The notes beneath the pieces are model-generated. The model did not search any database. It was given only the letters and a program-made list of their open reading frames with translations, and was not told where the DNA came from. Position numbers and translations under genes: made by a program. From assembly GCF_025854335.1 (NCBI RefSeq), contig NZ_CP107716.1, forward strand, positions 3,403,001-3,467,000: a stretch of DNA of 64,000 nucleotides, in the 5' to 3' direction. Positions 1 to 64,000 of this stretch are shown piece by piece. Positions within the stretch are counted from its first letter, which is position 1. The number at the start of each line of letters is the position of its first letter. Origin of the DNA: Pelagibacterium flavum. Its GTDB lineage: Bacteria; Pseudomonadota; Alphaproteobacteria; Rhizobiales; Devosiaceae.

Positions 1-212
1 ACGCGGTGCTCGACGAATTGGCCGAAACCCATGGCGTGACGCCATCGGGCATTGCCGTGGCATGGATCATCCGGCATCCGGCCAATATCCAGGTGGTGCT
101 GGGCACCACCAAAGCCAGCCGGGTGGCGGAAGCGGCGGCGGGATCGGATGTGGAGCTGAGCCGGGAGGAATGGTATCGGCTGTTTACGGCAGCGGGGCAT
201 ACGCTGCCCTGA
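1..212 (+). CDS. Aldo/keto reductase, C-terminal end (partial)
   Basis: Only the last 70 or so residues are in the window; the reading frame is open from base 3 and the gene begins upstream. The visible part has the end of an (alpha/beta)8 aldo/keto reductase: an ASGIAVAWIIRHP-like helix, then the NADP-binding stretch with VVLGTTKASRV, and the tail EEWYRLFTAAGHTLP, which resembles YdhF-type oxidoreductases. The catalytic Tyr/Lys/His/Asp residues would lie outside the window. It points toward the convergent AsnC-type regulator. The substrate cannot be inferred. Confidence 0.8.
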   Translation, partial: AVLDELAETHGVTPSGIAVAWIIRHPANIQVVLGTTKASRVAEAAAGSDVELSREEWYRLFTAAGHTLP

Positions 213-382
213 CGATGTGCCGTTATCCCGGTGATGGGTGGCTGCAAATAGCGCCTTTCTGCGCTTCCGGTACTCACGTACCTGAAGTACGCTCCGTTCC
301 GGTTCTTGAAAGCCACAATTTTCGCTCACCCCTGACCGGGATTCCAGCACATCGCGGCTTTGCCGATAGGCTGTAAGCCCCT
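213..382. other. Convergent intergenic spacer
   Basis: This 170-bp spacer separates two convergent genes. It holds small dyads, for example CGTAC-CTGAA-GTACG at about 278-292, but no stem with a T-run that I would call a terminator. The text around 258-325 looks like dispersed intergenic repeat sequence rather than coding sequence. No gene is supported here. Confidence 0.3.
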
Positions 383-907
383 CTACCCCGCCTCGGCCAC
401 CGCGCTCACCGGCAAAGGCGTGTCCTTTACCGGGGCGGTGACAACGTAGGAATAGTAGCGCCGCACGCCGATCTTGGCGGCGAGCAGGTCCTCGATGAGC
501 TTTTGATAATCCTCGAGGTCGCGGGTGATGATCTTGAGCATGTAGTCGATGCCACCGCCCACGGCCCAGCATTCGACGATCCGCTCGATATTGCCGATGG
601 CCGTCTCGAAGCGGGAGAAATCCTCGGCCTGATGGCTTTCGAGTTCGATCTGGACGAAAACGATGGTCAGCGGGCCGAAGGCACGCAGCGAAATGCGTGC
701 ACCGTAGCTTTCGATAATGCCGGCGTCTTCGAGGCGTTTGAGACGTTCCCAGCAGGGGGTGGGCGTGAGGTTGACCCGTTCGGCGAGCGTAGCCTTGGGT
801 ATGCGGCCCTCGCGCTGGAGGATCGCCAGAATTTTCAGGTCCCGGTCATCGAGCTTGATTTGAGCCTGGCGAATGGCAGCGCCCCTTTTTGCCAAATGCT
901 TTTGCAT
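383..907 (-). CDS. Lrp/AsnC-family regulator linked to ectoine genes (AsnC/DoeX-like)
   Basis: The 174-residue protein has an N-terminal winged helix-turn-helix (about residues 18-75, LDDRDLKILAILQREGR...) and a C-terminal RAM/AsnC ligand-binding domain (about 80-160). It lies 124 bp downstream of the ehu transport genes on the same strand. In known ectoine catabolic clusters a feast/famine regulator (AsnC, DoeX in Halomonas) accompanies the doe/eut genes and responds to pathway intermediates, so the same role is inferred. A short N-terminal extension precedes the HTH, and the start is not strongly fixed by a Shine-Dalgarno sequence. Confidence 0.85.
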   Translation of the reverse strand: MQKHLAKRGAAIRQAQIKLDDRDLKILAILQREGRIPKATLAERVNLTPTPCWERLKRLEDAGIIESYGARISLRAFGPLTIVFVQIELESHQAEDFSRFETAIGNIERIVECWAVGGGIDYMLKIITRDLEDYQKLIEDLLAAKIGVRRYYSYVVTAPVKDTPLPVSAVAEAG

Positions 908-1031
908 CGGCGCAAGCTACTCTCTTGGGGGGGCTAACGTCCAGATTTAAGACAAGAAAAGTTTCACAGCACAAAGCCTCACCGAAACCCAAGTCCGGTG
1001 AGCCAAACCTGCCGGGCGCCGTCGGGAAGGG

Positions 1032-1811
1032 CTAGTTGCCTTCCAGAACGGCCTTGAGAAATTCGCGCGTGCGCTCTTCCTTGGGGTCGGTGAACAGAAC
1101 CTCGGGCTTGTCCTGTTCGAGCACTTTGCCGCGGTCGAAAAAGCAGACGCGGTCGGAAATCTGCCGCGCGAAATTCATCTCGTGGGTGACCAGCAGCATG
1201 GTCAGATCGTGTTCTTCGGCCAGACGGCGGATGACGCCGAGCACCTCGCCCACCAGTTCGGGATCGAGCGCGGAGGTCGGCTCGTCAAACAGCATGATCT
1301 TGGGCCGCATGGCCAGCGCCCGGGCGATGCCCACGCGCTGCTGCTGGCCGCCGGAAAGCTGGTGGGGGTATTTGTCGGCCTGGTCGGTCAGGCCCACCAT
1401 TTCAAGCAGATCGTCGGCGCGCTCTTTGGCTTCGGCTTTCGAGACGCCCAGAACCTGGGTCGGCGCTTCAGTGAGATTGCGCCGCACGGTCATGTGCGGG
1501 AACAGATTGAACTGCTGGAACACCATGCCCATCTTTTCGCGCATCTTGCGCAGATGGGCCTCGCCGGCCGGCTTGAGGCTCCCGTCCCCGGCCTTTTCGT
1601 GCCAGAGCGTATCGCCATCGACATAGACCACGCCCTCGGAAATCGGCTCGAGCGTCATCAGGATGCGTAGCACCGTCGATTTGCCCGAGCCCGACGGCCC
1701 GATGATGGTGACCTTTTCGCCCGGCTGCACTTCGAAATCGAGTTCGTTGATGACCGTGAAGGTGTCGAAACGTTTGACGACCTTGTCGAACTTGATGATG
1801 GGGTCGGTCAT
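1032..1811 (-). CDS. ehuA: Ectoine/hydroxyectoine ABC transporter, ATP-binding protein EhuA
   Basis: This is a 259-residue ABC ATPase of the polar amino acid type. Walker A is GPSGSGKST at residues 38-46, the signature LSGGQ at 152-156 and Walker B IMLFDEP at 172-178, followed by the H-loop in LLVTHEM. It overlaps the end of ehuD by 4 bp, so the two are translationally coupled. On sequence alone it could serve any polar amino acid importer; the ectoine assignment rests on the EhuB sequence and on the divergent eut genes. Confidence 0.9.
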   Translation of the reverse strand: MTDPIIKFDKVVKRFDTFTVINELDFEVQPGEKVTIIGPSGSGKSTVLRILMTLEPISEGVVYVDGDTLWHEKAGDGSLKPAGEAHLRKMREKMGMVFQQFNLFPHMTVRRNLTEAPTQVLGVSKAEAKERADDLLEMVGLTDQADKYPHQLSGGQQQRVGIARALAMRPKIMLFDEPTSALDPELVGEVLGVIRRLAEEHDLTMLLVTHEMNFARQISDRVCFFDRGKVLEQDKPEVLFTDPKEERTREFLKAVLEGN

Positions 1812-2500
1812 TTGAGCGGGATCCCTCTTTTGGGCAGGGCGCGGTCAACGAAGCGAACGCCCGTCGAAGCCACCAGGGTCATGATGAGATAGATCCCACC
1901 CACCATTGAGAGCGGGATCAGGTAGTTGAACGTCCTGTCGCCGATGATGCGGGCGACGTTGAGCATTTCAAGCACGGTCACCACCGAAAGCAGCGGCACG
2001 TCCTTCATGATCGAGACGAGATAATTGCCCATGGCCGGGATGATGCGCGGGATGGCCTGGGGCAGGATGATGTGGGTGAAGGTGCGGCCACCCGAAAGGT
2101 TGAGCGCCCGCGCCGCCTCGTGCTGGCCCTTGGCGACGGCCTCGATACCGGCGCGATAGACCTCGGAGGTATAAGCCGAATATTGCAGGCCCAGCGCCAG
2201 CGCACCGGTCATGAAGGCGGGCAGCGTGATGCCGAATTCGGGCAGCACGTAATAGAGAAAGAACAGCTGGATCAGAAGCGGCGTGTCACGCAAAAACTCG
2301 GTGACCACGGCGGCGGGCCAGGAAATGATCTTGAGCGGTGCGGCCTTGAGCGCGGCCCAGACCAGCCCCACGACCAGCGCGATGAAAAAGCCCAGCACGG
2401 TGGCCTGAATGGTCACCCACATGCCGATGAGAAGAATAGGCAATATGGACGCGGCAAACGCCCAGCCCGAGGAGGTGTCCCATGCGATTCCGAAAAGCAT
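1808..2500 (-). CDS. ehuD: Ectoine/hydroxyectoine ABC transporter, permease EhuD
   Basis: This inner-membrane permease of the HisM/GlnP type has about 230 residues and five predicted membrane segments, with the EAA loop at EAARALNLSGGRTFTHIILPQAIP. The reading frame is open further upstream, but the ATG at 2500 is preferred: GAGGTAAG lies just before it (complement of 2503-2512) and it gives the usual family length with no long overlap with ehuC. The ehuC stop codon falls inside this ribosome-binding site. It pairs with EhuC to form the channel. Confidence 0.88.
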   Translation of the reverse strand: MLFGIAWDTSSGWAFAASILPILLIGMWVTIQATVLGFFIALVVGLVWAALKAAPLKIISWPAAVVTEFLRDTPLLIQLFFLYYVLPEFGITLPAFMTGALALGLQYSAYTSEVYRAGIEAVAKGQHEAARALNLSGGRTFTHIILPQAIPRIIPAMGNYLVSIMKDVPLLSVVTVLEMLNVARIIGDRTFNYLIPLSMVGGIYLIMTLVASTGVRFVDRALPKRGIPLK

Positions 2501-2504
2501 TTTC

Positions 2505-3176
2505 TTACCTCGCTCCGGCGCGCCAGCGGCCAACGAACCGCTCGAGCAGCTTCATCATGGCGGTCAAAACCAGCGCCAGCCCGAAATACATCAGCAGCGC
2601 CAGCGTGTAGATCGTTGTCGAATCCTGGGTGAAATTGCGCAATTGCTCGGCGCGGAAGGCCAGATCGGACAAGGAAATGAGCGAAACGAGCGCGGTATCC
2701 TTGAGATTTTGAATGGCCAGATTGCCGAAAGACGGCATCATCTCGGGGATGGCCTGCGGAAGCGCGATGCGCCAGAGCGTCCGGCGCGGCGTGAAATTGA
2801 GCGCCTTGGCGGCCTCGTACTGATCCTTGGAAACCGACTGGATGGCCCCGCGCACCACTTCGGCGCCATAGGCCCCGATATTGAGCGAGAGCGCCATCAC
2901 CCCGGCGACCACGGGGGGCAGGCGCAGGTCGATGCCGATGGCTTGCCCTGCGACCGGCAGCGCGAAGTACAACCAGAACAGCTGCACCAGCAGCGAGGTG
3001 CCGCGGAAAATTTCGATATATCCTATCGAAATCGCCTTGATGAGCGGGTTATGGGCGAGCTTGCCGATGCCTGCAGCGAACGCAAGAATCGCTCCGAACA
3101 CCGTTGAATAGATCGTCAGCTCGATGGTCACCCAAGCCCCCAGCATCAGGGGGCTGAGATATTGCGTCCATTCCAT
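2505..3176 (-). CDS. ehuC: Ectoine/hydroxyectoine ABC transporter, permease EhuC
   Basis: This 223-residue HisQ/GlnP-type permease has hydrophobic segments from about residue 10 onward and the EAA signature YEAAKALNFTPRRTLWRIALPQAIP. It lies between ehuB and ehuD in the transport operon. A 113-bp gap with a strong stem-loop (3231-3266) separates it from ehuB, which fits the usual higher expression of a binding protein than of its permeases. Confidence 0.88.
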   Translation of the reverse strand: MEWTQYLSPLMLGAWVTIELTIYSTVFGAILAFAAGIGKLAHNPLIKAISIGYIEIFRGTSLLVQLFWLYFALPVAGQAIGIDLRLPPVVAGVMALSLNIGAYGAEVVRGAIQSVSKDQYEAAKALNFTPRRTLWRIALPQAIPEMMPSFGNLAIQNLKDTALVSLISLSDLAFRAEQLRNFTQDSTTIYTLALLMYFGLALVLTAMMKLLERFVGRWRAGAR

Positions 3177-3230
3177 GAAGGCGTTCTCGACCTAGCTTTT
3201 TATGGATACGGGTGAAGCCTAACCAATTTA

Positions 3231-3266
3231 CCGGCGGGCGCGGCCAGATTGAGCAGCGCCCGCCGG
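3231..3266 (-). terminator. Stem-loop between ehuB and ehuC
   Basis: A perfect 11-bp GC-rich stem (3231-3241 pairing with 3256-3266) encloses a 14-nt loop directly downstream of the ehuB stop codon. There is no T-run after it on the minus strand, so it is more likely an attenuating or mRNA-protecting hairpin after the binding-protein gene than a full terminator. Confidence 0.5.
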
Positions 3267-3289
3267 CAGATCAGATCACACAGCCGAGC

Positions 3290-4159
3290 TTATTCGGTGC
3301 AAAGCTCTTCAGTGCTCATGTCGAACGAGCGCGAGGTGTCCGCATCGGTAAAGCCGTAGCCGGACACGGTCTCGAGCCATTCGTCGGTCTGCTTGTATTC
3401 GGCCAGCACTTCGTTGACCGCGTCGCGCAGCTCTTCATTGCCCTGGGCAAAGACGAACCCGCCCCAGGAGCGCTGTTCGGTGCCGTCGATGACCGGATCG
3501 GTGAACCCTTCAGCCACTTCCACGGCATCACTCTGGCCGGCCAGTTCGCTGGCGGTCAGACCGGTTGCGGCATAGGCGTCGGCGCGGCCGGTCGAAACCG
3601 TCGAGATCGCGTCGGCGTTCGACGAGATCGTCACGAGCTGGTCTTCGGACACACCGAGCGCCTGCATCATGTCGAGCTGGTTGGCGCCGGCCATGATGGC
3701 GACGGTCAGATCGGAATTTTCGGCGAAATCGGCATAGCCGCTCAGCCCTTCGGGATTGCCGGCGGGCACCAGAAGACCTTCACCGTATGAGGTGTTGGGC
3801 TCGGAATAGATGACCGTGGCACAGCGGGTGGGGATGATGGCCATCTCGGCGGCGACCATGTCGAAGCGGTCGGCCTGAAGGCCGGGGATCAGCGAGGAAA
3901 AGTCCGTGGTGATCCATTCGATATCGGTCACGCCGAGTTCCTCGACGATGTGCTTGGCCACGTCGGGGCCGGCACCCATGGCTTCGCCGGAAACCGGATC
4001 GATATAGCCATAGGGAATTTCGTTGGCGACGGCGATGCGGATCGAACCGCTCTCCTGGATTTCTTCAAGGCTCGCCGCCTGCGCGGCGCCTGCGACGGTG
4101 AGCGCTGCGGCGCTGGCGAGCAGGGTTGTTTTGAGGGCCTTGGAAATTGTTGCGTGCAT
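3290..4159 (-). CDS. ehuB: Ectoine/hydroxyectoine-binding periplasmic protein EhuB
   Basis: This 289-residue solute-binding protein of the family 3 (amino-acid) type has a signal peptide at residues 1-28 ending in AGAAQA. The stretches VANEIPYGYIDP, GAGPDVAKHIVEELG, RFDMVAAEMAIIPTRC and YSEPNTSYGEGLLV closely resemble the EhuB ectoine-binding proteins I remember. The ATG at 4159 is chosen over upstream in-frame starts because it begins the signal peptide and follows AGGACAGGAAC. It is the first gene of ehuBCDA and is divergent from eutBCD. Confidence 0.9.
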   Translation of the reverse strand: MHATISKALKTTLLASAAALTVAGAAQAASLEEIQESGSIRIAVANEIPYGYIDPVSGEAMGAGPDVAKHIVEELGVTDIEWITTDFSSLIPGLQADRFDMVAAEMAIIPTRCATVIYSEPNTSYGEGLLVPAGNPEGLSGYADFAENSDLTVAIMAGANQLDMMQALGVSEDQLVTISSNADAISTVSTGRADAYAATGLTASELAGQSDAVEVAEGFTDPVIDGTEQRSWGGFVFAQGNEELRDAVNEVLAEYKQTDEWLETVSGYGFTDADTSRSFDMSTEELCTE

Positions 4160-4552
4160 AATGTTCCTGTCCTTTGATATTATCGCTGACATTGTGCGCA
4201 GTGCGGCAATTGAGACCAAATATGGCTCCAATTCACCGAAAGTCGGGCAGCATCATTCCCGAAGTCACTCCAGGGACAAAGCCGCCTCATCACTGCCGAA
4301 CTTGAGCGTTCGCTGCACATAATGCTTTAACACGGGCTAGGGTTGCCAACTTCTCGCCACAAGTCGAGGGACGATACGTCTATAAGGGCGCGGTCTGGCA
4401 GCAAGATCGACTGCGCCGGCGGGGTCAAAATGGAAGGACCGCCCTCGCGCCGGGGCTGCATAGTCGTTGGACAAATTTGCCGGACCAGCCCGATCGTGGC
4501 GCATAGAGCCGGCGTGTCGGCTGACTCTTACGCTGGACCCAAGGAGTGGTGC
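4160..4552. promoter_or_regulatory. Divergent ehuB / eutB control region
   Basis: This 393-bp stretch without a gene separates the divergent transport and catabolic operons and must hold both promoters. For ehuB (minus strand) a weak sigma-70 candidate has -10 GATAAT (complement of 4179-4184) and a TTGCCG -35 (complement of 4204-4209) with a long 19-bp spacer. For eutB an AAGGAG ribosome-binding site lies at 4541-4546. In-frame upstream starts for eutB exist but the sequence does not read as protein. Operators for the AsnC-type regulator are expected here; I could not identify them. Confidence 0.5.
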
Positions 4553-5545
4553 ATGGCCGCAATGGTGACGATGGCAGACGTGCTGGCAGCCCGCCGACGC
4601 ATACGCCCGCTCGTACACCGTACGGCGCTGACCGAAAGCCTGTCGCTGTCCAAAGCGAGCGGGCAGACGATCCTCCTCAAAAACGAACAGCAGCAACTGA
4701 CCGGCAGCTTCAAGCTGCGCGGCGCGACCAATGCGGTGCTCTCGCTTTCGGTTGACGAGCGCGGGCACGGAGTTGCGGCGGCCTCCACCGGCAATCATGG
4801 CCGTGCCCTGTCCCATGCCGCCAAGGCGGCGGGGACGCGGGCAGTGATCTGCATGTCGTCTCTGGTGCCATCCAACAAGGTCGAGGCGATAAAGGCGCTC
4901 GGCGCGGAAGCGCGGATCGTGGGCAAGAGCCAGGACGAAGCGCAGGTCGAGGTGGACCGGCTGGTTACCGAAGAAGGGCTCATCGATATCCCGCCTTTCG
5001 ATAAGGCCGAGGTGATCGCCGGACAAGGCACGATCGGGCTGGAAATTTTAGAGGATGCACCCGAGCTCGACGCGGTGCTGGTGCCGCTTTCCGGTGGCGG
5101 GCTGATCGCGGGGGTCGCGCTGGCGATCAAGACGGTTTCGCCCAATACGCGCGTCATCGGGGTGTGCATGGAGCGCGGCGCGGCCATGGTCGCCTGCCTT
5201 GCGGCGGGCAAACCGGTCGAGGTCGAAGAGCTTGAAACGCTCGCGGATTCGCTGGGCGGGGGAATCGGGCTGTCCAACCGCTATACCTTTTCAATGGTGC
5301 GCGATCTGGTGGACGAGACCATTGTTTTGACCGAGCGGGAAATCGCCGAAGCGATTGCACACGGATATGCCGAGGAACGCGAGGTGCTCGAAGGCGCTGC
5401 GGCCGTTGGAATCGGGGCGATCCTTTCGGGCAAATTCGTACCGAGGGGCCCGACCGCGCTGGTGCTGTCGGGCAAAAATATCGACATGGGCGTCCATGCC
5501 CAGATCGTTGCGGGCACGCACAAGGCCCTGCGGGAGGCGGCGTGA
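4553..5545 (+). CDS. eutB: Hydroxyectoine utilization dehydratase EutB (PLP-dependent, threonine dehydratase-like)
   Basis: This 330-residue fold-type II PLP enzyme has the Schiff-base lysine in GSFKLRGA (K54), an ASTGNHGRALSHAAK cofactor loop and the glycine-rich phosphate loop LSGGGL. The start at 4553 has AAGGAG seven bases upstream. EutB acts with EutA and EutC in converting hydroxyectoine to ectoine in other bacteria. It is placed here by its neighbours eutC and eutD, because on sequence alone a serine/threonine dehydratase is hard to exclude. No eutA was found in the window. Confidence 0.82.
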   Translation: MAAMVTMADVLAARRRIRPLVHRTALTESLSLSKASGQTILLKNEQQQLTGSFKLRGATNAVLSLSVDERGHGVAAASTGNHGRALSHAAKAAGTRAVICMSSLVPSNKVEAIKALGAEARIVGKSQDEAQVEVDRLVTEEGLIDIPPFDKAEVIAGQGTIGLEILEDAPELDAVLVPLSGGGLIAGVALAIKTVSPNTRVIGVCMERGAAMVACLAAGKPVEVEELETLADSLGGGIGLSNRYTFSMVRDLVDETIVLTEREIAEAIAHGYAEEREVLEGAAAVGIGAILSGKFVPRGPTALVLSGKNIDMGVHAQIVAGTHKALREAA

Positions 5546-5590
5546 TGGGGATTTTCACTACCGCCGGGCGCTTTGCTGATGCCTTTAGTT

Positions 5591-5688
5591 GGATTCCGGG
5601 AACAAGTCCCGGAATGACAATGGGGGGAAGTAAGCTCTCGCGCTCACCATACACTCGACTGTCATTCCGGGACTTGTTCCCGGAATCC
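5591..5688. repeat. 98-bp palindromic element with perfect 28-bp inverted repeats
   Basis: The arms at 5591-5618 and 5661-5688 are exact reverse complements, separated by 42 bp, and each arm is itself a near-palindrome around CCGGGAACAAGTCCCGG. It lies between eutB and eutC. Its length equals that of three other palindromic elements in this window (9236, 13394, 15483), though its arms differ, so it may be a divergent member of the same REP/BIME-like family. Confidence 0.8.
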
Positions 5689-5725
5689 ATCTTGAAGCCG
5701 CGCCCCAATCTCAGGAGGCCGTGTG

Positions 5726-6718
5726 ATGGCTGATGTGCAGATCCTCACCGAAGCCGACCTGAAAAAGCTCGTGCCGCTCGATCCCGAGGCCGTTCAATGC
5801 GTCGAGGACGCTTTCCGCACCTTGGCCGGAGGCAAGGTGGCGATGCCGCCGATCCTTCGGCTCGACATTGCCGAGGCCAATGGCGAGGTGGACGTCAAGA
5901 CCGCCTATGTGCCGGGGCTGGACAGTTTTGCCATCAAGATGAGCCCGGGGTTTTTTGACAATCCCAAGATCGGGCTGGCTTCGACAAACGGGCTTATGGT
6001 GGTCTTGTCGGCAAAAACGGGGCTGCTCGAAGCGCTGCTGCTCGACAACGGGTACCTGACCGATGTGCGCACGGCGGCGGCGGGCGCGGTGGCGGCACGG
6101 CATCTTTCGCGTGAAAATTCGGAAAGTGCCGCAATCATCGGGGCCGGCATGCAGGCGAAACTGCAGCTCGAAGCGCTGGCGCTGGTGCGCCCGATCAAGA
6201 AGGCCGTCATCTGGGCGCGCGACCGGGGCAAGGCCGAGGATCTGGCGCGGCACGCTTCGCTGAAACTGAAGATCGCCGCATTGGTGGCCAGCAGCCCCGA
6301 GACGGCGGTGCGCGGTGCCGACATCGTGGTCACCACCACCCCGGCCACCGAACCGCTGGTTCTGGCCGACTGGATCGAACCCGGCCAGCATGTAACCGCC
6401 ATGGGGTCGGACGCCGAGCACAAGAACGAGATCGATCCCGCGCTGGTCAAAAAAGCCGATCTCTATGTCGCCGACCGGTTGAGCCAGACCCGGCTTCTGG
6501 GCGAATTGCACCACGCCATCAAAGCGGGACTGGTGGGCGAAGGGGACAATTTTGCCGAACTGGGCGCAGTGATCGCCGGGACAGTGCCGGGCCGGACATC
6601 TCAAACGCAAATCACCTTCGCCGATCTCACCGGCACCGGGGTTCAGGATACGGCGATTGCCACCCTGGCCCGAACCCGCGCGCTTGCCAGCGGCGCGGGC
6701 ACACTCTTTCAGACCTGA
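5726..6718 (+). CDS. eutC: Ectoine utilization protein EutC (ornithine cyclodeaminase-like)
   Basis: This 330-residue ornithine cyclodeaminase/mu-crystallin family protein has the NAD-binding GAGMQ (139-143) after a substrate-binding half containing IKMSPGF (K71) and TDVRTAAAG (114-120). The ATG at 5726 follows GGAGG at 5714-5718. EutC is a conserved partner of EutB in hydroxyectoine to ectoine conversion. It lies 180 bp after eutB, a gap filled by a palindromic repeat, and 33 bp before eutD, so eutC and eutD are probably co-transcribed. Confidence 0.85.
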   Translation: MADVQILTEADLKKLVPLDPEAVQCVEDAFRTLAGGKVAMPPILRLDIAEANGEVDVKTAYVPGLDSFAIKMSPGFFDNPKIGLASTNGLMVVLSAKTGLLEALLLDNGYLTDVRTAAAGAVAARHLSRENSESAAIIGAGMQAKLQLEALALVRPIKKAVIWARDRGKAEDLARHASLKLKIAALVASSPETAVRGADIVVTTTPATEPLVLADWIEPGQHVTAMGSDAEHKNEIDPALVKKADLYVADRLSQTRLLGELHHAIKAGLVGEGDNFAELGAVIAGTVPGRTSQTQITFADLTGTGVQDTAIATLARTRALASGAGTLFQT

Positions 6719-6751
6719 TCGTCAGGTCTTTTTCTGGAGCGCCAAGGCAAA

Positions 6752-7936
6752 ATGCCCAATACCCGCCTGCCCTTTACCCTGCCCGAATATTACGAGCGCC
6801 TCGAGGCCGTCCGCCGGTCGATGCAGACGCAGGGCATCGACGTTCTGATCGTCACCAATCCCTCCAACATGCACTGGCTGACCGGCTATGACGGATGGAG
6901 CTTTTACGTGCATCAGGCGGTGATCGTTTCACTCACCGACGAGCCCTTGTGGTGGGGGCGCCCCATGGATGCGGTGGGAGCTGAAAAGACCACATGGCTG
7001 GCAACGGAATCGATCTATTTCTATCCCGATGATTTCGTGCAGAACCCCGACAAGCACGCCTATGTGCATCTGTGCGGTGTGCTCAAGGACAAGGGCTGGG
7101 ACCAGCGCCGCATCGGCGTCGAGATGGACAATTACTATTTCACCGCCGGGTGCCTTGAAACGCTGCGCGCCGAAATTCCTTATGTGGCAGTGGCCGATGC
7201 CACTTCGGTCGTCACCTGGCAGCGTTCTGTCAAATCGGAAGCCGAGATCGAATATATGCGCCGCGCTGCACGGATCGTTGAAGCGATGCATGCACGTATC
7301 CGCGAGGTGACGCGGCCCGGTCTGCGCAAGAACGAACTGGTCGCCGAAATCTACCACGCCTCCCTGGTCGGCGCCGATGGCTATGGCGGAGACTATTCGG
7401 CAATCGTTCCGCTTACCCCCTCGGGGCGCGATGCGGCGGCGGCGCATCTGACCTGGGACGACCGCGAGATGGTCAAGGGCGAAGGCACGTTCTTTGAGAT
7501 CGCCGGGTGCTACAAACGCTATCACTGCCCGATTTCACGCACCGGCTATCTGGGCAAGCCGCCCAAGGACATGCTCAGGGCGCAGGAAGCCGTCCTCGAA
7601 GGCATGGAGGCGGGCATGGCGGTAGCCAAGCCGGGCTATACGTGTGGGGAAATCGCCGATGCGTTTTTCGGCGTGCTCAAGAAATACGGCGTCGAGAAGA
7701 CCTCGCGCACCGGCTATTCGGTCGGGCTGTCCTATCCCCCCGATTGGGGCGAACACACAATGAGCATCCGTCCGGGCGACCCTTCGATTCTGCGCGCCAA
7801 CATGGTGTTCCATTTCATGCCAGCCATCTGGACGCCCGAATGGGGGCTGGAGATCACCGAAACCATGCGCATCACCGACGAGGGCGGGCCGGAGTGCCTG
7901 GCCAATGTGCCGCGCGAGATGTTTGTGAAGAACTAG
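6752..7936 (+). CDS. doeA: Ectoine hydrolase EutD/DoeA (peptidase M24 family)
   Basis: This 394-residue protein has a creatinase-like N-terminal domain (about 1-165) and a pita-bread M24 catalytic domain (about 170-385). Stretches such as LTGYDGWSFYVHQAVIVS, GGDYSAIVPLTPSG and FFEIAGCYKRYHCPISRTGYLG match the ectoine hydrolases I recall. The enzyme opens the ectoine ring to N-acetyl-L-2,4-diaminobutyrate in the cytoplasm. It sits between eutC and the deacetylase gene, in the usual pathway order. Confidence 0.9.
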   Translation: MPNTRLPFTLPEYYERLEAVRRSMQTQGIDVLIVTNPSNMHWLTGYDGWSFYVHQAVIVSLTDEPLWWGRPMDAVGAEKTTWLATESIYFYPDDFVQNPDKHAYVHLCGVLKDKGWDQRRIGVEMDNYYFTAGCLETLRAEIPYVAVADATSVVTWQRSVKSEAEIEYMRRAARIVEAMHARIREVTRPGLRKNELVAEIYHASLVGADGYGGDYSAIVPLTPSGRDAAAAHLTWDDREMVKGEGTFFEIAGCYKRYHCPISRTGYLGKPPKDMLRAQEAVLEGMEAGMAVAKPGYTCGEIADAFFGVLKKYGVEKTSRTGYSVGLSYPPDWGEHTMSIRPGDPSILRANMVFHFMPAIWTPEWGLEITETMRITDEGGPECLANVPREMFVKN

Positions 7937-7952
7937 AAGGGGCAAGGCCCCT

Positions 7953-7980
7953 CGCCCCGACCCTCTCCCCAGAGGGGCGC
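7953..7980. repeat. Short GC-rich palindrome after doeA
   Basis: CCCTCT-CCCC-AGAGGG (7961-7976) forms a 6-bp stem with a 4-nt loop, and the flanking CGCCCC/GGGGCG can extend the structure with mismatches. It looks like a fragment of a dispersed intergenic repeat. It lies in the 61-bp gap between doeA and the M20 deacetylase gene and may be transcribed. Confidence 0.35.
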
Positions 7981-7997
7981 GGCCCTAACCAAATATT

Positions 7998-9176
7998 GTG
8001 GAGTTTGATTTGGCCCATAGACTGCTCGGTGAAACGCTCGAAATCCTCGCGGACCTGATCGGCTTTGAGTCGGTGTCGGCGGACAGCAATCTCGAGATGA
8101 TCGCCTATATCAACCACCGGCTCGACCAGATCGGCACGCGCACCTATCTGACGCTGAACGAGACGGGCAACAAGGCCAACCTTTTCGCAACGCTCGGCCC
8201 GCCCGAGGCCGACGGCGGGATCGTTCTGTCGGGGCATACCGACGTGGTGCCGGTGGAAGGGCAGGACTGGAGTTCGGACCCCTTCACGGCCACGCTGCGC
8301 AACCGGAAAATCTACGGGCGCGGGGCGTGCGACATGAAGGGGTTCATCGCCTGCACGCTGGCTTTCGCGCCCTATTTCCAGGAAATCGGGATCAAACGCC
8401 CCATCCATCTGGCCTTCACCTATGACGAAGAGGTGGGGTGTCTTGGCGCGCATGTGATGCTCAACGAGCTCAAGACGACCGGCCGCAAGCCTTCGCTGTG
8501 CATCGTGGGCGAACCGACCATGATGAAGATCGTCGAGGGCAACAAGGGGTGCTGCGAATACACCACCCACTTCACCGGGCTCGAGGGCCATGGCTCGATG
8601 CCCGACCGGGGGGTCAATGCCGTCGAATATGCGGTGCAGTACGTCACCAAGCTGCTCGAAATCGGCGGGGCGCTGAAATCGCGCGCGCCGGAGGGCAGCC
8701 GGTTCGATCCGCCCTGGTCGACGATCCAGATCGGGAAAATGGCCGGTGGCATCGCGCGCAACATCATTCCCGGCCAATGCTCGGTCGAATGGGAGTTGCG
8801 GCACGTCAATTCGGGCGATTTCGCCTTCACACACGAGCAGATCACCGGCTTTGTCGAGGATGTGCTGCTGCCGAAAATGGTGGACATCCATCCCGACGCG
8901 GCGGTCATCACCGAAACCATCGGGGAAGTGGCCGGGCTCGAACCGATGACCAAATCGGAAGCCGTCGCGCTGGTGCGCGCGCTGACCGGCAATGAGGACC
9001 CCGCCGAATGCGTGGCCTTTTCAACCGAGGCGGGCCTGTTTCAGGAAATGGGCATCGATACGGTCATCTGCGGGCCGGGTTCGATCGAACAGGCGCACAA
9101 GCCCGACGAATTCGTCGAACTCGACCAGCTTTCAGCGTGTCTGGACATGATCGAGGGGCTGGAAAAGCATCAATAG
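7998..9176 (+). CDS. M20 family deacetylase, ArgE-like; probable N-acetyl-diaminobutyrate deacetylase
   Basis: This enzyme of about 390 residues resembles acetylornithine deacetylase. It has metal-ligand motifs LSGHTDVVPVEG, GRGACDMKGF, FTYDEEVGCLGA and CIVGEPT, a dimerization insert with GHGSMPDRGVNAVEY, and the C-terminal AHKPDEF histidine. Following eutD, it occupies the step where DoeB/EutE deacetylates N-acetyl-2,4-diaminobutyrate, but DoeB is an AstE/aspartoacylase-type protein, so this would be a non-orthologous replacement. The start is uncertain: GTG 7998, or TTG 8010 with GGAG at 8000-8003. True ArgE function in arginine synthesis is the alternative. Confidence 0.75.
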   Translation: MEFDLAHRLLGETLEILADLIGFESVSADSNLEMIAYINHRLDQIGTRTYLTLNETGNKANLFATLGPPEADGGIVLSGHTDVVPVEGQDWSSDPFTATLRNRKIYGRGACDMKGFIACTLAFAPYFQEIGIKRPIHLAFTYDEEVGCLGAHVMLNELKTTGRKPSLCIVGEPTMMKIVEGNKGCCEYTTHFTGLEGHGSMPDRGVNAVEYAVQYVTKLLEIGGALKSRAPEGSRFDPPWSTIQIGKMAGGIARNIIPGQCSVEWELRHVNSGDFAFTHEQITGFVEDVLLPKMVDIHPDAAVITETIGEVAGLEPMTKSEAVALVRALTGNEDPAECVAFSTEAGLFQEMGIDTVICGPGSIEQAHKPDEFVELDQLSACLDMIEGLEKHQ

Positions 9177-9235
9177 GTTGGGTGAGGATTTTTCGCGGGG
9201 AGATGACGACGGGCGCGGTGCATTTGCACTCTGCA

Positions 9236-9333
9236 GTCATCCCGGGCGGAGACCCGGGATCCAGTAGCCGGCAGCGTGGCGGCTCCGTCTCAAGCGTTGG
9301 GGGTACTGGACCCCGGCTCAAGGCCGGGGTGAC
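9236..9333 (+). repeat. 98-bp palindromic intergenic element, copy A
   Basis: It begins GTCATCCCGGGCGGAGACCC and ends with GGCCGGGGTGAC. Each end is a small palindrome (CCCGGG...CCCGGG and CCCCGGCTC...GGCCGGGG) joined by CCAGTA and TACTGG and a variable centre. Copies B (13394-13491, inverted) and C (15483-15579) share this layout and length. It lies between the ectoine operon and the F420 island. Confidence 0.8.
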
Positions 9334-9381
9334 GGTGTTGGTTTGGAGGCGGGGAAGGAACTCGCTGAGGCCTTTTGCATC

Positions 9382-10383
9382 CTAGCGGAACGCCGGAATG
9401 ATCTCGCGGCCATAGCGGGCGATGATGTCTTCTTCCTCGCCACTGTCGAGATAGATGTTGAACTGGGTGACGCCCGCCGCTTCCAGATCGCGGATTTTTG
9501 CGATGTGATCCTCGGGCTCGCCGAGCACGCAGAAGCTTTCAACGATGTCGTCGGTGATGAAATCGAGGTACGGGTTATCGGACTGGCCGTGCTTGGAATA
9601 GTCATAGCCGCGCCGCGCTTCGATGTATGAGGTCAAACTGGCGGGCACCTTGTCGGAATCCGCCCCGTATTTCTCGACGATATCGGCCACGTGATTGCCC
9701 ACCATGGCCGGGAACCATTTTGTGGCTTCGATGGCCTTCTTCTTGTCCCCGAAATAGGCCGGCGCGGCGGCCATTGACCGATAGGCCGACATATCGCGCC
9801 CGGCGGCCTTGCCCGCTGCGATGCACTGGTCGGTGAACCATTTGCACAGGCCCGGCTCGGCAATCTGGAGCACGACGCCATCGGCGCTTTCCCCAGCGGT
9901 TTTCAGCGCCAGCGGACCATAGGCGGCAATCCAGCTCGGCATGTCGTGGCCCACCGCCCAGGGAAACTGCACCGGATTGGGCACATCGCCATACATCACC
10001 TCCTCGCCGCGCACCATGGCGCGGGTCTTGGCAATGAACTCGGCCACGCGCTTCAATGTCGCGGGCTTGTGGCCCATGACACGGCGCGAGGAATCCCCCC
10101 GGCCGACGGCCAGATCGAAGCGCCCGCCGCTCTGCTTGGCGAGCGAGCCGAACAGCGATGCCGCCACCGACCAGTCGCGCACGTCGGGATTGGTGACCAG
10201 CGGCCCGAACCGCATGTGTCTGGTCCATTCCATGCCCATGGCCATGGCCGGGTACGGATCGCGCCAGAGAATGTGGGAATCATAGAACCAGCAATAGGTG
10301 AACCCGGCATATTCGGCGGCCTGGATCAGATAGCGTGCCCTGTCGTGATCGACAAAACCCTTGAAGGTTATTCCGAATTCCAT
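9382..10383 (-). CDS. LLM-class oxidoreductase, predicted F420-dependent (CPS_4043-like)
   Basis: This 333-residue TIM-barrel protein belongs to the luciferase-like monooxygenase superfamily. Stretches such as ITFKGFVDHDRARYLIQAAEYAGF, CWFYDSHILWRDPYP and RFDLAVGRGDSSRRVMG resemble a family annotated as F420-dependent (CPS_4043 type). The start has AGGA nearby. It is on the strand of the cofE-transporter genes, 164 bp downstream of the ATPase. The cofactor could be FMN rather than F420; the neighbourhood favours F420. The substrate is unknown. Confidence 0.75.
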   Translation of the reverse strand: MEFGITFKGFVDHDRARYLIQAAEYAGFTYCWFYDSHILWRDPYPAMAMGMEWTRHMRFGPLVTNPDVRDWSVAASLFGSLAKQSGGRFDLAVGRGDSSRRVMGHKPATLKRVAEFIAKTRAMVRGEEVMYGDVPNPVQFPWAVGHDMPSWIAAYGPLALKTAGESADGVVLQIAEPGLCKWFTDQCIAAGKAAGRDMSAYRSMAAAPAYFGDKKKAIEATKWFPAMVGNHVADIVEKYGADSDKVPASLTSYIEARRGYDYSKHGQSDNPYLDFITDDIVESFCVLGEPEDHIAKIRDLEAAGVTQFNIYLDSGEEEDIIARYGREIIPAFR

Positions 10384-10444
10384 GATGTTCCTGCCCTCTT
10401 GAACCGTTCGCTCCGTTTGCCGCGGAGCAATATTTTGACCAGAC

Positions 10445-10515
10445 GATCAAATTTTTGATCGCCGCGCAAGCGGAATTTGTCGGAGGCTTTCAGGATAAGT
10501 GGGCGCCACTTATCC
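10445..10515. repeat. Palindromes between the ATPase and LLM genes
   Basis: Two dyads lie in this 164-bp gap: GATCAAATTTTTGATC at 10445-10460, which could be an operator, and a perfect 10-bp stem GGATAAGTGG/CCACTTATCC with loop GCG at 10493-10515. The second has the same layout as hairpins at 22288-22310 and 28195-28217, so it belongs to a dispersed hairpin family. It may mark the end of the upstream operon or reduce read-through. Confidence 0.55.
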
Positions 10516-10547
10516 GGCTGGCAAGCGGGCAAAGCCAAAGCTGCAGA

Positions 10548-11345
10548 TCATTTCCTCGCTTCGGTGAAATGATCCGGCCCATAGGCGATCATCGGGCGGC
10601 CCGAGCGAGGGTTATGCACAATTGTTGCCGCAACGCCATAGACGCGCGCCAGAAATGCGGCGTCGATGACCGTTTCGGGTGCCCCTTGTGCCACCACCCT
10701 GCCCCGATCGAGCGCCACGACATGGTCGAACCAGGCGGCGGTCAGGTTGAGATCGTGCATGGTGACGAGAATGGTCAGCCCTTCGCCCGCGAGCGCGCGC
10801 AGGATTTCCATGACGGCGATCTGGGCCGAAAGGTCGAGATGGTTGGTGGGTTCGTCGAGCAGCAGCAGGCGCGGGGATTGGGCCAGGGCGCGCGCAATAT
10901 GCACCCGCTGTTGCTCTCCCCCTGAAAGAGTGGGAAAGCGCCGGGCTGCGAATTCGGTGACCCCGGCCCGGGCCATGGCGCGGGCGGCGATCTCCTCGTC
11001 ACCGGTCTCGCTGTCGGCAGCCCACAGGCCCTGATGCGGCAGGCGACCCAGCATCACCACGTCATGGACGTCGATGGGCTGCTCGGTCGCGGCGCTCTGT
11101 TCGACCAGCGCGGCGACGCGGGCGCGCTCCCGGCGCGGCAGGGCGTGAAAATCGGCACCCTCGAAGTCGATATGGGCGCGCGCCCCCGGCTCGAAGCCGA
11201 GGATCACCCGCAGCAGCGAGGATTTCCCGGCGCCATTGGGGCCGATCAGCGCGTTGAGACGGCCCGGCTGGATGGCAAAGGATACATCATCGAGGATGGT
11301 CTTGCCCTCGAGGGTGAGACTGGCGCTTTGGATGGAAAGGCTCAT
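10548..11345 (-). CDS. ABC transporter ATP-binding protein, proposed F420-0 importer
   Basis: This 265-residue ATPase of the iron-siderophore/B12 (FecE/BtuD) type has Walker A GPNGAGKSS (about 35-43), Q-loop region VEQSAAT, signature LSGGEQQR and Walker B LLLLDEPTNHLD. The start overlaps the permease stop by 4 bp. General FecE-type sequence would suggest haem, siderophore or cobalamin uptake. The operon with cofE and an Fgd-like gene matches the cassette for which an F420-0 transporter has been proposed (TIGR03873 ATPase, from memory). Confidence 0.72.
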   Translation of the reverse strand: MSLSIQSASLTLEGKTILDDVSFAIQPGRLNALIGPNGAGKSSLLRVILGFEPGARAHIDFEGADFHALPRRERARVAALVEQSAATEQPIDVHDVVMLGRLPHQGLWAADSETGDEEIAARAMARAGVTEFAARRFPTLSGGEQQRVHIARALAQSPRLLLLDEPTNHLDLSAQIAVMEILRALAGEGLTILVTMHDLNLTAAWFDHVVALDRGRVVAQGAPETVIDAAFLARVYGVAATIVHNPRSGRPMIAYGPDHFTEARK

Positions 11346-12400
11346 GTGGCTCGCCTGTTGCGCAACAGGATGAGGAAAAAGGCCGGAGCGCCGATAATGG
11401 CAGTGACGATGCCGACGGGCAGCTCACGCGGGTCGAACAGGGTGCGGGCCGCCGTATCGGTCCACACCATGAAAACGGCCCCGGCCAAAGCCGCGAGCGG
11501 GAGCAGATGGCGATGGCGTCCGCCGGCGACCAGCCGCACCGCATGGGGCAGGATCAGTCCCACAAAGCCGATGGCGCCCGAAATCGCGACAAGAACGCCG
11601 GTCAGCAGCGCCGTGCCGCCGAGCATGATCCAACGGGTTTTTTCCACATCGATGCCCAGAGCGCGGGCGGCCGTATCGCCGAAGACGAAGCCGTCAAGGA
11701 TACGGCCCGAGGCAATGAGCGGAGCGCCGACCGCGGCGAGCGCCACAAGCGCCAGCCCGGTATCGGACCAGCGCGCGCCGGCCAGCGAGCCCATCAGCCA
11801 GGAAAGAATTTCGCGGTAGGAATCCCCGGTCGCCGTCCAGAAGATCAGAAACGAGGTGAGCGCCGAGGCGAGCGCGGAAACGGCCAGCCCGGCCAGAATG
11901 GCGCGCGACGCGGTGATGGCGCCGAGCGAGCGGGCCAGCCCCAGCGTCAGGCCCATGGCAATCAGTGCGCCAATGAACGCCCCGACCGGCAACAGCAGCG
12001 TCGCGCCGATCAGCATCATGGAGACAGCACCCACCGAAGCGCCCGAGGACAGGCCCAAAAGATAGGGATCGGCCAGCGGATTGCGGGTCAGCGCCTGCAT
12101 CACCGCGCCGCAAATGGCCAGCCCGGCCCCCACGGCGGCAGCGGCCAGAACGCGCGGCAGCCGCAATTCCCAGACGATCCCCTCGCGCAGGCGCGAGACC
12201 GGGTTGTCGGCAAGAAGGCCGAGCTTGTGGGCGATCACCGCCCAGACCTCGCCAGGAGAAATATCGGCAGGGCCGATAGTCACCGCGACGATGAGAGACA
12301 CCCCGAGCGCCAGCGCCAGCCCCGCCAGCCCGGCCTGAAACTTCAGCCGCCGCAATGCGGCGGGCGTCAGGGCGGACAGGCCGAGCGGGGCGGCGACCAT
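11342..12400 (-). CDS. ABC transporter permease (FecCD type), proposed F420-0 importer
   Basis: This 352-residue FecCD/BtuC-type permease has about ten hydrophobic segments and the family motifs LRLPRVLAAAAVGAGLAICGAVMQALTRNPLADPYLLGLSSGASVGA and GAIGFVGLILPHAVRLVAG in order. The ATG at 12400 is chosen because it follows the binding-protein stop by 2 bp; the longer open frame upstream reads as shadow of that gene. The substrate is inferred only from the cofE neighbourhood (TIGR03869-like arrangement). Confidence 0.75.
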   Translation of the reverse strand: MVAAPLGLSALTPAALRRLKFQAGLAGLALALGVSLIVAVTIGPADISPGEVWAVIAHKLGLLADNPVSRLREGIVWELRLPRVLAAAAVGAGLAICGAVMQALTRNPLADPYLLGLSSGASVGAVSMMLIGATLLLPVGAFIGALIAMGLTLGLARSLGAITASRAILAGLAVSALASALTSFLIFWTATGDSYREILSWLMGSLAGARWSDTGLALVALAAVGAPLIASGRILDGFVFGDTAARALGIDVEKTRWIMLGGTALLTGVLVAISGAIGFVGLILPHAVRLVAGGRHRHLLPLAALAGAVFMVWTDTAARTLFDPRELPVGIVTAIIGAPAFFLILLRNRRAT

Positions 12401-12402
12401 GG

Positions 12403-13335
12403 CTAGAGATCGAGCTCCTGGAGTTGCCGGGCCAGATCGGCGGTGGCGGGGATGGAGCGGATGCCCGGTTCGGCGGCAGGGAACGGGATGATGATGTAGC
12501 GCTCGTTTTGAACGGCGCTCATATTTGCCGTCGCCGGATTGTCGTTGAGCAGCGTGATTTTCTGGGCGACCGAATTCCACGCCGCATCGACGAGGATCAT
12601 CACGTCCGGGTCCTGATCGACGATGGCTTCCCAGCTTGCCGAGGTCCACGTGTCGGCCACATCGGCAAAGATATTGGCAATGCCCAGTGCCTCCATGGTC
12701 ATCTGCGGGCCGCCGAGACCGGCCCCCACATAGGGCGTTGAAGTGGCCGAGGAATACCAGACGCCGGTCAGGTTTGAGGTGGGCTTGACCTCTTCGAGCA
12801 TGGTACGCTGTTCGGCCACCAGTTGGGCGGCGCGATCCTCGACATCGAAAATTAAGCCCATTTCGACGATCTGGTCGAACACGTCTTCAAACGAGAGCTT
12901 TTCCAGCGTGCCTTCCGAGCGGCAGGCGGTCGGCGCGACATAGGTGGCAACCCCCAGCGCATGCAGGCTGTCGCGTGTCCCTGCCCCATCGGCGGCAAAG
13001 CTCGATTCCCAGCCGCCATAGACAAAATCGGGCTCGGCTTCGAGGACCACTTCCTGGGAGGGAACGCGATCGGCAAGGACGGTCAATGGCGTATCGGGCA
13101 CCCATTCTTCGGGCACCGGACCGTCCTGAAAGCCGACGCCGACGATCCTGTCGCCAAGGCCCAAAGCCAGAAGCAGTTCGGTGGCGGTCGACTTGATGGT
13201 GACGACCCTTTCGGGCGGCGCATCGAAGGTAACGGTCGTGCCGCAATTTTCGATTTCGAGCGGATAGTCAGTGGCGAGGGCAGGGGTTGAGAGGGCGGCG
13301 GCGACCAGGAAACCGGAGAGTGCCGCAATGGCCAT
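12403..13335 (-). CDS. Periplasmic binding protein (BtuF/FepB fold), proposed F420-0 importer
   Basis: This 310-residue protein has a signal peptide (residues 1-21, ending PALATD) and a type III periplasmic-binding fold: CGTTVTFDAPPERVVTIKSTATELLLALGLGDRIVGVG, then LEAEPDFVYGGWES, and DQDPDVMILVDAAWN. These resemble the periplasmic component of the cassette proposed to import F420-0 (TIGR03868, from memory). A longer in-frame start at 13527 overlaps the cofE stop, but the added 64 residues are encoded by palindromic repeat B, so the ATG at 13335 with GGGAG nine bases upstream is preferred. A siderophore or cobalamin binder remains possible. Confidence 0.75.
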   Translation of the reverse strand: MAIAALSGFLVAAALSTPALATDYPLEIENCGTTVTFDAPPERVVTIKSTATELLLALGLGDRIVGVGFQDGPVPEEWVPDTPLTVLADRVPSQEVVLEAEPDFVYGGWESSFAADGAGTRDSLHALGVATYVAPTACRSEGTLEKLSFEDVFDQIVEMGLIFDVEDRAAQLVAEQRTMLEEVKPTSNLTGVWYSSATSTPYVGAGLGGPQMTMEALGIANIFADVADTWTSASWEAIVDQDPDVMILVDAAWNSVAQKITLLNDNPATANMSAVQNERYIIIPFPAAEPGIRSIPATADLARQLQELDL

Positions 13336-13393
13336 GGCCCCTCGCTCCCGCCGGAGAAGCGAAAGACGAAAAGTCGTGCCACGCCCCCAGCTT

Positions 13394-13491
13394 GTCACCC
13401 CGGCCTTGAGCCGGGGTCCAGTAGCCGGCAGCGTATGCGATTTTGCCGGAGCGCTGCCGTGTACTGGATCCCGGGTCGCGCCCGGGATGAC
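13394..13491 (-). repeat. 98-bp palindromic intergenic element, copy B (inside the F420 operon)
   Basis: This is the reverse-complement orientation of copy A: on the minus strand it starts GTCATCCCGGGCGCGACC and ends GGCCGGGGTGAC. It fills the gap between cofE and the binding-protein gene and would be in the same transcript, where it could act as a processing or stability hairpin. Confidence 0.8.
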
Positions 13492-13523
13492 GGCGATGCT
13501 TGCGGCACAGGACGTAAATCCGC

Positions 13524-14333
13524 TCATTTCACCTTTTCCTTTTTCGCCGCCAGCTCGCGCATCGCAGCCTCATAGCCCTGCTTATAGGCCTCGGTCGAGC
13601 CGAAGCGGAACATGTCGTCTTCGCCCAGCCTTGCCAGGGTTTTCGCGCCGGGGCTTTCCGGGTCGATCACCAGCTTTCCCAGGCCCCGCGCTATCGCCAC
13701 TGGCATGCGGGACGCCTTGCCCTTGACCAGATCGGCGGCGGCGGCAAGCTCATCGGCAAGCACGGTGACCGTAACGTTCAATGGCCGGCCATTGGCATCG
13801 ACCCCGCCGCGCAGATCGTCGACCAATTGCACGCCCGCCGCGCCGATGGCCGCATCGGTCTGGCCGACGCGCCAGGGGCGGCCAAGGGTATCGGTGATGA
13901 TGATGCCGAGCCTCTTGCCGGTCTTCGCCCGCAGGGCCTTGCACAGCGCCCGCGCCGACGCGTCGGGGTCACGCGGCAGGCGCAGGGCTAGGCCGTCGGG
14001 GACGTTGGAGGTGTCGAGCCCCGCGGCGGCCATCACCAGCCCCTGCCGGGTTTCAACGATCTTGGTGATCCCGCCCGCATGCGCGCGCTCGGCGACGATG
14101 CGGACCGTATCTTCCTCAATGGCCATTTCGCGCGCCGCGATGGGAACCTGCATGCCTTCGGCTTTGGAGACGATCTTGGACGTGACGATCAGGATATCGC
14201 CATCGGCCAGCGCGGCGTCCGGATCGGAAATGGCCATGTCGTCGATGGCGCCTGAAATCAGCGCGACCAGATCGTCCCCCGCCGCGATCTCGGGGATGCC
14301 TTCTATGCCCCAGAGTGTCAGTCGGTTGGCCAT
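13524..14333 (-). CDS. cofE: Coenzyme F420-0:L-glutamate ligase CofE
   Basis: The 269-residue protein carries the CofE hallmarks VTSKIVSKAEG (about 50-60), ETRQGLVMAAAGLDTSNVP (about 94-112) and IIITDTLGRPWRVGQTDAAIGAAG (about 146-169). CofE adds glutamate residues to F420-0 using GTP, giving polyglutamylated F420. The ATG at 14333 shares one base with the TGA of the upstream LLM gene (TGATG), so the pair is translationally coupled. It has no C-terminal nitroreductase domain, unlike FbiB. No other F420 synthesis gene is visible, which together with the downstream importer suggests salvage of F420-0. Confidence 0.92.
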   Translation of the reverse strand: MANRLTLWGIEGIPEIAAGDDLVALISGAIDDMAISDPDAALADGDILIVTSKIVSKAEGMQVPIAAREMAIEEDTVRIVAERAHAGGITKIVETRQGLVMAAAGLDTSNVPDGLALRLPRDPDASARALCKALRAKTGKRLGIIITDTLGRPWRVGQTDAAIGAAGVQLVDDLRGGVDANGRPLNVTVTVLADELAAAADLVKGKASRMPVAIARGLGKLVIDPESPGAKTLARLGEDDMFRFGSTEAYKQGYEAAMRELAAKKEKVK

Positions 14334-15355
14334 CAGCGCTTCTTGAGTTTGGGCAGCACTTTTTCGGCGAACACGTCTATCCATTCGCGCTGGTTACGGC
14401 CCACATTGTGCAGATAGATGCGATCGAAGCCGAAATCGGCGAACTTTTGAATATGTTCGAGATGCTCGTCAGGATCGGGCGAAATCACCATTCTTCCCTT
14501 GAAGTCCTCGGGGCGGACCAGCTTGGCCATCTGCTCGAAATCGAAAGGAGAGCGGATGTCGGCCTTGGGGAATTTCATGCCGCCATTGGGCCATTCGGTC
14601 ATGGCGTTGGCCAGTGCTTCTTCGTAGGTCTCGGCCCAGCTCAGATGGAGCTGGAGCACCTTGGGCATGGTGTCGGGGTCCTTGCCCGCCTCGCGGGCGC
14701 CTTCGGAAAATTTTTCAAACAGCATCTCGATCTTTTCGAGCGGAGCGCCGACCGTGATGATGCCATCGGCAAATTTGCCGGTCTTTTTGGCGTTGAGCGG
14801 CCCGGCGGTCGCCACGAGAATTTCGGGCGCGGTTTCAGGCATGGTCCACAGCCTTGTGGATTCCATGCGGTAATATTCGCCCTTGTGCTTGGTGTCCTTG
14901 CCGGCAGCCGAGTTCTCGAACAGCTTTTTTATGATCTGGACGGCCTCGAACATGCGGGCGGAACGCTCGCCCACATCGGGCCAGTATTGGGCGAGGAAAC
15001 TTTCATTGAGCGCTTCGCCCGCCCCCACACCCAGCCAGTGGCGGTTGGGATACATGGCGGCCAGCGTGGCCGACGCCTGCGCCACCATGGCGGGGTGCCA
15101 GCGGAAAGTGGGGGTCGTGACGCCGGGGCCCATATCGCCCTTGGTGCGCTCGCCGATGGCGGTCAGAACGTTCCAGACAAACGCCGATTGGCCCTGCTGG
15201 GGCACCCAGGGCTGAAAATGGTCGGCGGCCATGGCGCCGTTAAAACCCTTTTGCTCGGCATATTCGGTCAATTCCACGCAATCGCGCGGGTGAAACTGCT
15301 CGAGCATCACCGCATAGCCGATCAACCCCTCTTGTCCCGATTTGAAAACGGACAT
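14333..15355 (-). CDS. F420-dependent oxidoreductase, Fgd-like (LLM class)
   Basis: This 340-residue LLM protein is strikingly like mycobacterial F420-dependent glucose-6-phosphate dehydrogenase: ADHFQPW (H46, W50) and GVGAGEALNE (E114) match the active-site His, Trp and Glu, and PDPDEHLEHI near the C-terminus is in place. By eye the Fgd lysine that binds the sugar phosphate (K198) is not kept, so the substrate may not be glucose-6-phosphate. The ATG at 15355 follows AGGGGAG; a longer start at 15382 is less likely. It is the first gene of the operon and overlaps cofE by one base. Confidence 0.85.
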   Translation of the reverse strand: MSVFKSGQEGLIGYAVMLEQFHPRDCVELTEYAEQKGFNGAMAADHFQPWVPQQGQSAFVWNVLTAIGERTKGDMGPGVTTPTFRWHPAMVAQASATLAAMYPNRHWLGVGAGEALNESFLAQYWPDVGERSARMFEAVQIIKKLFENSAAGKDTKHKGEYYRMESTRLWTMPETAPEILVATAGPLNAKKTGKFADGIITVGAPLEKIEMLFEKFSEGAREAGKDPDTMPKVLQLHLSWAETYEEALANAMTEWPNGGMKFPKADIRSPFDFEQMAKLVRPEDFKGRMVISPDPDEHLEHIQKFADFGFDRIYLHNVGRNQREWIDVFAEKVLPKLKKR

Positions 15356-15482
15356 CGATGCGACTCCCCTTGGCTTTGCCATCAGTCAATCACAAAGCCG
15401 GAATGAGCAACAGGGGGATTTTTGACCTTTTGGTAAAATTTTTTTGGTACGAAGGAACATAGCGCTCCTTCTTGCTCAGACT

Positions 15483-15579
15483 GTCATCCCGGACCTGATC
15501 CGGGATCCAGTAAACCGAAGCGCTGGCGATTGCGCGCTGGCGCGGAGCGTACTGGCCCCCGGCTCAAGGCCGGGGTGAC
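15483..15579 (+). repeat. 97-bp palindromic intergenic element, copy C
   Basis: It has the same architecture as copies A and B: GTCATCCCGGACCTGATCCG, CCAGTA, a variable centre, TACTGG and a final palindrome ending GGCCGGGGTGAC. It lies between the F420 island and the galactose/arabinose operon, so copies A and C bracket the island. Confidence 0.8.
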
Positions 15580-15600
15580 AATTGGTGCAGCAGGCCAGCC

Positions 15601-16524
15601 TTATTCGATAAACGCTTCTACCTTGGAAATCTCGCCGAGCATACAGGCGTCGGCCACCAGTTGCAGCGGAGAAATATCGACATCGCTTTTGCCCTGCGCC
15701 AGAAGCGAGGCGAAATGGGCGTAGATGCCGTCATATTCGGTGTCGTCGGCGGCCAGTTGGGTTTGCCCGTCGATCTTGAGCACCGCACCGCCGCTCGAGA
15801 GTTCGAGCAGTCCCGCATCGGTTCGAACGGTGATGTCCCAGGTCTGCGGCCCCTCCTGGCGCCAGTCGAAATCGGCGGTGACCTTATGGCCGGTGACCGC
15901 AACGAAATCGATTTTCGCCGCGATGGGGGTCTGGCGGTTCTCCGGCACCTCGAGCACCGCGCCGGTCACCAGCACCGGTGCGGGCAGGACATGGGTGAGG
16001 ATCGAGAGCGCGTTGATGCCGGGATCGAACACGCCCATGCCGCCGGGCTCCCAGATCCAGTCCTGGCCGGGATGCCAGCGGCGCACGTCCTCGCGCCAGA
16101 CGATCTCGACGCTTTTTATGGCCTTGTCGGCCAGCCACGCGCGTGCCGGTTCGACGCCCTGCGCGTAGCGCGAGTGCCATGTGGCAAACAACGTTACGCC
16201 ATGTTCGGCGGCCATCGTCTTGAGCCAGTCGACTTCGGCGACGGTGGCGCCGGGCGGCTTTTCGAGCAGCACGTGCCGGCCGGCGCGGATGGCGGCTTCG
16301 GCGTATTGGCGGCGCACCTGCGGCGGGGTGCACAGCGCCACTGTGTCGATATCGGGACGCGCCGCGAGCATCTCATCGAGCGCCTGGAAATGGTCGACAC
16401 CCTCGAGCTCGGCGTTGCGCGAGACGATGGCGGCCAGCTCGAAATCGGGGTTCTTGGCGATCGAGGGCAGATGCTGGTCACGGGCGATCTTGCCCAGCCC
16501 GACAATGGCGATCCTGTGTGTCAT
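15601..16524 (-). CDS. Gfo/Idh/MocA sugar dehydrogenase, probable D-galactose/L-arabinose 1-dehydrogenase
   Basis: The 307-residue protein has an N-terminal Rossmann fold (IAIVGLGKIARDQHLPSIAKN, residues 4-24), the EKPPG motif that marks the Gfo/Idh family (about 92-96) and an alpha/beta substrate domain. Relatives oxidise D-galactose or L-arabinose to the lactone with NAD(P). The start overlaps the stop of the dehydratase gene (TGATG). The ORF extends upstream, but MTHRIAIVGLG at 16524 is the natural N-terminus. The role follows from the neighbouring dehydratase, transporter, kinase and aldolase genes. Confidence 0.8.
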   Translation of the reverse strand: MTHRIAIVGLGKIARDQHLPSIAKNPDFELAAIVSRNAELEGVDHFQALDEMLAARPDIDTVALCTPPQVRRQYAEAAIRAGRHVLLEKPPGATVAEVDWLKTMAAEHGVTLFATWHSRYAQGVEPARAWLADKAIKSVEIVWREDVRRWHPGQDWIWEPGGMGVFDPGINALSILTHVLPAPVLVTGAVLEVPENRQTPIAAKIDFVAVTGHKVTADFDWRQEGPQTWDITVRTDAGLLELSSGGAVLKIDGQTQLAADDTEYDGIYAHFASLLAQGKSDVDISPLQLVADACMLGEISKVEAFIE

Positions 16525-18266
16525 CAATGGGAATCCCTGCCCACTTCGCGGCCGCGACAGCCCCTGAGAAAATCGAAATCGGCGCCGGTATGGGCCTGAT
16601 CTACGTGATCGAGGAACATCCTTGCATAGCCCGAGTCCGGCTGATCGGGCAGCGGAGACCAATCGGCCAGCCGGGCGGCGATCTCGGTTTCGGGAACGTC
16701 GAGATGGATGGTGCGGTTGGGCACGTCAATGGAAATCATGTCGCCATTGCGCACCACGGCCAGCGGACCGCCCACCGCCGCTTCGGGCGATGTGTGCAGG
16801 ATCACCGTGCCATAGGCAGTGCCCGACATGCGGGCATCGGAAATGCGCACCATGTCCTTTATGCCCTTGCGCAGCACTTTGGGCGGCAGGCCCATGTTCC
16901 CCACTTCGGCCATGCCGGGATAGCCCTTGGGGCCGCAATTTTTGAGCACCATGACGCAGGTCTCGTCGATATCGAGCGCCTCGTCGTTGATCTTGGCCTT
17001 GTAGTCGTCGATGTCCTCGAACACCACGGCGCGGCCGGTATGAACCATCAGATGCGGGCTGGCCGCCGAGGGCTTCAAGACACAGCCATTGGGCGCCAGA
17101 TTGCCCTTGAGAACCGCGATACCGCCATGGCTGGTCAGAGCCTTGTCGACCGGGCGGATCACGTCCTCGTTCCAGTTGCGGGCATTGACGATTTCCTCGC
17201 CCATGGTGCGGCCCGAAACGGTCAGCGCATCGCCATGGAGCTTTTTGCCCTCGAGCAGGGATTTGAGCACCACCGGCAATCCGCCGGCGTAGAAGAACTC
17301 TTCCATCAAATATTTGCCCGAAGGCATGAGGTTGACGATGGTGGGAATATCGCGGCCCAGCCGGTCCCAATCCTCGAGCCCCACATCGACGCCGACACGG
17401 CCCGCCAGGGCCAGCAGATGAACCACCGCATTGGTCGAACCGCCGATGGCGCCATTGGTCATTATGGCGTTTTCAAACGCCTCGCGGGTGAGGATATCGG
17501 AGGGCTTGAGGTCGTCCTTGACCATATCGACGATGCGGCGGCCCGTCAGTTGCGCCATGACGCGGCGGCGGCTGTCGACAGCGGGGATCGCCGCATTGCC
17601 CGAAAGTGCCATGCCCAGCGCCTCGGCCATCGAGGCCATGGTGGAAGCGGTGCCCATGGTGTTGCAGGTACCCGAAGACCGGCTCATGGCCTGTTCGGCC
17701 TCGAGGAAATCCTCCTGGGTCATTTCCCCGGCCTTGATGGCTTCGCTCATCTGCCAGAGCGCGGTGCCCGAGCCGACCCGCTCGCCCCGGAACCAGCCAT
17801 TGAGCATGGGGCCGCCGGTGACGACGATCGAGGGAATGTCGGTGGAGGCCGCGCCCATCAGCAGCGACGGAGTGGTCTTGTCGCAGCCCACCAGCAGCAC
17901 GGCGCCATCGATAGGCTGGCCGCGCATCACCTCTTCGACCGCCATGGCGGCGAGGTTGCGATACATCATGGCAGAAGGGCGGAAGGTGTTTTCCGAGGCC
18001 GAGAACACCGGCACTTCGAGCGGGAAGCCACCGGCCTCCCAGACGCCGGCTTTCACTTTTTCGGCCAGCTCGCGCAGATGGCCGTTGCAGGGGGTGAGGT
18101 CGGACCAGGTGTTCAAGATCCCGATCACCGGGCGACCGTCGAACAGATCGTGCGGATAGCCCTGATTTTTCAGCCACCCGCGATGATAGATGCTATCGCG
18201 CGAGGTTCCGCCATACCATTCCTGCGAGCGCAGCTTGCGTGGCCATTGGGCCTTTTCAAATGCCAT
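16524..18266 (-). CDS. IlvD/Edd-family dehydratase, probable L-arabinonate/D-galactonate dehydratase
   Basis: This 580-residue [2Fe-2S] dehydratase has cluster cysteines at C60 (TPCNGH), C128 (GCDKTTP) and C201 (GTCNTMGTAST), the metal-binding lysine K130 and the catalytic serine region SDARMSG. Its length and N-terminus match L-arabinonate dehydratase of Rhizobium leguminosarum, which also dehydrates D-galactonate. The product would be a 2-keto-3-deoxy sugar acid, passed to DgoK/DgoA for galactonate. It follows gguC by 15 bp and is coupled to the dehydrogenase gene. Confidence 0.87.
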   Translation of the reverse strand: MAFEKAQWPRKLRSQEWYGGTSRDSIYHRGWLKNQGYPHDLFDGRPVIGILNTWSDLTPCNGHLRELAEKVKAGVWEAGGFPLEVPVFSASENTFRPSAMMYRNLAAMAVEEVMRGQPIDGAVLLVGCDKTTPSLLMGAASTDIPSIVVTGGPMLNGWFRGERVGSGTALWQMSEAIKAGEMTQEDFLEAEQAMSRSSGTCNTMGTASTMASMAEALGMALSGNAAIPAVDSRRRVMAQLTGRRIVDMVKDDLKPSDILTREAFENAIMTNGAIGGSTNAVVHLLALAGRVGVDVGLEDWDRLGRDIPTIVNLMPSGKYLMEEFFYAGGLPVVLKSLLEGKKLHGDALTVSGRTMGEEIVNARNWNEDVIRPVDKALTSHGGIAVLKGNLAPNGCVLKPSAASPHLMVHTGRAVVFEDIDDYKAKINDEALDIDETCVMVLKNCGPKGYPGMAEVGNMGLPPKVLRKGIKDMVRISDARMSGTAYGTVILHTSPEAAVGGPLAVVRNGDMISIDVPNRTIHLDVPETEIAARLADWSPLPDQPDSGYARMFLDHVDQAHTGADFDFLRGCRGREVGRDSH

Positions 18267-18281
18267 TGCCCTGCCCTCTTC

Positions 18282-19280
18282 TTATAGCGTTTTGACTGCG
18301 ACAGGCGCGTCGGCGGGGCGTGTCGTATCGATGGTGAGCGGATTGGTGAGCGGCAGGCCGAACGGGGCCGCCTCGATCTCGAAGATGTCGCCTTGCCGGG
18401 TCCGGATGCCGTCGGCAAAGCTCAAGGTCGCCGTGCCGAACATGTGCACATGCACATCGCCGGGCTTGCGGAAGATTTCGTATTTGAAGTGGTGGTGCTC
18501 GAGGTTGGCCAGCGTGTGGCTCATATTGTCCTCGCCGGAAACAAACGGCTTTTCCCACAGCACTGCACCATCGCGGATGACACGCGAGGTGCCCTCGATA
18601 TGGGCGGGCAATTGGCCAACCAGGATTTCCGGGCCGATCGAGGCGGGGCGCAATTTCGAATGCGCGAGATAGAGATAGTTCTGCCGCTCGGTGACGTGGT
18701 CGGAAAATTCATTGGCCAGTGCAAAGCCGATCCGGTGCGGCACGCCTTCATAGGAGATGACATAGATGCCGGCGATTTCGGGTTCCTCGCCCGCGTCGAG
18801 CGCAAAGCCCGGCGAGACGATGGGCTTGCCCGGCGCGACCAGTGCGTGGCCATTGCCCTTATAGAACCATTCGGGCTGCACGCCGGTCTTGCCTCCAGCC
18901 GGCTTGCCGCCCTCGACCCCCATGCGGAACATCTTCATGGAATCGGTGATGTTTTCATCGGCACCGGCCTTCTGGTGCATGGCGTTGCGCGTTGCAGCCG
19001 AGCCCAGATGGGTCAGCCCGGTTCCGGTCAGGTGCAGGCGGGCGGGATCGTCGGGAGTGATCGGAGCGAGAACCCGACCCTCGGCATAGGCGGCCGCCAG
19101 ATCGACGCTTTCGCCCAGTCCCTGTTCGGCGATCAGCGCGACCAGCGCCATATCTCTGGCGATGGCGCGCCTGGCCAGCGCCAGAATGGATTCCGCGCCA
19201 TTGACGATCTTGGCACTGTCCCCCTCGCGCGCCACGACGCGCTGGGAACCGCTGGTATCGAGAATCTGGGAGAGCAGCAC
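18282..19280 (-). CDS. gguC: GguC / AraD1 family protein (FAH-like)
   Basis: The 332-residue protein belongs to the fumarylacetoacetate hydrolase-like family; the acidic stretch DAGEEPEIAGIYV and FALANEFSDHVTERQNYL are in the expected metal-site region. GguC lies beside gguAB in Agrobacterium, and AraD1-type relatives lie in oxidative pentose operons, where a 2-keto-3-deoxy-acid dehydratase role has been suggested; the reaction is not settled. The start is GTG at 19280 with GGAG nine bases upstream. Confidence 0.8.
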   Translation of the reverse strand: MLLSQILDTSGSQRVVAREGDSAKIVNGAESILALARRAIARDMALVALIAEQGLGESVDLAAAYAEGRVLAPITPDDPARLHLTGTGLTHLGSAATRNAMHQKAGADENITDSMKMFRMGVEGGKPAGGKTGVQPEWFYKGNGHALVAPGKPIVSPGFALDAGEEPEIAGIYVISYEGVPHRIGFALANEFSDHVTERQNYLYLAHSKLRPASIGPEILVGQLPAHIEGTSRVIRDGAVLWEKPFVSGEDNMSHTLANLEHHHFKYEIFRKPGDVHVHMFGTATLSFADGIRTRQGDIFEIEAAPFGLPLTNPLTIDTTRPADAPVAVKTL

Positions 19281-19337
19281 TTCAATAAACTCCAGGCAAC
19301 AGGGGGAGACCGGCGCGCTGGAGCGCGCCGGAAAAGA

Positions 19338-20540
19338 TCAGGCGGCCTTGTTCTTGTTGTAAACGTCGAAGATCACGGCAGCGAGCAGCACCAGGCCCTT
19401 GATCATCTGCTGCCAGTCGATGCCGATGCCCATGATCGACATGCCGTTGTTCATCACCCCCATGATGAACGCGCCGATCACCGCGCCGACGATGGTGCCG
19501 ACACCGCCAGCCATCGAGGCGCCGCCGATGAACACAGCGGCGATGACGTCGAGCTCGAAGGTTTCGCCCGCCTTGGGCGTCGCCATGTTGAGCCGGGCTG
19601 CGAACACCAGCCCCGCCAGCGCGGCCAGCATGCCCATATTGGCAAACACCATGAAAGTCAGACGTTCGGAATTGATGCCCGAAAGCTTGGCCGCCTTCTG
19701 GTTGCCGCCAACCGCATAGATGCGGCGGCCGATAGTGGTCTGCTTGGAGATGAAGCTGTAGCCCGCGATCAGCACCGCCATGATAATGAAGACGTTGGGC
19801 AGGCCGCGCGAAGTAGCCAGGAGGTAAACCAGATAAACCACCGCCCCGGCGACCAGGATGTTGCGGCCGGTGAAAAAGGCGAAGGGCTCGTCGGGCGTGC
19901 CGTGCTTGGCTTCCTTGGCGCGGGCCCGCACCGAGAGCAGCACGAGGATGGCCGCGGCGGCAACGCCGAGCAGCATCGAAAGCATGTGCATGCCCTCGAC
20001 CGAAAACAGGTCGGGGATAAAGCCCGAGGCAATCAGGCGGAATTCATCGGGGAACGGCCCGATGGACTGGCCCTTCAAGAGCACCATCATCAGCCCCTTG
20101 AACACCAGCATGCCGGCGAGAGTCACAATGAAGCTGGGGATTTTCCAGTAGGCGATCCAATAGCCCTGAATGGCTCCGATGGCCGCGCCAACCGCCAGGC
20201 AGATCAGGGCCGCGGGCACGAAATGGATATCGAACTGCACCATCAATACGGCCGCCAGTGCGCCCACAAAGCCCATGACCGAGCCGACCGAGAGATCGAT
20301 ATGGCCGCACACGATCACCAAAAGCATGCCCACCGCCATGATGACGATATAGGAGTTCTGGAGCACCAGATTGGTGACATTGGCCGGGCGCAACAGGATG
20401 CCGCCGGTGGCGAACTGGAAGAACACCACGATGGCGATCAGCGCGAACAGGATGCCGTATTCGCGCAGATGGGTCTTGAGATAGCCCACAAACACCGACT
20501 GGCCGCCGGTTGCGGACGAGGATTGGGTGAGGTCAGTCAT
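19338..20540 (-). CDS. gguB: Sugar ABC transporter permease GguB
   Basis: This 400-residue RbsC/XylH-type permease has about ten hydrophobic segments, VCGHIDLSVGSVMGF in the early loop and GGNQKAAKLSGINSERLTF, typical of monosaccharide permeases. It lies between gguA and gguC and works with ChvE and GguA to import galactose, arabinose, glucose and related sugars. A 109-bp gap separates it from gguA. Confidence 0.9.
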   Translation of the reverse strand: MTDLTQSSSATGGQSVFVGYLKTHLREYGILFALIAIVVFFQFATGGILLRPANVTNLVLQNSYIVIMAVGMLLVIVCGHIDLSVGSVMGFVGALAAVLMVQFDIHFVPAALICLAVGAAIGAIQGYWIAYWKIPSFIVTLAGMLVFKGLMMVLLKGQSIGPFPDEFRLIASGFIPDLFSVEGMHMLSMLLGVAAAAILVLLSVRARAKEAKHGTPDEPFAFFTGRNILVAGAVVYLVYLLATSRGLPNVFIIMAVLIAGYSFISKQTTIGRRIYAVGGNQKAAKLSGINSERLTFMVFANMGMLAALAGLVFAARLNMATPKAGETFELDVIAAVFIGGASMAGGVGTIVGAVIGAFIMGVMNNGMSIMGIGIDWQQMIKGLVLLAAVIFDVYNKNKAA

Positions 20541-20649
20541 TGTGGTGTTCCGTTGGTGAATTGATCGAGAAGGCTCAGCCCTTTTTTGGGGAACGCCCGT
20601 CCCCCACCGGGGCAGCGACCGAGCGCGGAAGACGCGAGGGACATCGCCA

Positions 20650-22182
20650 TCACGCCGCCCTCCCCGTTTTCAGGATCATCGACATGATCTTTTCCTGGCT
20701 GGCTTCGGCGATGGGCAATTCGCCCACGAAGCGCCCGGCGTTCATGACGTAGATGCGGTCGCAGGTGCCCAGCAGTTCGGGCATTTCGGACGAGATCACG
20801 ACGATCGCCTTACCCTGGGCCGCCAGATCGTTGATGATGGAATAGATTTCGTATTTGGCGCCCACGTCGATGCCGCGGGTGGGCTCGTCGAGGATCAGGA
20901 CGTCCGGCCCGGCATAGAGCCATTTGGACAGCACGACCTTTTGCTGGTTGCCGCCCGAGAGATTGACCGTTTTCTGGCTGATCCCCGAGCTCTTGATGGC
21001 CATCAGCTTGCGGTAGCGTTCGGCGACCTCGCGTTCCTTGTGGTTGTCCACCACGATGCCATTGGCAATGGCTTTGAGATTGGCGAGAGGGACGTTGTCG
21101 CGGATCGGCTGGTCAAGGACCAGGCCATAGGTCTTTCTGTCTTCGGTGGCATAGCAGATGCCGTTGGCAATGGCTTTGGGCACCGAGGAGGTATCGACGG
21201 GCCGGCCGCGCAAAAGCACCTCGCCGGAAATCCTGTCGCCATAGGATTTTCCGAACAGGCTCATGGCCAGTTCGGTCCGCCCCGCGCCCATCAGCCCGGC
21301 GATGCCCACGACCTCTCCGGCGCGCACCGAAAAGCTGACATCGTCGACGACCTTGCGCTCGGAATGGATGGGGTGATGGGCCGTCCAGTTTTTGACCTCG
21401 AACAGCACGTCGCCGATCTTGGGATCGCGGGCCGGGAAGCGGTCGGTCAGAGACCGCCCCACCATGTCGCGCACGATATCGGCCTCGGAAATCTCGGAGG
21501 TGTGGCAATCGAGGGTGGAAACGGTGTGCCCGTCGCGCAGCACCGTGATGCGGTCGGCGACCTGTGAAATCTCGTTGAGCTTGTGGGAAATCAGGATCGA
21601 GGAAATGCCCCTCTCCTTGAGTTCGACCAGAAGGTTCAACAGCGCCTGGCTGTCGGTCTCGTTGAGCGAGGATGTGGGCTCGTCGAGGATCAAGAGCTTG
21701 ACTTGTTTTGACAGCGCCTTGGCGATTTCGACGAGCTGCTGCTTGCCCAGGCCCAGATGGGTGATCTTGGTGCGCGGAGATTCCTTTAGGGAAACGCGCT
21801 TGAGCAGGTCTTCGGTGCGGCGATAGGTTTCCGACCAGTCGATCACGCCGTTGCTGGCGCGCTCATTGCCCAGAAAGATGTTTTCGGCAATCGAGAGCAG
21901 CGGAACCAGCGCCAGCTCCTGGTGAATGATGACGATGCCGCATTTCTCGCTGTCGGCGATGGAATGGAAATGGCGTTCCTCGCCTTCAAAAAAGATCTGG
22001 CCCTCATACTCGCCCGAGGGATAGACGCCCGAGAGTACTTTCATGAGGGTGGATTTGCCCGCCCCGTTTTCGCCAACCAGCGCGTGAATTTCGCCCTGCT
22101 CGACCACGAGGTTGACGTTTTCGAGCGCGTTGACGCCCGGAAAGCTTTTTGTGATGCCACGCATTTCGAGAATGGACGTCAT
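20650..22182 (-). CDS. gguA: Sugar ABC transporter double ATPase GguA
   Basis: The 510-residue protein has two ABC domains. The first has Walker [10 protein letters not shown] (about 37-45) and Walker [12 protein letters not shown]. The second has a degenerate Walker A ([10 protein letters not shown]), the signature LSGGNQQK and Walker [17 protein letters not shown]. This asymmetry is normal for RbsA/MglA/GguA proteins. The ATG at 22182 is preferred over the longer frame because [16 protein letters not shown] is the usual N-terminus. Confidence 0.9.
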
Positions 22183-22287
22183 GGCGTTCCGTCTCTCTTT
22201 TCTGAGTGTGCGGCGGGGCGTTATGCTGCCCCACCGCACGGCCTCTGGAGGAGGATCTTATGATCCCGTCGGTCGCGCTTTCGAACC

Positions 22288-22310
22288 GCAAAAGTGGTGC
22301 CCACTTTTGC
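22288..22310 (-). repeat. Hairpin between chvE and gguA
   Basis: A perfect 10-bp stem GCAAAAGTGG/CCACTTTTGC with a TGC loop lies 10 bp downstream of the chvE stop codon. It shares its layout with the hairpins at 10493-10515 and 28195-28217. In this position it would favour chvE message over the downstream ATPase and permease. Confidence 0.6.
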
Positions 22311-22319
22311 TGAAAGCAC

Positions 22320-23387
22320 TCAGTTGGCGATCTGATCCTGGGTATAATACCCCGAACCCACGAGAACCTCTTCGAGATTATCGGCTGTCACCAGCACCGG
22401 CTCGAGCAGGTAGGAGGGGACCACCTTGACGCCGTTGTCATAGGTTTCGGTGTCGTTGATCTCGGGCTCCGCATCGTTGATGAGGGCCGAAACCATGCCC
22501 ACGGTCACGCGGGCCAACTCACGGGTGTCCTTGAAGATCGTCGAATACTGGTCGCCGGCCATGATTGCCTTGACCGAGGGGATTTCGGCATCCTGACCGG
22601 AAATGATCGGCATGGGCATGTCGCCCGAACCGTAACCGACCCCGCGCAGCGAGGAGATGATGCCGATCGAGAGCCCGTCATAGGGCGAAAGGACGGCATC
22701 GACAGTGTCGTCGGTATAATGGGCCGAGAGAAGGTTATCCATGCGGGCCTGGGCAACCGAGCCGTCCCAGCGCAGGGTGCCAACCGTATCCATGCCCATC
22801 TGGCCGGATTTGACGACCAGCGTGCCATCGTCGATCAGCGGCTGGAGCACGCTCATGGCGCCGTCATAGAAGAAATAGGCGTTGTTGTCGTCGGGCGAAC
22901 CGCCGAACAGTTCGATATTGTAGGGTGCTTCGCGACCGGAGGCTTCGAGCCCGTCGACCAGCGACTGGGCCTGCTGCACGCCAACCTTGAAGTTGTCGAA
23001 AGTCGCATAATAATCGACATGCTCGGACCCGCGGATCAGCCGGTCATAGGCAATCACGTGGATGCCGGCAGCGGCGGCGTTCTCGAGCGCGGTGGTGAGC
23101 GTGGTGCCGTCGATCGAGGCGATCACCAGAACGTCGACGCCACGAACGATCATGTTTTCGATCTGGGCGAGCTGGTTGGGAATATCGTCTTCGGCATATT
23201 GCAGATCGGTCTGGTAGCCGGCTGCCTCAAACAGTTCCACCATGGAATTGCCGTCCGAGATCCAGCGGGCCGAGGATTGGGTCGGCATGGAAATGCCCAC
23301 CGAACCGGCTTCCTGCCCAACAGCAGGCATCACCGATAGCGCAGAGGTCATCACCAGAGCGCCAAGCCCTGCCAAAATTGATTTCAT
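22320..23387 (-). CDS. chvE: Multiple sugar-binding periplasmic protein ChvE
   Basis: This 355-residue type 1 periplasmic sugar-binding protein has a signal peptide (residues 1-24, ending MPAVGQ). Features are [71 protein letters not shown] and [33 protein letters not shown], all typical of ChvE. It binds galactose, arabinose, glucose and similar sugars. It is the first gene of chvE-gguABC. Whether it also signals to a VirA-like kinase, as in Agrobacterium, cannot be told here. Confidence 0.92.
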
Positions 23388-23646
23388 GAGGTTTTCTCCC
23401 TGTCAGTTTCGCCCGACGCCTCTCGTCGTAGCGACCTCCTGTACCGCGTCTCCCGCGGCAACCAGCAGCACATTTGCATATAGTATGATTATTTGTAAAG
23501 CGGCTGTTTGAGCGGTCGCGCGCTTTTTCAACACCGATCCACTTTGCGTCGCGCGTGAGTGCAGCGAGGGTCCATTGGGCGTCACCGAGCATAAGGGGTG
23601 TGTCCAGTGGGCGTCAAAACGCTGAAAGCACCGACATACCGAGGGT
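23388..23646 (-). promoter_or_regulatory. chvE upstream region
   Basis: This 259-bp region between the regulator gene and chvE (both minus strand) should hold the chvE promoter. The only AT-rich stretch is about 23471-23500, with TAGTATGATTATTTGTAAA, a reasonable place for the promoter and for a FadR-type operator. I could not define -35/-10 boxes with confidence. Confidence 0.4.
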
Positions 23647-24420
23647 TCAGCCCTTGGCGCTGCCCAATGCGGTCGTTGCCCGATCGACACCCGACTGGAT
23701 GGCCTGACGCATGGCGACGCGCGCCATTTCGGGGTCTTTTGCCGCTATGGCCTCGGCGATGTTGCGGTGCAGCCGCACCGCCTTGTCAAAGGCCGTCCCA
23801 CCCTCGACCGGCGAGGAAATGGTGAACGATGCCATCAGCGCGATTTCGACGACATTGGAGAGCGAAACCATGAAGGGATTGCCCGATGCCTGGGCCACGA
23901 CCCGGTGAAATTCCACGTCGTTGCGGGCGAAGTCCTCGGCGCTCTGGCCCTTGGTCTCCATGCCCCTGAGCCAGCCCATCAATTCATCGGCCTGCTCGTC
24001 GGTACGCCGCTCGGCGGCCAGCGCCGCCGCGTCGGGTTCGACGGCCATGCGGATTTCGGCCAGCGAAGCGATAAAATCAAAGGAAATCCCCGACTCCAGG
24101 TGCCAGAGCAGCACGTCGGAATCAAACATGTTCCAGCGGGCCCGCGGCAGAACCCGGGTTCCGACCCGCGCCCGCGCCTCGACAAGACCCTTGGCCGACA
24201 ATGTCTTGAGCGCCTCGCGCAGCACGGTGCGGGATACGCCGAACTGGTCGATCAGATCGCTGTCGCCGGGGAGAATCTGGCCTTCCTTATAGGTTCCGCC
24301 GACAATGGCGGTTCCGAGCGTGTACATGACATGGGCATGGAAATTGTGCGGCTTGCGTCGTGCAGCCGCCGGCCCGGCAGTTGTTCCCGCTCCCTCCCGA
24401 TCGCCTATAGTTCCCGCCAT
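23647..24420 (-). CDS. GntR/FadR-family regulator of the sugar module
   Basis: The 257-residue protein has an N-terminal winged helix (about 28-95: ILPGDSDLIDQFGVSRTVLREALKTLSAKGLV) and a C-terminal FCD domain (about 110-240) with EIRMAVEPDAAALAAERR and a helix containing DVEFHRVVAQASGN, which carry likely metal/ligand residues. FadR-type GntR proteins (for example DgoR) repress galactonate genes in other bacteria. Located between chvE and divergent dgoK, it is the probable regulator of both. Confidence 0.85.
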   Translation of the reverse strand: MAGTIGDREGAGTTAGPAAARRKPHNFHAHVMYTLGTAIVGGTYKEGQILPGDSDLIDQFGVSRTVLREALKTLSAKGLVEARARVGTRVLPRARWNMFDSDVLLWHLESGISFDFIASLAEIRMAVEPDAAALAAERRTDEQADELMGWLRGMETKGQSAEDFARNDVEFHRVVAQASGNPFMVSLSNVVEIALMASFTISSPVEGGTAFDKAVRLHRNIAEAIAAKDPEMARVAMRQAIQSGVDRATTALGSAKG

Positions 24421-24627
24421 GCCGGTCCGCCTTTACTGGTGCGCCAGCGTATCGCGGCGCAAACCGAACATGACAAAGGCGGCAATGGATTGTCAAAATA
24501 AAAATATAATAAGATAAATGGCGCTCGATGAGGGAGTCGGGAAGAGCGGCTGGTGCCATTTGCCGCCAATATGAGGAAAGAATCAATCCATGACGCAATT
24601 TGCCCTGTGGCGGAAGCCGCGCGCGAC
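24421..24627 (+). promoter_or_regulatory. Divergent promoter region of the regulator and dgoK
   Basis: A sigma-70 candidate reads TTGTCA at 24490-24495, a 17-bp spacer and GATAAA at 24513-24518; a perfect TATAAT also lies at 24505-24510. The AT-rich core of 24488-24520 stands out from the GC-rich surroundings and is the best place for the FadR-type operator. Possible alternative in-frame dgoK starts (ATG 24571, GTG 24607) fall in this stretch. Confidence 0.45.
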
Positions 24628-25530
24628 ATGACGATAGCTGCCGACTGGATCGCCGTCGATTGGGGGACCTCGAACATGCGCGCCTGGGCGCTGAGCGCCG
24701 ACAACAAGGTGTTGGCGCACGGGGAAAGCCCAAAGGGCATGGGCCAGCTTTCCCCATCGGAGTTCGAACCGGCGCTGCTCGAGGTCGTGGAAAAATGGCT
24801 GGATTCAGAACGCGTTACACCTGTCATGGCCTGCGGCATGGTGGGCGCGCGGCAAGGGTGGATCGAGGCGGAATACGCAATCACCCCCACCCCGCCCGTC
24901 GCCGCCCGGCCGACACGCGCGCCGGTCACCGACCGGCGCATCGCGGTTTTCATCCTGCCCGGCGTCAGCCAATCGGCGCCCCCCGACGTGATGCGCGGCG
25001 AGGAAACCCAGATCGCCGGCTACATCGCTTCCCAAGGCGATAATGCCGTCCTGTGCCTTCCGGGCACGCACAGCAAATGGGTGGACATCGCCGATGGCCG
25101 CATTGCGCGCTTCCGGACGGCAATGACCGGGGAAGTCTTTGCTCTGCTTGCCGAAAAATCCGTTTTGCGTCATAGCGTTGGCACGAGCGAATGGAGCGAT
25201 GACGCCTTTGCCGCCGGCGTTTCGGCCGGGTTGGAAGCGCCCGATATTCTGACCAGGCTGTTTTCCATCCGTGCAGCGAGCCTGCTTGAAGGCGCCTCAC
25301 CACAGGTTTCCAGAGCCCGGCTTTCGGGGTTACTGATCGGCGCGGAACTGGCGGGAACAAGCGATTTCTGGCGTGGCAACGCCGTTGCGCTGGTTGGCGC
25401 ATCGCAATTAAGCGCGCTATACCAGACGGCGTTGGCGCTGGCCGGTGTTTCTGCCCACCGGTACGATGCGCAGGACATGACACTGGCCGGACTTTGCGCC
25501 GCCCGTTCGACCCTGGAGGACACGCAATGA
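24628..25530 (+). CDS. dgoK: 2-dehydro-3-deoxygalactonokinase DgoK
   Basis: This kinase of about 300 residues begins MTIAADWIAVDWGTSNMRAW, the phosphate-1 loop of the family, and contains PGVSQSAPPDVMRGEETQIAGY and LCLPGTHSKWVDI, characteristic of DgoK. It phosphorylates 2-keto-3-deoxy-D-galactonate with ATP. The reading frame stays open upstream to 24553; the chosen ATG gives the usual N-terminus but its ribosome-binding site is weak. The stop overlaps the dgoA start (ATGA). Confidence 0.88.
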   Translation: MTIAADWIAVDWGTSNMRAWALSADNKVLAHGESPKGMGQLSPSEFEPALLEVVEKWLDSERVTPVMACGMVGARQGWIEAEYAITPTPPVAARPTRAPVTDRRIAVFILPGVSQSAPPDVMRGEETQIAGYIASQGDNAVLCLPGTHSKWVDIADGRIARFRTAMTGEVFALLAEKSVLRHSVGTSEWSDDAFAAGVSAGLEAPDILTRLFSIRAASLLEGASPQVSRARLSGLLIGAELAGTSDFWRGNAVALVGASQLSALYQTALALAGVSAHRYDAQDMTLAGLCAARSTLEDTQ

Positions 25531-26132
25531 CCCGCAAGCTGATTGCCATATTGCGCGGCCTCAAACCCGATGAGGCGCTGGGGATAACAGAGGCGCTGAT
25601 CGAAGCGGGCATTACCGCTATCGAAGTGCCACTCAATTCACCACAACCGCTTGATTCAATTGAGAAAATGTCCAAGGCATTCGGTAGTGACGCGCTGATC
25701 GGCGCAGGGACCGTTCTGAGCGAAAAAGACGTCGCCGAAGTCGCGCAGGCTGGGGGGGAACTGATCGTTTCGCCCAATTGCGACGCGACGGTGATTGCCG
25801 CCACAAAGGCGGCGGGCCTACAATCATTTCCGGGCGTTTTTACCGCCACCGAATGTTTCGCAGCGCTCACGGCGGGCGCGGACGGGCTCAAGATCTTTCC
25901 CGCCTCGATCATGGGGCCGGCGGGCGTTTCGGCGCTCAAAGCCGTGCTGCCCCGCTCGGTCCCGGTCTATGCTGTGGGCGGCGCCGGAGCGGACAATTTT
26001 TCCCAATGGCGGGCCGCCGGGGCCGACGGATTCGGCATCGGCACGGCGCTCTATGCGCCCGGCCTGACGGCGAAAGAGGTGGGCGAGAGGGCCCGCAAAC
26101 TTGTATCGGCCTATGACGAGGTTATGGCATGA
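25527..26132 (+). CDS. dgoA: 2-dehydro-3-deoxy-6-phosphogalactonate aldolase DgoA
   Basis: The 201-residue class I aldolase of the KDPG/KHG family has the Schiff-base lysine K122 in GLKIFPAS, plus AIEVPLNSP and GAGTVLS near the N-terminus. It cleaves 2-keto-3-deoxy-6-phosphogalactonate to pyruvate and glyceraldehyde-3-phosphate. It starts within the dgoK stop (ATGA), with GGAGG about 8 bases upstream, and ends within the start of the lactonase gene, so the three genes form a tightly coupled operon. Confidence 0.9.
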   Translation: MTRKLIAILRGLKPDEALGITEALIEAGITAIEVPLNSPQPLDSIEKMSKAFGSDALIGAGTVLSEKDVAEVAQAGGELIVSPNCDATVIAATKAAGLQSFPGVFTATECFAALTAGADGLKIFPASIMGPAGVSALKAVLPRSVPVYAVGGAGADNFSQWRAAGADGFGIGTALYAPGLTAKEVGERARKLVSAYDEVMA

Positions 26133-26989
26133 GCGCGCATATTTTCGACGATCGATCCTGCTTTCTGGGCGAAGGCCCGCTCTGGCATCCCCAGCGCGAG
26201 CAGTTGTTCTGGTTCGACATCATCGGGCGCACGCTTTTGACCCGAAAGGGGGGCGATACGGGCGCCTGGACGTTTGATGACATGGTTTCGGCAGCCGGTT
26301 GGATCGACCGCGACAACCTCCTGGTGGCCAGCGAAACGGCGCTGCTCAAGCTCAATATCGAAACCCGGGAACGCGAGATCGTCGCCGCGCTCGATATCGG
26401 CGAGGGACTTAGGACCAATGACGGACGTGCCGATCCGTGGGGCGGGTTCTGGATTTCATCGATGGGCAAGAAGTCCGAAAAGGACGCGGGTGCGATCTAT
26501 CGGTTTTACCGCGGCGAAGTCACAAAGCTGTTTTCGTCCATCACCATACCCAATGCCATCTGCTTTTCGCCCGATCGGGCCTATGGCCATTTCGCCGACA
26601 CGAGCCGCGGTTTCGTCAAGCGTGTCAGGCTCGATTCCGAGACCGGCGTACCGGTCGGTGAGCCCGAGATCTATCTTGACCTCGCCGGGGAAGGGCTGAA
26701 CCCCGACGGCGCGGTGATCGATGCGGCGGGCAATATGTGGCTTGCCCAATGGGGTGCCGGCCGGGTTGCCGTATATGACCCATCGGGCCCCTTGCTTAAG
26801 GCTGTTTCTGTAGGGGCGCCGCATTCCTCCTGCCCGGCCTTCGGCGGCGCTGATTTCTCCACCCTCTATTGCACCACGGCGCGCGAAGGGCTGGACGCGG
26901 AGGCGCTGGCGGCGCATCCGGATTCGGGCAAGGTGTTTTTCGTCGAGGGCGTCGGCCCCGGACGGCCCGAACCTGCGGTAATTATCTGA
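26129..26989 (+). CDS. SMP-30/gluconolactonase family sugar lactonase
   Basis: This 286-residue six-bladed beta-propeller has the metal-ligand positions E15 (LGEGPLWH), RTNDGR, IPNAICFSPD and NPDGAVID. It most likely hydrolyses galactonolactone or arabinonolactone made by the dehydrogenase encoded at 15601-16524. It overlaps dgoA by 4 bp. The enzyme completes the De Ley-Doudoroff-type set in this region. Confidence 0.85.
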   Translation: MSAHIFDDRSCFLGEGPLWHPQREQLFWFDIIGRTLLTRKGGDTGAWTFDDMVSAAGWIDRDNLLVASETALLKLNIETREREIVAALDIGEGLRTNDGRADPWGGFWISSMGKKSEKDAGAIYRFYRGEVTKLFSSITIPNAICFSPDRAYGHFADTSRGFVKRVRLDSETGVPVGEPEIYLDLAGEGLNPDGAVIDAAGNMWLAQWGAGRVAVYDPSGPLLKAVSVGAPHSSCPAFGGADFSTLYCTTAREGLDAEALAAHPDSGKVFFVEGVGPGRPEPAVII

Positions 26990-27001
26990 TTTCCAGACAA
27001 A

Positions 27002-27025
27002 GAAGGGGCGCCGGAGCGCCCCTTC
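27002..27025. terminator. Bidirectional stem-loop between convergent operons
   Basis: A perfect 10-bp stem GAAGGGGCGC/GCGCCCCTTC with a CGGA loop lies between the stop codons of the lactonase gene and the convergent TRAP binding-protein gene. It has no long T-run, but the position and strength suit transcription termination from both sides. Confidence 0.7.
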
Positions 27026-27043
27026 ACATTACGAACCGGCCCC

Positions 27044-28069
27044 CTACTGGCGTTCGGCAGCCATTGCTTCCTGGGCGGCGGCGTAAAGTGCCTCGCCGTC
27101 AATGCCGATGGCATCCATATCGGCAATCCACTGGTCGATGGTCGCCTGAGCGGCTTCCCTCCAGCGCGCTGTTTCCTCTTCGTCGAGGGTTATGATGGTG
27201 TTGCCGGCGTCCTCGGCGATCTGCCGACCTGCAGCGTCACCCTGATCCATGGCACGGCCGAACATCTTGGAGGTTTCGAGGCCGGAATTGGCGTCGATCA
27301 CAGCCTTGAGATCGTCGGGCAGGCTTTCATAGGTGCCACGGTTCATCACGAACCCGAAGGTCTGGGTGTAAAGGCCGTTTTCGCCCGAAAAGCCTGTGTG
27401 GTTGGTGACCAGTTCGGCTATGCGCAGCGAAGGGGTGACTTCCCAGGGAACCGTCGTGCCGTCGATCACGCCGCGCGAAAGCGCTTCGGTGGTCTGGGGC
27501 ACAGGCATGCCCACCGGTTCGGCACCGAGCTGGGCGAGCATGTTGGAAATGATGCGCGACCCGCCGCGGATCTTTACGCCCTGGATATCCTCGAGGGAAT
27601 TGACCGGATTTTTCGTATGGAAAAGGCCGGGACCATGGGTGTGAAGGGCGATGACCTGAACGCTTTCGAACTCGTCAGCGGAATTTTCCATGACGTAGTT
27701 GTAAAAGGCGGCCGAGGTTTCTTCGGCGCTGTTGGACATCAGGAAGGGCAGTTCGAACACTTCCGATTTCGGGAAGCGGCCGGGCGTATAGCCAAGCACG
27801 GTCCAGATCACATCGACCACCCCGTCCTGCGCCTGACCGAACAGGGCGTCGGGCGAACCGCCAAGCTGCATGGACGGATAGAGTTCCACCGAAATACGGC
27901 CGTCGGACTGTTCCTGAACGGCTTCCGCCCACGGTGTGATGGCGTCGGCCGGAATGGTGGCTTGTGGCGGCAGCATCTGGTGGACGCGCAGCGTCACCTC
28001 CTGGGCCATGGCTCCGGCGGCAAATGAGACGGTGGCAACCGCCCCGAGCAGTATAGATTTCAGTTTCAT
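27044..28069 (-). CDS. TRAP transporter substrate-binding protein (DctP family)
   Basis: The 341-residue protein has a signal peptide (residues 1-22, ending AGAMAQ) and the DctP fold: VHQMLPPQATIPADAITPWAEAV, a helix with GGSPDALFGQAQDGVVDVIW, and the arginine-containing KIRGGSRIISNMLAQLGAEPV that binds a carboxylate. The ligand is probably an organic or sugar acid; it cannot be named. The ATG at 28069 follows GAGAAG. It is the last gene of the transporter operon, after the membrane subunits. Confidence 0.87.
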   Translation of the reverse strand: MKLKSILLGAVATVSFAAGAMAQEVTLRVHQMLPPQATIPADAITPWAEAVQEQSDGRISVELYPSMQLGGSPDALFGQAQDGVVDVIWTVLGYTPGRFPKSEVFELPFLMSNSAEETSAAFYNYVMENSADEFESVQVIALHTHGPGLFHTKNPVNSLEDIQGVKIRGGSRIISNMLAQLGAEPVGMPVPQTTEALSRGVIDGTTVPWEVTPSLRIAELVTNHTGFSGENGLYTQTFGFVMNRGTYESLPDDLKAVIDANSGLETSKMFGRAMDQGDAAGRQIAEDAGNTIITLDEEETARWREAAQATIDQWIADMDAIGIDGEALYAAAQEAMAAERQ

Positions 28070-28117
28070 TTGGTCTTCTCCCTTTGTTGCACGCTTTTTC
28101 GCGTGTGAACTCCTCAC

Positions 28118-28235
28118 AGTCTTTAGAGCATTTCAGCGCTTCTTCGAATCGCTTCGATTGCTCCAAGTCCTTGTTTTTTTCGCGCTTCCGAACCGGATAC
28201 GTGGTGCCCACCTATCCTGGCAGCGCTCCAGCCGC
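28118..28235 (-). repeat. Dispersed intergenic repeat with hairpin, between dctM and dctP genes
   Basis: This gap contains TTAGAGCATTTCAGCGCTTC followed by GCGCTTCCGAACC and a near-perfect hairpin GGATACGTGG/CCACCTATCC (28195-28217, one mismatch). The same order of GCGCTTTCGAACC then hairpin occurs at 22275-22310, and a diverged copy may lie at 48806-48866. It is probably a dispersed non-coding repeat. Confidence 0.55.
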
Positions 28236-29558
28236 TCAATAGAGCAGCCACACCAGCCCCAAGGTTATCGGTGGGAAGGCGACGAGAATGATGGTGCGCA
28301 CGACGTCGCTGGCGACGAATGGCAGCACACCACGAAATGTTTCCGACAGGCGCGTTTCCCTGGCCATCGAATTGATGATGAACAAGTTCATCCCCACCGG
28401 CGGCGTTATCAGCCCCACTTCGACGACGATGAGAACCAGAATGCCGAACCAGATGGCAAATTCGTCCGGGGTCAGGCCGAAATCGAGGGCCGACATCATC
28501 GGGAAGATGATGGGCACCGTCAGAAGGATCATCGAGAGCGAGTCCATGACGCAGCCGAGGACGAGATAGAGCAACAGCACGATCGCCATGACCACCCAGG
28601 GGTTGAAGCCCTGCTCGGTGACCCATCCGGCTGCAAATTGTGGCAGTTGCGAAAGAGCCAGGAAGCCATTGAGCGAGGCGGCACCCAAAACGATGAGGAA
28701 AATCATCGCCGTTGAGGACGCCGTGCCCAGAATGGCCGCCTCGAGCCCCTTGCGCGACAGCCGGCGCGAGGCAAGCGCCACCAGTCCCGTTCCCGCTGCG
28801 CCGACGGCAGCGGCCTCGGTGGGGGTGAATATGCCCGTATAGATACCGCCGATGACCAGCACGAAGATAGCCACGACCGGCCAGATGGTTGCCAGTTCGC
28901 GGAATCTTTGACCATAGGGCACCCGGGCGCGGATGCCTGCCGATTCCGGGCTGACGCGGACATAGATGGCTACAACGATGAGATAACCGATGGCGGCCAG
29001 AATGCCCGGCACAAAGGCGGCCATGAACAGCTTGGCGATATTTTGTTCGGTCAGGACGGCAAAGATGACCAGAATGACCGAAGGGGGAATAAGGATGCCC
29101 AGCGTGCCGCCGGCAGCGACGGCGCCGGTCGACAGCGCGCCGGAATAGCCATGTTTCCTCAGTTCGGGCAGGGCGACATGCCCCATGGTGGCCGCCGTCG
29201 CCAGCGAAGACCCGCAGATGGCGCCGAACCCCGCGCTGGCGCCCACGGCAGCCATGGCGACACCCCCCTTGCGGTGGCCCACCCACGATGCCGCGGCATT
29301 AAACAGCGCAGCCGACAGGCCCGACAGTGTCGCGAACTGCCCCATCAGGATGAACAGCGGCACGACCGAAAGCGAATAGGACGCAAAGGTGGAATAGGTG
29401 AGGCTCTTGAACTGGGCCAGCGCCGGATTGAAGGTGCCGGTGATGATCCAGGAACCGAAAATGCCCACGCCGAGCATGGCCAGACCGATGGGTACACGCA
29501 GAAAGATCAGCAGCAGGATGACGGGAAACGAGAGCAGGCCAATAACGATATTGCTCAC
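28236..29558 (-). CDS. TRAP transporter large permease (DctM family)
   Basis: This 440-residue integral membrane protein has about 12-13 hydrophobic segments and DctM features such as VPLFILMGQFATLSG and GGTLGILIPPSVILVIFAVLTEQNIAKLFMAAFVPGI. It forms the sodium-driven translocation subunit with the small DctQ protein. Its start overlaps the dctQ stop by 4 bp. Confidence 0.9.
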   Translation of the reverse strand: MSNIVIGLLSFPVILLLIFLRVPIGLAMLGVGIFGSWIITGTFNPALAQFKSLTYSTFASYSLSVVPLFILMGQFATLSGLSAALFNAAASWVGHRKGGVAMAAVGASAGFGAICGSSLATAATMGHVALPELRKHGYSGALSTGAVAAGGTLGILIPPSVILVIFAVLTEQNIAKLFMAAFVPGILAAIGYLIVVAIYVRVSPESAGIRARVPYGQRFRELATIWPVVAIFVLVIGGIYTGIFTPTEAAAVGAAGTGLVALASRRLSRKGLEAAILGTASSTAMIFLIVLGAASLNGFLALSQLPQFAAGWVTEQGFNPWVVMAIVLLLYLVLGCVMDSLSMILLTVPIIFPMMSALDFGLTPDEFAIWFGILVLIVVEVGLITPPVGMNLFIINSMARETRLSETFRGVLPFVASDVVRTIILVAFPPITLGLVWLLY

Positions 29559-30139
29559 AATTCGCCCCCCGACGACTGGATTTCGGACCGTCCGCCCATC
29601 GCATTTGAAATGGAACGGCCAAGCACGTAAAGCGCAACGATTACAAAGACGACGGCTCCCGCCAGCGCGGCGCTGTAGGACCAGCCCAGCGGCATGCGCA
29701 ACAGGAGCGTGGTCTCGTTGTAGCGGAACTTGTCGAGCATTCCGTCATAGAGGCGCCAGGCGATAAAGCTGGCGGCGACAAGCATCATGATGTCGGTGAC
29801 GACGAGGATCCATCTGTTGACGATGGGGCCGAAACGGTCGGTCACTATGGTGACGATCGCATGGCCCCGCTCAAGATGGGCCCAGGGCAGGAAAGCGAAG
29901 ACAGCAAAGCCGATGCCGGCCTCGACGAGTTCATAATCACCGCGCACCGGCCGCAGGCCGGCCCACAGCAGCGCGCGACCGGTGACACTGACAACGACAA
30001 GAAGGACGAGCGCTATCAGCACCACGCCGCCGGCCAGCGCCATGAGCTTTGCCAAGCCATAAATGCCTCGCCCCAAGGGCGACTTATCCTGGAACAAATT
30101 TATCCTCCCCAGCACGCCCCGATGATACCTTTCCATCAC
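29555..30139 (-). CDS. TRAP transporter small permease (DctQ family)
   Basis: The 194-residue protein has four hydrophobic segments, as expected for DctQ, and the EAGIGFAVFAFLPWAHLERGHAIVTIV stretch in the middle. Two adjacent ATG codons (30139 and 30136) could start it. It is the promoter-proximal gene of a dctQ-dctM-dctP operon and diverges from the MarR gene. Confidence 0.85.
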   Translation of the reverse strand: MMERYHRGVLGRINLFQDKSPLGRGIYGLAKLMALAGGVVLIALVLLVVVSVTGRALLWAGLRPVRGDYELVEAGIGFAVFAFLPWAHLERGHAIVTIVTDRFGPIVNRWILVVTDIMMLVAASFIAWRLYDGMLDKFRYNETTLLLRMPLGWSYSAALAGAVVFVIVALYVLGRSISNAMGGRSEIQSSGGEL

Positions 30140-30348
30140 CCGATTGTGCGCCGTTCACCCTTGTCCATGGCCGTTTGAGCGAACAATGGATTATGCACAC
30201 AAACGACAGGACAATCCGAACATCGAGCTTATGCTTCTTTGCCAAAATGTATATATCATAACTACTTTTGACAAGCGTTCCCCAGCGCGTGATTGCCTTT
30301 TTCGCCCAGCGCATTAAATTCTGTCTCATAACAAACAGGGTTGAGCCT
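30140..30348. promoter_or_regulatory. Divergent region between TRAP operon and MarR gene
   Basis: This 209-bp region has an AT-rich core, 30245-30270 (ATGTATATATCATAACTAC), flanked by TTTTGACAAG. On the minus strand TTGTCA (complement of 30268-30273) could be a -35 box for the TRAP operon, with the -10 in the AT-rich core. The core is also the most likely binding site of the adjacent MarR protein. Box assignment is tentative. Confidence 0.4.
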
Positions 30349-30807
30349 ATGTCTGCTGTCCAGGGGTCCGTCACCGATGAAGCCATGCTCGAGACCGGGG
30401 CGACCACCGATATCATAGGGTACCGGTTGCGCAGGGCACAATTGAGTGTCTTTCAGCGTTTTCTCTCGGCCTTCGAGGCGCTCGATCTGCGTCCGGCCGA
30501 ATATTCGGCCCTGGCGCTAATTGGGGACAACCCCGGCCGCAAGCAGACCGAGATTGCGGAGATTCTTGGAATCAAGCGCGCCAATTTCGTTGCGCTCATC
30601 AATGGGCTCGAAGGCCGAGGCCTCACCGAGAGGCGCACGGCACCCGGTGACAGGCGAGCCAACGCACTCTATCTCACCAAAGAAGGTGAGCGCTTTCTTG
30701 CAAGAGCCCGCAAAGTCCAGGATGATTTCGAAGCCGATTGCATAGCACGGCTGGGCGGACCAAAGGCCCGCGACACGCTACTCGAGCTGCTGGGAAAGCT
30801 TTGCTGA
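30349..30807 (+). CDS. MarR-family transcriptional regulator
   Basis: The 152-residue protein has the MarR winged helix: RPAEYSALALIGDNPGRKQTEIAEILGIKRANFVALINGLEGRGLTERR, then the wing APGDRRANALYLTKEG. The ATG at 30349 is preferred; the longer frame from 30268 would start inside the probable promoter. Divergence from the TRAP operon suggests that it represses that transporter, with an unknown ligand. Confidence 0.85.
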   Translation: MSAVQGSVTDEAMLETGATTDIIGYRLRRAQLSVFQRFLSAFEALDLRPAEYSALALIGDNPGRKQTEIAEILGIKRANFVALINGLEGRGLTERRTAPGDRRANALYLTKEGERFLARARKVQDDFEADCIARLGGPKARDTLLELLGKLC

Positions 30808-30899
30808 TCGCCCATCCCGGGTTGCGCAGCCGAAACGATCAGAGTCAAATGGGCTGGCGAATCATCTTCTCCTGACCGCACCGGGCCTTCTTGTCTTCC

Positions 30900-32735
30900 A
30901 TGTCGCTCTTTTCCAACGCTACGGCCATCGACGCTGCGCCGGCCGGTGGGCTGGACATCTTGCGATCGGTGTTCGGGCTGGATGCCTTCCGTGGGCAGCA
31001 GCAAGAGGTTGTCGAGCATGTGATGGGCGGCGGCGATGCCGTGGTCCTGTTTCCCACAGGGGCGGGGAAATCGCTGTGCTATCAGATCCCGGCGATTGGC
31101 CGACGAGGGGTCGGTGTTGTCATTTCCCCCCTGATCGCCCTGATGCGCGATCAGGTCGAAGCGCTCAGGCAGGCCGGTGTCAAAGCTGCGGCTCTCAATT
31201 CCTCACTCTCGCCTGACGAGAACCGAAGCGTGCGGCAGGCCCTGCGCGACGGGGAGTTGGACCTTCTCTATGTGGCCCCGGAGCGGTTGGCGGCGGCGGG
31301 ATTTCTTGAGCTGCTGGCCAGCGTCGAAATCGGGCTTTTCGCCATCGATGAAGCCCATTGCGTGAGTCAGTGGGGCCATGATTTCCGGCCCGAATATCGC
31401 GAACTGGCCAAGCTGCGCGAGCTGTTTCCCCATGTGCCACGCGTCGCGCTGACCGCGACGGCGGATCCGACAACGCGCGCCGATCTGATCGAGCGGCTGG
31501 GGCTTGAGGAAGCGCAGCTTTTCATATCGAGTTTTGATCGCCCCAATATCGGTTATTCGATTGTCGAGCGCGCCAATGCGCGAGCGCAATTGCTCGATTT
31601 CCTGGGCCGACACAAGGGCGAAAGCGGTATTGTTTATTGCCTGTCGCGCGCCAAGGTGGAGGCGATCGCCGAGTTTCTCAATGACAAGGGTATTGCCGCC
31701 CTGCCCTATCATGCGGGACTCGATTCGAGCGTGCGGGCGCGCAATCAGGATGCGTTCTTGAAGGAAGACGCTTTGTGCCTTGTTGCCACCGTGGCCTTCG
31801 GGATGGGGATAGACAAGCCTGACGTGCGCTATGTGGCACATATGGATCTGCCCTCCTCGATCGAGGCCTATTATCAGGAAACGGGCCGGGCCGGGCGCGA
31901 CGGTCAGCCCTCGGAAGCCTGGATGTGTTATGGGCTGTCAGATGTGAGCCAGAGGCGGCGCATGATTGCCGAAGGCAATGCGCCCGACGAAATCAAACGG
32001 CTCGAAAACACCAAGCTCAGCGCCCTTCTGGGCGTATGCGAGACGGCGGGCTGCCGGCGGCAGGCGGTTCTCGCCCATTTCGGCGAACAGCATCAAGGCA
32101 ATTGCGGGAACTGCGATACCTGCATCAACCCAGTCGATAGCTGGGACGGCACCGAGGCCGCCAACAAGGTGATGTCCTCGATCTATCGCACCGGGCAGCG
32201 GTTCGGTGCGGCGCATGTGATAGATGTGGTGATGGGCAAAGTTACCGAAAAGGTGGAGAAATTCCGGCACCAGCATTTGCCGGTTTTCGGCGTGGGGCAG
32301 GACATTTCGGTCAAGACCTGGCGCTCGGTGGTGCGGCAGCTAACGGCCATGGGGCTGGTGCATGTGAACCATGAGGCCCATGGCGCGCTTTATCTCGACG
32401 AGGGTGCGCGGGCGGTATTTCGGGGCGAACGGACGGTGACGCTGAGACGCGACCACGAGCGCAAGAAATCGGACACGAACCGTGCGCTGGGTTCGGGCGA
32501 AGCGCTGTCGCCTGAGGCCGAGGCTGTGTTCGAGCGGCTGCGGCGCAAACGGCGCGAACTCGCTTCGGCGCAGGGCGTCCCGCCCTATGTGGTGTTTCAA
32601 GACACAACGTTGCGGGCCATGGCGCAGCACAAACCCGCGACGCTGGACCAGTTGCGAGCCCTGCCCGGCGTGGGTGATGCCAAGCTGGAGCGATATGGCA
32701 CAGCATTCCTCGCGGCGATAGCCAGCGCGGACTAG
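30900..32735 (+). CDS. recQ: ATP-dependent DNA helicase RecQ
   Basis: This 611-residue helicase has Walker A FPTGAGKS (51-58), the DEAH box AIDEAHCVSQWGHDFRPEY, motif VI YYQETGRAGRDGQ, an RQC domain with zinc cysteines (CETAGCRRQ...CGNCDTC) and a C-terminal HRDC domain (about 535-605). It unwinds DNA in recombination and replication repair. The ATG at 30900 is favoured over TTG 30891. This housekeeping gene has no functional link to the neighbouring transport operons. Confidence 0.95.
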   Translation: MSLFSNATAIDAAPAGGLDILRSVFGLDAFRGQQQEVVEHVMGGGDAVVLFPTGAGKSLCYQIPAIGRRGVGVVISPLIALMRDQVEALRQAGVKAAALNSSLSPDENRSVRQALRDGELDLLYVAPERLAAAGFLELLASVEIGLFAIDEAHCVSQWGHDFRPEYRELAKLRELFPHVPRVALTATADPTTRADLIERLGLEEAQLFISSFDRPNIGYSIVERANARAQLLDFLGRHKGESGIVYCLSRAKVEAIAEFLNDKGIAALPYHAGLDSSVRARNQDAFLKEDALCLVATVAFGMGIDKPDVRYVAHMDLPSSIEAYYQETGRAGRDGQPSEAWMCYGLSDVSQRRRMIAEGNAPDEIKRLENTKLSALLGVCETAGCRRQAVLAHFGEQHQGNCGNCDTCINPVDSWDGTEAANKVMSSIYRTGQRFGAAHVIDVVMGKVTEKVEKFRHQHLPVFGVGQDISVKTWRSVVRQLTAMGLVHVNHEAHGALYLDEGARAVFRGERTVTLRRDHERKKSDTNRALGSGEALSPEAEAVFERLRRKRRELASAQGVPPYVVFQDTTLRAMAQHKPATLDQLRALPGVGDAKLERYGTAFLAAIASAD

Positions 32736-32799
32736 CTTTGCGTACTCCGGCCGCGCTACAACCGCACATCTTCCGGCCGATTAAAGCAAAGCCAGCACG

Positions 32800-33261
32800 A
32801 TGACCGAGATTGACAGGATTGACCGCAGAATTCTCATGGAGCTGCAACGGGACGGGCGGATCACCAATTCCGAACTTGCCCAGCGGGTCGGTCTGGCGCC
32901 CACCTCGATGAGCGACAGGATGCGGCGGCTGCAAAAGCACGGCTATATCAAGGGCTTCCGCGCTATTCTCGACGCCGACCAGATCGGGCTGGGGCTGTTG
33001 GTTCTTGTGGAAGTGTCGCTCGACAAGACCACGCCCGACATCTTCGACAAGTTCGCTGCCGCTGTGCGCAAGCAGCCCGAAGTGCTCGAATGTCACATGG
33101 TTGCAGGCGGGTTCGACTACCTGGTCAAGGCCAGATTGCCCGACATGGCGCGCTACCGGGCCTTTCTGGGGGACGTGCTGCTGTCACTGCCCGGAGTGCG
33201 GGAAACCAGAACTTATCCGGTGATCGAAGAGGTCAAGGATGATGGGATCCTGCCATTGTAA
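32800..33261 (+). CDS. Lrp-family leucine-responsive regulator
   Basis: The 153-residue protein has the Lrp HTH (IDRRILMELQRDGRITNSELAQRVGLAPTSMSDRMRRLQKHGYI) and a RAM domain with GGFDYLVKARLPDMARYRAFLGDVL. It is close to Lrp itself, more so than the AsnC-type protein at 383-907. It follows recQ by 64 bp with no clear promoter or ribosome-binding site visible. The likely targets are amino-acid genes, but none lies beside it. Confidence 0.87.
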   Translation: MTEIDRIDRRILMELQRDGRITNSELAQRVGLAPTSMSDRMRRLQKHGYIKGFRAILDADQIGLGLLVLVEVSLDKTTPDIFDKFAAAVRKQPEVLECHMVAGGFDYLVKARLPDMARYRAFLGDVLLSLPGVRETRTYPVIEEVKDDGILPL

Positions 33262-33287
33262 GGCAGGATCAATCGGTTGCCGCCGTC

Positions 33288-33611
33288 TCAATCGGCACCA
33301 TCTGTTTCTTCGTGCTCGCCGGCGTGAATAATCATGTCAGAGATCACATGGCGGATGTGGTGGTCGTCTGCCTCATAGTGAACGTGCTTGGCGTGGCGCG
33401 TCCCTCGCACCAGGCGCGCTGCCCGCAGCAGGCGCAAATGGTGGCTGACAAGGGATTGGGACGCATCGATCTTGCGGGCGATATCGCCCACAGCCATGGA
33501 CTGGTCGAGACAGGCGAGCAGGATCTTGAGGCGGGTGGGGTCACCGAGCAGCTTGAAAGTCTCGGCGACGACGAGAATTTCGGTTTCGGTAGGACTGGGT
33601 CGGTCGCTCAA
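33288..33611 (-). CDS. ArsR/SmtB-family repressor with an alpha-5 zinc-site motif
   Basis: The compact protein of about 107 residues has the ArsR winged helix (LGDPTRLKILLACLDQSMAVGDIARKIDASQSLVSHHLRLLRAARLV). The C-terminal helix carries D-x-H-x10-H-x2-E, the ligand spacing of the alpha-5 zinc site of SmtB. The start is inferred: no good ATG exists, and TTG at 33611 with GAGG nearby gives MSDRPSPTETEI; the longer frame to 33797 does not look like ArsR sequence. No zinc transporter is adjacent; the divergent gene encodes a PIG-L enzyme, a zinc-dependent family. Confidence 0.8.
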   Translation of the reverse strand: MSDRPSPTETEILVVAETFKLLGDPTRLKILLACLDQSMAVGDIARKIDASQSLVSHHLRLLRAARLVRGTRHAKHVHYEADDHHIRHVISDMIIHAGEHEETDGAD

Positions 33612-33909
33612 AAGGCCCTCGCGGCACAGAATTGATCGTGGCCGCCATCCTATCCGGATTCTGCCGCGCATGCACAACGCGTTCGCTTTTTTCAGAGCCG
33701 TCAGAGCGCATGATGATTTCGCCGGCCAGTTCAAGGCCGGCAACATCCTCGGCGACAGGCAGCGAATGCCGATTCGCCTGCTAATAAAGTAACTCACTTG
33801 TGTTATTATTTCTTGCGGCGCATACTCTGGTCAAATTGGACGAAAAGATCCGATGCCAGTCCCGCTGAACGGGGCATAGGAGTGTAATTTCAAAGGTAGG
33901 ATTGTCCCG
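33612..33909. promoter_or_regulatory. Divergent control region upstream of the exported PIG-L gene
   Basis: This 298-bp non-coding stretch separates the ArsR-type gene and the PIG-L gene. The part near the PIG-L gene is AT-rich and includes the 27-bp motif at 33781-33807. AGGTAGGA at about 33894-33901 is the probable ribosome-binding site for the PIG-L gene. I found no clear sigma-70 boxes. Confidence 0.4.
33781..33807 (-). promoter_or_regulatory. 27-bp AT-rich motif, copy 1 (candidate ROK operator)
   Basis: Read on the minus strand it begins AATAACACAAGT and continues AT-rich (TTA.TTTAT). Its first 12 bases are identical to those of copy 2 (41009-41035), and the whole motif is similar to copy 3 (41137-41163). 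It lies about 100 bp upstream of the exported PIG-L gene. Confidence 0.5.
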
Positions 33910-36402
33910 ATGACCAAGATCACACGACGCATGTTCATGGCGTCTTTACCGGTGATGTATGCAGCCTCGCACATCCCGGCCTGGGCGGCTCCGCTCAGCG
34001 ATCTCGACCTGATCGCGCAGCAGAAACTGGAGCCGGCCATTGTCACCCTTTATCGCCGTCTCGAGCGGCTGACCTCCACCGCCACGATCATGACCACAGG
34101 CGCACACCCCGATGACGAACCGTCGGCAATGCTCGCCGCGTTGCGCCACGTCTATGGCATCCATCCGGTGGTCTATGCCATCACCCGCGGCGAAGGCGGC
34201 CAGAACTCGATCGGGCCGGAGCTGGGCTCGGTGCTGGGCGTTCTACGGACGCGCGAGATGGAAGAAGCTTCGCGCTCGCTCGATGCTTCGTTGGCGTTCG
34301 GCAGCTTCGGGCACACCGATTCCGTCCACGATTTCGGCTTTTCCAAAGATCCCAACGAGACCATCGATCAGTGGGGCCGCGACAAGATCGTCGAGCGCAT
34401 GACGGCAGCGTTTCGCAAGTACAAGCCCGACATCATCATGAACTGTTTTCTCGACGTTCCCGGCCAGCACGGACATCACCGGGCCGCCAATGTCGCGACG
34501 TTCATTGCAGCCGAACTCTCGGGCAATCCGCAGGAATTCCCCGAGCAGATCGCCGGCGGGCTCGATACCTGGGAAGTGCCAAAAATCTACCAGCCGGCCT
34601 ATGGCGGCGGTGGCGGCGTCTATGACGACGAGGTGCCCCCACCTCCCGTGACCCTGGTCGTTACCGCGCCCGAGCGCGACAAGATTTCCGGTGCGACTTT
34701 CCCACAGATGGGAGAATGGTCCCGCTCCTGCCATCTGACCCAGCGCATGGGCCGCTGGCGTCCCGAGCCGCAGACCGAGTGGGAACTCAACCTCTCCCGC
34801 GTTGCCGGTGGTGGTCAAGGCGGTCCGGAAAGCGACATCCGGGAAGGGCTTATCGCCACAGTTGGCGATATCGCCGAACTTGACGGCATGCCGTCCAATA
34901 CCGCCGACGCGCTGCGCGAAGCCCAGGGGCTGATCGAGGAAGCCATTGCCGATTATGGTGATCCGGTCGTCGTGCTCGCGAAATTGGGCAGAGTGGGCGA
35001 ACTCATCGACATGGCCCGCGAGAGCCTACCTGAAGCGTTGCGCGCCAATGTCGCGCACAGGCTGGATCGCAAGGTCAAGGAAATCGACCTCGCCCTCGCC
35101 GCCGCGGCCGGTGTCCAGATCCGGTCCTACACGGAAGGCGGGGACGTAACGCCCGACGACGAAGTGGTTATCAAAACCATAGTCGACGGCCCCGAAGATG
35201 TGACGATCGAGGGTGTCGAGATCGTTGCGCGCGAGGGGCTTATGGCATCAGGGGAAACGGTTTCTGTTGCCGCAGACGCAAGCTACACCAATCCTCTGAG
35301 CGAAGAGTTTGATCCGCTGGGCGGCAATGGCGATGCGCACACCAGGGTCTCGCTCAATATCGGGGGTCGGACCGTGGTGCTCGACGTCGATCTGGAAGAT
35401 CAGCTGCGTGTCATCCCCAAGGCGTCGATGACAATCGAGCCGAGCGCCGTGGTTTTCAATACCACAGCAGAGCTGGGGCCCGTGCCCCTGACGGCGACGC
35501 TGACCAATGCGACGCTTGGCGATCTGTCCATGCCGGTTCCCGAGGGTTGGGCGCTCGATGAGACCGAGCGCGCTTCGGATATGAGCGGCACGTTCGAACT
35601 GGTCCCGCCCCAGGGGCTCGAGCAATCACGCTTTGACATCGAGCCTGACCTTTTGGGCGAACGGGCCTATCAGATCGATACCTTCACCTATCCTCATATC
35701 GGCCGGTCGGTTGTCCCCACCACGGTATCGGTTCCCGTGCAGGCCGTTGGAGCCGAGTTGCCATCGATCAAGCGTACCGGTTACGTGTCGGGCGGCAACG
35801 ACAATGTCGGGCTGTGGATGGAAAGGCTCGGGCTTGAGGTGGTGGAATTGTCACCCGAGGATATCTCGAGCGGCACCTACGCCGATCTTAAAACGATCGT
35901 CATCGGGATATTTGCATTCGGGCGTCGGCCCGATCTGGCCGAAAACATCGGCGCCCTTCATGATTGGGTGCGCAATGGCGGGCATTTGGTGACACTGTAT
36001 CACCGCCCGTCCGATGGCTGGAATCCCGAGACCATTCCGGTCGCCTATCTCAAGATCGGCTCTCCCTCAATCCGCTTCCGCGTGACCGACGCCAATGCGG
36101 AGGTCGACGTCCTTGAACCTGACCACCCGCTGCTCAATTACCCCAACACCATCGGTGCCGATGACTGGGCGAACTGGGACAAGGAACGTGGGCTGTACTT
36201 TGCCGAGGAGTGGGATGAGGTCTATAAGCCGCTTCTGGCCATGCACGATACGGGTGAAGACTCTCTCAACGGCTCGTTGCTTTCGGCCGAGATCGGGGCC
36301 GGACGGCATACTCACACCAGCCTGATCCTGCACCATCAGCTCGATCATCTTGTGCCGGGTGCCTTCCGGCTGCTCGCCAACCTCGTCCAGCCGGCCGAAT
36401 AG
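33910..36402 (+). CDS. PIG-L family deacetylase with Tat signal and large C-terminal region
   Basis: The 830-residue protein starts with a twin-arginine signal (TRRMFMAS, R6-R7, cleavage near AWAAP). The PIG-L/LmbE domain follows, with zinc motif AHPDDE (65-70) and QHGHHR (186-191). About 500 further residues include beta-rich regions and a segment from about 620 (YVSGGNDNVGLWMERLGLEV) to the end that looks like a class I amidotransferase-like alpha/beta fold. PIG-L enzymes remove N-acyl groups from amino sugars and glycoconjugates; the substrate here is unknown. The gene at 37346-39697 encodes an unexported paralog with the same layout. Confidence 0.82.
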   Translation: MTKITRRMFMASLPVMYAASHIPAWAAPLSDLDLIAQQKLEPAIVTLYRRLERLTSTATIMTTGAHPDDEPSAMLAALRHVYGIHPVVYAITRGEGGQNSIGPELGSVLGVLRTREMEEASRSLDASLAFGSFGHTDSVHDFGFSKDPNETIDQWGRDKIVERMTAAFRKYKPDIIMNCFLDVPGQHGHHRAANVATFIAAELSGNPQEFPEQIAGGLDTWEVPKIYQPAYGGGGGVYDDEVPPPPVTLVVTAPERDKISGATFPQMGEWSRSCHLTQRMGRWRPEPQTEWELNLSRVAGGGQGGPESDIREGLIATVGDIAELDGMPSNTADALREAQGLIEEAIADYGDPVVVLAKLGRVGELIDMARESLPEALRANVAHRLDRKVKEIDLALAAAAGVQIRSYTEGGDVTPDDEVVIKTIVDGPEDVTIEGVEIVAREGLMASGETVSVAADASYTNPLSEEFDPLGGNGDAHTRVSLNIGGRTVVLDVDLEDQLRVIPKASMTIEPSAVVFNTTAELGPVPLTATLTNATLGDLSMPVPEGWALDETERASDMSGTFELVPPQGLEQSRFDIEPDLLGERAYQIDTFTYPHIGRSVVPTTVSVPVQAVGAELPSIKRTGYVSGGNDNVGLWMERLGLEVVELSPEDISSGTYADLKTIVIGIFAFGRRPDLAENIGALHDWVRNGGHLVTLYHRPSDGWNPETIPVAYLKIGSPSIRFRVTDANAEVDVLEPDHPLLNYPNTIGADDWANWDKERGLYFAEEWDEVYKPLLAMHDTGEDSLNGSLLSAEIGAGRHTHTSLILHHQLDHLVPGAFRLLANLVQPAE

Positions 36403-36428
36403 TTGCCAAAGGCACGGTTGTGACGATG

Positions 36429-36457
36429 AGCGCCCCGGTTCGCCGGGGCGCTTTTTA
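36429..36457 (+). terminator. Rho-independent terminator after the exported PIG-L gene
   Basis: The stem AGCGCCCCGG/CCGGGGCGCT (36429-36438 and 36443-36452) with a TTCG tetraloop is followed by a run of T. It is a textbook intrinsic terminator for the plus-strand gene, and it immediately precedes the stop codon of the convergent EamA gene, so it may serve both. Confidence 0.88.
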
Positions 36458-37345
36458 TGTCTCGACTTCCGAATTTGCCTTGCGCCGGACGGTGGCGGCT
36501 TCGACCATGTTGGTCGATTGCAGCGCAATAAGAATGACGGCCACGCCGATGATCGTCGCCCACGAAGGGATTTCATTGAAAAAGATGAACCCGGCGAGCG
36601 CCGCAAACCCTATGGACAGATATCCCAGGGGTGCCAGTATCCGCGCCGGCGTTGTCTGGTAGGCGCGCAGGAAGCAATATTGGCCGATCTGCGCCAGAAT
36701 GCCGATGGCCAGCAAGGTCGGCCAATCGGCCGACGCTACGGGCTGCCAGACAAGTGCTGCGGGAATGGCGGTCAGGATGGAAAGCCCGACCGTATAAAAG
36801 ACCATGAGGACGGCGGTATCCTCTTTTTCCATGGCGCGGATCTGGATCACGGCAAGAGAGCCAAACAGCACCGAGCCGAACGCGGCGGCAAGGCCCCATG
36901 AGAACGCCACTTCGCCCGGCGCGAGGATCACGAGAATGCCGGCAAGGCCGATGACGGTGCCGATCCAGCGCACCGGGGCGATCTTTTCGGCCAGCAGCAA
37001 GACTGCAAACACCATGACAACCAGCGGTCGCATGAAGCCGATGGCATTGACCAGCGCGAGGGGCAGAGCCGCCAGCGCGGTGAAATTGCAGGTCAGGGCC
37101 AGCGTATTGCACCCAACCCGCACCAGATGCCGCAAAGGCTGTCTGGTGCCGATGACCGCTTTGCGCTTGCGCCAGGCGAGCGGCAGAATCGATACCAGCC
37201 CGATCAGTGAGCGGATGAACACCAGCTGGACGGCCGGATAGGTGGCGCCCTCGAACTTGACGAGAACGGTCATCACCGTAATCAGCATCATATCAGCCAA
37301 AAGCCAGGCAATGCCGCTGCGATAAGAAGGTGCCGGGTCGGCCAT
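36455..37345 (-). CDS. EamA/DMT-family transporter
   Basis: This 296-residue membrane protein has ten hydrophobic segments in two EamA repeats (about 10-140 and 150-280). It resembles RhaT/YdcZ-type drug/metabolite exporters. Its ATG directly abuts the stop codon of the cytoplasmic PIG-L gene, so it is the third gene of a ROK-PIG-L-EamA operon. It could export a product or import a substrate; direction and cargo are unknown. Confidence 0.83.
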   Translation of the reverse strand: MADPAPSYRSGIAWLLADMMLITVMTVLVKFEGATYPAVQLVFIRSLIGLVSILPLAWRKRKAVIGTRQPLRHLVRVGCNTLALTCNFTALAALPLALVNAIGFMRPLVVMVFAVLLLAEKIAPVRWIGTVIGLAGILVILAPGEVAFSWGLAAAFGSVLFGSLAVIQIRAMEKEDTAVLMVFYTVGLSILTAIPAALVWQPVASADWPTLLAIGILAQIGQYCFLRAYQTTPARILAPLGYLSIGFAALAGFIFFNEIPSWATIIGVAVILIALQSTNMVEAATVRRKANSEVET

Positions 37346-39697
37346 CTACATGCGGCCGCCCGCCACGAGATTTGCCAGAATGCGGAAGGCACCGGGGACA
37401 AGGTTATCGAGCTGGTGGTGCAGAACGAGGCTGGTGTGGGTGTGACGTCCCCCGCCGATTTCGGCGGTCAGAAGGGAGCCCTCTAGCGGAGCCTCACCCT
37501 TGTCGCTCATGGCGAGGAGCGGGACATAGGCGCCGTCCCACTCGGAAGCGAAATAGAGGCCGCGTTCCTTGTTCCAGCCCTCGAAATCGCGCAGCGAAAT
37601 CGGGTTGGGACCGGCAAGAATCGGATTGTCGGCCGCCAGTATCTCCACCGGCGCTTCGGGATTGGTCACCCGCCAGCGCAGCGATGGCTGGCCGATCTTG
37701 AGGAAGCGCGGCGGAACGGCGTCCGGCGCCCAGCCGTCCCAGGGGCGATGGTAGAGCGTGACGAGATTGCCCCCGGCCTCGACATAGGCATGCAGCGCAT
37801 CGTTGCTGGCTGCCAGATCGGGGCGCAGCCCGAAGGCGAAGATGCCGACGACGATGGCGGGGAACGCCGAGAGATCCTCGGAAAGCGCCCGCGCATCGAG
37901 TTCGGTCACCTCGAATCCCATGCGCGCCAGCCACAGGCCCACATTGTCGGCACCGCCACCGATATAGGCGACGCGGCGGTCCTCGGGCAGGGCGAGGTTG
38001 AGCGCAAGAATATCGAGACGTGCGGGAGTCAGATAAAGGTTCTTGCCGATATGGGCGTAGTCAATCTCTCTGGCCGTGAAGGCGGGGGCATCATCAAGCA
38101 AGGCGTCGAGGGTGTAGCGTCCCTCGGCCAGCCCGCCTCCCGAGAGTGTGACGCTATCCCTGCTCGACGAAATTTGGACGCCCTGGACGCTCGAAAGGGC
38201 CAGATCTCTGGCAACGCCTTCGATCTTGGCTTCCACCGATAGACCGGAAAACCCGGCATCTGCCGCCACCAGCAGGGCGCTGGGCGTCAGGCTGACCGAA
38301 GCGGCGGGCACGATGGTGAGAGGGCGTTCCAGTCCGAAGGCGCGCGAAATGGTGCGCCCGGCAACAGAGAGGGTGAGGATAACGCATGCATCGCCATTGG
38401 CCCCGGAAGCCGCATAGGACTGGGTGAACGGCTCGGCGATGGGGGCGTCGGATGCAACCTCGAGCACATATCGACCCGGAGATTGGGCGATGACCGAAAC
38501 GCCTTCGGGCAGGATCAGATCGATCGAAATATCCTTGGGAGCGCCGCGAAGAGTCAGACACAGATCGACCGCCTGGCCCTGCGCCACGATCGGTCTGTCG
38601 AGTGCGGCGGTGCAATCAATGCCTGTTGCGACCAGAATTGCAGCTTCGAGATCGGCAATCATGGTCTCGATGCGATGGATGTGCTCGGCAGGCACAGTGT
38701 CGATATGAGCCTCGATGATTTCGAGCGCCACAGCCAGGGGAGCGATGATCTCGTCGGCCTTCGGGAAAGCGTTAATCGCCGTCGCGATGGCCGTATCGGC
38801 TGCTGCCAATCCTGGAACAATGTCGGCCAGGCGCCGGGGGAGATTGTCTGTGAGTGCGCCGTTGTCTTTTGGTCCGACGCGAAGATGGAACGGCCATTCG
38901 GTCTTTGGGTTTTCCGGCCAACGTCCCATGCCCTGGCTGGCGTGGTAGAGCCGCGACCATTCCCCGATTTCGTCAAAGAGTGCGCCGGTTGCGAAATCGG
39001 GGTCTTTCGCGATCAGTTTCACGGTTTCAGGCGGCGGAGGCACTTCGTCGTCATAGGTCGCTCCCCCGCCCGACCAAGCGGGCAGGTAATATTTGGTGAC
39101 CTGCCAGGGCGCCAGGCCCTGCGCGAAATGCTCGGGATAGGCATTGGGGTCGGCAGCCAGCGCGATCGCCTCCTCGGCGGCCATGGTCATGGCGCGGTGG
39201 TGGCCGTGCTGACCTGGCACGTCGAGAAATGTCGGGATGACGATATCGGGCTTTTCGCTGCGATAGGCGTGGACCATACGTTCGACGATCAGGTCATGCT
39301 GCCAGCGCTCAAGCGTATCGTGGCCGTTCTTGGAAAACCCGAAATCATGGACTGGGTCGCCCGGCCCGAAACCGAACCAGGCGATGTCGGCATCGATGAC
39401 CTTGGCCGCTTCCTCAAGCTCGCGGGTCCGAACGACACCAAGTGCGCCGCCGCGCTCGGGGCCGAGCGTGTTCTGACCGCCCTCCCCACGGGTCGAACAA
39501 CCGATGATGGTGCGCATCCCGAGCCCGAAGCGCATGAAGGCGAGCATGGCGTTCTGCTCATCATCGGGATGGGCGCCCGTGTGAAGCACGGTCACTGTCG
39601 ATTTCAGCCGTGACAGCGCCCTGTAAAGCGTCACAAGCCTCGGGCTGGCACGGCGCTGGGAAAAACGATGGGAGAGCTGGGCGCGCGATAGGGGCAT
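37346..39697 (-). CDS. PIG-L family deacetylase, cytoplasmic paralog
   Basis: The 783-residue protein lacks a signal peptide but otherwise follows the layout of the exported protein at 33910-36402. The zinc motif AHPDDE is at 42-47, QHGHHR at 163-168, and the C-terminal segment contains AYIGGGADNVGLWLARMGFEV, VGIFAFGLRPDLA and LYHRPWDGW. The start at 39697 follows AGGA and lies 8 bp after the ROK gene stop. Two compartment-specific copies suggest that the same kind of amide is cut outside and inside the cell. The substrate is unknown. Confidence 0.82.
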   Translation of the reverse strand: MPLSRAQLSHRFSQRRASPRLVTLYRALSRLKSTVTVLHTGAHPDDEQNAMLAFMRFGLGMRTIIGCSTRGEGGQNTLGPERGGALGVVRTRELEEAAKVIDADIAWFGFGPGDPVHDFGFSKNGHDTLERWQHDLIVERMVHAYRSEKPDIVIPTFLDVPGQHGHHRAMTMAAEEAIALAADPNAYPEHFAQGLAPWQVTKYYLPAWSGGGATYDDEVPPPPETVKLIAKDPDFATGALFDEIGEWSRLYHASQGMGRWPENPKTEWPFHLRVGPKDNGALTDNLPRRLADIVPGLAAADTAIATAINAFPKADEIIAPLAVALEIIEAHIDTVPAEHIHRIETMIADLEAAILVATGIDCTAALDRPIVAQGQAVDLCLTLRGAPKDISIDLILPEGVSVIAQSPGRYVLEVASDAPIAEPFTQSYAASGANGDACVILTLSVAGRTISRAFGLERPLTIVPAASVSLTPSALLVAADAGFSGLSVEAKIEGVARDLALSSVQGVQISSSRDSVTLSGGGLAEGRYTLDALLDDAPAFTAREIDYAHIGKNLYLTPARLDILALNLALPEDRRVAYIGGGADNVGLWLARMGFEVTELDARALSEDLSAFPAIVVGIFAFGLRPDLAASNDALHAYVEAGGNLVTLYHRPWDGWAPDAVPPRFLKIGQPSLRWRVTNPEAPVEILAADNPILAGPNPISLRDFEGWNKERGLYFASEWDGAYVPLLAMSDKGEAPLEGSLLTAEIGGGRHTHTSLVLHHQLDNLVPGAFRILANLVAGGRM

Positions 39698-39705
39698 GGA
39701 TAGTC

Positions 39706-40947
39706 CTATGGCCGTGCGGCAGCGACCGCCGGCGAATATTCGAGGGAAAGTTGAGGCGACAAGATATTGTGCAGGGCAAGCGCTGCCGCACCCAGCGCCG
39801 CTGTGAACCGTCCGGTTTGTCCGCGGATGACGCGCGGCTGTGTCCGTTCTGAACGGGTCGAGACGGAAACCGGCAGCGGTTCGAGCGCCGCAATCAGGGC
39901 ATCGAGAATGACATCGGGAAGATTGCCGCCAAACACCACTGTTTCGGGATCGAATATGTTTTCGATCATGGCGACGGTTGGCGCCAGATAGTCGGCCGCT
40001 TCCCTTATCCAGTCCACAAGCACGGGGTCATTATTGGCGAAAAGCGGCTCGAGGGTTTCGCTATCGATGTTGGGGCGCCCGCTGGCTGCCAGTTTTTCGC
40101 GCAGGGCGTAAAGCGATGCAAAGCGTTCCAGCGCGCCATCCGGGCCGTAGCTTGGCACGCCATGGCGCGGCACCAGCGCCACATGGCCGATTTCACCGGC
40201 ATTGCCAAAAGCCCCGCGCAGGGGCACGCCGTCCTTGAGCACACCCAGCCCCAGCCCAACGCCGAAATAGAGGAAGCAGAAATTGGAGATCTGGCGCCCG
40301 GCACCGTAGAGCCGTTCGCCGACCGCTGCGGCTGTGGCGTCGTTTTCGATGGATACCGGCTGTCCGATTGCCCGGGAGAGGGTGGCCTTTGCGTCGATGC
40401 CCTTCCACCCCGGCAGTGTCGCGGGTCCGACCGAGCTCATTCCTTCGATCTCGAACGGTCCCGGCATCACGGCACCAAACCCGATCAGTCGGTCACGCGA
40501 TGCGCCGATCTGGGAACAAAGTTTGTCGATTTCGTCCGAGACCCGACCGGGCACCTGATCGGGAGTGGCCGACTCAAGGGGAGCGATTGCCTGGGCGCGG
40601 ACCGCGCCGGAAAGATCGAGCAGGGTCGTCGCTATGTGATCTGCGGCGATTTCCACGCCTCCGGTCAGTGGACCGTCGGGATTAATGGCGAACTGGATCG
40701 GCGGCTGTCCGCGGCCAGACCGCAGGCGGCCCAGTTGTACCAGCATGCCCTCGCCCAACAACTCTTCGACGATGTTGGCAACGGCCTGAGGTGTTATGCG
40801 CGCACGGCGGGCGATTTCGGTGCGTCCCATATGCCCATGGGTGCGGATGACTTCGAGCACCACGCGCCGATTGTGGGCGCGATTGCGCTCCGGATTGGAC
40901 CCTATGACGAGGCGCGGGCCACGACCCTGCTTTTCCGAACTGGTCAA
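39706..40947 (-). CDS. ROK-family transcriptional repressor lacking the zinc cysteines
   Basis: The 413-residue protein has an N-terminal winged helix (about 22-80: HGHMGRTEIARRARITPQAVANIVEELLGEGML) and a ROK sugar-kinase-like domain with IENDATAAAVGERLYG and GNAGEIGHVALVPRHG. Where ROK proteins usually carry CxCGxxGCxE this one reads GVPSYGPDGALE, so the zinc site is gone. The start is TTG at 40947 with GAGGG upstream. It precedes the cytoplasmic PIG-L gene and diverges from the sugar ABC operon, both likely targets. Confidence 0.87.
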   Translation of the reverse strand: MTSSEKQGRGPRLVIGSNPERNRAHNRRVVLEVIRTHGHMGRTEIARRARITPQAVANIVEELLGEGMLVQLGRLRSGRGQPPIQFAINPDGPLTGGVEIAADHIATTLLDLSGAVRAQAIAPLESATPDQVPGRVSDEIDKLCSQIGASRDRLIGFGAVMPGPFEIEGMSSVGPATLPGWKGIDAKATLSRAIGQPVSIENDATAAAVGERLYGAGRQISNFCFLYFGVGLGLGVLKDGVPLRGAFGNAGEIGHVALVPRHGVPSYGPDGALERFASLYALREKLAASGRPNIDSETLEPLFANNDPVLVDWIREAADYLAPTVAMIENIFDPETVVFGGNLPDVILDALIAALEPLPVSVSTRSERTQPRVIRGQTGRFTAALGAAALALHNILSPQLSLEYSPAVAAARP

Positions 40948-41008
40948 GGTGTTCCCTCTTGCCGACTGGACACGCGCTATCGAGTGAGCAGACTAGGCAT
41001 GCCGTTCG

Positions 41009-41035
41009 AATAACACAAGTAGATTAATTTAATCG
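41009..41035 (+). promoter_or_regulatory. 27-bp AT-rich motif, copy 2 (candidate ROK operator)
   Basis: It begins AATAACACAAGTAGATTA and lies about 62 bp upstream of the ROK start codon. It shares its first 12 bases exactly with copy 1, and 13 of 16 bases of its AGTAGATTAATTTAAT core with copy 3. This suits autoregulation by the ROK protein. Confidence 0.5.
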
Positions 41036-41136
41036 ATGGCGAGCGGCGCGCTGCCAGACGCACTGGATATCCAGCATTGTCCCCATTTTTCCGGCCACGC
41101 CAAGCGCCAGTGTGAACCGGCGCCTGCCCATCCGAT

Positions 41137-41163
41137 AATAACGAAAGTAAATTATTTTATTGA
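41137..41163 (+). promoter_or_regulatory. 27-bp AT-rich motif, copy 3 (candidate ROK operator)
   Basis: It begins AATAACGAAAGTAAATTA and runs into TTGACA, a possible -35 box of the sugar ABC operon. Binding here would block that promoter. It matches the consensus AATAAC..AAGT..RTTA.TTTA shared with copies 1 and 2. Confidence 0.5.
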
Positions 41164-41271
41164 CAAGGCATCGCACATCATTTGACGATGCGCGCATGGT
41201 GGACGGAGGGGTCCGAGCCGCCAAACAATCACGCAGGGAAGATGTTTCCCTGCTCCCAAAGGAGGGACACC

Positions 41272-42534
41272 ATGCGTAGAGCACTTGCGTTGACCGCACT
41301 TTCAGCCGGCGTCAGCCTGGCTGCACTGGGTTCGGCCCAGGCGGTCGAGATCGAATACTGGCAGTACGTGTTTGATACCCGCGTCCAGGCGATGGATCAG
41401 TTGATCGCCAATTTCGAGGAAGCCAATCCCGACATCACCGTCAATCACCAGACCTTCCCCTACGCCGATTACCAGACCCGCGTCGTGGCCGCCAATGTCG
41501 CCGGACAGGGCCCGGACGTGGTGCAATTGTTTTATGGCTGGCTCGACAATTTCATTGCCGGTGGATTGATTCAACCGCTCGATCCCGCCGTTTTCCCCGC
41601 CGAGGAAATCGAAGCCGACTTCTTCCCCATCGTTTCCGCCATGGAACGCGACGGCCAGTATTGGGGTCTGCCTACTGCTGTGCGTTCGCTGGCGCTGTTC
41701 TACAACAAGGACATTTTCGAGGCCGCCGGACTCGATCCTGAAAATCCGCCCCAGACGCTCGACGAGCTTGTCGAGGCGGCCGAGGCGACAGTCGAACGTG
41801 ACGGCGGCGGCAACATCACCTCGGTCGGCATTGCCATGGGGATGGCCGGGCAGGATCACCAGTGGTGGCGCGAGGGTCTCATCCGCCAATTCGGCGGCCA
41901 GCCCTATTCCGACGATGGCCGCACGGTCACCTACAATGACGAGGCGGGCCTGGCTGCGACCACGTGGCAGGCAGAACTGTATCTGGGCGACGATGCGGTA
42001 ACCCAGGTCGGGTTCATGGATGAGCCGCAGGCCGCCTTCCGCGCCGGCCGTGCTGCAATGACGATTGACGGCACGTTCCGGCTTGGCGCCTTCGGGTCGA
42101 TCGAGGACTTCGAATGGGGCGTCACCGAGCTGCCTGCCAATGAAGAGGGCATGCGCTCGAATTATGCCAGCTATTTCGCCAACGCGATCGGTGCACGCGC
42201 CGAAGGCGAAGAGCTCGAAGCGGCCCAGAAATTCCTCGACTACATCAGTTCGCCCGAAGCCATGGAAATCTGGCTCGAAGTCGTGGGTGAGCTGCCCGCA
42301 CGCCATGAGGTCGCCCTGACCGAGGAAAACCTTGCCGACCCGGTCTATGGTCCGTTCCTTGCTGGCCTTGAATACGCCCACACCACGATTTTCGTGGACG
42401 AGGCTGCCCAGCGTCAGGTGGCGATCGACATGGAAAGCCGCATGTCGCTGCAGGGTCAGTCGCCCGCAGACTCACTGGCCGCGGCTGCCGAGGAAGAACA
42501 GGCTATCCTCGACGCATTCTTTGCCAACCAGTAA
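41272..42534 (+). CDS. Sugar ABC transporter substrate-binding protein (family 1)
   Basis: The 420-residue protein has a signal peptide (1-24, ending LGSAQA) and the family 1 binding-protein fold: IEYWQYVFDTRVQAMDQLIANFEEANPDITV, GPDVVQLFYGWLDNFIAGGLIQPLD, and RSLALFYNKDIFEAAGLD. The start at 41272 follows a strong AAGGAGGGA. It heads an operon with two permeases, a lyase, an ATPase and a kinase. The ligand is probably a sugar, amino sugar or glycoside; the PIG-L neighbours hint at an N-acylated one. Confidence 0.88.
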   Translation: MRRALALTALSAGVSLAALGSAQAVEIEYWQYVFDTRVQAMDQLIANFEEANPDITVNHQTFPYADYQTRVVAANVAGQGPDVVQLFYGWLDNFIAGGLIQPLDPAVFPAEEIEADFFPIVSAMERDGQYWGLPTAVRSLALFYNKDIFEAAGLDPENPPQTLDELVEAAEATVERDGGGNITSVGIAMGMAGQDHQWWREGLIRQFGGQPYSDDGRTVTYNDEAGLAATTWQAELYLGDDAVTQVGFMDEPQAAFRAGRAAMTIDGTFRLGAFGSIEDFEWGVTELPANEEGMRSNYASYFANAIGARAEGEELEAAQKFLDYISSPEAMEIWLEVVGELPARHEVALTEENLADPVYGPFLAGLEYAHTTIFVDEAAQRQVAIDMESRMSLQGQSPADSLAAAAEEEQAILDAFFANQ

Positions 42535-42544
42535 CATCGGGAGT

Positions 42545-42572
42545 GGACCGGTTCTAACCGGTCCGCTCTTTT
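42545..42572 (+). terminator. Terminator-like hairpin after the binding-protein gene
   Basis: The stem GGACCGGTT/AACCGGTCC (42545-42553 and 42556-42564) is followed by GCTCTTTTT. It has the form of an intrinsic terminator but lies inside the operon, so it probably lets part of transcription through and keeps the binding protein more abundant than the permeases. Confidence 0.65.
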
Positions 42573-42645
42573 TGGCATCTTTTGCAATCTGGCCGGCAAA
42601 CAACCCGGCCGGACCGGCTATGCAAATCAGCAGGAGTGGCAGGCG

Positions 42646-43578
42646 ATGACTCTGGCAGCATCGGCAAGTGGCACCGTGGAGCGATCCGGGGCATGGAACC
42701 GCCTCAGCATTGGACAGAAGCGCCTGATCTGGGTCTGGACTTTTTTGGCCCTGCCCGTGGTTTTCTATGTCGTTATCCGCTTTTATCCCACCGTGCAGGC
42801 GTTCTGGCTGTCGTTTACGAACTGGGACCTTCTGCGTCCGGCACAGTTCATCGGAGCCGACAATTACATCAAGCTCTATAACGACCCGCTGTTCTGGCAG
42901 GTGTTTCGCAACACCTTCGCCTATCTGATCGTCGGCACGCCGATCAGTCTCGTCGTTTCGTTTGCCGTTGCCTATTATCTCGACCGCGTGCGCTTCATGC
43001 ACAGTTTCATACGGGCTCTCTATTTCCTGCCGTTCCTGACGACCGCAGCCGCAATGGCGTGGGTGTGGCGCTGGTTCTACCAGCCGCCGCCCATCGGGAT
43101 CATCAACGGCTTTCTCGGAGCCGCGGGTCTGCCGGCGCAACCCTTCCTGCGCTCGACCGAACAGGCCCTGCCCGCCATCATGGTCACTGCCATCTGGGCG
43201 GGGCTGGGGTTCCAGATCATCATTTTCATGGCCGGGCTGCGGGCCATTCCGCAGACCTATTACGAAGCGGCGCGCATTGACGGACTGGGTGAATGGGCGA
43301 TCCTGCGCAAGATCACTCTGCCGCTTTTGAAGCCGACCACGGTGTTTCTTGTCGTCTTTTCCTCAATCGGGTTCCTGCGGATTTTCGATCAGGTCTACAA
43401 CATGACCAGCAACGATCCGGGCGGCCCGCTCAACACGACAAAACCGCTGGTGCTGATGATTTACCAGACGGCATTTTCTTCCTTCAACATGGGCTATGCG
43501 GCAGCGCAGACGGTGGTGCTCTTTACCATCCTTCTGATCGTTTCCCTGATGCAGCTCTGGGTTCTGAGGACACGCTGA
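42646..43578 (+). CDS. Sugar ABC transporter permease (MalF/UgpA type)
   Basis: This 310-residue permease has six hydrophobic segments and the EAA motif YYEAARIDGLGEWAILRKITLPLLKPT. The N-terminus has about 35 hydrophilic residues before the first membrane segment (LIWVWTFLALPVVFYVVI). The start at 42646 is preceded by CAGGAG. Its stop overlaps the start of the second permease gene (TGATG). Confidence 0.9.
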   Translation: MTLAASASGTVERSGAWNRLSIGQKRLIWVWTFLALPVVFYVVIRFYPTVQAFWLSFTNWDLLRPAQFIGADNYIKLYNDPLFWQVFRNTFAYLIVGTPISLVVSFAVAYYLDRVRFMHSFIRALYFLPFLTTAAAMAWVWRWFYQPPPIGIINGFLGAAGLPAQPFLRSTEQALPAIMVTAIWAGLGFQIIIFMAGLRAIPQTYYEAARIDGLGEWAILRKITLPLLKPTTVFLVVFSSIGFLRIFDQVYNMTSNDPGGPLNTTKPLVLMIYQTAFSSFNMGYAAAQTVVLFTILLIVSLMQLWVLRTR

Positions 43579-44438
43579 TGACCGCAACAGCTGCCGCAGG
43601 CACCGAACTCAAGCTCAACAGCGTCTCGATCCGCCCCGGTCGGGTTCTGGTCTGGACGTTGCTGTTCATCGGCGGGGTGCTGATGATCACGCCGCTCTTG
43701 TTCATGTTTTCCACGTCGCTGAAAACGGCGAGCCAGGTCTATGACCTGCGGCTCATTCCAGCCGCGCCGACCTTCGATAACTATATCAAAGTGCTCTCGG
43801 ACGGTCGTTTCGTGCGCTGGTTCTTAAATTCCACCCTTGTCGCGGTTTGTGTCACACTCTCGAACGTCTTTTTCGACTCCCTGGTCGGTTACACCCTCGC
43901 CAAGTTCCAGTTTCGTGGCCGGTATCTGATTTTCATCGCCATCCTGTCCACCCTGATGATCCCCACCGAAATGCTGGTGATCCCCTGGTACCTGATGAGC
44001 GCTCAACTGGGCTGGATCGACAGTTATTGGGGCATCATGTTCCCGGGCATGATGACGGCGTTTGGCACGTTCTTGATGAAGCAGTTCTTCGAGACCGTTC
44101 CGGACGATTTCCTCGAAGCGGCGCGGGTGGACGGGCTCAACGAATTCACCATCTGGTGGAAAATCGCCATGCCCATGGTGGCCCCGGCTATCTCGGCGCT
44201 GGCGATCTTTACGTTCCTGGGCAACTGGACAGCGTTCTTCTGGCCGCTGATCGTCACCAACAGCCGCGAGCTTTATACGCTGCCGGTGGGACTTTCGAGT
44301 TTTGCCGTCGAGCAATCGATCCAGTGGGAAATGATCATGACAGGGGCGGCGCTCGCGACCATCCCCACCCTTATCGTGTTCCTCGTCCTGCAGCGCTACA
44401 TCGTGCGCGGCGTGATGCTGGCCGGGCTGAAGGGCTGA
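43578..44438 (+). CDS. Sugar ABC transporter permease (MalG/UgpE type)
   Basis: This 286-residue partner permease has six hydrophobic segments and the EAA motif FLEAARVDGLNEFTIWWKIAMPMVAPA. The reading frame is open from 43293, but MTATAAAG at 43578 overlaps the preceding stop by one base and gives a normal length. It is followed after three bases by the lyase-like gene. Confidence 0.9.
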   Translation: MTATAAAGTELKLNSVSIRPGRVLVWTLLFIGGVLMITPLLFMFSTSLKTASQVYDLRLIPAAPTFDNYIKVLSDGRFVRWFLNSTLVAVCVTLSNVFFDSLVGYTLAKFQFRGRYLIFIAILSTLMIPTEMLVIPWYLMSAQLGWIDSYWGIMFPGMMTAFGTFLMKQFFETVPDDFLEAARVDGLNEFTIWWKIAMPMVAPAISALAIFTFLGNWTAFFWPLIVTNSRELYTLPVGLSSFAVEQSIQWEMIMTGAALATIPTLIVFLVLQRYIVRGVMLAGLKG

Positions 44439-44441
44439 TTG

Positions 44442-45944
44442 ATGAGTGCAATGAAAGACACGAGCGTTTTCCCGGATCCTGTCTATAAGGAAACCGTGCT
44501 CCGCCCGCTGTTCGATGGTGCCAAGGACCATCATGCCGACGGGTTCAGGGCCATCGACCGGGCGCATCTGGTCATGCTGGCCGAGACCGGCATCCTGACA
44601 CGCGAACAGGCCTCTTCGATCGCCAAAGCGCTTGTCGCCATCGATGCCGAAATCGATCTCGACAGCCTGGTCTATACCGGCGAGGTCGAGGATTTCTTCT
44701 TCCTGATCGAAAAGCATCTCAAGGCCCGGCTGGGGCCCGATTTGGCGGGGCGGCTGCATACTTCCCGGTCGCGTAACGATATCGATCACACCCTGTTCAA
44801 ACTCGGGCTCAAGCCGCGCACCGAAATCCTGCTTGAAAAGATGCGGGGTCTGCTTGCGGCGTTGCTGGCTACCGCGGACCGCGAAGCCGAAACGCTGATC
44901 GTCGCCTATACGCATGGCCAGCCGGCCCAACCGACCACCTTCGGACATTATCTCGGCGCCATGGCCGAGGTGCTGATCCGCGACATCGAAAAAGTGGAAG
45001 CGGCGCTTGAGGTGATCGATCTCTCGCCGATGGGCGCCGCGGCGATCACCACATCGGGTTTCCCCATCGACCGGGAGCGGGTGGCCAAACTGCTCGGCTT
45101 TTCCCGTCCGCTGGAAAATTCCTATGGCTGTATTGCCTCGGTCGACTACATCACAGGGATCTATGGCGCGATGGCACTGAGCTTTCTCCATCTTGGTCGG
45201 CCCATACAGGACTTTCAGGTCTGGTCGAGCTTCGAGGTTGGCCAGCTCTACGTGCCCAATGCGCTGGTTCAGATTTCGTCGATCATGCCGCAAAAACGCA
45301 ATCCGGTGCCCATCGAGCATCTGCGCCATCTGGCCAGCCAGACCTATGGCCGCGCCAAGGCAATGCTCGATGTCATGCACAACACGCCCTTTACGGACAT
45401 GAATGACAGCGAAGGCGAAAGCCAGGCCATGGGCTATCAGGCGTTTGACGCCGCCTATCGAGTGCTCGATCTTTTCACAGCGCTGATCGCGCAGGTCTCG
45501 ATCAACCCCGAGCGGGTCGAGATCAACACCAAGCGCTCCTGCATCACGATTACCGAATTGGCCGACAGTCTCGTCCGGCTCGAGGGTCTGTCGTTCCGGC
45601 AGGCGCACGAGGTATCGGCGGCCGTGGCAAAAGCCGTGGTCGCGGCGGATGGCTCACTGACCCACGATGGGTATGCGCCCTTTGCCTCCGCGTTCGAAGC
45701 GGCAACCGGAAGAGCTTCGACCCTTTCGTCCGAGCGGTTCGCGGAACTGGTTTCGGCGCGGCACTTCGTTTCGGTTCGCGACAGGCTCGGCGGTCCGGCG
45801 CCCGCTGCATTGCAGGCCTCTCTCGGGCGCTATCGCGACAAGCTCGATGCGTTCTCGGATCAGGCGGCTCGACGTGGCGAGCACCTGAAAAATGCGCATC
45901 ACGAACTCAACACTCAATTCAATGCACTTTTAGGAGCGGCGTGA
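44442..45944 (+). CDS. Argininosuccinate lyase-like enzyme of unknown substrate
   Basis: This protein of about 500 residues belongs to the fumarase/aspartase superfamily and keeps the lyase landmarks: LHTSRSRND, THGQPAQPTTFGHYL with the catalytic His, and the mobile loop SSIMPQKRNP with the catalytic Ser. It departs from ordinary ArgH: SRSRND is followed by Ile where Gln is usual, and the chain is about 40 residues longer. No argG or other arginine gene is near. Embedded between sugar permease and ATPase genes, it probably cleaves an imported compound by beta-elimination. True ArgH function is less likely. Confidence 0.8.
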   Translation: MSAMKDTSVFPDPVYKETVLRPLFDGAKDHHADGFRAIDRAHLVMLAETGILTREQASSIAKALVAIDAEIDLDSLVYTGEVEDFFFLIEKHLKARLGPDLAGRLHTSRSRNDIDHTLFKLGLKPRTEILLEKMRGLLAALLATADREAETLIVAYTHGQPAQPTTFGHYLGAMAEVLIRDIEKVEAALEVIDLSPMGAAAITTSGFPIDRERVAKLLGFSRPLENSYGCIASVDYITGIYGAMALSFLHLGRPIQDFQVWSSFEVGQLYVPNALVQISSIMPQKRNPVPIEHLRHLASQTYGRAKAMLDVMHNTPFTDMNDSEGESQAMGYQAFDAAYRVLDLFTALIAQVSINPERVEINTKRSCITITELADSLVRLEGLSFRQAHEVSAAVAKAVVAADGSLTHDGYAPFASAFEAATGRASTLSSERFAELVSARHFVSVRDRLGGPAPAALQASLGRYRDKLDAFSDQAARRGEHLKNAHHELNTQFNALLGAA

Positions 45945-47014
45945 TGGCAGAAATCCAGTTGGAAGGCCTCGTTAAGCGCTATGGCAAGGTGACTGCCGTT
46001 CATGGCATCGACCTCGAAATCGCCGACGGCGAGTTCGTGGTCTTCGTCGGACCATCGGGCTGCGGGAAATCGACAACCCTGCGCATGATCGCCGGGCTCG
46101 AGGAAATCTCGGGCGGCGTGCTCAAGATCGGCGACACGATTGTCAATCAGTATGAGCCCAAGCAGCGCAACATCGCCATGGTGTTCCAGAACTACGCGAT
46201 CTATCCCCACATGACAGTGGGCCAGAATATCGGGTTCGGGCTTTACACTTCCAAACTTTCCAAGGCCGAAAAGCAGCAGCGCATTACTGAAGCCGGCAAG
46301 ATATTGGGGCTCGAGGATTTGCTCGAGCGCCGTCCGGCTGCGCTTTCCGGCGGCCAGCGCCAGCGCGTCGCCATCGGCCGTGCCATGGTGCGTGATCCGG
46401 CTGCGTTTCTGTTCGACGAACCGCTTTCCAACCTCGATGCGCAATTGCGTTCGCAGATGCGTATCGAGATCAAGCGCCTTCACCAGCGGCTGGGAACGAC
46501 CATTGTTTACGTCACCCACGACCAGATCGAAGCCATGACAATGGCCGACCGGATCGTTGTGATGCGCGACGGGCTGATCCTGCAAGTCGGCACGCCGACC
46601 GAGCTTTACGACAGTCCCGTCGATGTCTTTACCGCACGATTTATCGGCAGCCCGTCGATGAATCTCATAGAGGGCGGTGCTGCAGACGGGGAACTGACAG
46701 CCGGTGGCGTCAAGATCAAAGGCTCCCTGCCGCAGGCACGATCAGGCAAGATCCTCGTCGGTGTGAGGCCACATGACCTTCTGGTGGGCGAAGCTCCGGC
46801 CGATGCCGCGCTGGCCTTCCAGGGCAAGGTTACCGCCGTCGAGCCGCTGGGCTCGGAAACGCTTGTGCATCTCGATATTGCCGGCTCCACAGCCATTGCG
46901 ACAGCGCCCGGCAAGCTTCTGCCCTCCGTCGACAGCACGGTTACAGCCTGGGCCGCGCCGGGCAATCTTTATCTCTTCGACGCGCAGAGCGAGAAAGCCT
47001 TGGGGCGTCTATGA
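45944..47014 (+). CDS. Sugar ABC transporter ATP-binding protein (UgpC/MsmX type)
   Basis: The 356-residue ATPase has Walker A GPSGCGKST (about 37-45), signature LSGGQRQR, Walker B FLFDEPLSNLD and a C-terminal TOBE region. It starts within the stop of the lyase gene (TGATG, with AGGAG before it) and its own stop overlaps the kinase start (ATGA). It energises the importer encoded just upstream. Confidence 0.9.
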   Translation: MAEIQLEGLVKRYGKVTAVHGIDLEIADGEFVVFVGPSGCGKSTTLRMIAGLEEISGGVLKIGDTIVNQYEPKQRNIAMVFQNYAIYPHMTVGQNIGFGLYTSKLSKAEKQQRITEAGKILGLEDLLERRPAALSGGQRQRVAIGRAMVRDPAAFLFDEPLSNLDAQLRSQMRIEIKRLHQRLGTTIVYVTHDQIEAMTMADRIVVMRDGLILQVGTPTELYDSPVDVFTARFIGSPSMNLIEGGAADGELTAGGVKIKGSLPQARSGKILVGVRPHDLLVGEAPADAALAFQGKVTAVEPLGSETLVHLDIAGSTAIATAPGKLLPSVDSTVTAWAAPGNLYLFDAQSEKALGRL

Positions 47015-47913
47015 ATCTCAAATCGCCGCGCGACGCTGTCATCAGCGTCGGCCGCATCTATTGCGACCTTGTTTTCGCCGGCCTCTCGGGCATGCCGCAA
47101 ATGGGCCGGGAGGTCTTTGCGCGTTCCATGCAGCCTGTGCTGGGGGGCGGGGCGTTCATCGCCGCGGCCCATCTGACTCATCTGGACCGTCCGGCGGCTC
47201 TGCTTGCCTCGTACGGCACCGACCCGCTGTCGCAAACGCTGGCCCCGCAGCTCGAAGAAAGTGGTATCGATCTGCGTTTTCTCGAGCGCCGGGCCGATGC
47301 CGGGCCGCAGGTCACCGTCGTCATGACCGACGCCGAAGACCGCGCGTTCCTTTCGTGCCGGGCCGGGCGCGCGGTGCCGGCCCGCTTTGGAAATGCGCTG
47401 GCATGGGAGCGGGCCGCCCTTTTGCACATCGCCGAATACGCAACGCTAGCCGAGCAATCCGATCTTGTTTCCCGCGCCAAGACGGCCGGGCTCAGTGTGG
47501 CGCTCGATCCGAGTTGGGACGAAGCCCTGATTGGCAAGCCGGGGCTGCTCAAAGCCTGCGCTGGCGTCGACATATTTCTTCCCAACGCCGAGGAAGCCGT
47601 TGCAATCACCGGCAAGTCCGATCTTAACGCGGCGCTCGACGTGCTAGTCGATCATTTTCCCATCGTTGCGATCAAATGCGGCGGCCGCGGCGCATTGCTT
47701 GGCTCCGGCAAGGCGCGTCTCTCGGCCAGCGCTCCCAAGGTTCATTTGGTCGATACGACCGGGGCGGGCGATGCGTTCAATGCCGGACTGATCGACGCCT
47801 ATCTCGCCGGGCGCACATTGGCCGAATGTCTCGATGCCGGCGTTGCTGCCGGATCATTGTCGGTCCAGTCGACCGGCGGCGCCCCCCGCCTTGCGACATC
47901 GCTGGCCGTGTAA
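47011..47913 (+). CDS. PfkB-family carbohydrate kinase
   Basis: This 300-residue ribokinase-like protein has the PfkB signature DTTGAGDAFNAGLIDAYLAG near residues 247-266, with the catalytic Asp in GAGD, and an N-terminal GGGAFIAAAHLTHL substrate region. It is the last gene of the ABC operon and overlaps the ATPase gene by 4 bp. It probably phosphorylates a sugar released by the lyase or deacetylase steps. The specific sugar is unknown. Confidence 0.87.
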   Translation: MNLKSPRDAVISVGRIYCDLVFAGLSGMPQMGREVFARSMQPVLGGGAFIAAAHLTHLDRPAALLASYGTDPLSQTLAPQLEESGIDLRFLERRADAGPQVTVVMTDAEDRAFLSCRAGRAVPARFGNALAWERAALLHIAEYATLAEQSDLVSRAKTAGLSVALDPSWDEALIGKPGLLKACAGVDIFLPNAEEAVAITGKSDLNAALDVLVDHFPIVAIKCGGRGALLGSGKARLSASAPKVHLVDTTGAGDAFNAGLIDAYLAGRTLAECLDAGVAAGSLSVQSTGGAPRLATSLAV

Positions 47914-47918
47914 CCTTA

Positions 47919-48764
47919 GGGTCGAGACTCGTTCATAGCCAGTATGCGACTGCCGCTGCGAGCATGACGGCAGATAGATAGTTTCGGGCAAGCTTGTCGT
48001 ATCGGGTGGCAACGCGGCGGAAATCCTTGAGCCGGCAGAACATGGCCTCGACACGCCAGCGGTCTTTGTAGCGTTTCTCGTCGTATTTGATTTTGCGCTT
48101 CCGGTTCTTGCGGCCAGGGATGACCGGGATTGTCTTCTGGTTGCGCAGAGTGGAACGAAGGCGGTTGGCATCATAGCCGCGGTCAGCAATAACTCTCTTC
48201 ATGCCCATCGTGTGGGCGATGAGCAGATCGGCCCCCTTCATGTCCGAGGCATTGCCGGGCGTCAGGATGAGGCGGATCGGTCTGCCGATAACGTCGACGA
48301 GCGCATGGATCTTGGTGGTCCGGCCACCACGCGAGATGCCAATGGCATTGGTTCGCGCCCCCCTTTTCCCCCGCCTGCACAGCGATGGGCTTTGATATAG
48401 CTGCTGTCGATCTGGGCGGTTTCCGCAATCCAGCCTTGTTCGGTCAGAGCCGCGAGAATGCGTGCCCATACGCCGCGGCGACTCCAGCGGTTCCAGCGAT
48501 TGTAGACTGTTGTCGAGGGGCCATACTCGGCAGGGCAATCAGCCCAGCGTCCGCCGCACTTGAGCATATGAACGATCCCCGAAATTACCCGCCGGTCATC
48601 CACTCGACGTGCTCCAGGCTGGTTCTTGGGGAGATGTGGCTCAATGGCCGCCCAAGCTGCATCACTCAACCAAAATAGTCTGCTCATCGATACCTCCGAA
48701 CTCATCTAAAGCCAGAGAATCTGATTTGCAGCGTCTATTCAACAAACTGATTGGGTATGGACCC
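47919..48764 (-). mobile_element. IS5-family insertion sequence, IS427-like (846 bp)
   Basis: The ends are GGGTCGAGACTCGTTCAT on the left and the complement GGGTCCATACCCAATCAG on the right, an imperfect inverted repeat. Flanking TA at 47917-47918 and 48765-48766 is a TA target duplication, typical of the IS427 group. It encodes a transposase in two overlapping frames. It sits 5 bp after the PfkB stop codon, between that gene and the stem-loop at 48764-48806 that was probably the operon terminator. Confidence 0.85.
47933..48687 (-). CDS. IS5-family transposase (two frames, programmed frameshift)
   Basis: The first frame (48687 to about 48360) encodes the N-terminal DUF4096-type part (RLFWLSDAAWAAIEPHLPKNQPGARRVDDRRVISGIVHMLKCGGRW). 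The second frame (ending at 47933) encodes the DDE part with TTKIHALVDVIGRPIRLILTPGNASDMKGA, IADRGYDANRLR and FCRLKDFRRVATRYDKLARNYL. The frames meet at GGGGGAAAAGGGGGG, a slippery sequence as in other IS427-type elements, so a fused protein is expected by ribosomal frameshifting rather than a pseudogene. Confidence 0.85.
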
Positions 48765-48866
48765 TAGATCGGGTCAGCGTTTCTTTGAATCACTGACCCG
48801 ATCTAGTCGTTTGTTTTGTCGCAAGTCTTTTCGAAAAACCGGTTCCCACTTTTCCGGACTTGCTCT
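48764..48866. repeat. Stem-loop and dispersed repeat between the two IS elements
   Basis: A perfect 14-bp inverted repeat, CTAGATCGGGTCAG (48764-48777) and its complement (48793-48806), encloses a 15-nt loop. It was probably the terminator between the convergent PfkB and epimerase genes. After it, 48806-48866 contains TTTTCGAAAAACCGGTTCCC and GGACTTGCTCTAG, resembling a common alphaproteobacterial intergenic repeat. Confidence 0.55.
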
Positions 48867-48867
48867 A

Positions 48868-49915
48868 GAGCCTTTCAGTTTTTAACAGAAGCGTATCCTG
48901 CATTTTCGAGATAATTTGCGCATTCGTCTTGGCTGATGTTTGAGATGAGGTGGCCGACGTGACGCCATGTATCCTCAAGGGTGCGCATTTGGGCTTGGCG
49001 CATCCAATGCTTGATCTTGGCGAAGGCCTGCTCGATCGGGTTGAGGTCGGGCGAATAGGGCGGCAGGAACCAGAGCCTGGCACCGGCGGCCTTGATGGCT
49101 TGGCGAATGGCTGCGGCCTTGTGGCTGCCGAGATTGTCCATGACGACGATATCGCCAGGTTCCAGCACCGGCACGAGTTGCTGCTCGACATAGGCGCGGA
49201 AGCACTGACCATTGATCGGCCCGTCGAACACGCAAGGCGCCGTCAGCCGGTCGCAGCGCAATGCGGCCAAGAAGGTGAGCGTGCGCCAGTGACCATGCGG
49301 GGCAAAACCACGCAGGCGTTTGCCCTTCTGCCCCCAGCCACGCAGCGGCGCCATGTTGGTCTTGATCCATGTCTCATCAATGAACACCAGCCGCCGGGGA
49401 TCGAGATCCGCCTGAAAAGACCGCCAGCGCCGTCGCCGCCGGGCTATGTCGGCACGAGCATGCTCAAGGGCGAACAGTGTTTTTTTTGAAACGAAGCCCC
49501 TCACGGCGCAGGAATTTCCACACCGTATCGTGCGACACCTTCACCCCGCGCGCCGCCAGCTCCTCCTTCAGTCCGTGCAGCGTCAGATGCGGTCTCTGGT
49601 CAATGCGCTCAACGATGAATGATCGGTGAGGGTCGAGAATGCGCTTGCGGTGCCCACCCATCTTGCCGGGCTCCACCGAGCCCGTAGCCCGGTAGCGCTG
49701 ATGCCACTTCACCGCCGAGGAAACGGCAACACCAAAGCGGGCCGCGACAGACCGGCAGCTCTCACCGGTCTCGATCGCACCAACGACACGCTCGCGAAGA
49801 TCATTGGATAGAGGTGCTGTCATCAGATGCTGGCCTCCTTCCCAGCCGACATCTTGAATCACAAAATCCCGAACTCGGGAATCCCCAACCGATTCAATCA
49901 ATGACTGAACCGCTC
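48868..49915 (-). mobile_element. IS630-family insertion sequence (1048 bp)
   Basis: The left end GAGCCTTTCAGTTTTTAA and the complement of the right end GAGCGGTTCAGTCATTGA form an imperfect terminal inverted repeat. TA at 48866-48867 and 49916-49917 is the expected TA duplication. The right TA is part of the TAG stop codon of the adjacent epimerase gene. The element encodes a DDE transposase in two frames. Confidence 0.87.
48875..49823 (-). CDS. IS630-family transposase (two frames, frameshift at A8)
   Basis: The first frame starts MTAPLSNDLRERVVGAIETG (49823) and holds two helix-turn-helix segments (CRSVAARFGVAVSSAVKWHQRY and LHGLKEELAARGVKVSHDTVWKFLRREGL). The second frame, ending at 48875, has the DDE triad in VFIDETWI, VVMDNLGSHK and NPIEQAFAKIKHW. 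They overlap at a run of eight A residues on the coding strand (complement of 49480-49487), a typical slippage site, so the element is probably active rather than broken. Confidence 0.87.
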
Positions 49916-50916
49916 TAGATCACCGTAAAACCATGGGCATAGGGATCGCGGTCGTCGATGAAGATCGTGTTGAATCCGGTCTGGCGGGCCCAACCTCCAA
50001 TCGAAGGAATGATGGCATCGATATTGCCCACGCGAGCCGCCGCTTCGACCCGCCCCGAAAACAGCGAGCCAATGATGCTTTCGTGGACGAATTCGTCACC
50101 CACCGCGAGCCTTCCCTTCGCGGCCAGCTGCGCCATGCGCGCTGACGTGCCGGTGCCGCAGGGGGACCGATCTATCGCCTTGTCGCCATAGAATACTGCA
50201 TTGCGGGCCGTAGCGCCCTGTTGGGTCGGCTGCCCGGTCCATTGAATGTGGCTCAGCCCGTTGATCTGTGGGTGCTCGGGGTGGACGAACTCATATTTTT
50301 CGTTGAGGGCGGCGCGCAGTTTGGGCGACAGCCCGATCAGTTCGGCGGCAGTGAAATCGGCCATGTCGCGAAACAGTTTCTGCGGTTCGACGATCGCATA
50401 GAAATTGCCGCCATATGCCACATCAACGACCAGTTCCCCGAACCCTTCGATTTGGGCGGTCAGCCCCTCGGCGTAGAGGAACGACGCCACGTTGGTCAGC
50501 CGCACTTCCTCGACGAACCGGCCCTCCTGACGATAGGTGATGTCGACCTTGCCCGCCGGTGTTTCGATCGACAGTTTCCCCGGTTCACGCGGATTTATCA
50601 GCCCGTTCTCGATTGCCATGGTGATGGTGCCGATAGTGCCGTGCCCACACATCGGCAGACAGCCGGACGTTTCGATGAACAGCACCGCCACCTCGCAGTC
50701 GGAGCGGGTGGGCGGATAAAGAATCGAGCCTGACATCATGTCATGGCCGCGCGGTTCGAACATCAACCCGGTGCGAATCCAGTCATATTCGGCCAGGAAA
50801 TGCGCGCGCTTTTCCAACATGGTGTCGCCCTTGAGCATGGGCGCGCCGCCGGCAACCAGGCGCACTGGATTGCCGCATGTGTGTCCGTCGATGCACTGGA
50901 ATGTATGCTGGCTCAT
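49915..50916 (-). CDS. 4-hydroxyproline 2-epimerase
   Basis: This 333-residue proline racemase family protein has the two catalytic cysteines C90 (LPMCGHGTIG) and C253 (SPCGTGTSAR) at the positions known for Brucella PrpA/4-hydroxyproline epimerase. It converts trans-4-hydroxy-L-proline to cis-4-hydroxy-D-proline without a cofactor. It lies 10 bp after the D-amino acid dehydrogenase gene, with GAGAAGAG before the start. An IS630 element is inserted in its stop codon; the TAG is regenerated by the IS end, so the protein is unchanged. Confidence 0.92.
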   Translation of the reverse strand: MSQHTFQCIDGHTCGNPVRLVAGGAPMLKGDTMLEKRAHFLAEYDWIRTGLMFEPRGHDMMSGSILYPPTRSDCEVAVLFIETSGCLPMCGHGTIGTITMAIENGLINPREPGKLSIETPAGKVDITYRQEGRFVEEVRLTNVASFLYAEGLTAQIEGFGELVVDVAYGGNFYAIVEPQKLFRDMADFTAAELIGLSPKLRAALNEKYEFVHPEHPQINGLSHIQWTGQPTQQGATARNAVFYGDKAIDRSPCGTGTSARMAQLAAKGRLAVGDEFVHESIIGSLFSGRVEAAARVGNIDAIIPSIGGWARQTGFNTIFIDDRDPYAHGFTVI

Positions 50917-50926
50917 AAAACTCTTC

Positions 50927-52159
50927 TCAAAAACGGGTTGCCCGGAACGGTGCTATATCGATGGCTGGCGCGACACCGTCCACGAGGTCGGCAATGATCT
51001 CGGCGGTTCCCGCCGACTGGGTAAGCCCCAGATGGCCATGACCAAACGCAACAATGACACGGGAATTTCCTGGTGCAACATCGATAACCGGCAAGCTGTC
51101 GGGCATGGAGGGGCGAAACCCCATCCAGCGGCGTCCGCCGGTGGTGTTGAGGTCAGGCAGAAACCGCGCCGCCTTGGCCAGCAGAGCATCGGCGCGGCCC
51201 ATGCGCGGCGCCAGGTCGAGCCCGCCCAACTCCACGCCGCCACCAACGCGTACACCATCCCCGATACGGCTGACCACAAAGCCATGGCCGGGAAAAGTCA
51301 GATGCGTGCGCAGATCGAGCGCACCTTCGGGCAAGGTAACATTGTAGCCGCGCTCGGTTTCAAGCGGCAGACTCAAGCCAAGTTGCCGCGTCAGCGTTTT
51401 CGAGTGGGCGCCTGCCGCGATAATGATCCTGTCGAAAGACGAGTCCTGACCGGAGCCGACCAGTTCCACACCGGCTTGAGTGGATCGGATCTCCCCGATT
51501 TCGCTACGAACAATTTTGGCGCCACGATCCTGTGCCCGCTCGGCCAGCTCCCTGGTCCATACCGCCGGGTCGGTGACATTTGTCCAGTCTGGGGTAAAGC
51601 CGGCATGGGTAAAGCGAGACGCGAGGCCGGGCTGAATTTCTGCGATTTCCTCGGTGCGGGTCAGGAGGTCGAACTTGACGCCGACCGCGCGGCGTTCCTC
51701 CCAGCCTGGCAGGCTGGCCTTAAATTTGCGCTCTCCCTCATAGAGCTGCAGCTGCCCTTCGCGGCGCAGCAATCGCTCGAGGTCATAGGTTGCCACAAGC
51801 CTCTCGAGAGCGGCTGCGGAATGGCCCATGAGGGCGCCCTGTGCTTCTACTGCCGCTCGATAGCGGGCCGGCAAGCTCGCCTTGAAAAAGGCCAGCAGCC
51901 AAGGGGTAATCTTGAGAGCGTAGGCGGGCGGAATGGACAAGGGCCCGTCGGGATCGAGCAGCCAGGCGGGCGCCTTTTTCATGATACCCGGCGTTGCCAG
52001 CGGGATGACGTCGGAAAAGGCAAACGCTCCGGCATTGCCACCTGACGCGCCGGCGGCTACACCTTCGCGGTCGAACACGGTGACGGTGTGCCCGCGCCCG
52101 GTCAGGGCAAGTGCTGCGGACACGCCTATGACCCCCGCTCCGATCACCGCGACACGCAT
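50927..52159 (-). CDS. FAD-dependent D-amino acid dehydrogenase, probable cis-4-hydroxy-D-proline dehydrogenase
   Basis: The 410-residue DadA-like flavoprotein has the ADP-binding VAVIGAGVIGVSAALALTGRGHTVTVFD at the N-terminus, a central substrate domain, and the C-terminal RRWMGFRPSMPDSLPVID...GHGHLGLTQSAGTAEIIADL typical of D-amino acid oxidoreductases. With the epimerase directly downstream it is the expected enzyme oxidising cis-4-hydroxy-D-proline to pyrroline-4-hydroxy-2-carboxylate (HypO role). A general D-amino acid dehydrogenase is the alternative. Confidence 0.85.
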   Translation of the reverse strand: MRVAVIGAGVIGVSAALALTGRGHTVTVFDREGVAAGASGGNAGAFAFSDVIPLATPGIMKKAPAWLLDPDGPLSIPPAYALKITPWLLAFFKASLPARYRAAVEAQGALMGHSAAALERLVATYDLERLLRREGQLQLYEGERKFKASLPGWEERRAVGVKFDLLTRTEEIAEIQPGLASRFTHAGFTPDWTNVTDPAVWTRELAERAQDRGAKIVRSEIGEIRSTQAGVELVGSGQDSSFDRIIIAAGAHSKTLTRQLGLSLPLETERGYNVTLPEGALDLRTHLTFPGHGFVVSRIGDGVRVGGGVELGGLDLAPRMGRADALLAKAARFLPDLNTTGGRRWMGFRPSMPDSLPVIDVAPGNSRVIVAFGHGHLGLTQSAGTAEIIADLVDGVAPAIDIAPFRATRF

Positions 52160-52212
52160 GTACTTCCATCCCTTATTTGAGAGCTGTACCCTCTATAGGC
52201 GCCGGCATCTTC

Positions 52213-52231
52213 TCTGTCGACAAAGAAAATA
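52213..52231 (+). promoter_or_regulatory. Candidate GntR operator, copy 1
   Basis: TCTGTCGACAAAGAAAATA lies in the 129-bp divergent region between the dehydrogenase and GntR genes. It matches 18 of 19 bases of a second copy at 53060-53078, upstream of the DapA-family gene. The core TGTCGACA is palindromic, and ATCGACAA recurs at 52238-52245. Confidence 0.6.
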
Positions 52232-52288
52232 TTGATTATCGACAACAATCCTGATTGATGAATGGGCATGAATTCCGGAGGTGGCGGC

Positions 52289-53011
52289 ATGGCCAGAGAC
52301 GCAGCGCTGACAAAACCCGAAGGGGTTGACACACCCAAGCGCGGTTCAGGCTCGGCGCATGTTTATAAAGTGCTGCGCAACGAAATCATTGATCTTGCCC
52401 TGGCTCCCGGCAGTCCCATGGATGAACTGCAACTGGCCGAGCGGTTTTCTCTGTCACGAACGCCGATCCGCGAGGCACTGGTCAGGCTCTCGGTCGAGGG
52501 ACTGATTACGACGCTGCCCAACCGGGCAACGATCGTTTCCAACATAGACTTTTTGAACCTGCCCCAGTTTTTCGATGCTCTTACGCTGATGTATCGGGTC
52601 ACGACCCGGCTGGCGGCCGGTCATCACCGTCCAGGCGATGTCGCGCGCATGCGGGCCAGGCAACAGGAATTCACCCGCGCCGTAGAGGCCCGTGATGCGC
52701 TTGCGTTGATCGCGACCAACCAGGATTTTCATCTGGAAATCGCACGGGCTGGCGGCAACAACTATTACACCGAACTTTTCACGCGACTGCTCGATGAAAA
52801 CCGGCGAATCCTTCGGCTCTATTATTCCTCGTTCAACGACGAGTTGCCGCGCGCATACGCCATAGAGCACGACCAGATGATCGCCGCGATCGCGGCGCGC
52901 GATATAGAGGAAGCTGACCGGCTGGCCAGCGCCCATGCGGCACAGATCGTTAGCCAGATCCAATCCTACATCACCGCCGACAAGCGCATAAACGCCAACC
53001 TGTCCTTATAA
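52289..53011 (+). CDS. GntR-family regulator of hydroxyproline genes
   Basis: The 240-residue protein has a winged helix (about 25-90: SAHVYKVLRNEIIDLALAPGSPMDELQLAERFSLSRTPIREALVRLSVEGLI) and an FCD-type C-terminal domain (about 100-230) with DFHLEIARAGGNNYY. The ATG at 52289 follows GGAGG; earlier in-frame ATGs lack one. Matching motifs on both sides of it suggest that it represses both the dehydrogenase-epimerase operon and the downstream deaminase gene. Confidence 0.85.
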   Translation: MARDAALTKPEGVDTPKRGSGSAHVYKVLRNEIIDLALAPGSPMDELQLAERFSLSRTPIREALVRLSVEGLITTLPNRATIVSNIDFLNLPQFFDALTLMYRVTTRLAAGHHRPGDVARMRARQQEFTRAVEARDALALIATNQDFHLEIARAGGNNYYTELFTRLLDENRRILRLYYSSFNDELPRAYAIEHDQMIAAIAARDIEEADRLASAHAAQIVSQIQSYITADKRINANLSL

Positions 53012-53059
53012 CGGCGGCCCGGAAAGCCGCACGGCGCCTAAAGCTCTCCGTCCGAAATT

Positions 53060-53078
53060 TCTGTCGACAAATAAAATA
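53060..53078 (+). promoter_or_regulatory. Candidate GntR operator, copy 2
   Basis: TCTGTCGACAAATAAAATA lies 71 bp upstream of the DapA-family start codon and differs by one base from copy 1 at 52213-52231. Confidence 0.6.
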
Positions 53079-53148
53079 CAACGGGTATTATGCGGCCATT
53101 CCGGTTCGGCTGATGGCCGATTTTGACCAAGTTCGAGGAGAAGCCGAT

Positions 53149-54111
53149 ATGGCTGCCAGCATTTTTTCAGGATGCATTCCTGCCCTGATGACCCCCTGCA
53201 AAGCGGATCGGACTCCCGATTTCGACGCGCTTGTGCGCAAGGGCCAGGATCTGATCGCGGCGGGGATGAGCGCGGTTGTCTATTGCGGATCAATGGGTGA
53301 CTGGCCGCTGCTGACCGACGGCCAGCGCATGGAAGGGGTCGAACGGCTCGTGGGCGCGGGCATCCCGGTGATTGTTGGAACCGGTGCCATCAATACCGCC
53401 TCGGCGGTTGCCCTTTCCGCGCACGCCCAGAAGGTGGGCGCCCAGGGACTGATGGTCATACCGCGCGTTCTCTCGCGCGGCCCCTCGGCCACGGCGCAGC
53501 GCCATCACTTCAAGGCGATACTTTCAGCGGCGCCCGACCTTCCCGCAGTGATCTACAACAGCCCCTATTACGGGTTCGCAACCCGCGCCGATCTGTTCTT
53601 TGCGCTGCGTGAGGAGCACAAGAATCTCGTCGGGTTCAAGGAATTCGGTGGCACCGATTCCATGACCTATGCCGCGCAAAATATCACCAGCCAGGATGAT
53701 GAGGTGTCCCTGATGATCGGGGTTGATACCAACGTCTTCCACGGCTTTGTCAATTGCGGCGCGACGGGGGCCATAACCGGCATCGGCAACGTTCTGCCTC
53801 GTGAAGTGCTTCATCTTTGCGCCCTGTCGCGCGCCGCGGCGCGTGGCGACGTCGAGGCCCGCCAGCGTGCCCTTGAACTCGAAAACGCGCTTGGCGTTCT
53901 CTCCTCGTTCGATGAGGGCCCTGACCTCGTGCTGTTCTACAAGCATTTGATGACGGTCAAGGGCGACAGCGAATACGCGCTCAACTTCAATGAAACCGAC
54001 GCTCTGACCGAGAGCCAGCGTGGTTTCGCCGAAAGCCAGTTGCAGCTGTTCGACACATGGTACGCGCAGTGGAGCAAGCTGCCGGGCGCCGTCCAGACAT
54101 ATAGCTCCTAG
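53149..54111 (+). CDS. DapA-family enzyme, probable pyrroline-4-hydroxy-2-carboxylate deaminase
   Basis: This 321-residue class I aldolase-fold protein has the catalytic Tyr in VIYNSPYYG (Y136) and the Schiff-base lysine in GFKEFGG (K164). DapA-family members catalyse the deamination and dehydration of pyrroline-4-hydroxy-2-carboxylate to 2-oxoglutarate semialdehyde (HypD role). The regulator motif and the epimerase/dehydrogenase neighbours support this over dihydrodipicolinate synthase. The ATG at 53149 follows GAGGAG. Confidence 0.85.
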   Translation: MAASIFSGCIPALMTPCKADRTPDFDALVRKGQDLIAAGMSAVVYCGSMGDWPLLTDGQRMEGVERLVGAGIPVIVGTGAINTASAVALSAHAQKVGAQGLMVIPRVLSRGPSATAQRHHFKAILSAAPDLPAVIYNSPYYGFATRADLFFALREEHKNLVGFKEFGGTDSMTYAAQNITSQDDEVSLMIGVDTNVFHGFVNCGATGAITGIGNVLPREVLHLCALSRAAARGDVEARQRALELENALGVLSSFDEGPDLVLFYKHLMTVKGDSEYALNFNETDALTESQRGFAESQLQLFDTWYAQWSKLPGAVQTYSS

Positions 54112-54156
54112 TACAGCGGAGCGGAGCCAAAAGCTCCTCTAATGGGATACTGCCAT

Positions 54157-54185
54157 GGGCCGGCGCGGGAAGCGCCGGCCCATAT
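54157..54185 (+). terminator. Strong stem-loop after the DapA-family gene
   Basis: A perfect 12-bp stem ATGGGCCGGCGC/GCGCCGGCCCAT with a 5-nt loop is followed by ATATTTTG. It lies 45 bp after the stop codon and ends the hydroxyproline region. Confidence 0.82.
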
Positions 54186-54281
54186 ATTTTGTTGCGACAC
54201 CTGGCCCTGGCGCCCTGCCTCAGTGCCTGCCCGATCCCGTGCCGAGGAAACTTTTCGACCGCACTTTACAGCTTGAGACCC

Positions 54282-54301
54282 GTTTGGTAACGTTCCCAAA
54301 A
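54282..54301 (+). promoter_or_regulatory. LacI-type operator O1 upstream of the LacI gene
   Basis: GTTTGGTAACGTTCCCAAAA matches 18 of 20 bases of the perfect palindrome at 55432-55451 and has the central CG of LacI-family operators. It lies 31 bp upstream of the start codon, consistent with autoregulation. Confidence 0.72.
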
Positions 54302-54332
54302 ATGGGAGGAAGCGGTTTATCCGCATAACGGC

Positions 54333-55388
54333 ATGCCCACGCCCCGAAACAAGCAACCGACGATCATCGATATTGCGGAAGTGGCCGGTGTTTCCAAAAG
54401 CACCGTAGCGCGCGCATTGTCCGGATCGCCCCATATCGGGGACAAGACGCGGGAGCGGGTGCTCAATGCGGTGCGTGCGCTGGGATATGAGCGCAACCAT
54501 CTTGCCCATTCGTTGCGCTCGGGAAAGACAGGACTGATCGGCCTGGTCATTCCCGATATTGCCAATCCGTTCTGGGCCGAAGTGGCGCGCGGCGCTCAGG
54601 ATGCTGCAGCAGCCAGCGGCGCTTCACTTCTGATTTTCAGCTCCGACTGGGATCCCGAGCGCGAAGCGCACCATCTGCGCGCCCTGCGCCAGGCGAGAGT
54701 CGATGGCGCCATCGTCAATCCGGTGGCAGACAACGTGGACGGGCTGGGCCGGTTCGGCCTTCCCGTGGTGCTGATCGGTTCGAGCGCCGAGCGGTTTCCC
54801 GAACTTTCCAGCGTGGGCAGCGATATTGCACAAGGCGTTGCACTGGGCCTCGATCACCTCGCCAGCCTTGGCCACCATCGCCCGGCGCTGCTCGTCGGCT
54901 CGGCAAACCGCTTGGCCCGGGTACGCTTCATGCGTGTTGTCCATGACTATTGCATTGGCCACGATATCGACCCGGCAACGCTGGTGGTCGAAGAAGGCAG
55001 TTACACTGTCGAATCGGGACGCGCGGCGATGCTGCGCCTTCTCGAACGCGACCCCAAGGCGGCGCGATGCGTCTTTGCCGCGAACGATCTGATGGCGCTT
55101 GGCGCGTTACTCGCTGTGCGTGAAGTCGGGCTGCGCTGTCCAGACGACATATCGATTCTGGGCTTTGACGGCATTCCGGCGGCGGCCTTTTCAGACCCGG
55201 GCCTGACCACGATCGAAAAACCTGCCCGTACCATTGGCGTGGAGGGCATGCGCTTGCTGGCCGAGACGATCGAGGGCAAGCTCGAGCATCGGCGCGTCCT
55301 GCTCGATTGCGCGCTCACCTCGCGCGGGTCGCTGGCCCGCAGCAGCGAGAATGGACCGGCCCGCCTGATGGCCGTGGGGAGCAACTAG
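54333..55388 (+). CDS. LacI-family transcriptional regulator
   Basis: The 351-residue protein has the LacI HTH and hinge (TIIDIAEVAGVSKSTVARALSGSPHIGDKTRERVLNAVRALGYERNHLAHSLRSG, about 10-63) and a periplasmic-binding-like effector domain (IGLVIPDIANPFWAEVARGAQ...VFAANDLMALGALLAVREVGLRCPDDISILGFDGI). It is the first gene of the transport operon. Operator candidates lie in its own promoter and inside the next gene. Confidence 0.92.
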   Translation: MPTPRNKQPTIIDIAEVAGVSKSTVARALSGSPHIGDKTRERVLNAVRALGYERNHLAHSLRSGKTGLIGLVIPDIANPFWAEVARGAQDAAAASGASLLIFSSDWDPEREAHHLRALRQARVDGAIVNPVADNVDGLGRFGLPVVLIGSSAERFPELSSVGSDIAQGVALGLDHLASLGHHRPALLVGSANRLARVRFMRVVHDYCIGHDIDPATLVVEEGSYTVESGRAAMLRLLERDPKAARCVFAANDLMALGALLAVREVGLRCPDDISILGFDGIPAAAFSDPGLTTIEKPARTIGVEGMRLLAETIEGKLEHRRVLLDCALTSRGSLARSSENGPARLMAVGSN

Positions 55389-55390
55389 CC

Positions 55391-56368
55391 ATGAGCCTTG
55401 ACGAAAAAGAACTGGCTTCAACCATATCCAATTTTGGGAACGTTCCCAAAAGATCCAAATCTATTCCACGGCGTGTGGCTTTCGGCCTCAAGCTTAGGGC
55501 CTGGTGGCCGTACTACGCGATGATGGCTCCTGGCCTCGTCTATTTTCTGGTGTTTCACTATTTCCCCATCTATCAGGCCAAGCTCGCCTTCGAGGATTTC
55601 CGGATCTTCGGCGACAATCTTTTTGTGGGTTTCAAGCATTTCGACACACTGTTTGACTCCCCGGCCTTTTTCCAGGTCCTGGCCAATACGCTGATCATCT
55701 CCGCCATGAAGATGGTTTTCGTCTTCCCGGTGCCCATCTTCATCGCGCTGTTCATCAACGAAGTGCGCAGTACCAATCTGCGCCGCTTCATTCAATCGGC
55801 GATCTACCTGCCGCACTTTCTTTCCTGGGTGGTGATCGCCGGTATCTTCATCGCCGCCCTGTCGCCCTCGAGCGGTGTCGTCAACGATATCGGGCAGGCG
55901 CTCGGATTTGCGCCGCGGTCTTTCATGACCGAGTCCGGCTCCATTCGCTGGGTCATTGTGTTTTCCGAAATGTGGCGGACGGCGGGCTGGGATTCGCTGC
56001 TCTATTTCGCGGCCATCATGGCCATCGATCCCCAGCTATACGACGCTGCGGAAATGGACGGGGCAAATCGCTGGCAGAAGATCATCCATGTCACCCTGCC
56101 CGGCATCACACCGACCATCGCAACTCTGTTCATCCTCAATGTCGGCCTGTTCATGAATGCGGGCTTTGACCAGGTCTTCAACCTGTCCAACGACGCCATC
56201 CGCGACCAGATCGATATCATCGACACCTATGTTTACCGGATCGGTCTGCAGTCGGGTCAGTTCTCGCTGGCGACAGCGGCGGGTCTGTTCAAGGGCGTTA
56301 TCGGCATGGTGCTGATCGTTGCCGCGCACACCATTTCCAAGCGCCTCACCGGAAAGGGGGTGTGGTAA
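55391..56368 (+). CDS. ABC transporter permease (LplB type)
   Basis: This 325-residue permease has LRAWWPYYAMMAPGLVYFLVFHYFPIYQAKLAFEDF at its first membrane segment, the N-terminal feature of the LplB family, and the EAA motif YDAAEMDGANRWQKIIHVTLPGITPT. The ATG at 55391 has GGGGAG upstream. Codons 15-21 encode the perfect 20-bp operator palindrome. A later GTG (55473) would exclude the operator from the coding part but lacks a ribosome-binding site. It ends in TAATG with the next permease gene. Confidence 0.87.
   Translation: MSLDEKELASTISNFGNVPKRSKSIPRRVAFGLKLRAWWPYYAMMAPGLVYFLVFHYFPIYQAKLAFEDFRIFGDNLFVGFKHFDTLFDSPAFFQVLANTLIISAMKMVFVFPVPIFIALFINEVRSTNLRRFIQSAIYLPHFLSWVVIAGIFIAALSPSSGVVNDIGQALGFAPRSFMTESGSIRWVIVFSEMWRTAGWDSLLYFAAIMAIDPQLYDAAEMDGANRWQKIIHVTLPGITPTIATLFILNVGLFMNAGFDQVFNLSNDAIRDQIDIIDTYVYRIGLQSGQFSLATAAGLFKGVIGMVLIVAAHTISKRLTGKGVW
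55432..55451 (+). promoter_or_regulatory. Perfect LacI-type operator O2 inside the permease gene
   Basis: TTTTGGGAACGTTCCCAAAA is a perfect 20-bp palindrome of LacI operator type, 41 bp after the permease start codon and 44 bp after the LacI stop. Together with O1 it could allow looping or act as a roadblock separating regulator and transporter expression. Confidence 0.82.
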
Positions 56369-57264
56369 TGGCCCGCGCCAATTCCACCCGTTTCGAGCGT
56401 CTCGAACAAACGATCATCGTATCGAGCCTTTTGCTCATGGTTGTCGTGACGGTTCAGCCGATCCTCAATCTGCTCGCCATTTCATTTTCCGATTCTGCAC
56501 AGGTGCCCGGAATGAGCGGTCTGGCGGTGATCCCAAGGGGGTTTTCGCTCGATGTCTGGACGCTTCTGATCGCCAATCCCGAGGTCCAGCGCGGCCTGCT
56601 CAATTCGCTGTTCATCACGATTACCGGCACGATCCTCAACGTGACCTTCACCGCGCTGATGGCATGGGCACTGTCGCGCCCGCGGCTGCCGGGGCGCCGC
56701 ATCCTGTTCGTTTTTGTTCTGGCCACCATCGTCTTCGAGCCCGGCCTGATCCCCGATTATTTCGTGGTGCGCGAGCTGGGCCTGCTCAACACCTATTGGG
56801 CGGTCATTCTCTATAAGCTCGTCAACGCCTGGTATCTGATCATCCTGATCCGGTTCTTTGAGGAAGTGCCCGGCGAGTTGCTCGAGGCGGCAGAGCTCGA
56901 CGGCGCCAATGCGTTCCAGACACTGTGGAAAGTGGTGCTGCCTCTTACCATGCCGGCGCTGGCCACCATTACGCTGTTCTATCTCGTCTATCACTGGAAC
57001 GAGTTCCTGCGCCCGATGATCTATCTCAACGATTCCAGCATGCACCCGCTGCAGGTCGTGCTGCGCAAGTTCGTTCTCGACGGCGACAAATCCTCAATGG
57101 TGGGGCTTGCAGCGATGTCGAACTATCAGGGCGCGGCCCAAATCAGCACGCGGGCGCTCAATGCCGGCATGATCATGCTGACCATCCTGCCCATTCTGGC
57201 GGTCTATCCGCTGATCCTGAAATTCTTCACGAAGGGCACCATGAGCGGTGCCCTGAAGGGATAA
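56368..57264 (+). CDS. ABC transporter permease (LplC/YtcP type)
   Basis: This 298-residue permease has six hydrophobic segments and the EAA motif LLEAAELDGANAFQTLWKVVLPLTMPA. The C-terminus LILKFFTKGTMSGALKG is typical of this family, the partner of LplB-type permeases. It shares one base with the preceding stop codon. Confidence 0.88.
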   Translation: MARANSTRFERLEQTIIVSSLLLMVVVTVQPILNLLAISFSDSAQVPGMSGLAVIPRGFSLDVWTLLIANPEVQRGLLNSLFITITGTILNVTFTALMAWALSRPRLPGRRILFVFVLATIVFEPGLIPDYFVVRELGLLNTYWAVILYKLVNAWYLIILIRFFEEVPGELLEAAELDGANAFQTLWKVVLPLTMPALATITLFYLVYHWNEFLRPMIYLNDSSMHPLQVVLRKFVLDGDKSSMVGLAAMSNYQGAAQISTRALNAGMIMLTILPILAVYPLILKFFTKGTMSGALKG

Positions 57265-57297
57265 CACAAGCAAAATTCCAACAAGGAGGAGGACCAG

Positions 57298-58695
57298 ATG
57301 CTTGCAAGACACCTTATGACCACGGTCGCTGCCGTGGCGGCCACGCTGAGTTTGGGAGGCGGCGTTCTCGCGCAGGACACCCCGACCGTAACGATCATTG
57401 CGCACGAAAACCCTGGCGATGCCGAGCTTTTCGAGCGGATCGAGGCGGGCATGGCCGAGGCTGGAACGCCGGTCAATATCGAACTGGTCGGTCTGCCAAG
57501 CTCGGGCTACGCCGACGCGCTCAGCCTGCGCCTTCTGTCGGGCGAAATCCCCGACATCATCTATTTCCAGGGGGCAGATGCCGAATTTGCCAATCAGGGC
57601 ATACTGGAAGATCTACGTCCCTGGATCGAGCAATCGAGCTACATCAAGGATGCAATGTGGCCCCACAACGAAGCCCGCATGGAGAACTATCCTTATCTTC
57701 TCTACATCTTCCCGGCGCGCACCAAATCGCCGGTGATGCGCTCGGACTGGCTCGAACAGAGCGGGCTCGAGGCACCGACCAATCTCGATGAATGGACGGC
57801 GTTCCTCACCGAGATGTCGCAGTCCGATTTTGACGGCAACGGTCAGATGGACACGTACGGCATTCTGGCGCCGGACAATACGGCCGAGCTCGACGCCATC
57901 TTCAACCAGTCCTTCGGCGTATCGTCGACCTGGCTTGAAGACGGAAACGGGGAATGGATCCATTCACGCGTCTCGGACGCCGAGCGTGACAAGCTGGCCT
58001 ACTACCAGATGCTCTATGCCGAAGGCATTCTCGATCCCGAATATGTCACCTCCAACTGGGAAGTGAAGGAAGACAAGTTCTATTCGGGCCGTGTTGCCGT
58101 CATCATGGGCACCGCCGGTCCGGTGGTCGAGATCTACAGGACCAAGATGGCCGAGGCCAATCCCGGCGCCGATCTTGCTCTGCTCGATCCCCCCGATGGT
58201 CTTGAAGCGGTCAACGTGGCCAAGGAAGACCGCGGTTACGCCATCCACGCCATGAGCGAGAACAAGGAAGCCGCTTTCGCGGTTCTCGATTTCCTCGCCA
58301 GCCCCGAAGGCCAGTTCATCGACCGCATGGGTGTCGAGGGTGAGCATTACACCCGCAACGGCGATACATTCGAAGTGCTGCCGGCCATGGGCGGCTGGTA
58401 TCCGCGCTTCTGGACGGCAAACCCTGACTATTGGACGCCGCCCGTCCCGTTGCTGTCGGACGTGGCTCAGGGTTCGCTTGAGCAAGGCGCCGAATATTTT
58501 GTCGCCGACAACGCCTTTGTCTGGCCCGCGGACCTCGCACCGAGCGTCGATGCGGCCGAACAATATTATCGCACCTCGGTGTTCCGCTTCGTTTCTGGTG
58601 AATGGTCGATGGACCAGTGGGACCAGTATGTCGACGGATGGTACGCCGCCGGGGGCCAGGCGATGACCGATCACGCAAGGACCGTTCTTCCATGA
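57298..58695 (+). CDS. ABC transporter extracellular substrate-binding protein (family 1, LipO/LplA type)
   Basis: The 465-residue protein has a signal peptide (1-25, ending GGGVLA) and a large family 1 binding fold: ADALSLRLLSGEIPDIIYFQGADAEFANQGILEDLRPWIEQ, then VMRSDWLEQSGLEAPTNLDEWTAFL and DFDGNGQMDTYGI. AAGGAGGAGG precedes the start. No lipobox cysteine is seen. Proteins of this group bind oligosaccharides or glycosides; the ligand here is unknown. The stop overlaps the next start (ATGA). Confidence 0.87.
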   Translation: MLARHLMTTVAAVAATLSLGGGVLAQDTPTVTIIAHENPGDAELFERIEAGMAEAGTPVNIELVGLPSSGYADALSLRLLSGEIPDIIYFQGADAEFANQGILEDLRPWIEQSSYIKDAMWPHNEARMENYPYLLYIFPARTKSPVMRSDWLEQSGLEAPTNLDEWTAFLTEMSQSDFDGNGQMDTYGILAPDNTAELDAIFNQSFGVSSTWLEDGNGEWIHSRVSDAERDKLAYYQMLYAEGILDPEYVTSNWEVKEDKFYSGRVAVIMGTAGPVVEIYRTKMAEANPGADLALLDPPDGLEAVNVAKEDRGYAIHAMSENKEAAFAVLDFLASPEGQFIDRMGVEGEHYTRNGDTFEVLPAMGGWYPRFWTANPDYWTPPVPLLSDVAQGSLEQGAEYFVADNAFVWPADLAPSVDAAEQYYRTSVFRFVSGEWSMDQWDQYVDGWYAAGGQAMTDHARTVLP

Positions 58696-59900
58696 CCACA
58701 CTGCAGAACACGGGCCCGGCCTTCAAAAGCCGGGTTCGCGGACTGCTCCATGGCGTCGCATTCGGCGACGCCATCGGGGCGCCCGTCGAAAAGCTCACTC
58801 CGGCGGAAATCCAGTCCATGTATGGGCGGGTCAATTCTCTGGACAATCAATGGCACCGCACCAGTCGTGACCCGGCTGCGGGCAATGGGCGCGTGCGTGG
58901 CAACGGCATCGTCACCGACGATACGCTCATGACCCTCTCGCTCATGGCCGTCTATAATGAAACCGGCCGTCACATCGACGCCTGGGACATGGCCGACGGG
59001 ATGGTACGCCAGATCGCATGGGTCAAACGCTATGTCCCCGAGCTCCAGCGCGAATGTCCGCTGCTCGAGCGCCTTTTCTATCCCGAGAAATGGATTTTCC
59101 AACGCCATCAGCTCTCAGGCTGCGATCCGCGCCAGGGTGGGATCGGCAACATGGTCAATTGCGGCGCGGCAATGTATATCGCGCCGATCGGCGTCGTGAA
59201 CGCCTGTGATCCGCGCGCCGCCTATGACGAGGCCATCGCTTTCGCCTCGGGTCACCAGCAGAGCTATGGGCTGGAAGCTGCCGGCGTTTTGGCCGCCGCC
59301 GTCGCTGCTGCCTTCGTTCCTGGTACAAGTATCGATGCCGTGGTCGATGCCGCCTATGACCGCGCCAAGGACGGCACCCGTGCCGCCATCGGCGCAATCG
59401 CCGAGATTGCCAAAGATTTGCGTGCCACCGGTGCCGATTGTGGAGAGGTCGTGCGGGCGTTCCATGAGGCCATCCTGCCTTTTTCGCCGCTCGGGGACGA
59501 TCTGGACCACACAGCCGCAAAGGCCGGGCGGCCGACCCCCAACTATCAGCCTTCCCGATTCCATTCGATCGAAGAGCTGCCACTGGCCCTCGGGTTTGCG
59601 CTCGTGGCGAATGGCGATTTCCGCCGGGCCGTCGAAGACGGCGTCAATTCCGGCCGCGATACCGATTCCATCGGGGTGATGGCCGGCGCGATCCTTGGCG
59701 CGATGCACGGAGAGGCCGTGATCGATCCTGCGGAAGCCCAACAGATCGATGCGATCAACCGGCTGGACCTCGCAGGCGAAGCCTCGCGTTTCGCTGCGAC
59801 ATGCAGCGCCATAATGAGCGCCGACCAGACGCGTCTGGAAACGCTCGCCGCCCAGCGCGCAGCCATTTTCGAGACGCCTGCTGTCGCGGCGCAGAACTGA
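58692..59900 (+). CDS. ADP-ribosylglycohydrolase family protein 1
   Basis: The 402-residue all-helical protein begins RGLLHGVAFGDAIGAPVE and has the metal motifs TDDT (75-78) and GRDTDSIGVMAGAILGA (DTD at 323-325), the binuclear Mg site of the ADP-ribosylglycohydrolase fold. Members remove ADP-ribose from proteins or hydrolyse related N- or O-glycosides. Being co-translated with an importer binding protein argues for a catabolic glycoside or nucleoside-type substrate rather than protein de-ADP-ribosylation. The start overlaps the preceding stop. Confidence 0.85.
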   Translation: MTTLQNTGPAFKSRVRGLLHGVAFGDAIGAPVEKLTPAEIQSMYGRVNSLDNQWHRTSRDPAAGNGRVRGNGIVTDDTLMTLSLMAVYNETGRHIDAWDMADGMVRQIAWVKRYVPELQRECPLLERLFYPEKWIFQRHQLSGCDPRQGGIGNMVNCGAAMYIAPIGVVNACDPRAAYDEAIAFASGHQQSYGLEAAGVLAAAVAAAFVPGTSIDAVVDAAYDRAKDGTRAAIGAIAEIAKDLRATGADCGEVVRAFHEAILPFSPLGDDLDHTAAKAGRPTPNYQPSRFHSIEELPLALGFALVANGDFRRAVEDGVNSGRDTDSIGVMAGAILGAMHGEAVIDPAEAQQIDAINRLDLAGEASRFAATCSAIMSADQTRLETLAAQRAAIFETPAVAAQN

Positions 59901-59923
59901 TACTCTTTTCAACAGGACCTTTA

Positions 59924-62020
59924 ATGCTTTCCTCCTCCGATCTCGTCCACCGCATCTATTCGGGCTTTCTGGGCAAGGCCATCGGCGTGCGCCTCGGGGC
60001 GCCGGTCGAGCCGACCATCTGGAGCTATGAGCGCATCCGCGACACCTATGGCGAGATCACCGGCTATCTGCGCGACTTCAAAACATTTGCGGCAGATGAC
60101 GATACCAACGGTCCGGTCTATTTCATCCGCGCCATGCGCGATTACCAGCTTGTGCCCACCCCGCAAGAGGTCGCAAAGACATGGCTCAATTATGCCGCCG
60201 AGGGCCACGGCATGTACTGGTGGGGCGGCTATGGCCGTTCGACCGAACACACCGCCTATCTCAATCTGCGCGCCGGCATCGAAGCACCGCAATCGGGTTC
60301 GATTGCCCAGAACGGCGCGGCGATTGCCGAACAGATCGGCGGCCAGATTTTCATCGACAGCTGGGGCTGGGTGAACGCGGGGAACCCTGAACGCGCCGCC
60401 GAGATGTCGGCCAGCGCCGCCTCGGTCGCCCATGATGGGGAAGGACTCCACGGCGCCCGTTTTTGTGCCGCGATGATCGCTGCAGCGTTCACGGCCAAAT
60501 CGGTCGACGAATTGTTTGAGATCGGCCTTTCGGTCATCCCTTCGGACTCAAAATACGCCGCCGTGGTCAACGCCGTTCTCGGCCAGCACAAAAAGGATCC
60601 CGACGACTGGCGCGCCTGCCGAGATCTTTTGACCCGCGATTGGGGCTATGACCGGTATCCCGGCGTCTGCCACATCATTCCCAATGCCGGAGTTCTGGCG
60701 CTCGCCATGATCTACGGCAAGGGCGAGCTCTGCCGCACCGTCGAGATCGCCACGATGTGCGGCTGGGACACCGACTGCAATGCCGGCAATGCCGGGGCCA
60801 TCATCGGCACCTTCCAGGGTATCCAGCCGAGCTGGGACAAATACCGCAAACCCATCAACGACATGGTCGTGACCTCGGGCGTCACCGGCGCGCTCAATAT
60901 CGTCGATATTCCCACTTTCGCCCGCGAACTGGCGACGCTGGCCCTGCAACTGGGCGGCAGGGATGTGCCCGAAGGCTGGATAGAAGCGATGGAAGACCGC
61001 GGCATCCATTTCGACTTTTCACTGCCCGGCTCCACGCACGGGTTCAAAACGTCGGGCACCAACCAGCTCGAACTCAACTGGACCGACAAGGACAATGGCG
61101 CAGGAGTTGGCGCCCTGGAAATCCTCGTCGACCGTTTCGAACGCGGCCAGTCGGGCAAGGTGTTCTGGAAGCCCTTCTACCGGCGCGCCGATTTCGATGA
61201 CGAGCGCTACCGGCCCATGTTCTCGCCGCTGGTCGCCAGCGGGCAGACCGTATCGTTCGATATCTTCATGGAGCCCTGGGAAGGCGACGGCCATTTGCGC
61301 ATCGCGCCCTATGTCCGTGCCACGATGAGCAAGACAATCATCGAAACCGGGGCTTACCAGCAGCCGGCTGCGGGATCATGGACGCATGTCGAATTCACCG
61401 TCCCCGATGCGGATGGCGAAGCCATCGACGAAATCGGTATCGACATCGAATATTTCGGTCGGCTCAAATTTCTGGGCAAGCTCCACCTCGCCAATTTCCG
61501 CGTCACGGGCAAAGGCACGACCCGCATCGATCCGGCAAAAGAGGTCGAGGAATGGGAGGCGATCACCCGGTTCACCTGGAACAGGGGCTATTGGAAAAAG
61601 GACGGCGCGACGATCACCGGTCTCACCGATACCGATGCCGATCTTTGGACGGGTCACCTTTATACGCGTGACGCTGTTGTCAGCGCCGAGATCACCCCAC
61701 AGTCGGGCGCCTCCCATCTTGTGAGTTTTCGGGCCCAGGGCACGTCGCGTTTCTACGCCGCCGGGTTTGAGGACGGCAAGCTCCGGATCATCCGCGAGGA
61801 CTTCGGCAAGAGCGTTCTGGCCGAGACCGATTTCGCTGCCGAATTTGGCCGCTCCTATCATCTCTCAGTCGACGTCAAAGGCACCTCCATTGCCGTCAGC
61901 GTCGATGGCGAAAGGCTTCTTGGTGCAAGCGACGATCGTTTCGCCTACGGGCAGGCCGGCGTCCGGCTGGGCGGCCCCGGGCGCTTTGCGGTGTCCAAGT
62001 TTGAAATCGTCGAGCAATAG
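59924..62020 (+). CDS. ADP-ribosylglycohydrolase family protein 2 with beta-rich C-terminal half
   Basis: The 698-residue protein has an N-terminal ADP-ribosylglycohydrolase domain (about 1-330) with DDDT (58-61) and GWDTDCNAGNAGAIIG (DTD at 282-284). The C-terminal half (about 350-698) is beta-rich and looks like two sandwich modules; the last, with WNRGYWKKDGATITG and RSYHLSVDVKGTSIAVSVDGERLLGASD, resembles LamG/DUF1080-type carbohydrate-binding folds. The ATG at 59924 follows AGGA. No signal peptide is seen. It probably acts on a sugar-containing imported substrate. Confidence 0.82.
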   Translation: MLSSSDLVHRIYSGFLGKAIGVRLGAPVEPTIWSYERIRDTYGEITGYLRDFKTFAADDDTNGPVYFIRAMRDYQLVPTPQEVAKTWLNYAAEGHGMYWWGGYGRSTEHTAYLNLRAGIEAPQSGSIAQNGAAIAEQIGGQIFIDSWGWVNAGNPERAAEMSASAASVAHDGEGLHGARFCAAMIAAAFTAKSVDELFEIGLSVIPSDSKYAAVVNAVLGQHKKDPDDWRACRDLLTRDWGYDRYPGVCHIIPNAGVLALAMIYGKGELCRTVEIATMCGWDTDCNAGNAGAIIGTFQGIQPSWDKYRKPINDMVVTSGVTGALNIVDIPTFARELATLALQLGGRDVPEGWIEAMEDRGIHFDFSLPGSTHGFKTSGTNQLELNWTDKDNGAGVGALEILVDRFERGQSGKVFWKPFYRRADFDDERYRPMFSPLVASGQTVSFDIFMEPWEGDGHLRIAPYVRATMSKTIIETGAYQQPAAGSWTHVEFTVPDADGEAIDEIGIDIEYFGRLKFLGKLHLANFRVTGKGTTRIDPAKEVEEWEAITRFTWNRGYWKKDGATITGLTDTDADLWTGHLYTRDAVVSAEITPQSGASHLVSFRAQGTSRFYAAGFEDGKLRIIREDFGKSVLAETDFAAEFGRSYHLSVDVKGTSIAVSVDGERLLGASDDRFAYGQAGVRLGGPGRFAVSKFEIVEQ

Positions 62021-62041
62021 AGGCCGACAGGAAGGATTTCG

Positions 62042-63106
62042 ATGTCCCAGATCACGCTCAGGAATGTCCACAAGCGCTACGGTCAGGTGCCCGTGCTCAA
62101 CGACATTTCCATCGATATCGCACAAGGTGAATTTGTCGTTCTGGTCGGCCCCTCGGGCTGCGGAAAATCGACGTTGCTGCGCATGATCGCCGGGCTCGAA
62201 GACATAACGGGCGGCGATGTCGAAATCGGCGGCAAGGTGGTCAACACCATGCCTGCCAAGCAGCGCGACCTTGCCATGGTGTTCCAGTCCTATGCGCTCT
62301 ATCCGCACATGAAGGTCGCCGACAATATGAGTTTCGCGCTCAAGCTGGCTGGTCAGCCTAAGGCCGAGATCGACGAACGGGTGAAGATTGCCGCCGACAT
62401 TCTCGGCCTCGAAAATCTTCTTGACCGCCTGCCCCGCGAACTCTCGGGCGGACAGCGCCAGCGCGTCGCGATGGGCCGCGCCATCGTGCGCAATCCCACC
62501 GCCTTTTTGTTCGACGAGCCGCTTTCCAATCTCGACGCCAAGCTGCGTGTCAAGATGCGCTCGGAAATCAAGAAGCTGCATCAGCGGCTGGGCAAGACGA
62601 TGATCTATGTCACCCATGACCAGACCGAGGCCATGACACTGGCCGACCGCATCGTGGTTCTCCACGATGGTGACATCGCCCAGCTGGGCACGCCGCTCGA
62701 GGTCTATCAGGATCCGGCCAATGCGTTCGTTGCCGGTTTTATCGGGTCGCCCGAAATCAATCTGCTGGCTGCCAGAACGCTTGGCCCCGAGGCCGCCGAA
62801 GTCGAGTTGACGGATGGCACGCGCATGCCGCTCGCCGGTCCGGTGGCGCTCGAAAAAGGCACGCCGGTCACCTACGGCATTCGCCCACAGCATTTCACTA
62901 TATCCGATACCGGCGCCAAAGCGGAAATCGTTCTCGTCGAACCCACCGGGGACAGCCAGGAGCTCGTGGTGCGAACCGGGCAGACCGAACTGTCGGTGGT
63001 GTTGCACAATCGCGCGATTTATTCGGCCGGGGACATGATCGCGATCGCGCCCGACGCCGAAAAGGCCCTTCTGTTCGACACCAGGACCGGCGCGAGGCTG
63101 CGCTGA
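62042..63106 (+). CDS. ABC transporter ATP-binding protein (UgpC/MsmX type)
   Basis: The 354-residue ATPase has Walker A GPSGCGKST (about 37-45), signature LSGGQRQR, Walker B FLFDEPLSNLDAK and a C-terminal TOBE region. It is very similar to the ATPase at 45944-47014 but belongs to the second transporter. Its TGA shares a base with the CoA-transferase start (TGATG). Confidence 0.9.
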   Translation: MSQITLRNVHKRYGQVPVLNDISIDIAQGEFVVLVGPSGCGKSTLLRMIAGLEDITGGDVEIGGKVVNTMPAKQRDLAMVFQSYALYPHMKVADNMSFALKLAGQPKAEIDERVKIAADILGLENLLDRLPRELSGGQRQRVAMGRAIVRNPTAFLFDEPLSNLDAKLRVKMRSEIKKLHQRLGKTMIYVTHDQTEAMTLADRIVVLHDGDIAQLGTPLEVYQDPANAFVAGFIGSPEINLLAARTLGPEAAEVELTDGTRMPLAGPVALEKGTPVTYGIRPQHFTISDTGAKAEIVLVEPTGDSQELVVRTGQTELSVVLHNRAIYSAGDMIAIAPDAEKALLFDTRTGARLR

Positions 63107-64000
63107 TGGTGCGAAGGTTTGCCCCTGACGCCGATGGCCCGCTCAAGGGCATGAAGGTCATCGATCTCTCGCGCCTCGTCGCGGGGAACATGACGTCGCT
63201 GCAACTGGGTGATTTCGGTGCAGAGGTGATCAAGGTCGAGCCTCCCGCCGGTGATCCGTTGCGCGCCTGGAAGGATGGCGGTTCATCGTTTTTCTGGAAG
63301 GTCTATGGGCGCAACAAGCGCTCAATCGTGCTTGATCTGCGCCGCCCGGCAGCCATGGAAGCCCTCTGGTGGCTGATCGATGGCGCAGATGTGCTGATCG
63401 AGAATTATCGCCCCGGTACGCTTGAAAAGATGGGGCTTGGTCCCCAAGCGCTGCATGCGCGCAATCGCGGCCTGATTGTATTGCGTGTGTCGGGTTATGG
63501 TCAGACGGGCCCCTATGCTCGCCTGCCCGGCTTTGGCACGATCGTTGAAGCGATGAGCGGGTATGCCTATCGCGCGGGCTTTGCCGACCGTGAGCCCGTT
63601 CTCCCGCCGCTGGCGCTGGCCGACATGATTGCTGGCATCTATGGCGCGTCCGCGGTCACCACCGCTTTATTGGCTCGGGAAAAAGGACACGCTGAAGGAC
63701 AAGTCATCGACCTCTCTCTGCTCGAGCCGATCTTTTCGGTTCTCGGTCCCGAAGCAGCGATCTTTGCCAAAACCGGGATCGTCAAGGAGCGTGTGGGGTC
63801 GGCATCGAACACATCTTGCCCGCGCAACGTCTATATCTGCTCTGACGGCAAATATCTCGCCCTCTCGGGTTCGACACAGGCGGTCGCTGAACGGATTTTC
63901 AGGATCATCGGGCGGGCTGACATGATCGATGACCCGAGGTTTGCAACGAACGCAGACCGCATAAAGCACCGCGATCTCGTCGATGCGGCAATTGGGGGCT
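63106..64000 (+). CDS. CaiB/BaiF-family CoA-transferase (partial, runs off the window)
   Basis: The reading frame is open from the ATG at 63106 to the window end (298 complete codons). MKVIDLSRLVAGNMTSLQLGDFGAEVIKVEPPAGDPLRAW and the region with LALADMIAGIYGA, where the catalytic Asp of class III CoA-transferases is expected, identify the family. It moves CoA between carboxylic acids. It is translationally coupled to the transporter ATPase, so a CoA-activated acid is part of the pathway that this operon serves. Confidence 0.88.
   Translation, partial: MVRRFAPDADGPLKGMKVIDLSRLVAGNMTSLQLGDFGAEVIKVEPPAGDPLRAWKDGGSSFFWKVYGRNKRSIVLDLRRPAAMEALWWLIDGADVLIENYRPGTLEKMGLGPQALHARNRGLIVLRVSGYGQTGPYARLPGFGTIVEAMSGYAYRAGFADREPVLPPLALADMIAGIYGASAVTTALLAREKGHAEGQVIDLSLLEPIFSVLGPEAAIFAKTGIVKERVGSASNTSCPRNVYICSDGKYLALSGSTQAVAERIFRIIGRADMIDDPRFATNADRIKHRDLVDAAIGG

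Follow-up and report, generated by a model that had tools for sequence, protein, structure and literature searches.

The locus described here raises the question of what an alphaproteobacterium does with a set of genes for coenzyme F420, where it obtains the cofactor and which enzyme spends it; the role of F420 in Proteobacteria is named as an open question in a passage of PMC8498797. The window that we analyzed, a stretch of 64,000 nucleotides from Pelagibacterium flavum, carries six cassette genes, all on the minus strand between positions 9382 and 15382. Every cassette protein was graded with NCBIfam profiles against their curated cut-offs, and the features are listed below in the order of their coordinates.

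9382..10383, minus strand: LLM1, luciferase-like F420-dependent reductase of the TIGR03842 family (477 bits, cut-off 295)
10434..10451, no strand: operator TTTGACCAGACGATCAAA, 51-68 bases upstream of the LLM1 start, 0 mismatches to TTTGAYCNNNNGRTCAAA
10548..11345, minus strand: importer ABC ATPase, top NCBIfam match TIGR03873 (319 bits, under the cut-off of 372)
11342..12400, minus strand: importer FecCD-type permease, start ATG at 12400 (TIGR03869, 484 bits, cut-off 437; PF01032)
12403..13335, minus strand: periplasmic binding protein, proposed F420-0 binder (TIGR03868, 408 bits, cut-off 392; fold match to 4mlz)
13392..13491, no strand: REP-type doublet of inverted repeats at the junction of cofE and the binding-protein gene (repeat families D3, I1, I2, I3)
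13524..14333, minus strand: CofE, F420-0:gamma-glutamyl ligase (TIGR01916, 212 bits, cut-off 181; tree; alignment with solved CofE)
14333..15382, minus strand: LLM2, Fgd-like (TIGR03557, 285 bits, cut-off 210; 54% identity to 9hav)
15421..15438, no strand: operator TTTGACCTTTTGGTAAAA, 39-56 bases upstream of the LLM2 start, 1 mismatch

The cassette and its distribution

The original prediction of a six-gene F420 cassette is confirmed, as all of the genes are present and the family profile scores support them. Overlaps had been claimed at three junctions; those between LLM2 and cofE (1 base) and between permease and ATPase (4 bases) stand, and the 4-base overlap between cofE and the binding-protein gene is probably spurious because the open frame crosses the REP-type doublet (13392-13491). 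A signal-peptide start of the binding protein at the ATG at 13335, 188 bases beyond the cofE stop, appears likelier; 2 bases separate the binding-protein gene from the permease ATG at 12400, and 164 bases lie between the ATPase and LLM1 genes. Of the 60 Devosiaceae loci that were fetched, two of them second copies, nearly all hold the six-gene set intact, so its assembly is not a matter of chance.

The cassette is a family trait of the Devosiaceae. Among 136 genomes of the family, cofE, counted by a match above the TIGR01916 cut-off, is present in 69, and the binding protein and LLM1 in 68 each; these are nearly one set of 69, in which every LLM1-bearing genome also has cofE. The set has two gaps: in G397 the binding-protein match is short and those for permease and ATPase are split in two pieces, and G453 is a genome that is 55% complete. 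In a sample of 385 genomes of the class, the binding protein was found at E <= 1e-60 only in the Pelagibacterium flavum genome. The Pelagibacterium lacus loci L083 and L191 contain the cassette with no reducing enzyme detected in its slot.

Probable import and salvage of F420-0

The permease and the binding protein both score above the cut-offs of the F420-0 ABC transporter families TIGR03869 and TIGR03868. The ATPase scores below the TIGR03873 cut-off and therefore is not filed as a member of that family; its second-best hit, with 250 bits, is a model of haem ATPases. A structure model of the binding protein (pLDDT 93) has as its top fold match 4mlz from Jonesia denitrificans (46% identity, rmsd 1.3 A), and the family profile gives 411 bits on 4mlz versus at most 53 on haem and vitamin B12 binders in the PDB. 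In a tree built from 17 Devosia-type rows and L191 (drawn from 42 alphaproteobacterial loci), the window and four Pelagibacterium loci, the Pelagibacterium flavum copy sits with actinobacterial TIGR03868 proteins, away from a below-cut-off paralogue of the same genome and from four plasmid-borne binding proteins whose context is iron-type or unknown; this tree has long outgroup branches and SH-aLRT support only, omits low-identity paralogues and includes no characterised BtuF, B12 or siderophore binder. A grouping with B12 or iron importers, named beforehand as an outcome that would speak against salvage, was not seen in this tree. A plain B12 or siderophore importer is disfavoured by the profile search together with this tree, which holds no characterised B12 or siderophore binder. 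There is no TonB receptor gene among the cassette genes; F420-0 is, judging by its mass, small enough for porins. The prediction that the importer carries F420-0 is well supported.

CofE scores 212 bits on TIGR01916 versus 67 on the folate-ligase model TIGR04132 (cut-off 350), aligns with solved CofE over residues 3-219 of its 269, and is without the C-terminal domain of FbiB. The trees against actinobacterial cassettes that the original prediction had proposed place both CofE (17 Devosia-type rows) and the binding protein with Actinomycetota. Searches of the single-contig 3.93-Mb Pelagibacterium flavum genome for cofD, cofH and cofC returned 0 matches each at E <= 0.001, and thus the F420 synthesis elsewhere in the genome that was to have counted against salvage did not appear; the organism is apparently unable to make F420 itself. 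The earlier proposal of a cell living on scavenged F420-0 or a related precursor is supported by the absence of these synthesis genes and by the agreement of importer profiles and trees, and we regard it as very probable that the cassette serves salvage of an imported F420 precursor.

The definition of the families TIGR03868, TIGR03869 and TIGR03873 includes a host without F420 synthesis except cofE, and cofD, cofH and cofC were not found in the Pelagibacterium flavum genome. The further claim that importer hosts in Actinomycetota mostly lack F420 synthesis failed in our sample. The 80 named importer loci are the best 80 of 321 and an uneven sample (42 alphaproteobacterial and 38 actinobacterial); cofD was sought in the genomes of 36 of the 38 actinobacterial loci and is above cut-off in 24, so absence of synthesis is not general for the importer family. 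The 12 genomes counted as lacking cofD include five with matches far under the cut-off. Within these best 80 loci, cofE lies inside the fetched locus in 11 of the 12 genomes without cofD above cut-off versus 11 of the 24 with it, and 11 of the 38 actinobacterial loci contain a cofD-like gene; the distance from the ATPase match to the start of the cofD-like match is 9-147 bases in ten of them and 636 bases in the other one.

The two luciferase-like enzymes

LLM2 passes the cut-off of the Fgd family (TIGR03557) and fails that of Fgd proper (TIGR03554, 222 bits against 420); the one Devosia gene at the LLM2 position that was scored passes the latter at 495.5. Its resemblance to the Fgd of Thermomicrobium roseum, 9hav (54% identity, rmsd 1.6 A), places it with the Thermomicrobium type, and it is 40-79% identical to actinobacterial LLMs, which lie mostly near cofE in the best 80 of 321 loci. 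An FMN enzyme of the TIGR03885 "flavin_revert" kind is disfavoured by a score of 298 under the cut-off of 399 and by the identity to the T. roseum enzyme. By analogy with that solved homologue, for which glucose-6-phosphate dehydrogenase activity is described, we infer that LLM2 is a Thermomicrobium-type Fgd, which would reduce F420 with glucose-6-phosphate.

The original prediction had noted a second LLM enzyme after the importer. Its presence stands; rather than an appendage, LLM1 is likely the client enzyme. Methylene-tetrahydromethanopterin reductase (Mer) is rejected as its identity: the solved structures nearest to LLM1 are those of Mer, at low scores, but LLM1 gives 122 bits on the Mer model TIGR03555 against a cut-off of 349, and it has Thr in place of Glu6, the position altered by mutation in 8qq8. 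RutA is rejected as well: a BLASTP comparison of E. coli RutA with LLM1 gave no match at E <= 1e-3. Unlike CofE and the binding protein, Devosiaceae LLM1 groups with Alphaproteobacteria (up to 12 Devosia-type rows were used in the LLM1 and Fgd/LLM2 trees).

Some of the neighbours of LLM1 in other genomes point to pyrimidines. Leisingera, Paracoccus and the genome G258 have an operon cofG-cofH-cofD-cofC-cofE-npdG-LLM1, and a RutR-like TetR gene follows LLM1 in Leisingera. In G288 and G366, LLM1 is followed by an amidase of the hydantoinase/carbamoylase family and a dihydropyrimidinase (TIGR02033, 565 and 547 bits, cut-off 393). In Actinomycetota, an LLM1 match was counted at 14 loci, and at all 14 it has a dihydropyrimidinase-like neighbour with a nitrilase-type gene beyond; the two that were scored give 593 and 589 bits for LLM1 (cut-off 295) and 534 and 549 for the dihydropyrimidinase (cut-off 393), and the nitrilase-type gene scores best, under the cut-off, on N-carbamoylputrescine amidase. 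The LLM1 proteins of Devosiaceae and Actinomycetota are only 36-44% identical and their substrates therefore may differ. On this gene context, the identification of LLM1 as an F420H2-dependent dihydropyrimidine dehydrogenase is somewhat favoured. A search of one literature library gave no match for phrases naming an F420-0 ABC transporter or an F420 importer, and F420 and dihydropyrimidinase never occurred together among the matches listed.

A RutR-like operator and a pyrimidine operon

A link to pyrimidines through an operator is new in this analysis and was absent from the original prediction. The cassette promoters share the palindrome TTTGAYC-N4-GRTCAAA, which we take to resemble the E. 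coli RutR box; the published RutR consensus is TTGACCAnnTGGTCAA. With the second-copy loci L102 and L104 left out of the counts, the site is found at 57 of 57 located Devosiaceae LLM1 starts and upstream of 41 of 49 located cassette head genes. At <=1 mismatch, 0.06 matches are expected per window by chance, and 1.02 Mb contained 107 sites versus 0 in five resamplings. The E. coli rutA promoter differs from the cassette operator at 3 positions, by itself no better than chance. No site at <=2 mismatches was found in the 38 actinobacterial loci (among the best 80 of 321), and in the nine other alphaproteobacterial LLM1 loci scanned no match came closer than 3 mismatches; one match at that level lies at L231:3438, some 70 bases upstream of cofG. 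In some relatives this promoter also serves a pyrimidine-type nucleoside hydrolase that scores below its cut-offs.

Elsewhere in the Pelagibacterium flavum genome, locus L277 carries genes for a RutR-like regulator, an omega-aminotransferase, a methylmalonate-semialdehyde dehydrogenase, an amidase, a dihydropyrimidinase (606 bits, cut-off 393) and ABC genes, inside which the stretch ends. The regulator is 51.5% identical to E. coli RutR and falls below both RutR cut-offs (TIGR03613, 244 against 368; NF011584, 224.1 against 230). An operator match at L277 has 2 mismatches, a level at which the own-genome sample holds 13 sites versus 0-5 in resamplings. The part of the operon covered contains neither LLM1 nor PreA or PreT; in the 33% of the genome scanned, PreA had no match, in a search without a positive control, and PreT had one weak match at 27%.

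Proposed pathway and alternatives

In the pathway that we propose, the binding protein and the FecCD permease/ATPase would take up F420-0, CofE would, as its family suggests, add glutamates to it, and LLM2 would reduce the product. LLM1 would then spend F420H2, most likely on uracil and thymine, which it would reduce to dihydropyrimidines. With this step the reductive pathway begins, and its later enzymes would be supplied by L277. Both cassette promoters carry the RutR-like box, and therefore pyrimidines probably induce the uptake of F420 as well as its reduction and use. We consider this explanation as a whole, F420-0 salvage with F420H2 spent by LLM1 on pyrimidines, to be reasonably likely. 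The evidence leaves evenly balanced the broader proposal that LLM1 represents a novel, F420H2-dependent type of dihydropyrimidine dehydrogenase, for which chiefly much of the Devosiaceae would import F420-0 from other microbes; a single RutR-type, pyrimidine-sensing control would then cover import and reduction of the cofactor together with the breakdown of pyrimidines.

The main competitor, although rather unlikely, keeps F420-0 salvage and gives LLM1 another substrate (hydantoin, a pyrimidine analogue or an unrelated enone), with its neighbours belonging to a broader nitrogen-ring pathway. Dihydropyrimidinases double as hydantoinases, TIGR02033 is itself named D-hydantoinase, the amidase families matched are broad, the actinobacterial amidase has its best, sub-cut-off match in N-carbamoylputrescine amidase, and the nearest solved relatives, at low scores, are Mer proteins; yet pyrimidines are indicated by the operator that resembles a RutR box, by the RutR-like genes and by the sub-cut-off nucleoside hydrolase, and the Thr at position 6 makes Mer itself unlikely.

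Two other alternatives concern the cargo. Import of finished F420 with its glutamates, or of FO, is improbable: CofE could also lengthen a short glutamate tail and FO is released by some producers, but FO would require the cofC and cofD that were not found in this genome, and a finished tail would not account for CofE being conserved alongside the importer. Still less probable is a pyrimidine, nucleoside or metal chelate as cargo, with CofE glutamylating another molecule such as folate. Iron chelates, haem or cobalamin are the usual cargo of FecCD transporters, one family of CofE-like proteins consists of folate ligases (TIGR04132), and pyrimidine genes lie near the actinobacterial copies. Against this stand the preference of CofE for TIGR01916, the co-inheritance of CofE and importer across the 136 Devosiaceae genomes, none of which (0/136) has cofD, the cofD-like genes within the actinobacterial loci, and the fact that the pyrimidine operon has ABC genes of its own. 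F420-0 salvage for pyrimidine reduction is the reading that we prefer.

Relation to known systems and implications

The cassette resembles the TIGR03868/TIGR03869/TIGR03873 importer of Actinomycetota in its above-cut-off binding protein and permease, the adjacent cofE and Fgd-family genes and the nearest solved binding-protein structure; it differs in the sub-cut-off ATPase, the Gram-negative host, the alphaproteobacterial branch of LLM1 and the RutR-like operators. It shares with the Rhodobacterales F420 operon of Leisingera and Paracoccus an LLM1 of 70-71% identity, a CofE and an F420-reducing enzyme, but has an importer in place of synthesis genes, Fgd in place of npdG, and a CofE of another branch. 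LLM2 has the fold of T. roseum Fgd (9hav and others), with its activity predicted. The dihydropyrimidinase, amidase, aminotransferase, semialdehyde dehydrogenase and RutR-like regulator recall reductive pyrimidine catabolism (PreAT/DPD, dihydropyrimidinase, beta-ureidopropionase) and the RutR regulon; in contrast to that pathway, neither PreA nor PreT was found in the part of L277 covered, PreA had no match in the scanned third of the genome, and an F420-dependent LLM enzyme is proposed instead.

Both the importer and the TIGR03842 enzymes are orphans, to which the proposal assigns a testable substrate. If it is true, F420, a cofactor best known in methanogens and actinobacteria, would be a shared good scavenged by some Gram-negative bacteria, pyrimidine breakdown would give a physiological reason for scavenging it, and the role of F420 in Proteobacteria would become testable in culturable Devosia and Pelagibacterium.

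An importer cassette in a genome with no detected cofC, cofD or cofH

The Pelagibacterium flavum genome, a single contig of 3,930,456 bases with a completeness of 100, carries in the window the six genes that the original prediction described, all on the minus strand.

14333-15382, minus: LLM2, Fgd-like luciferase-like enzyme
13524-14333, minus: cofE
12403-13335, minus: binding protein, start at 13335
11342-12400, minus: permease
10548-11345, minus: ATPase
9382-10383, minus: LLM1, TIGR03842-family luciferase-like enzyme

The overlap first seen between cofE and the binding-protein gene falls away, as the open frame counted there crosses a REP-type doublet; the start at 13335, with a signal peptide, is more likely. 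REP-type palindromic repeats flank and interrupt the cassette in three clusters (9301-9333, 13392-13491 and 15483-15581), the middle one separating cofE from the binding-protein gene. Beside the cassette on the plus strand is a probable ectoine catabolism cluster (4343-9176; EutB, ornithine-cyclodeaminase family, a DoeA-like protein just under its cut-off and M20 peptidase family), and upstream of LLM2 a probable sugar catabolism cluster (15601-23387; Gfo/Idh oxidoreductase, IlvD/Edd dehydratase and ABC transporter genes).

Model searches of the genome, with models that each passed their cut-offs in 3 of 14 control genomes, returned no match to cofD, cofH or cofC at E <= 0.001, three of the four genes on whose absence the original prediction had made a life on scavenged F420-0 or a related precursor conditional. 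Luciferase-like matches number four: besides LLM1 and LLM2 they are a gene of MsnO8 type and, near G000:C1:3219479 (L009; L019:7432-9675), a fusion of LLM and FAD oxidase that an in-frame TGA interrupts. Intact relatives of this fusion lie near the cassette in loci L114 and L178, beside a nucleoside hydrolase gene.

The cassette genes are co-inherited in the Devosiaceae. Among 136 genomes of the family, the binding protein was detected in 68 (E <= 1e-100), cofE in 69 (E <= 1e-20) and LLM1 in 68 (E <= 1e-60), the positives forming one set of 69 genomes; all three were absent at these thresholds from the remaining 67, and cofD was found in none of the 136 (E <= 0.001). Fisher's test of binding protein against cofE gives 2e-38, with kinship uncorrected. 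Within the set, G453, which is 55% complete, is without LLM1, and G397 is without a binding protein at the threshold: its match is short and the permease and ATPase match in pieces, in a cassette (L090, G397:C2) that may reflect either assembly errors or decay. Sixty Devosiaceae loci were fetched, 58 of them first copies and two second copies, and almost all keep the six genes side by side; in 9 of the 57 where LLM1 was detected, it stands first rather than last. The named nearest relatives of the binding protein are from Pelagibacterium and Devosia, and across 385 class-sample genomes it was detected at E <= 1e-60 only in the window's own.

A scan of named genomes gave 321 relatives, the best 80 of which were kept as 42 alphaproteobacterial and 38 actinobacterial loci. 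The counts go against the view that importer hosts mostly lack F420 synthesis: among these best 80 of 321, cofD exceeded its cut-off in 24 of the 36 actinobacterial genomes checked, and five of the other 12 have matches far below it. Of the 12 genomes without cofD over the cut-off, 11 have cofE inside the fetched locus, compared with 11 of the 24 cofD-positive ones (Fisher p 0.011), and 11 of the 38 actinobacterial loci hold a cofD-like gene whose match starts close after that of the ATPase. By these counts the importer accompanies F420 genes whether or not its host makes F420, which agrees with an F420-type ligand, F420-0 being the candidate.

Ancestry and the proposed reducing enzyme

In quick trees (SH-aLRT support only, midpoint roots), the Devosiaceae binding proteins form one clade (98, starred) among actinobacterial TIGR03868 rows, nested inside Actinomycetota with weaker, unstarred support of 85-88, and the family overall is separated (99, starred) from the own genome's paralogue. 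Cassette CofE groups with actinobacterial CofE (100, starred), apart from that of alphaproteobacterial synthesis operons, so that both proteins fall with the actinobacterial cassettes against which the original prediction had proposed to compare them. LLM1 groups with alphaproteobacterial LLM1 (100, starred), apart from the actinobacterial branch, and this mixed ancestry makes the cassette look like a chimera.

Two Devosiaceae genomes hold second importer cassettes (L102 in G458, L104 in G477), one adjoining a 6-phosphogluconate dehydrogenase gene and the other a Mer-like LLM gene; the binding protein of L102 lies inside the Devosiaceae clade and that of L104 outside, and the CofE of each, though its branch is long, falls with those of alphaproteobacterial synthesis operons. 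The paralogous importer of P. flavum (G000:C1:2411712-2416592; L017, L018) is under both cut-offs (TIGR03868 269, TIGR03869 227), is accompanied by a 2Fe-2S protein gene and is probably of siderophore type.

With Thermomicrobium roseum Fgd (9hav), which according to its describers oxidises glucose-6-phosphate and reduces F420 (PMC12750041), LLM2 shares 54% identity. As a TIGR03554 Fgd LLM2 was rejected (222 < 420); the one Devosia gene scored from the same slot, also placed by tree, passes (495.5 > 420). These results suggest that the slot usually holds an F420-reducing dehydrogenase of either of two kinds; in Pelagibacterium lacus (L083, L191) neither kind was detected there.

LLM1 and its possible role in pyrimidine breakdown

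TIGR03842 is rare, occurring in 6 of 385 class-sample genomes (E <= 1e-60), P. flavum included. F420 synthesis genes lie near at least one LLM1 copy in G258 and G196, npdG adjoins one copy in G289, and LLM1 ends an operon cofG-cofH-cofD-cofC-cofE-npdG-LLM1 (Leisingera and Paracoccus plasmids, G258). G288 and G366 have no F420 synthesis genes in the 7-9 kb fetched on each side; there the genes after LLM1 encode an amidase of the hydantoinase/carbamoylase type, a dihydropyrimidinase and an ABC ATPase-like protein. Among the best 80 of 321 relatives, LLM1 matches were counted in 14 of the 38 actinobacterial loci, and each of the 14 has a dihydropyrimidinase-like gene next to LLM1 and a nitrilase-type gene farther out; in the two loci scored, LLM1 and dihydropyrimidinase both exceed their cut-offs. 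By these neighbours LLM1 occupies the place expected of PreA/PreT, a known dihydropyrimidine dehydrogenase, and we infer, as for each catalytic step of the cassette enzymes, that it would be such a dehydrogenase.

A scan for pyrimidine genes covering 33% of the P. flavum genome found one operon, at L277 (G000:C1:1120001-1140000).

Genes of the L277 operon and its surroundings (score > cut-off)
omega-aminotransferase, AptA-type: 757 > 500
methylmalonate-semialdehyde dehydrogenase: 725 > 448
amidase, TIGR01879: 401 > 204
dihydropyrimidinase: 606 > 393
ABC genes: same direction as the four enzyme genes; the stretch ends within them
RutR-like gene: divergent from the operon
pyrimidine-type nucleoside hydrolase: past the RutR-like gene, below its cut-offs

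Identity to the corresponding proteins beside LLM1 in G288 is 73% for the L277 amidase and 70% for the L277 dihydropyrimidinase. PreA had no match in the 33% scanned, in a search without a positive control; a weak 27% match to PreT (L268) was not counted.

A common operator

The cassette promoters share a palindrome, TTTGAYC-N4-GRTCAAA, which lies upstream of LLM1 in 57 of 57 loci; for the head gene the count is 41 of 49. LLM1 stands first in seven of the eight misses; in the eighth, L105, a site at 5878, shortly upstream of the Fgd match at 5936, was missed by the start call. When up to one mismatch is allowed, 1.02 Mb of Devosiaceae loci yield 107 sites and five resamplings yield 0; 0.60 Mb of actinobacterial loci yield none at up to two mismatches. 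The window has two sites (10434-10451 and 15421-15438; 0.06 expected). The own-genome sample has four at up to one mismatch, two of them in the cassette (resamplings 0, 0, 0, 0, 1), and 13 at up to two (0-5). Its other one-mismatch sites, L262:10114, where an ABC ATPase-like gene starts, and L304:19701, are possible extra regulon members.

In 15 of the 60 Devosiaceae loci a close nucleoside hydrolase gene, at least 74% identical to the L178 one, stands near the cassette, in most cases divergent from its head gene. A perfect palindrome lies upstream of it in L114 and L178; the two such proteins scored match RihC/UriH/RihA models below cut-off.

The E. coli RutR box is TTGACCAnnTGGTCAA, which the cassette palindrome resembles; in the E. 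coli rutA-rutR region the best palindrome match has 3 mismatches, within chance. E. coli RutR shares 51.5% identity with the L277 regulator and 41.9% with the product of a RutR-like TetR gene (L231:10228-10860) that directly follows LLM1 of the Leisingera F420 synthesis operon. The likeness of the palindrome, together with these regulator identities, suggests that the cassette promoters are likely to be under RutR control.
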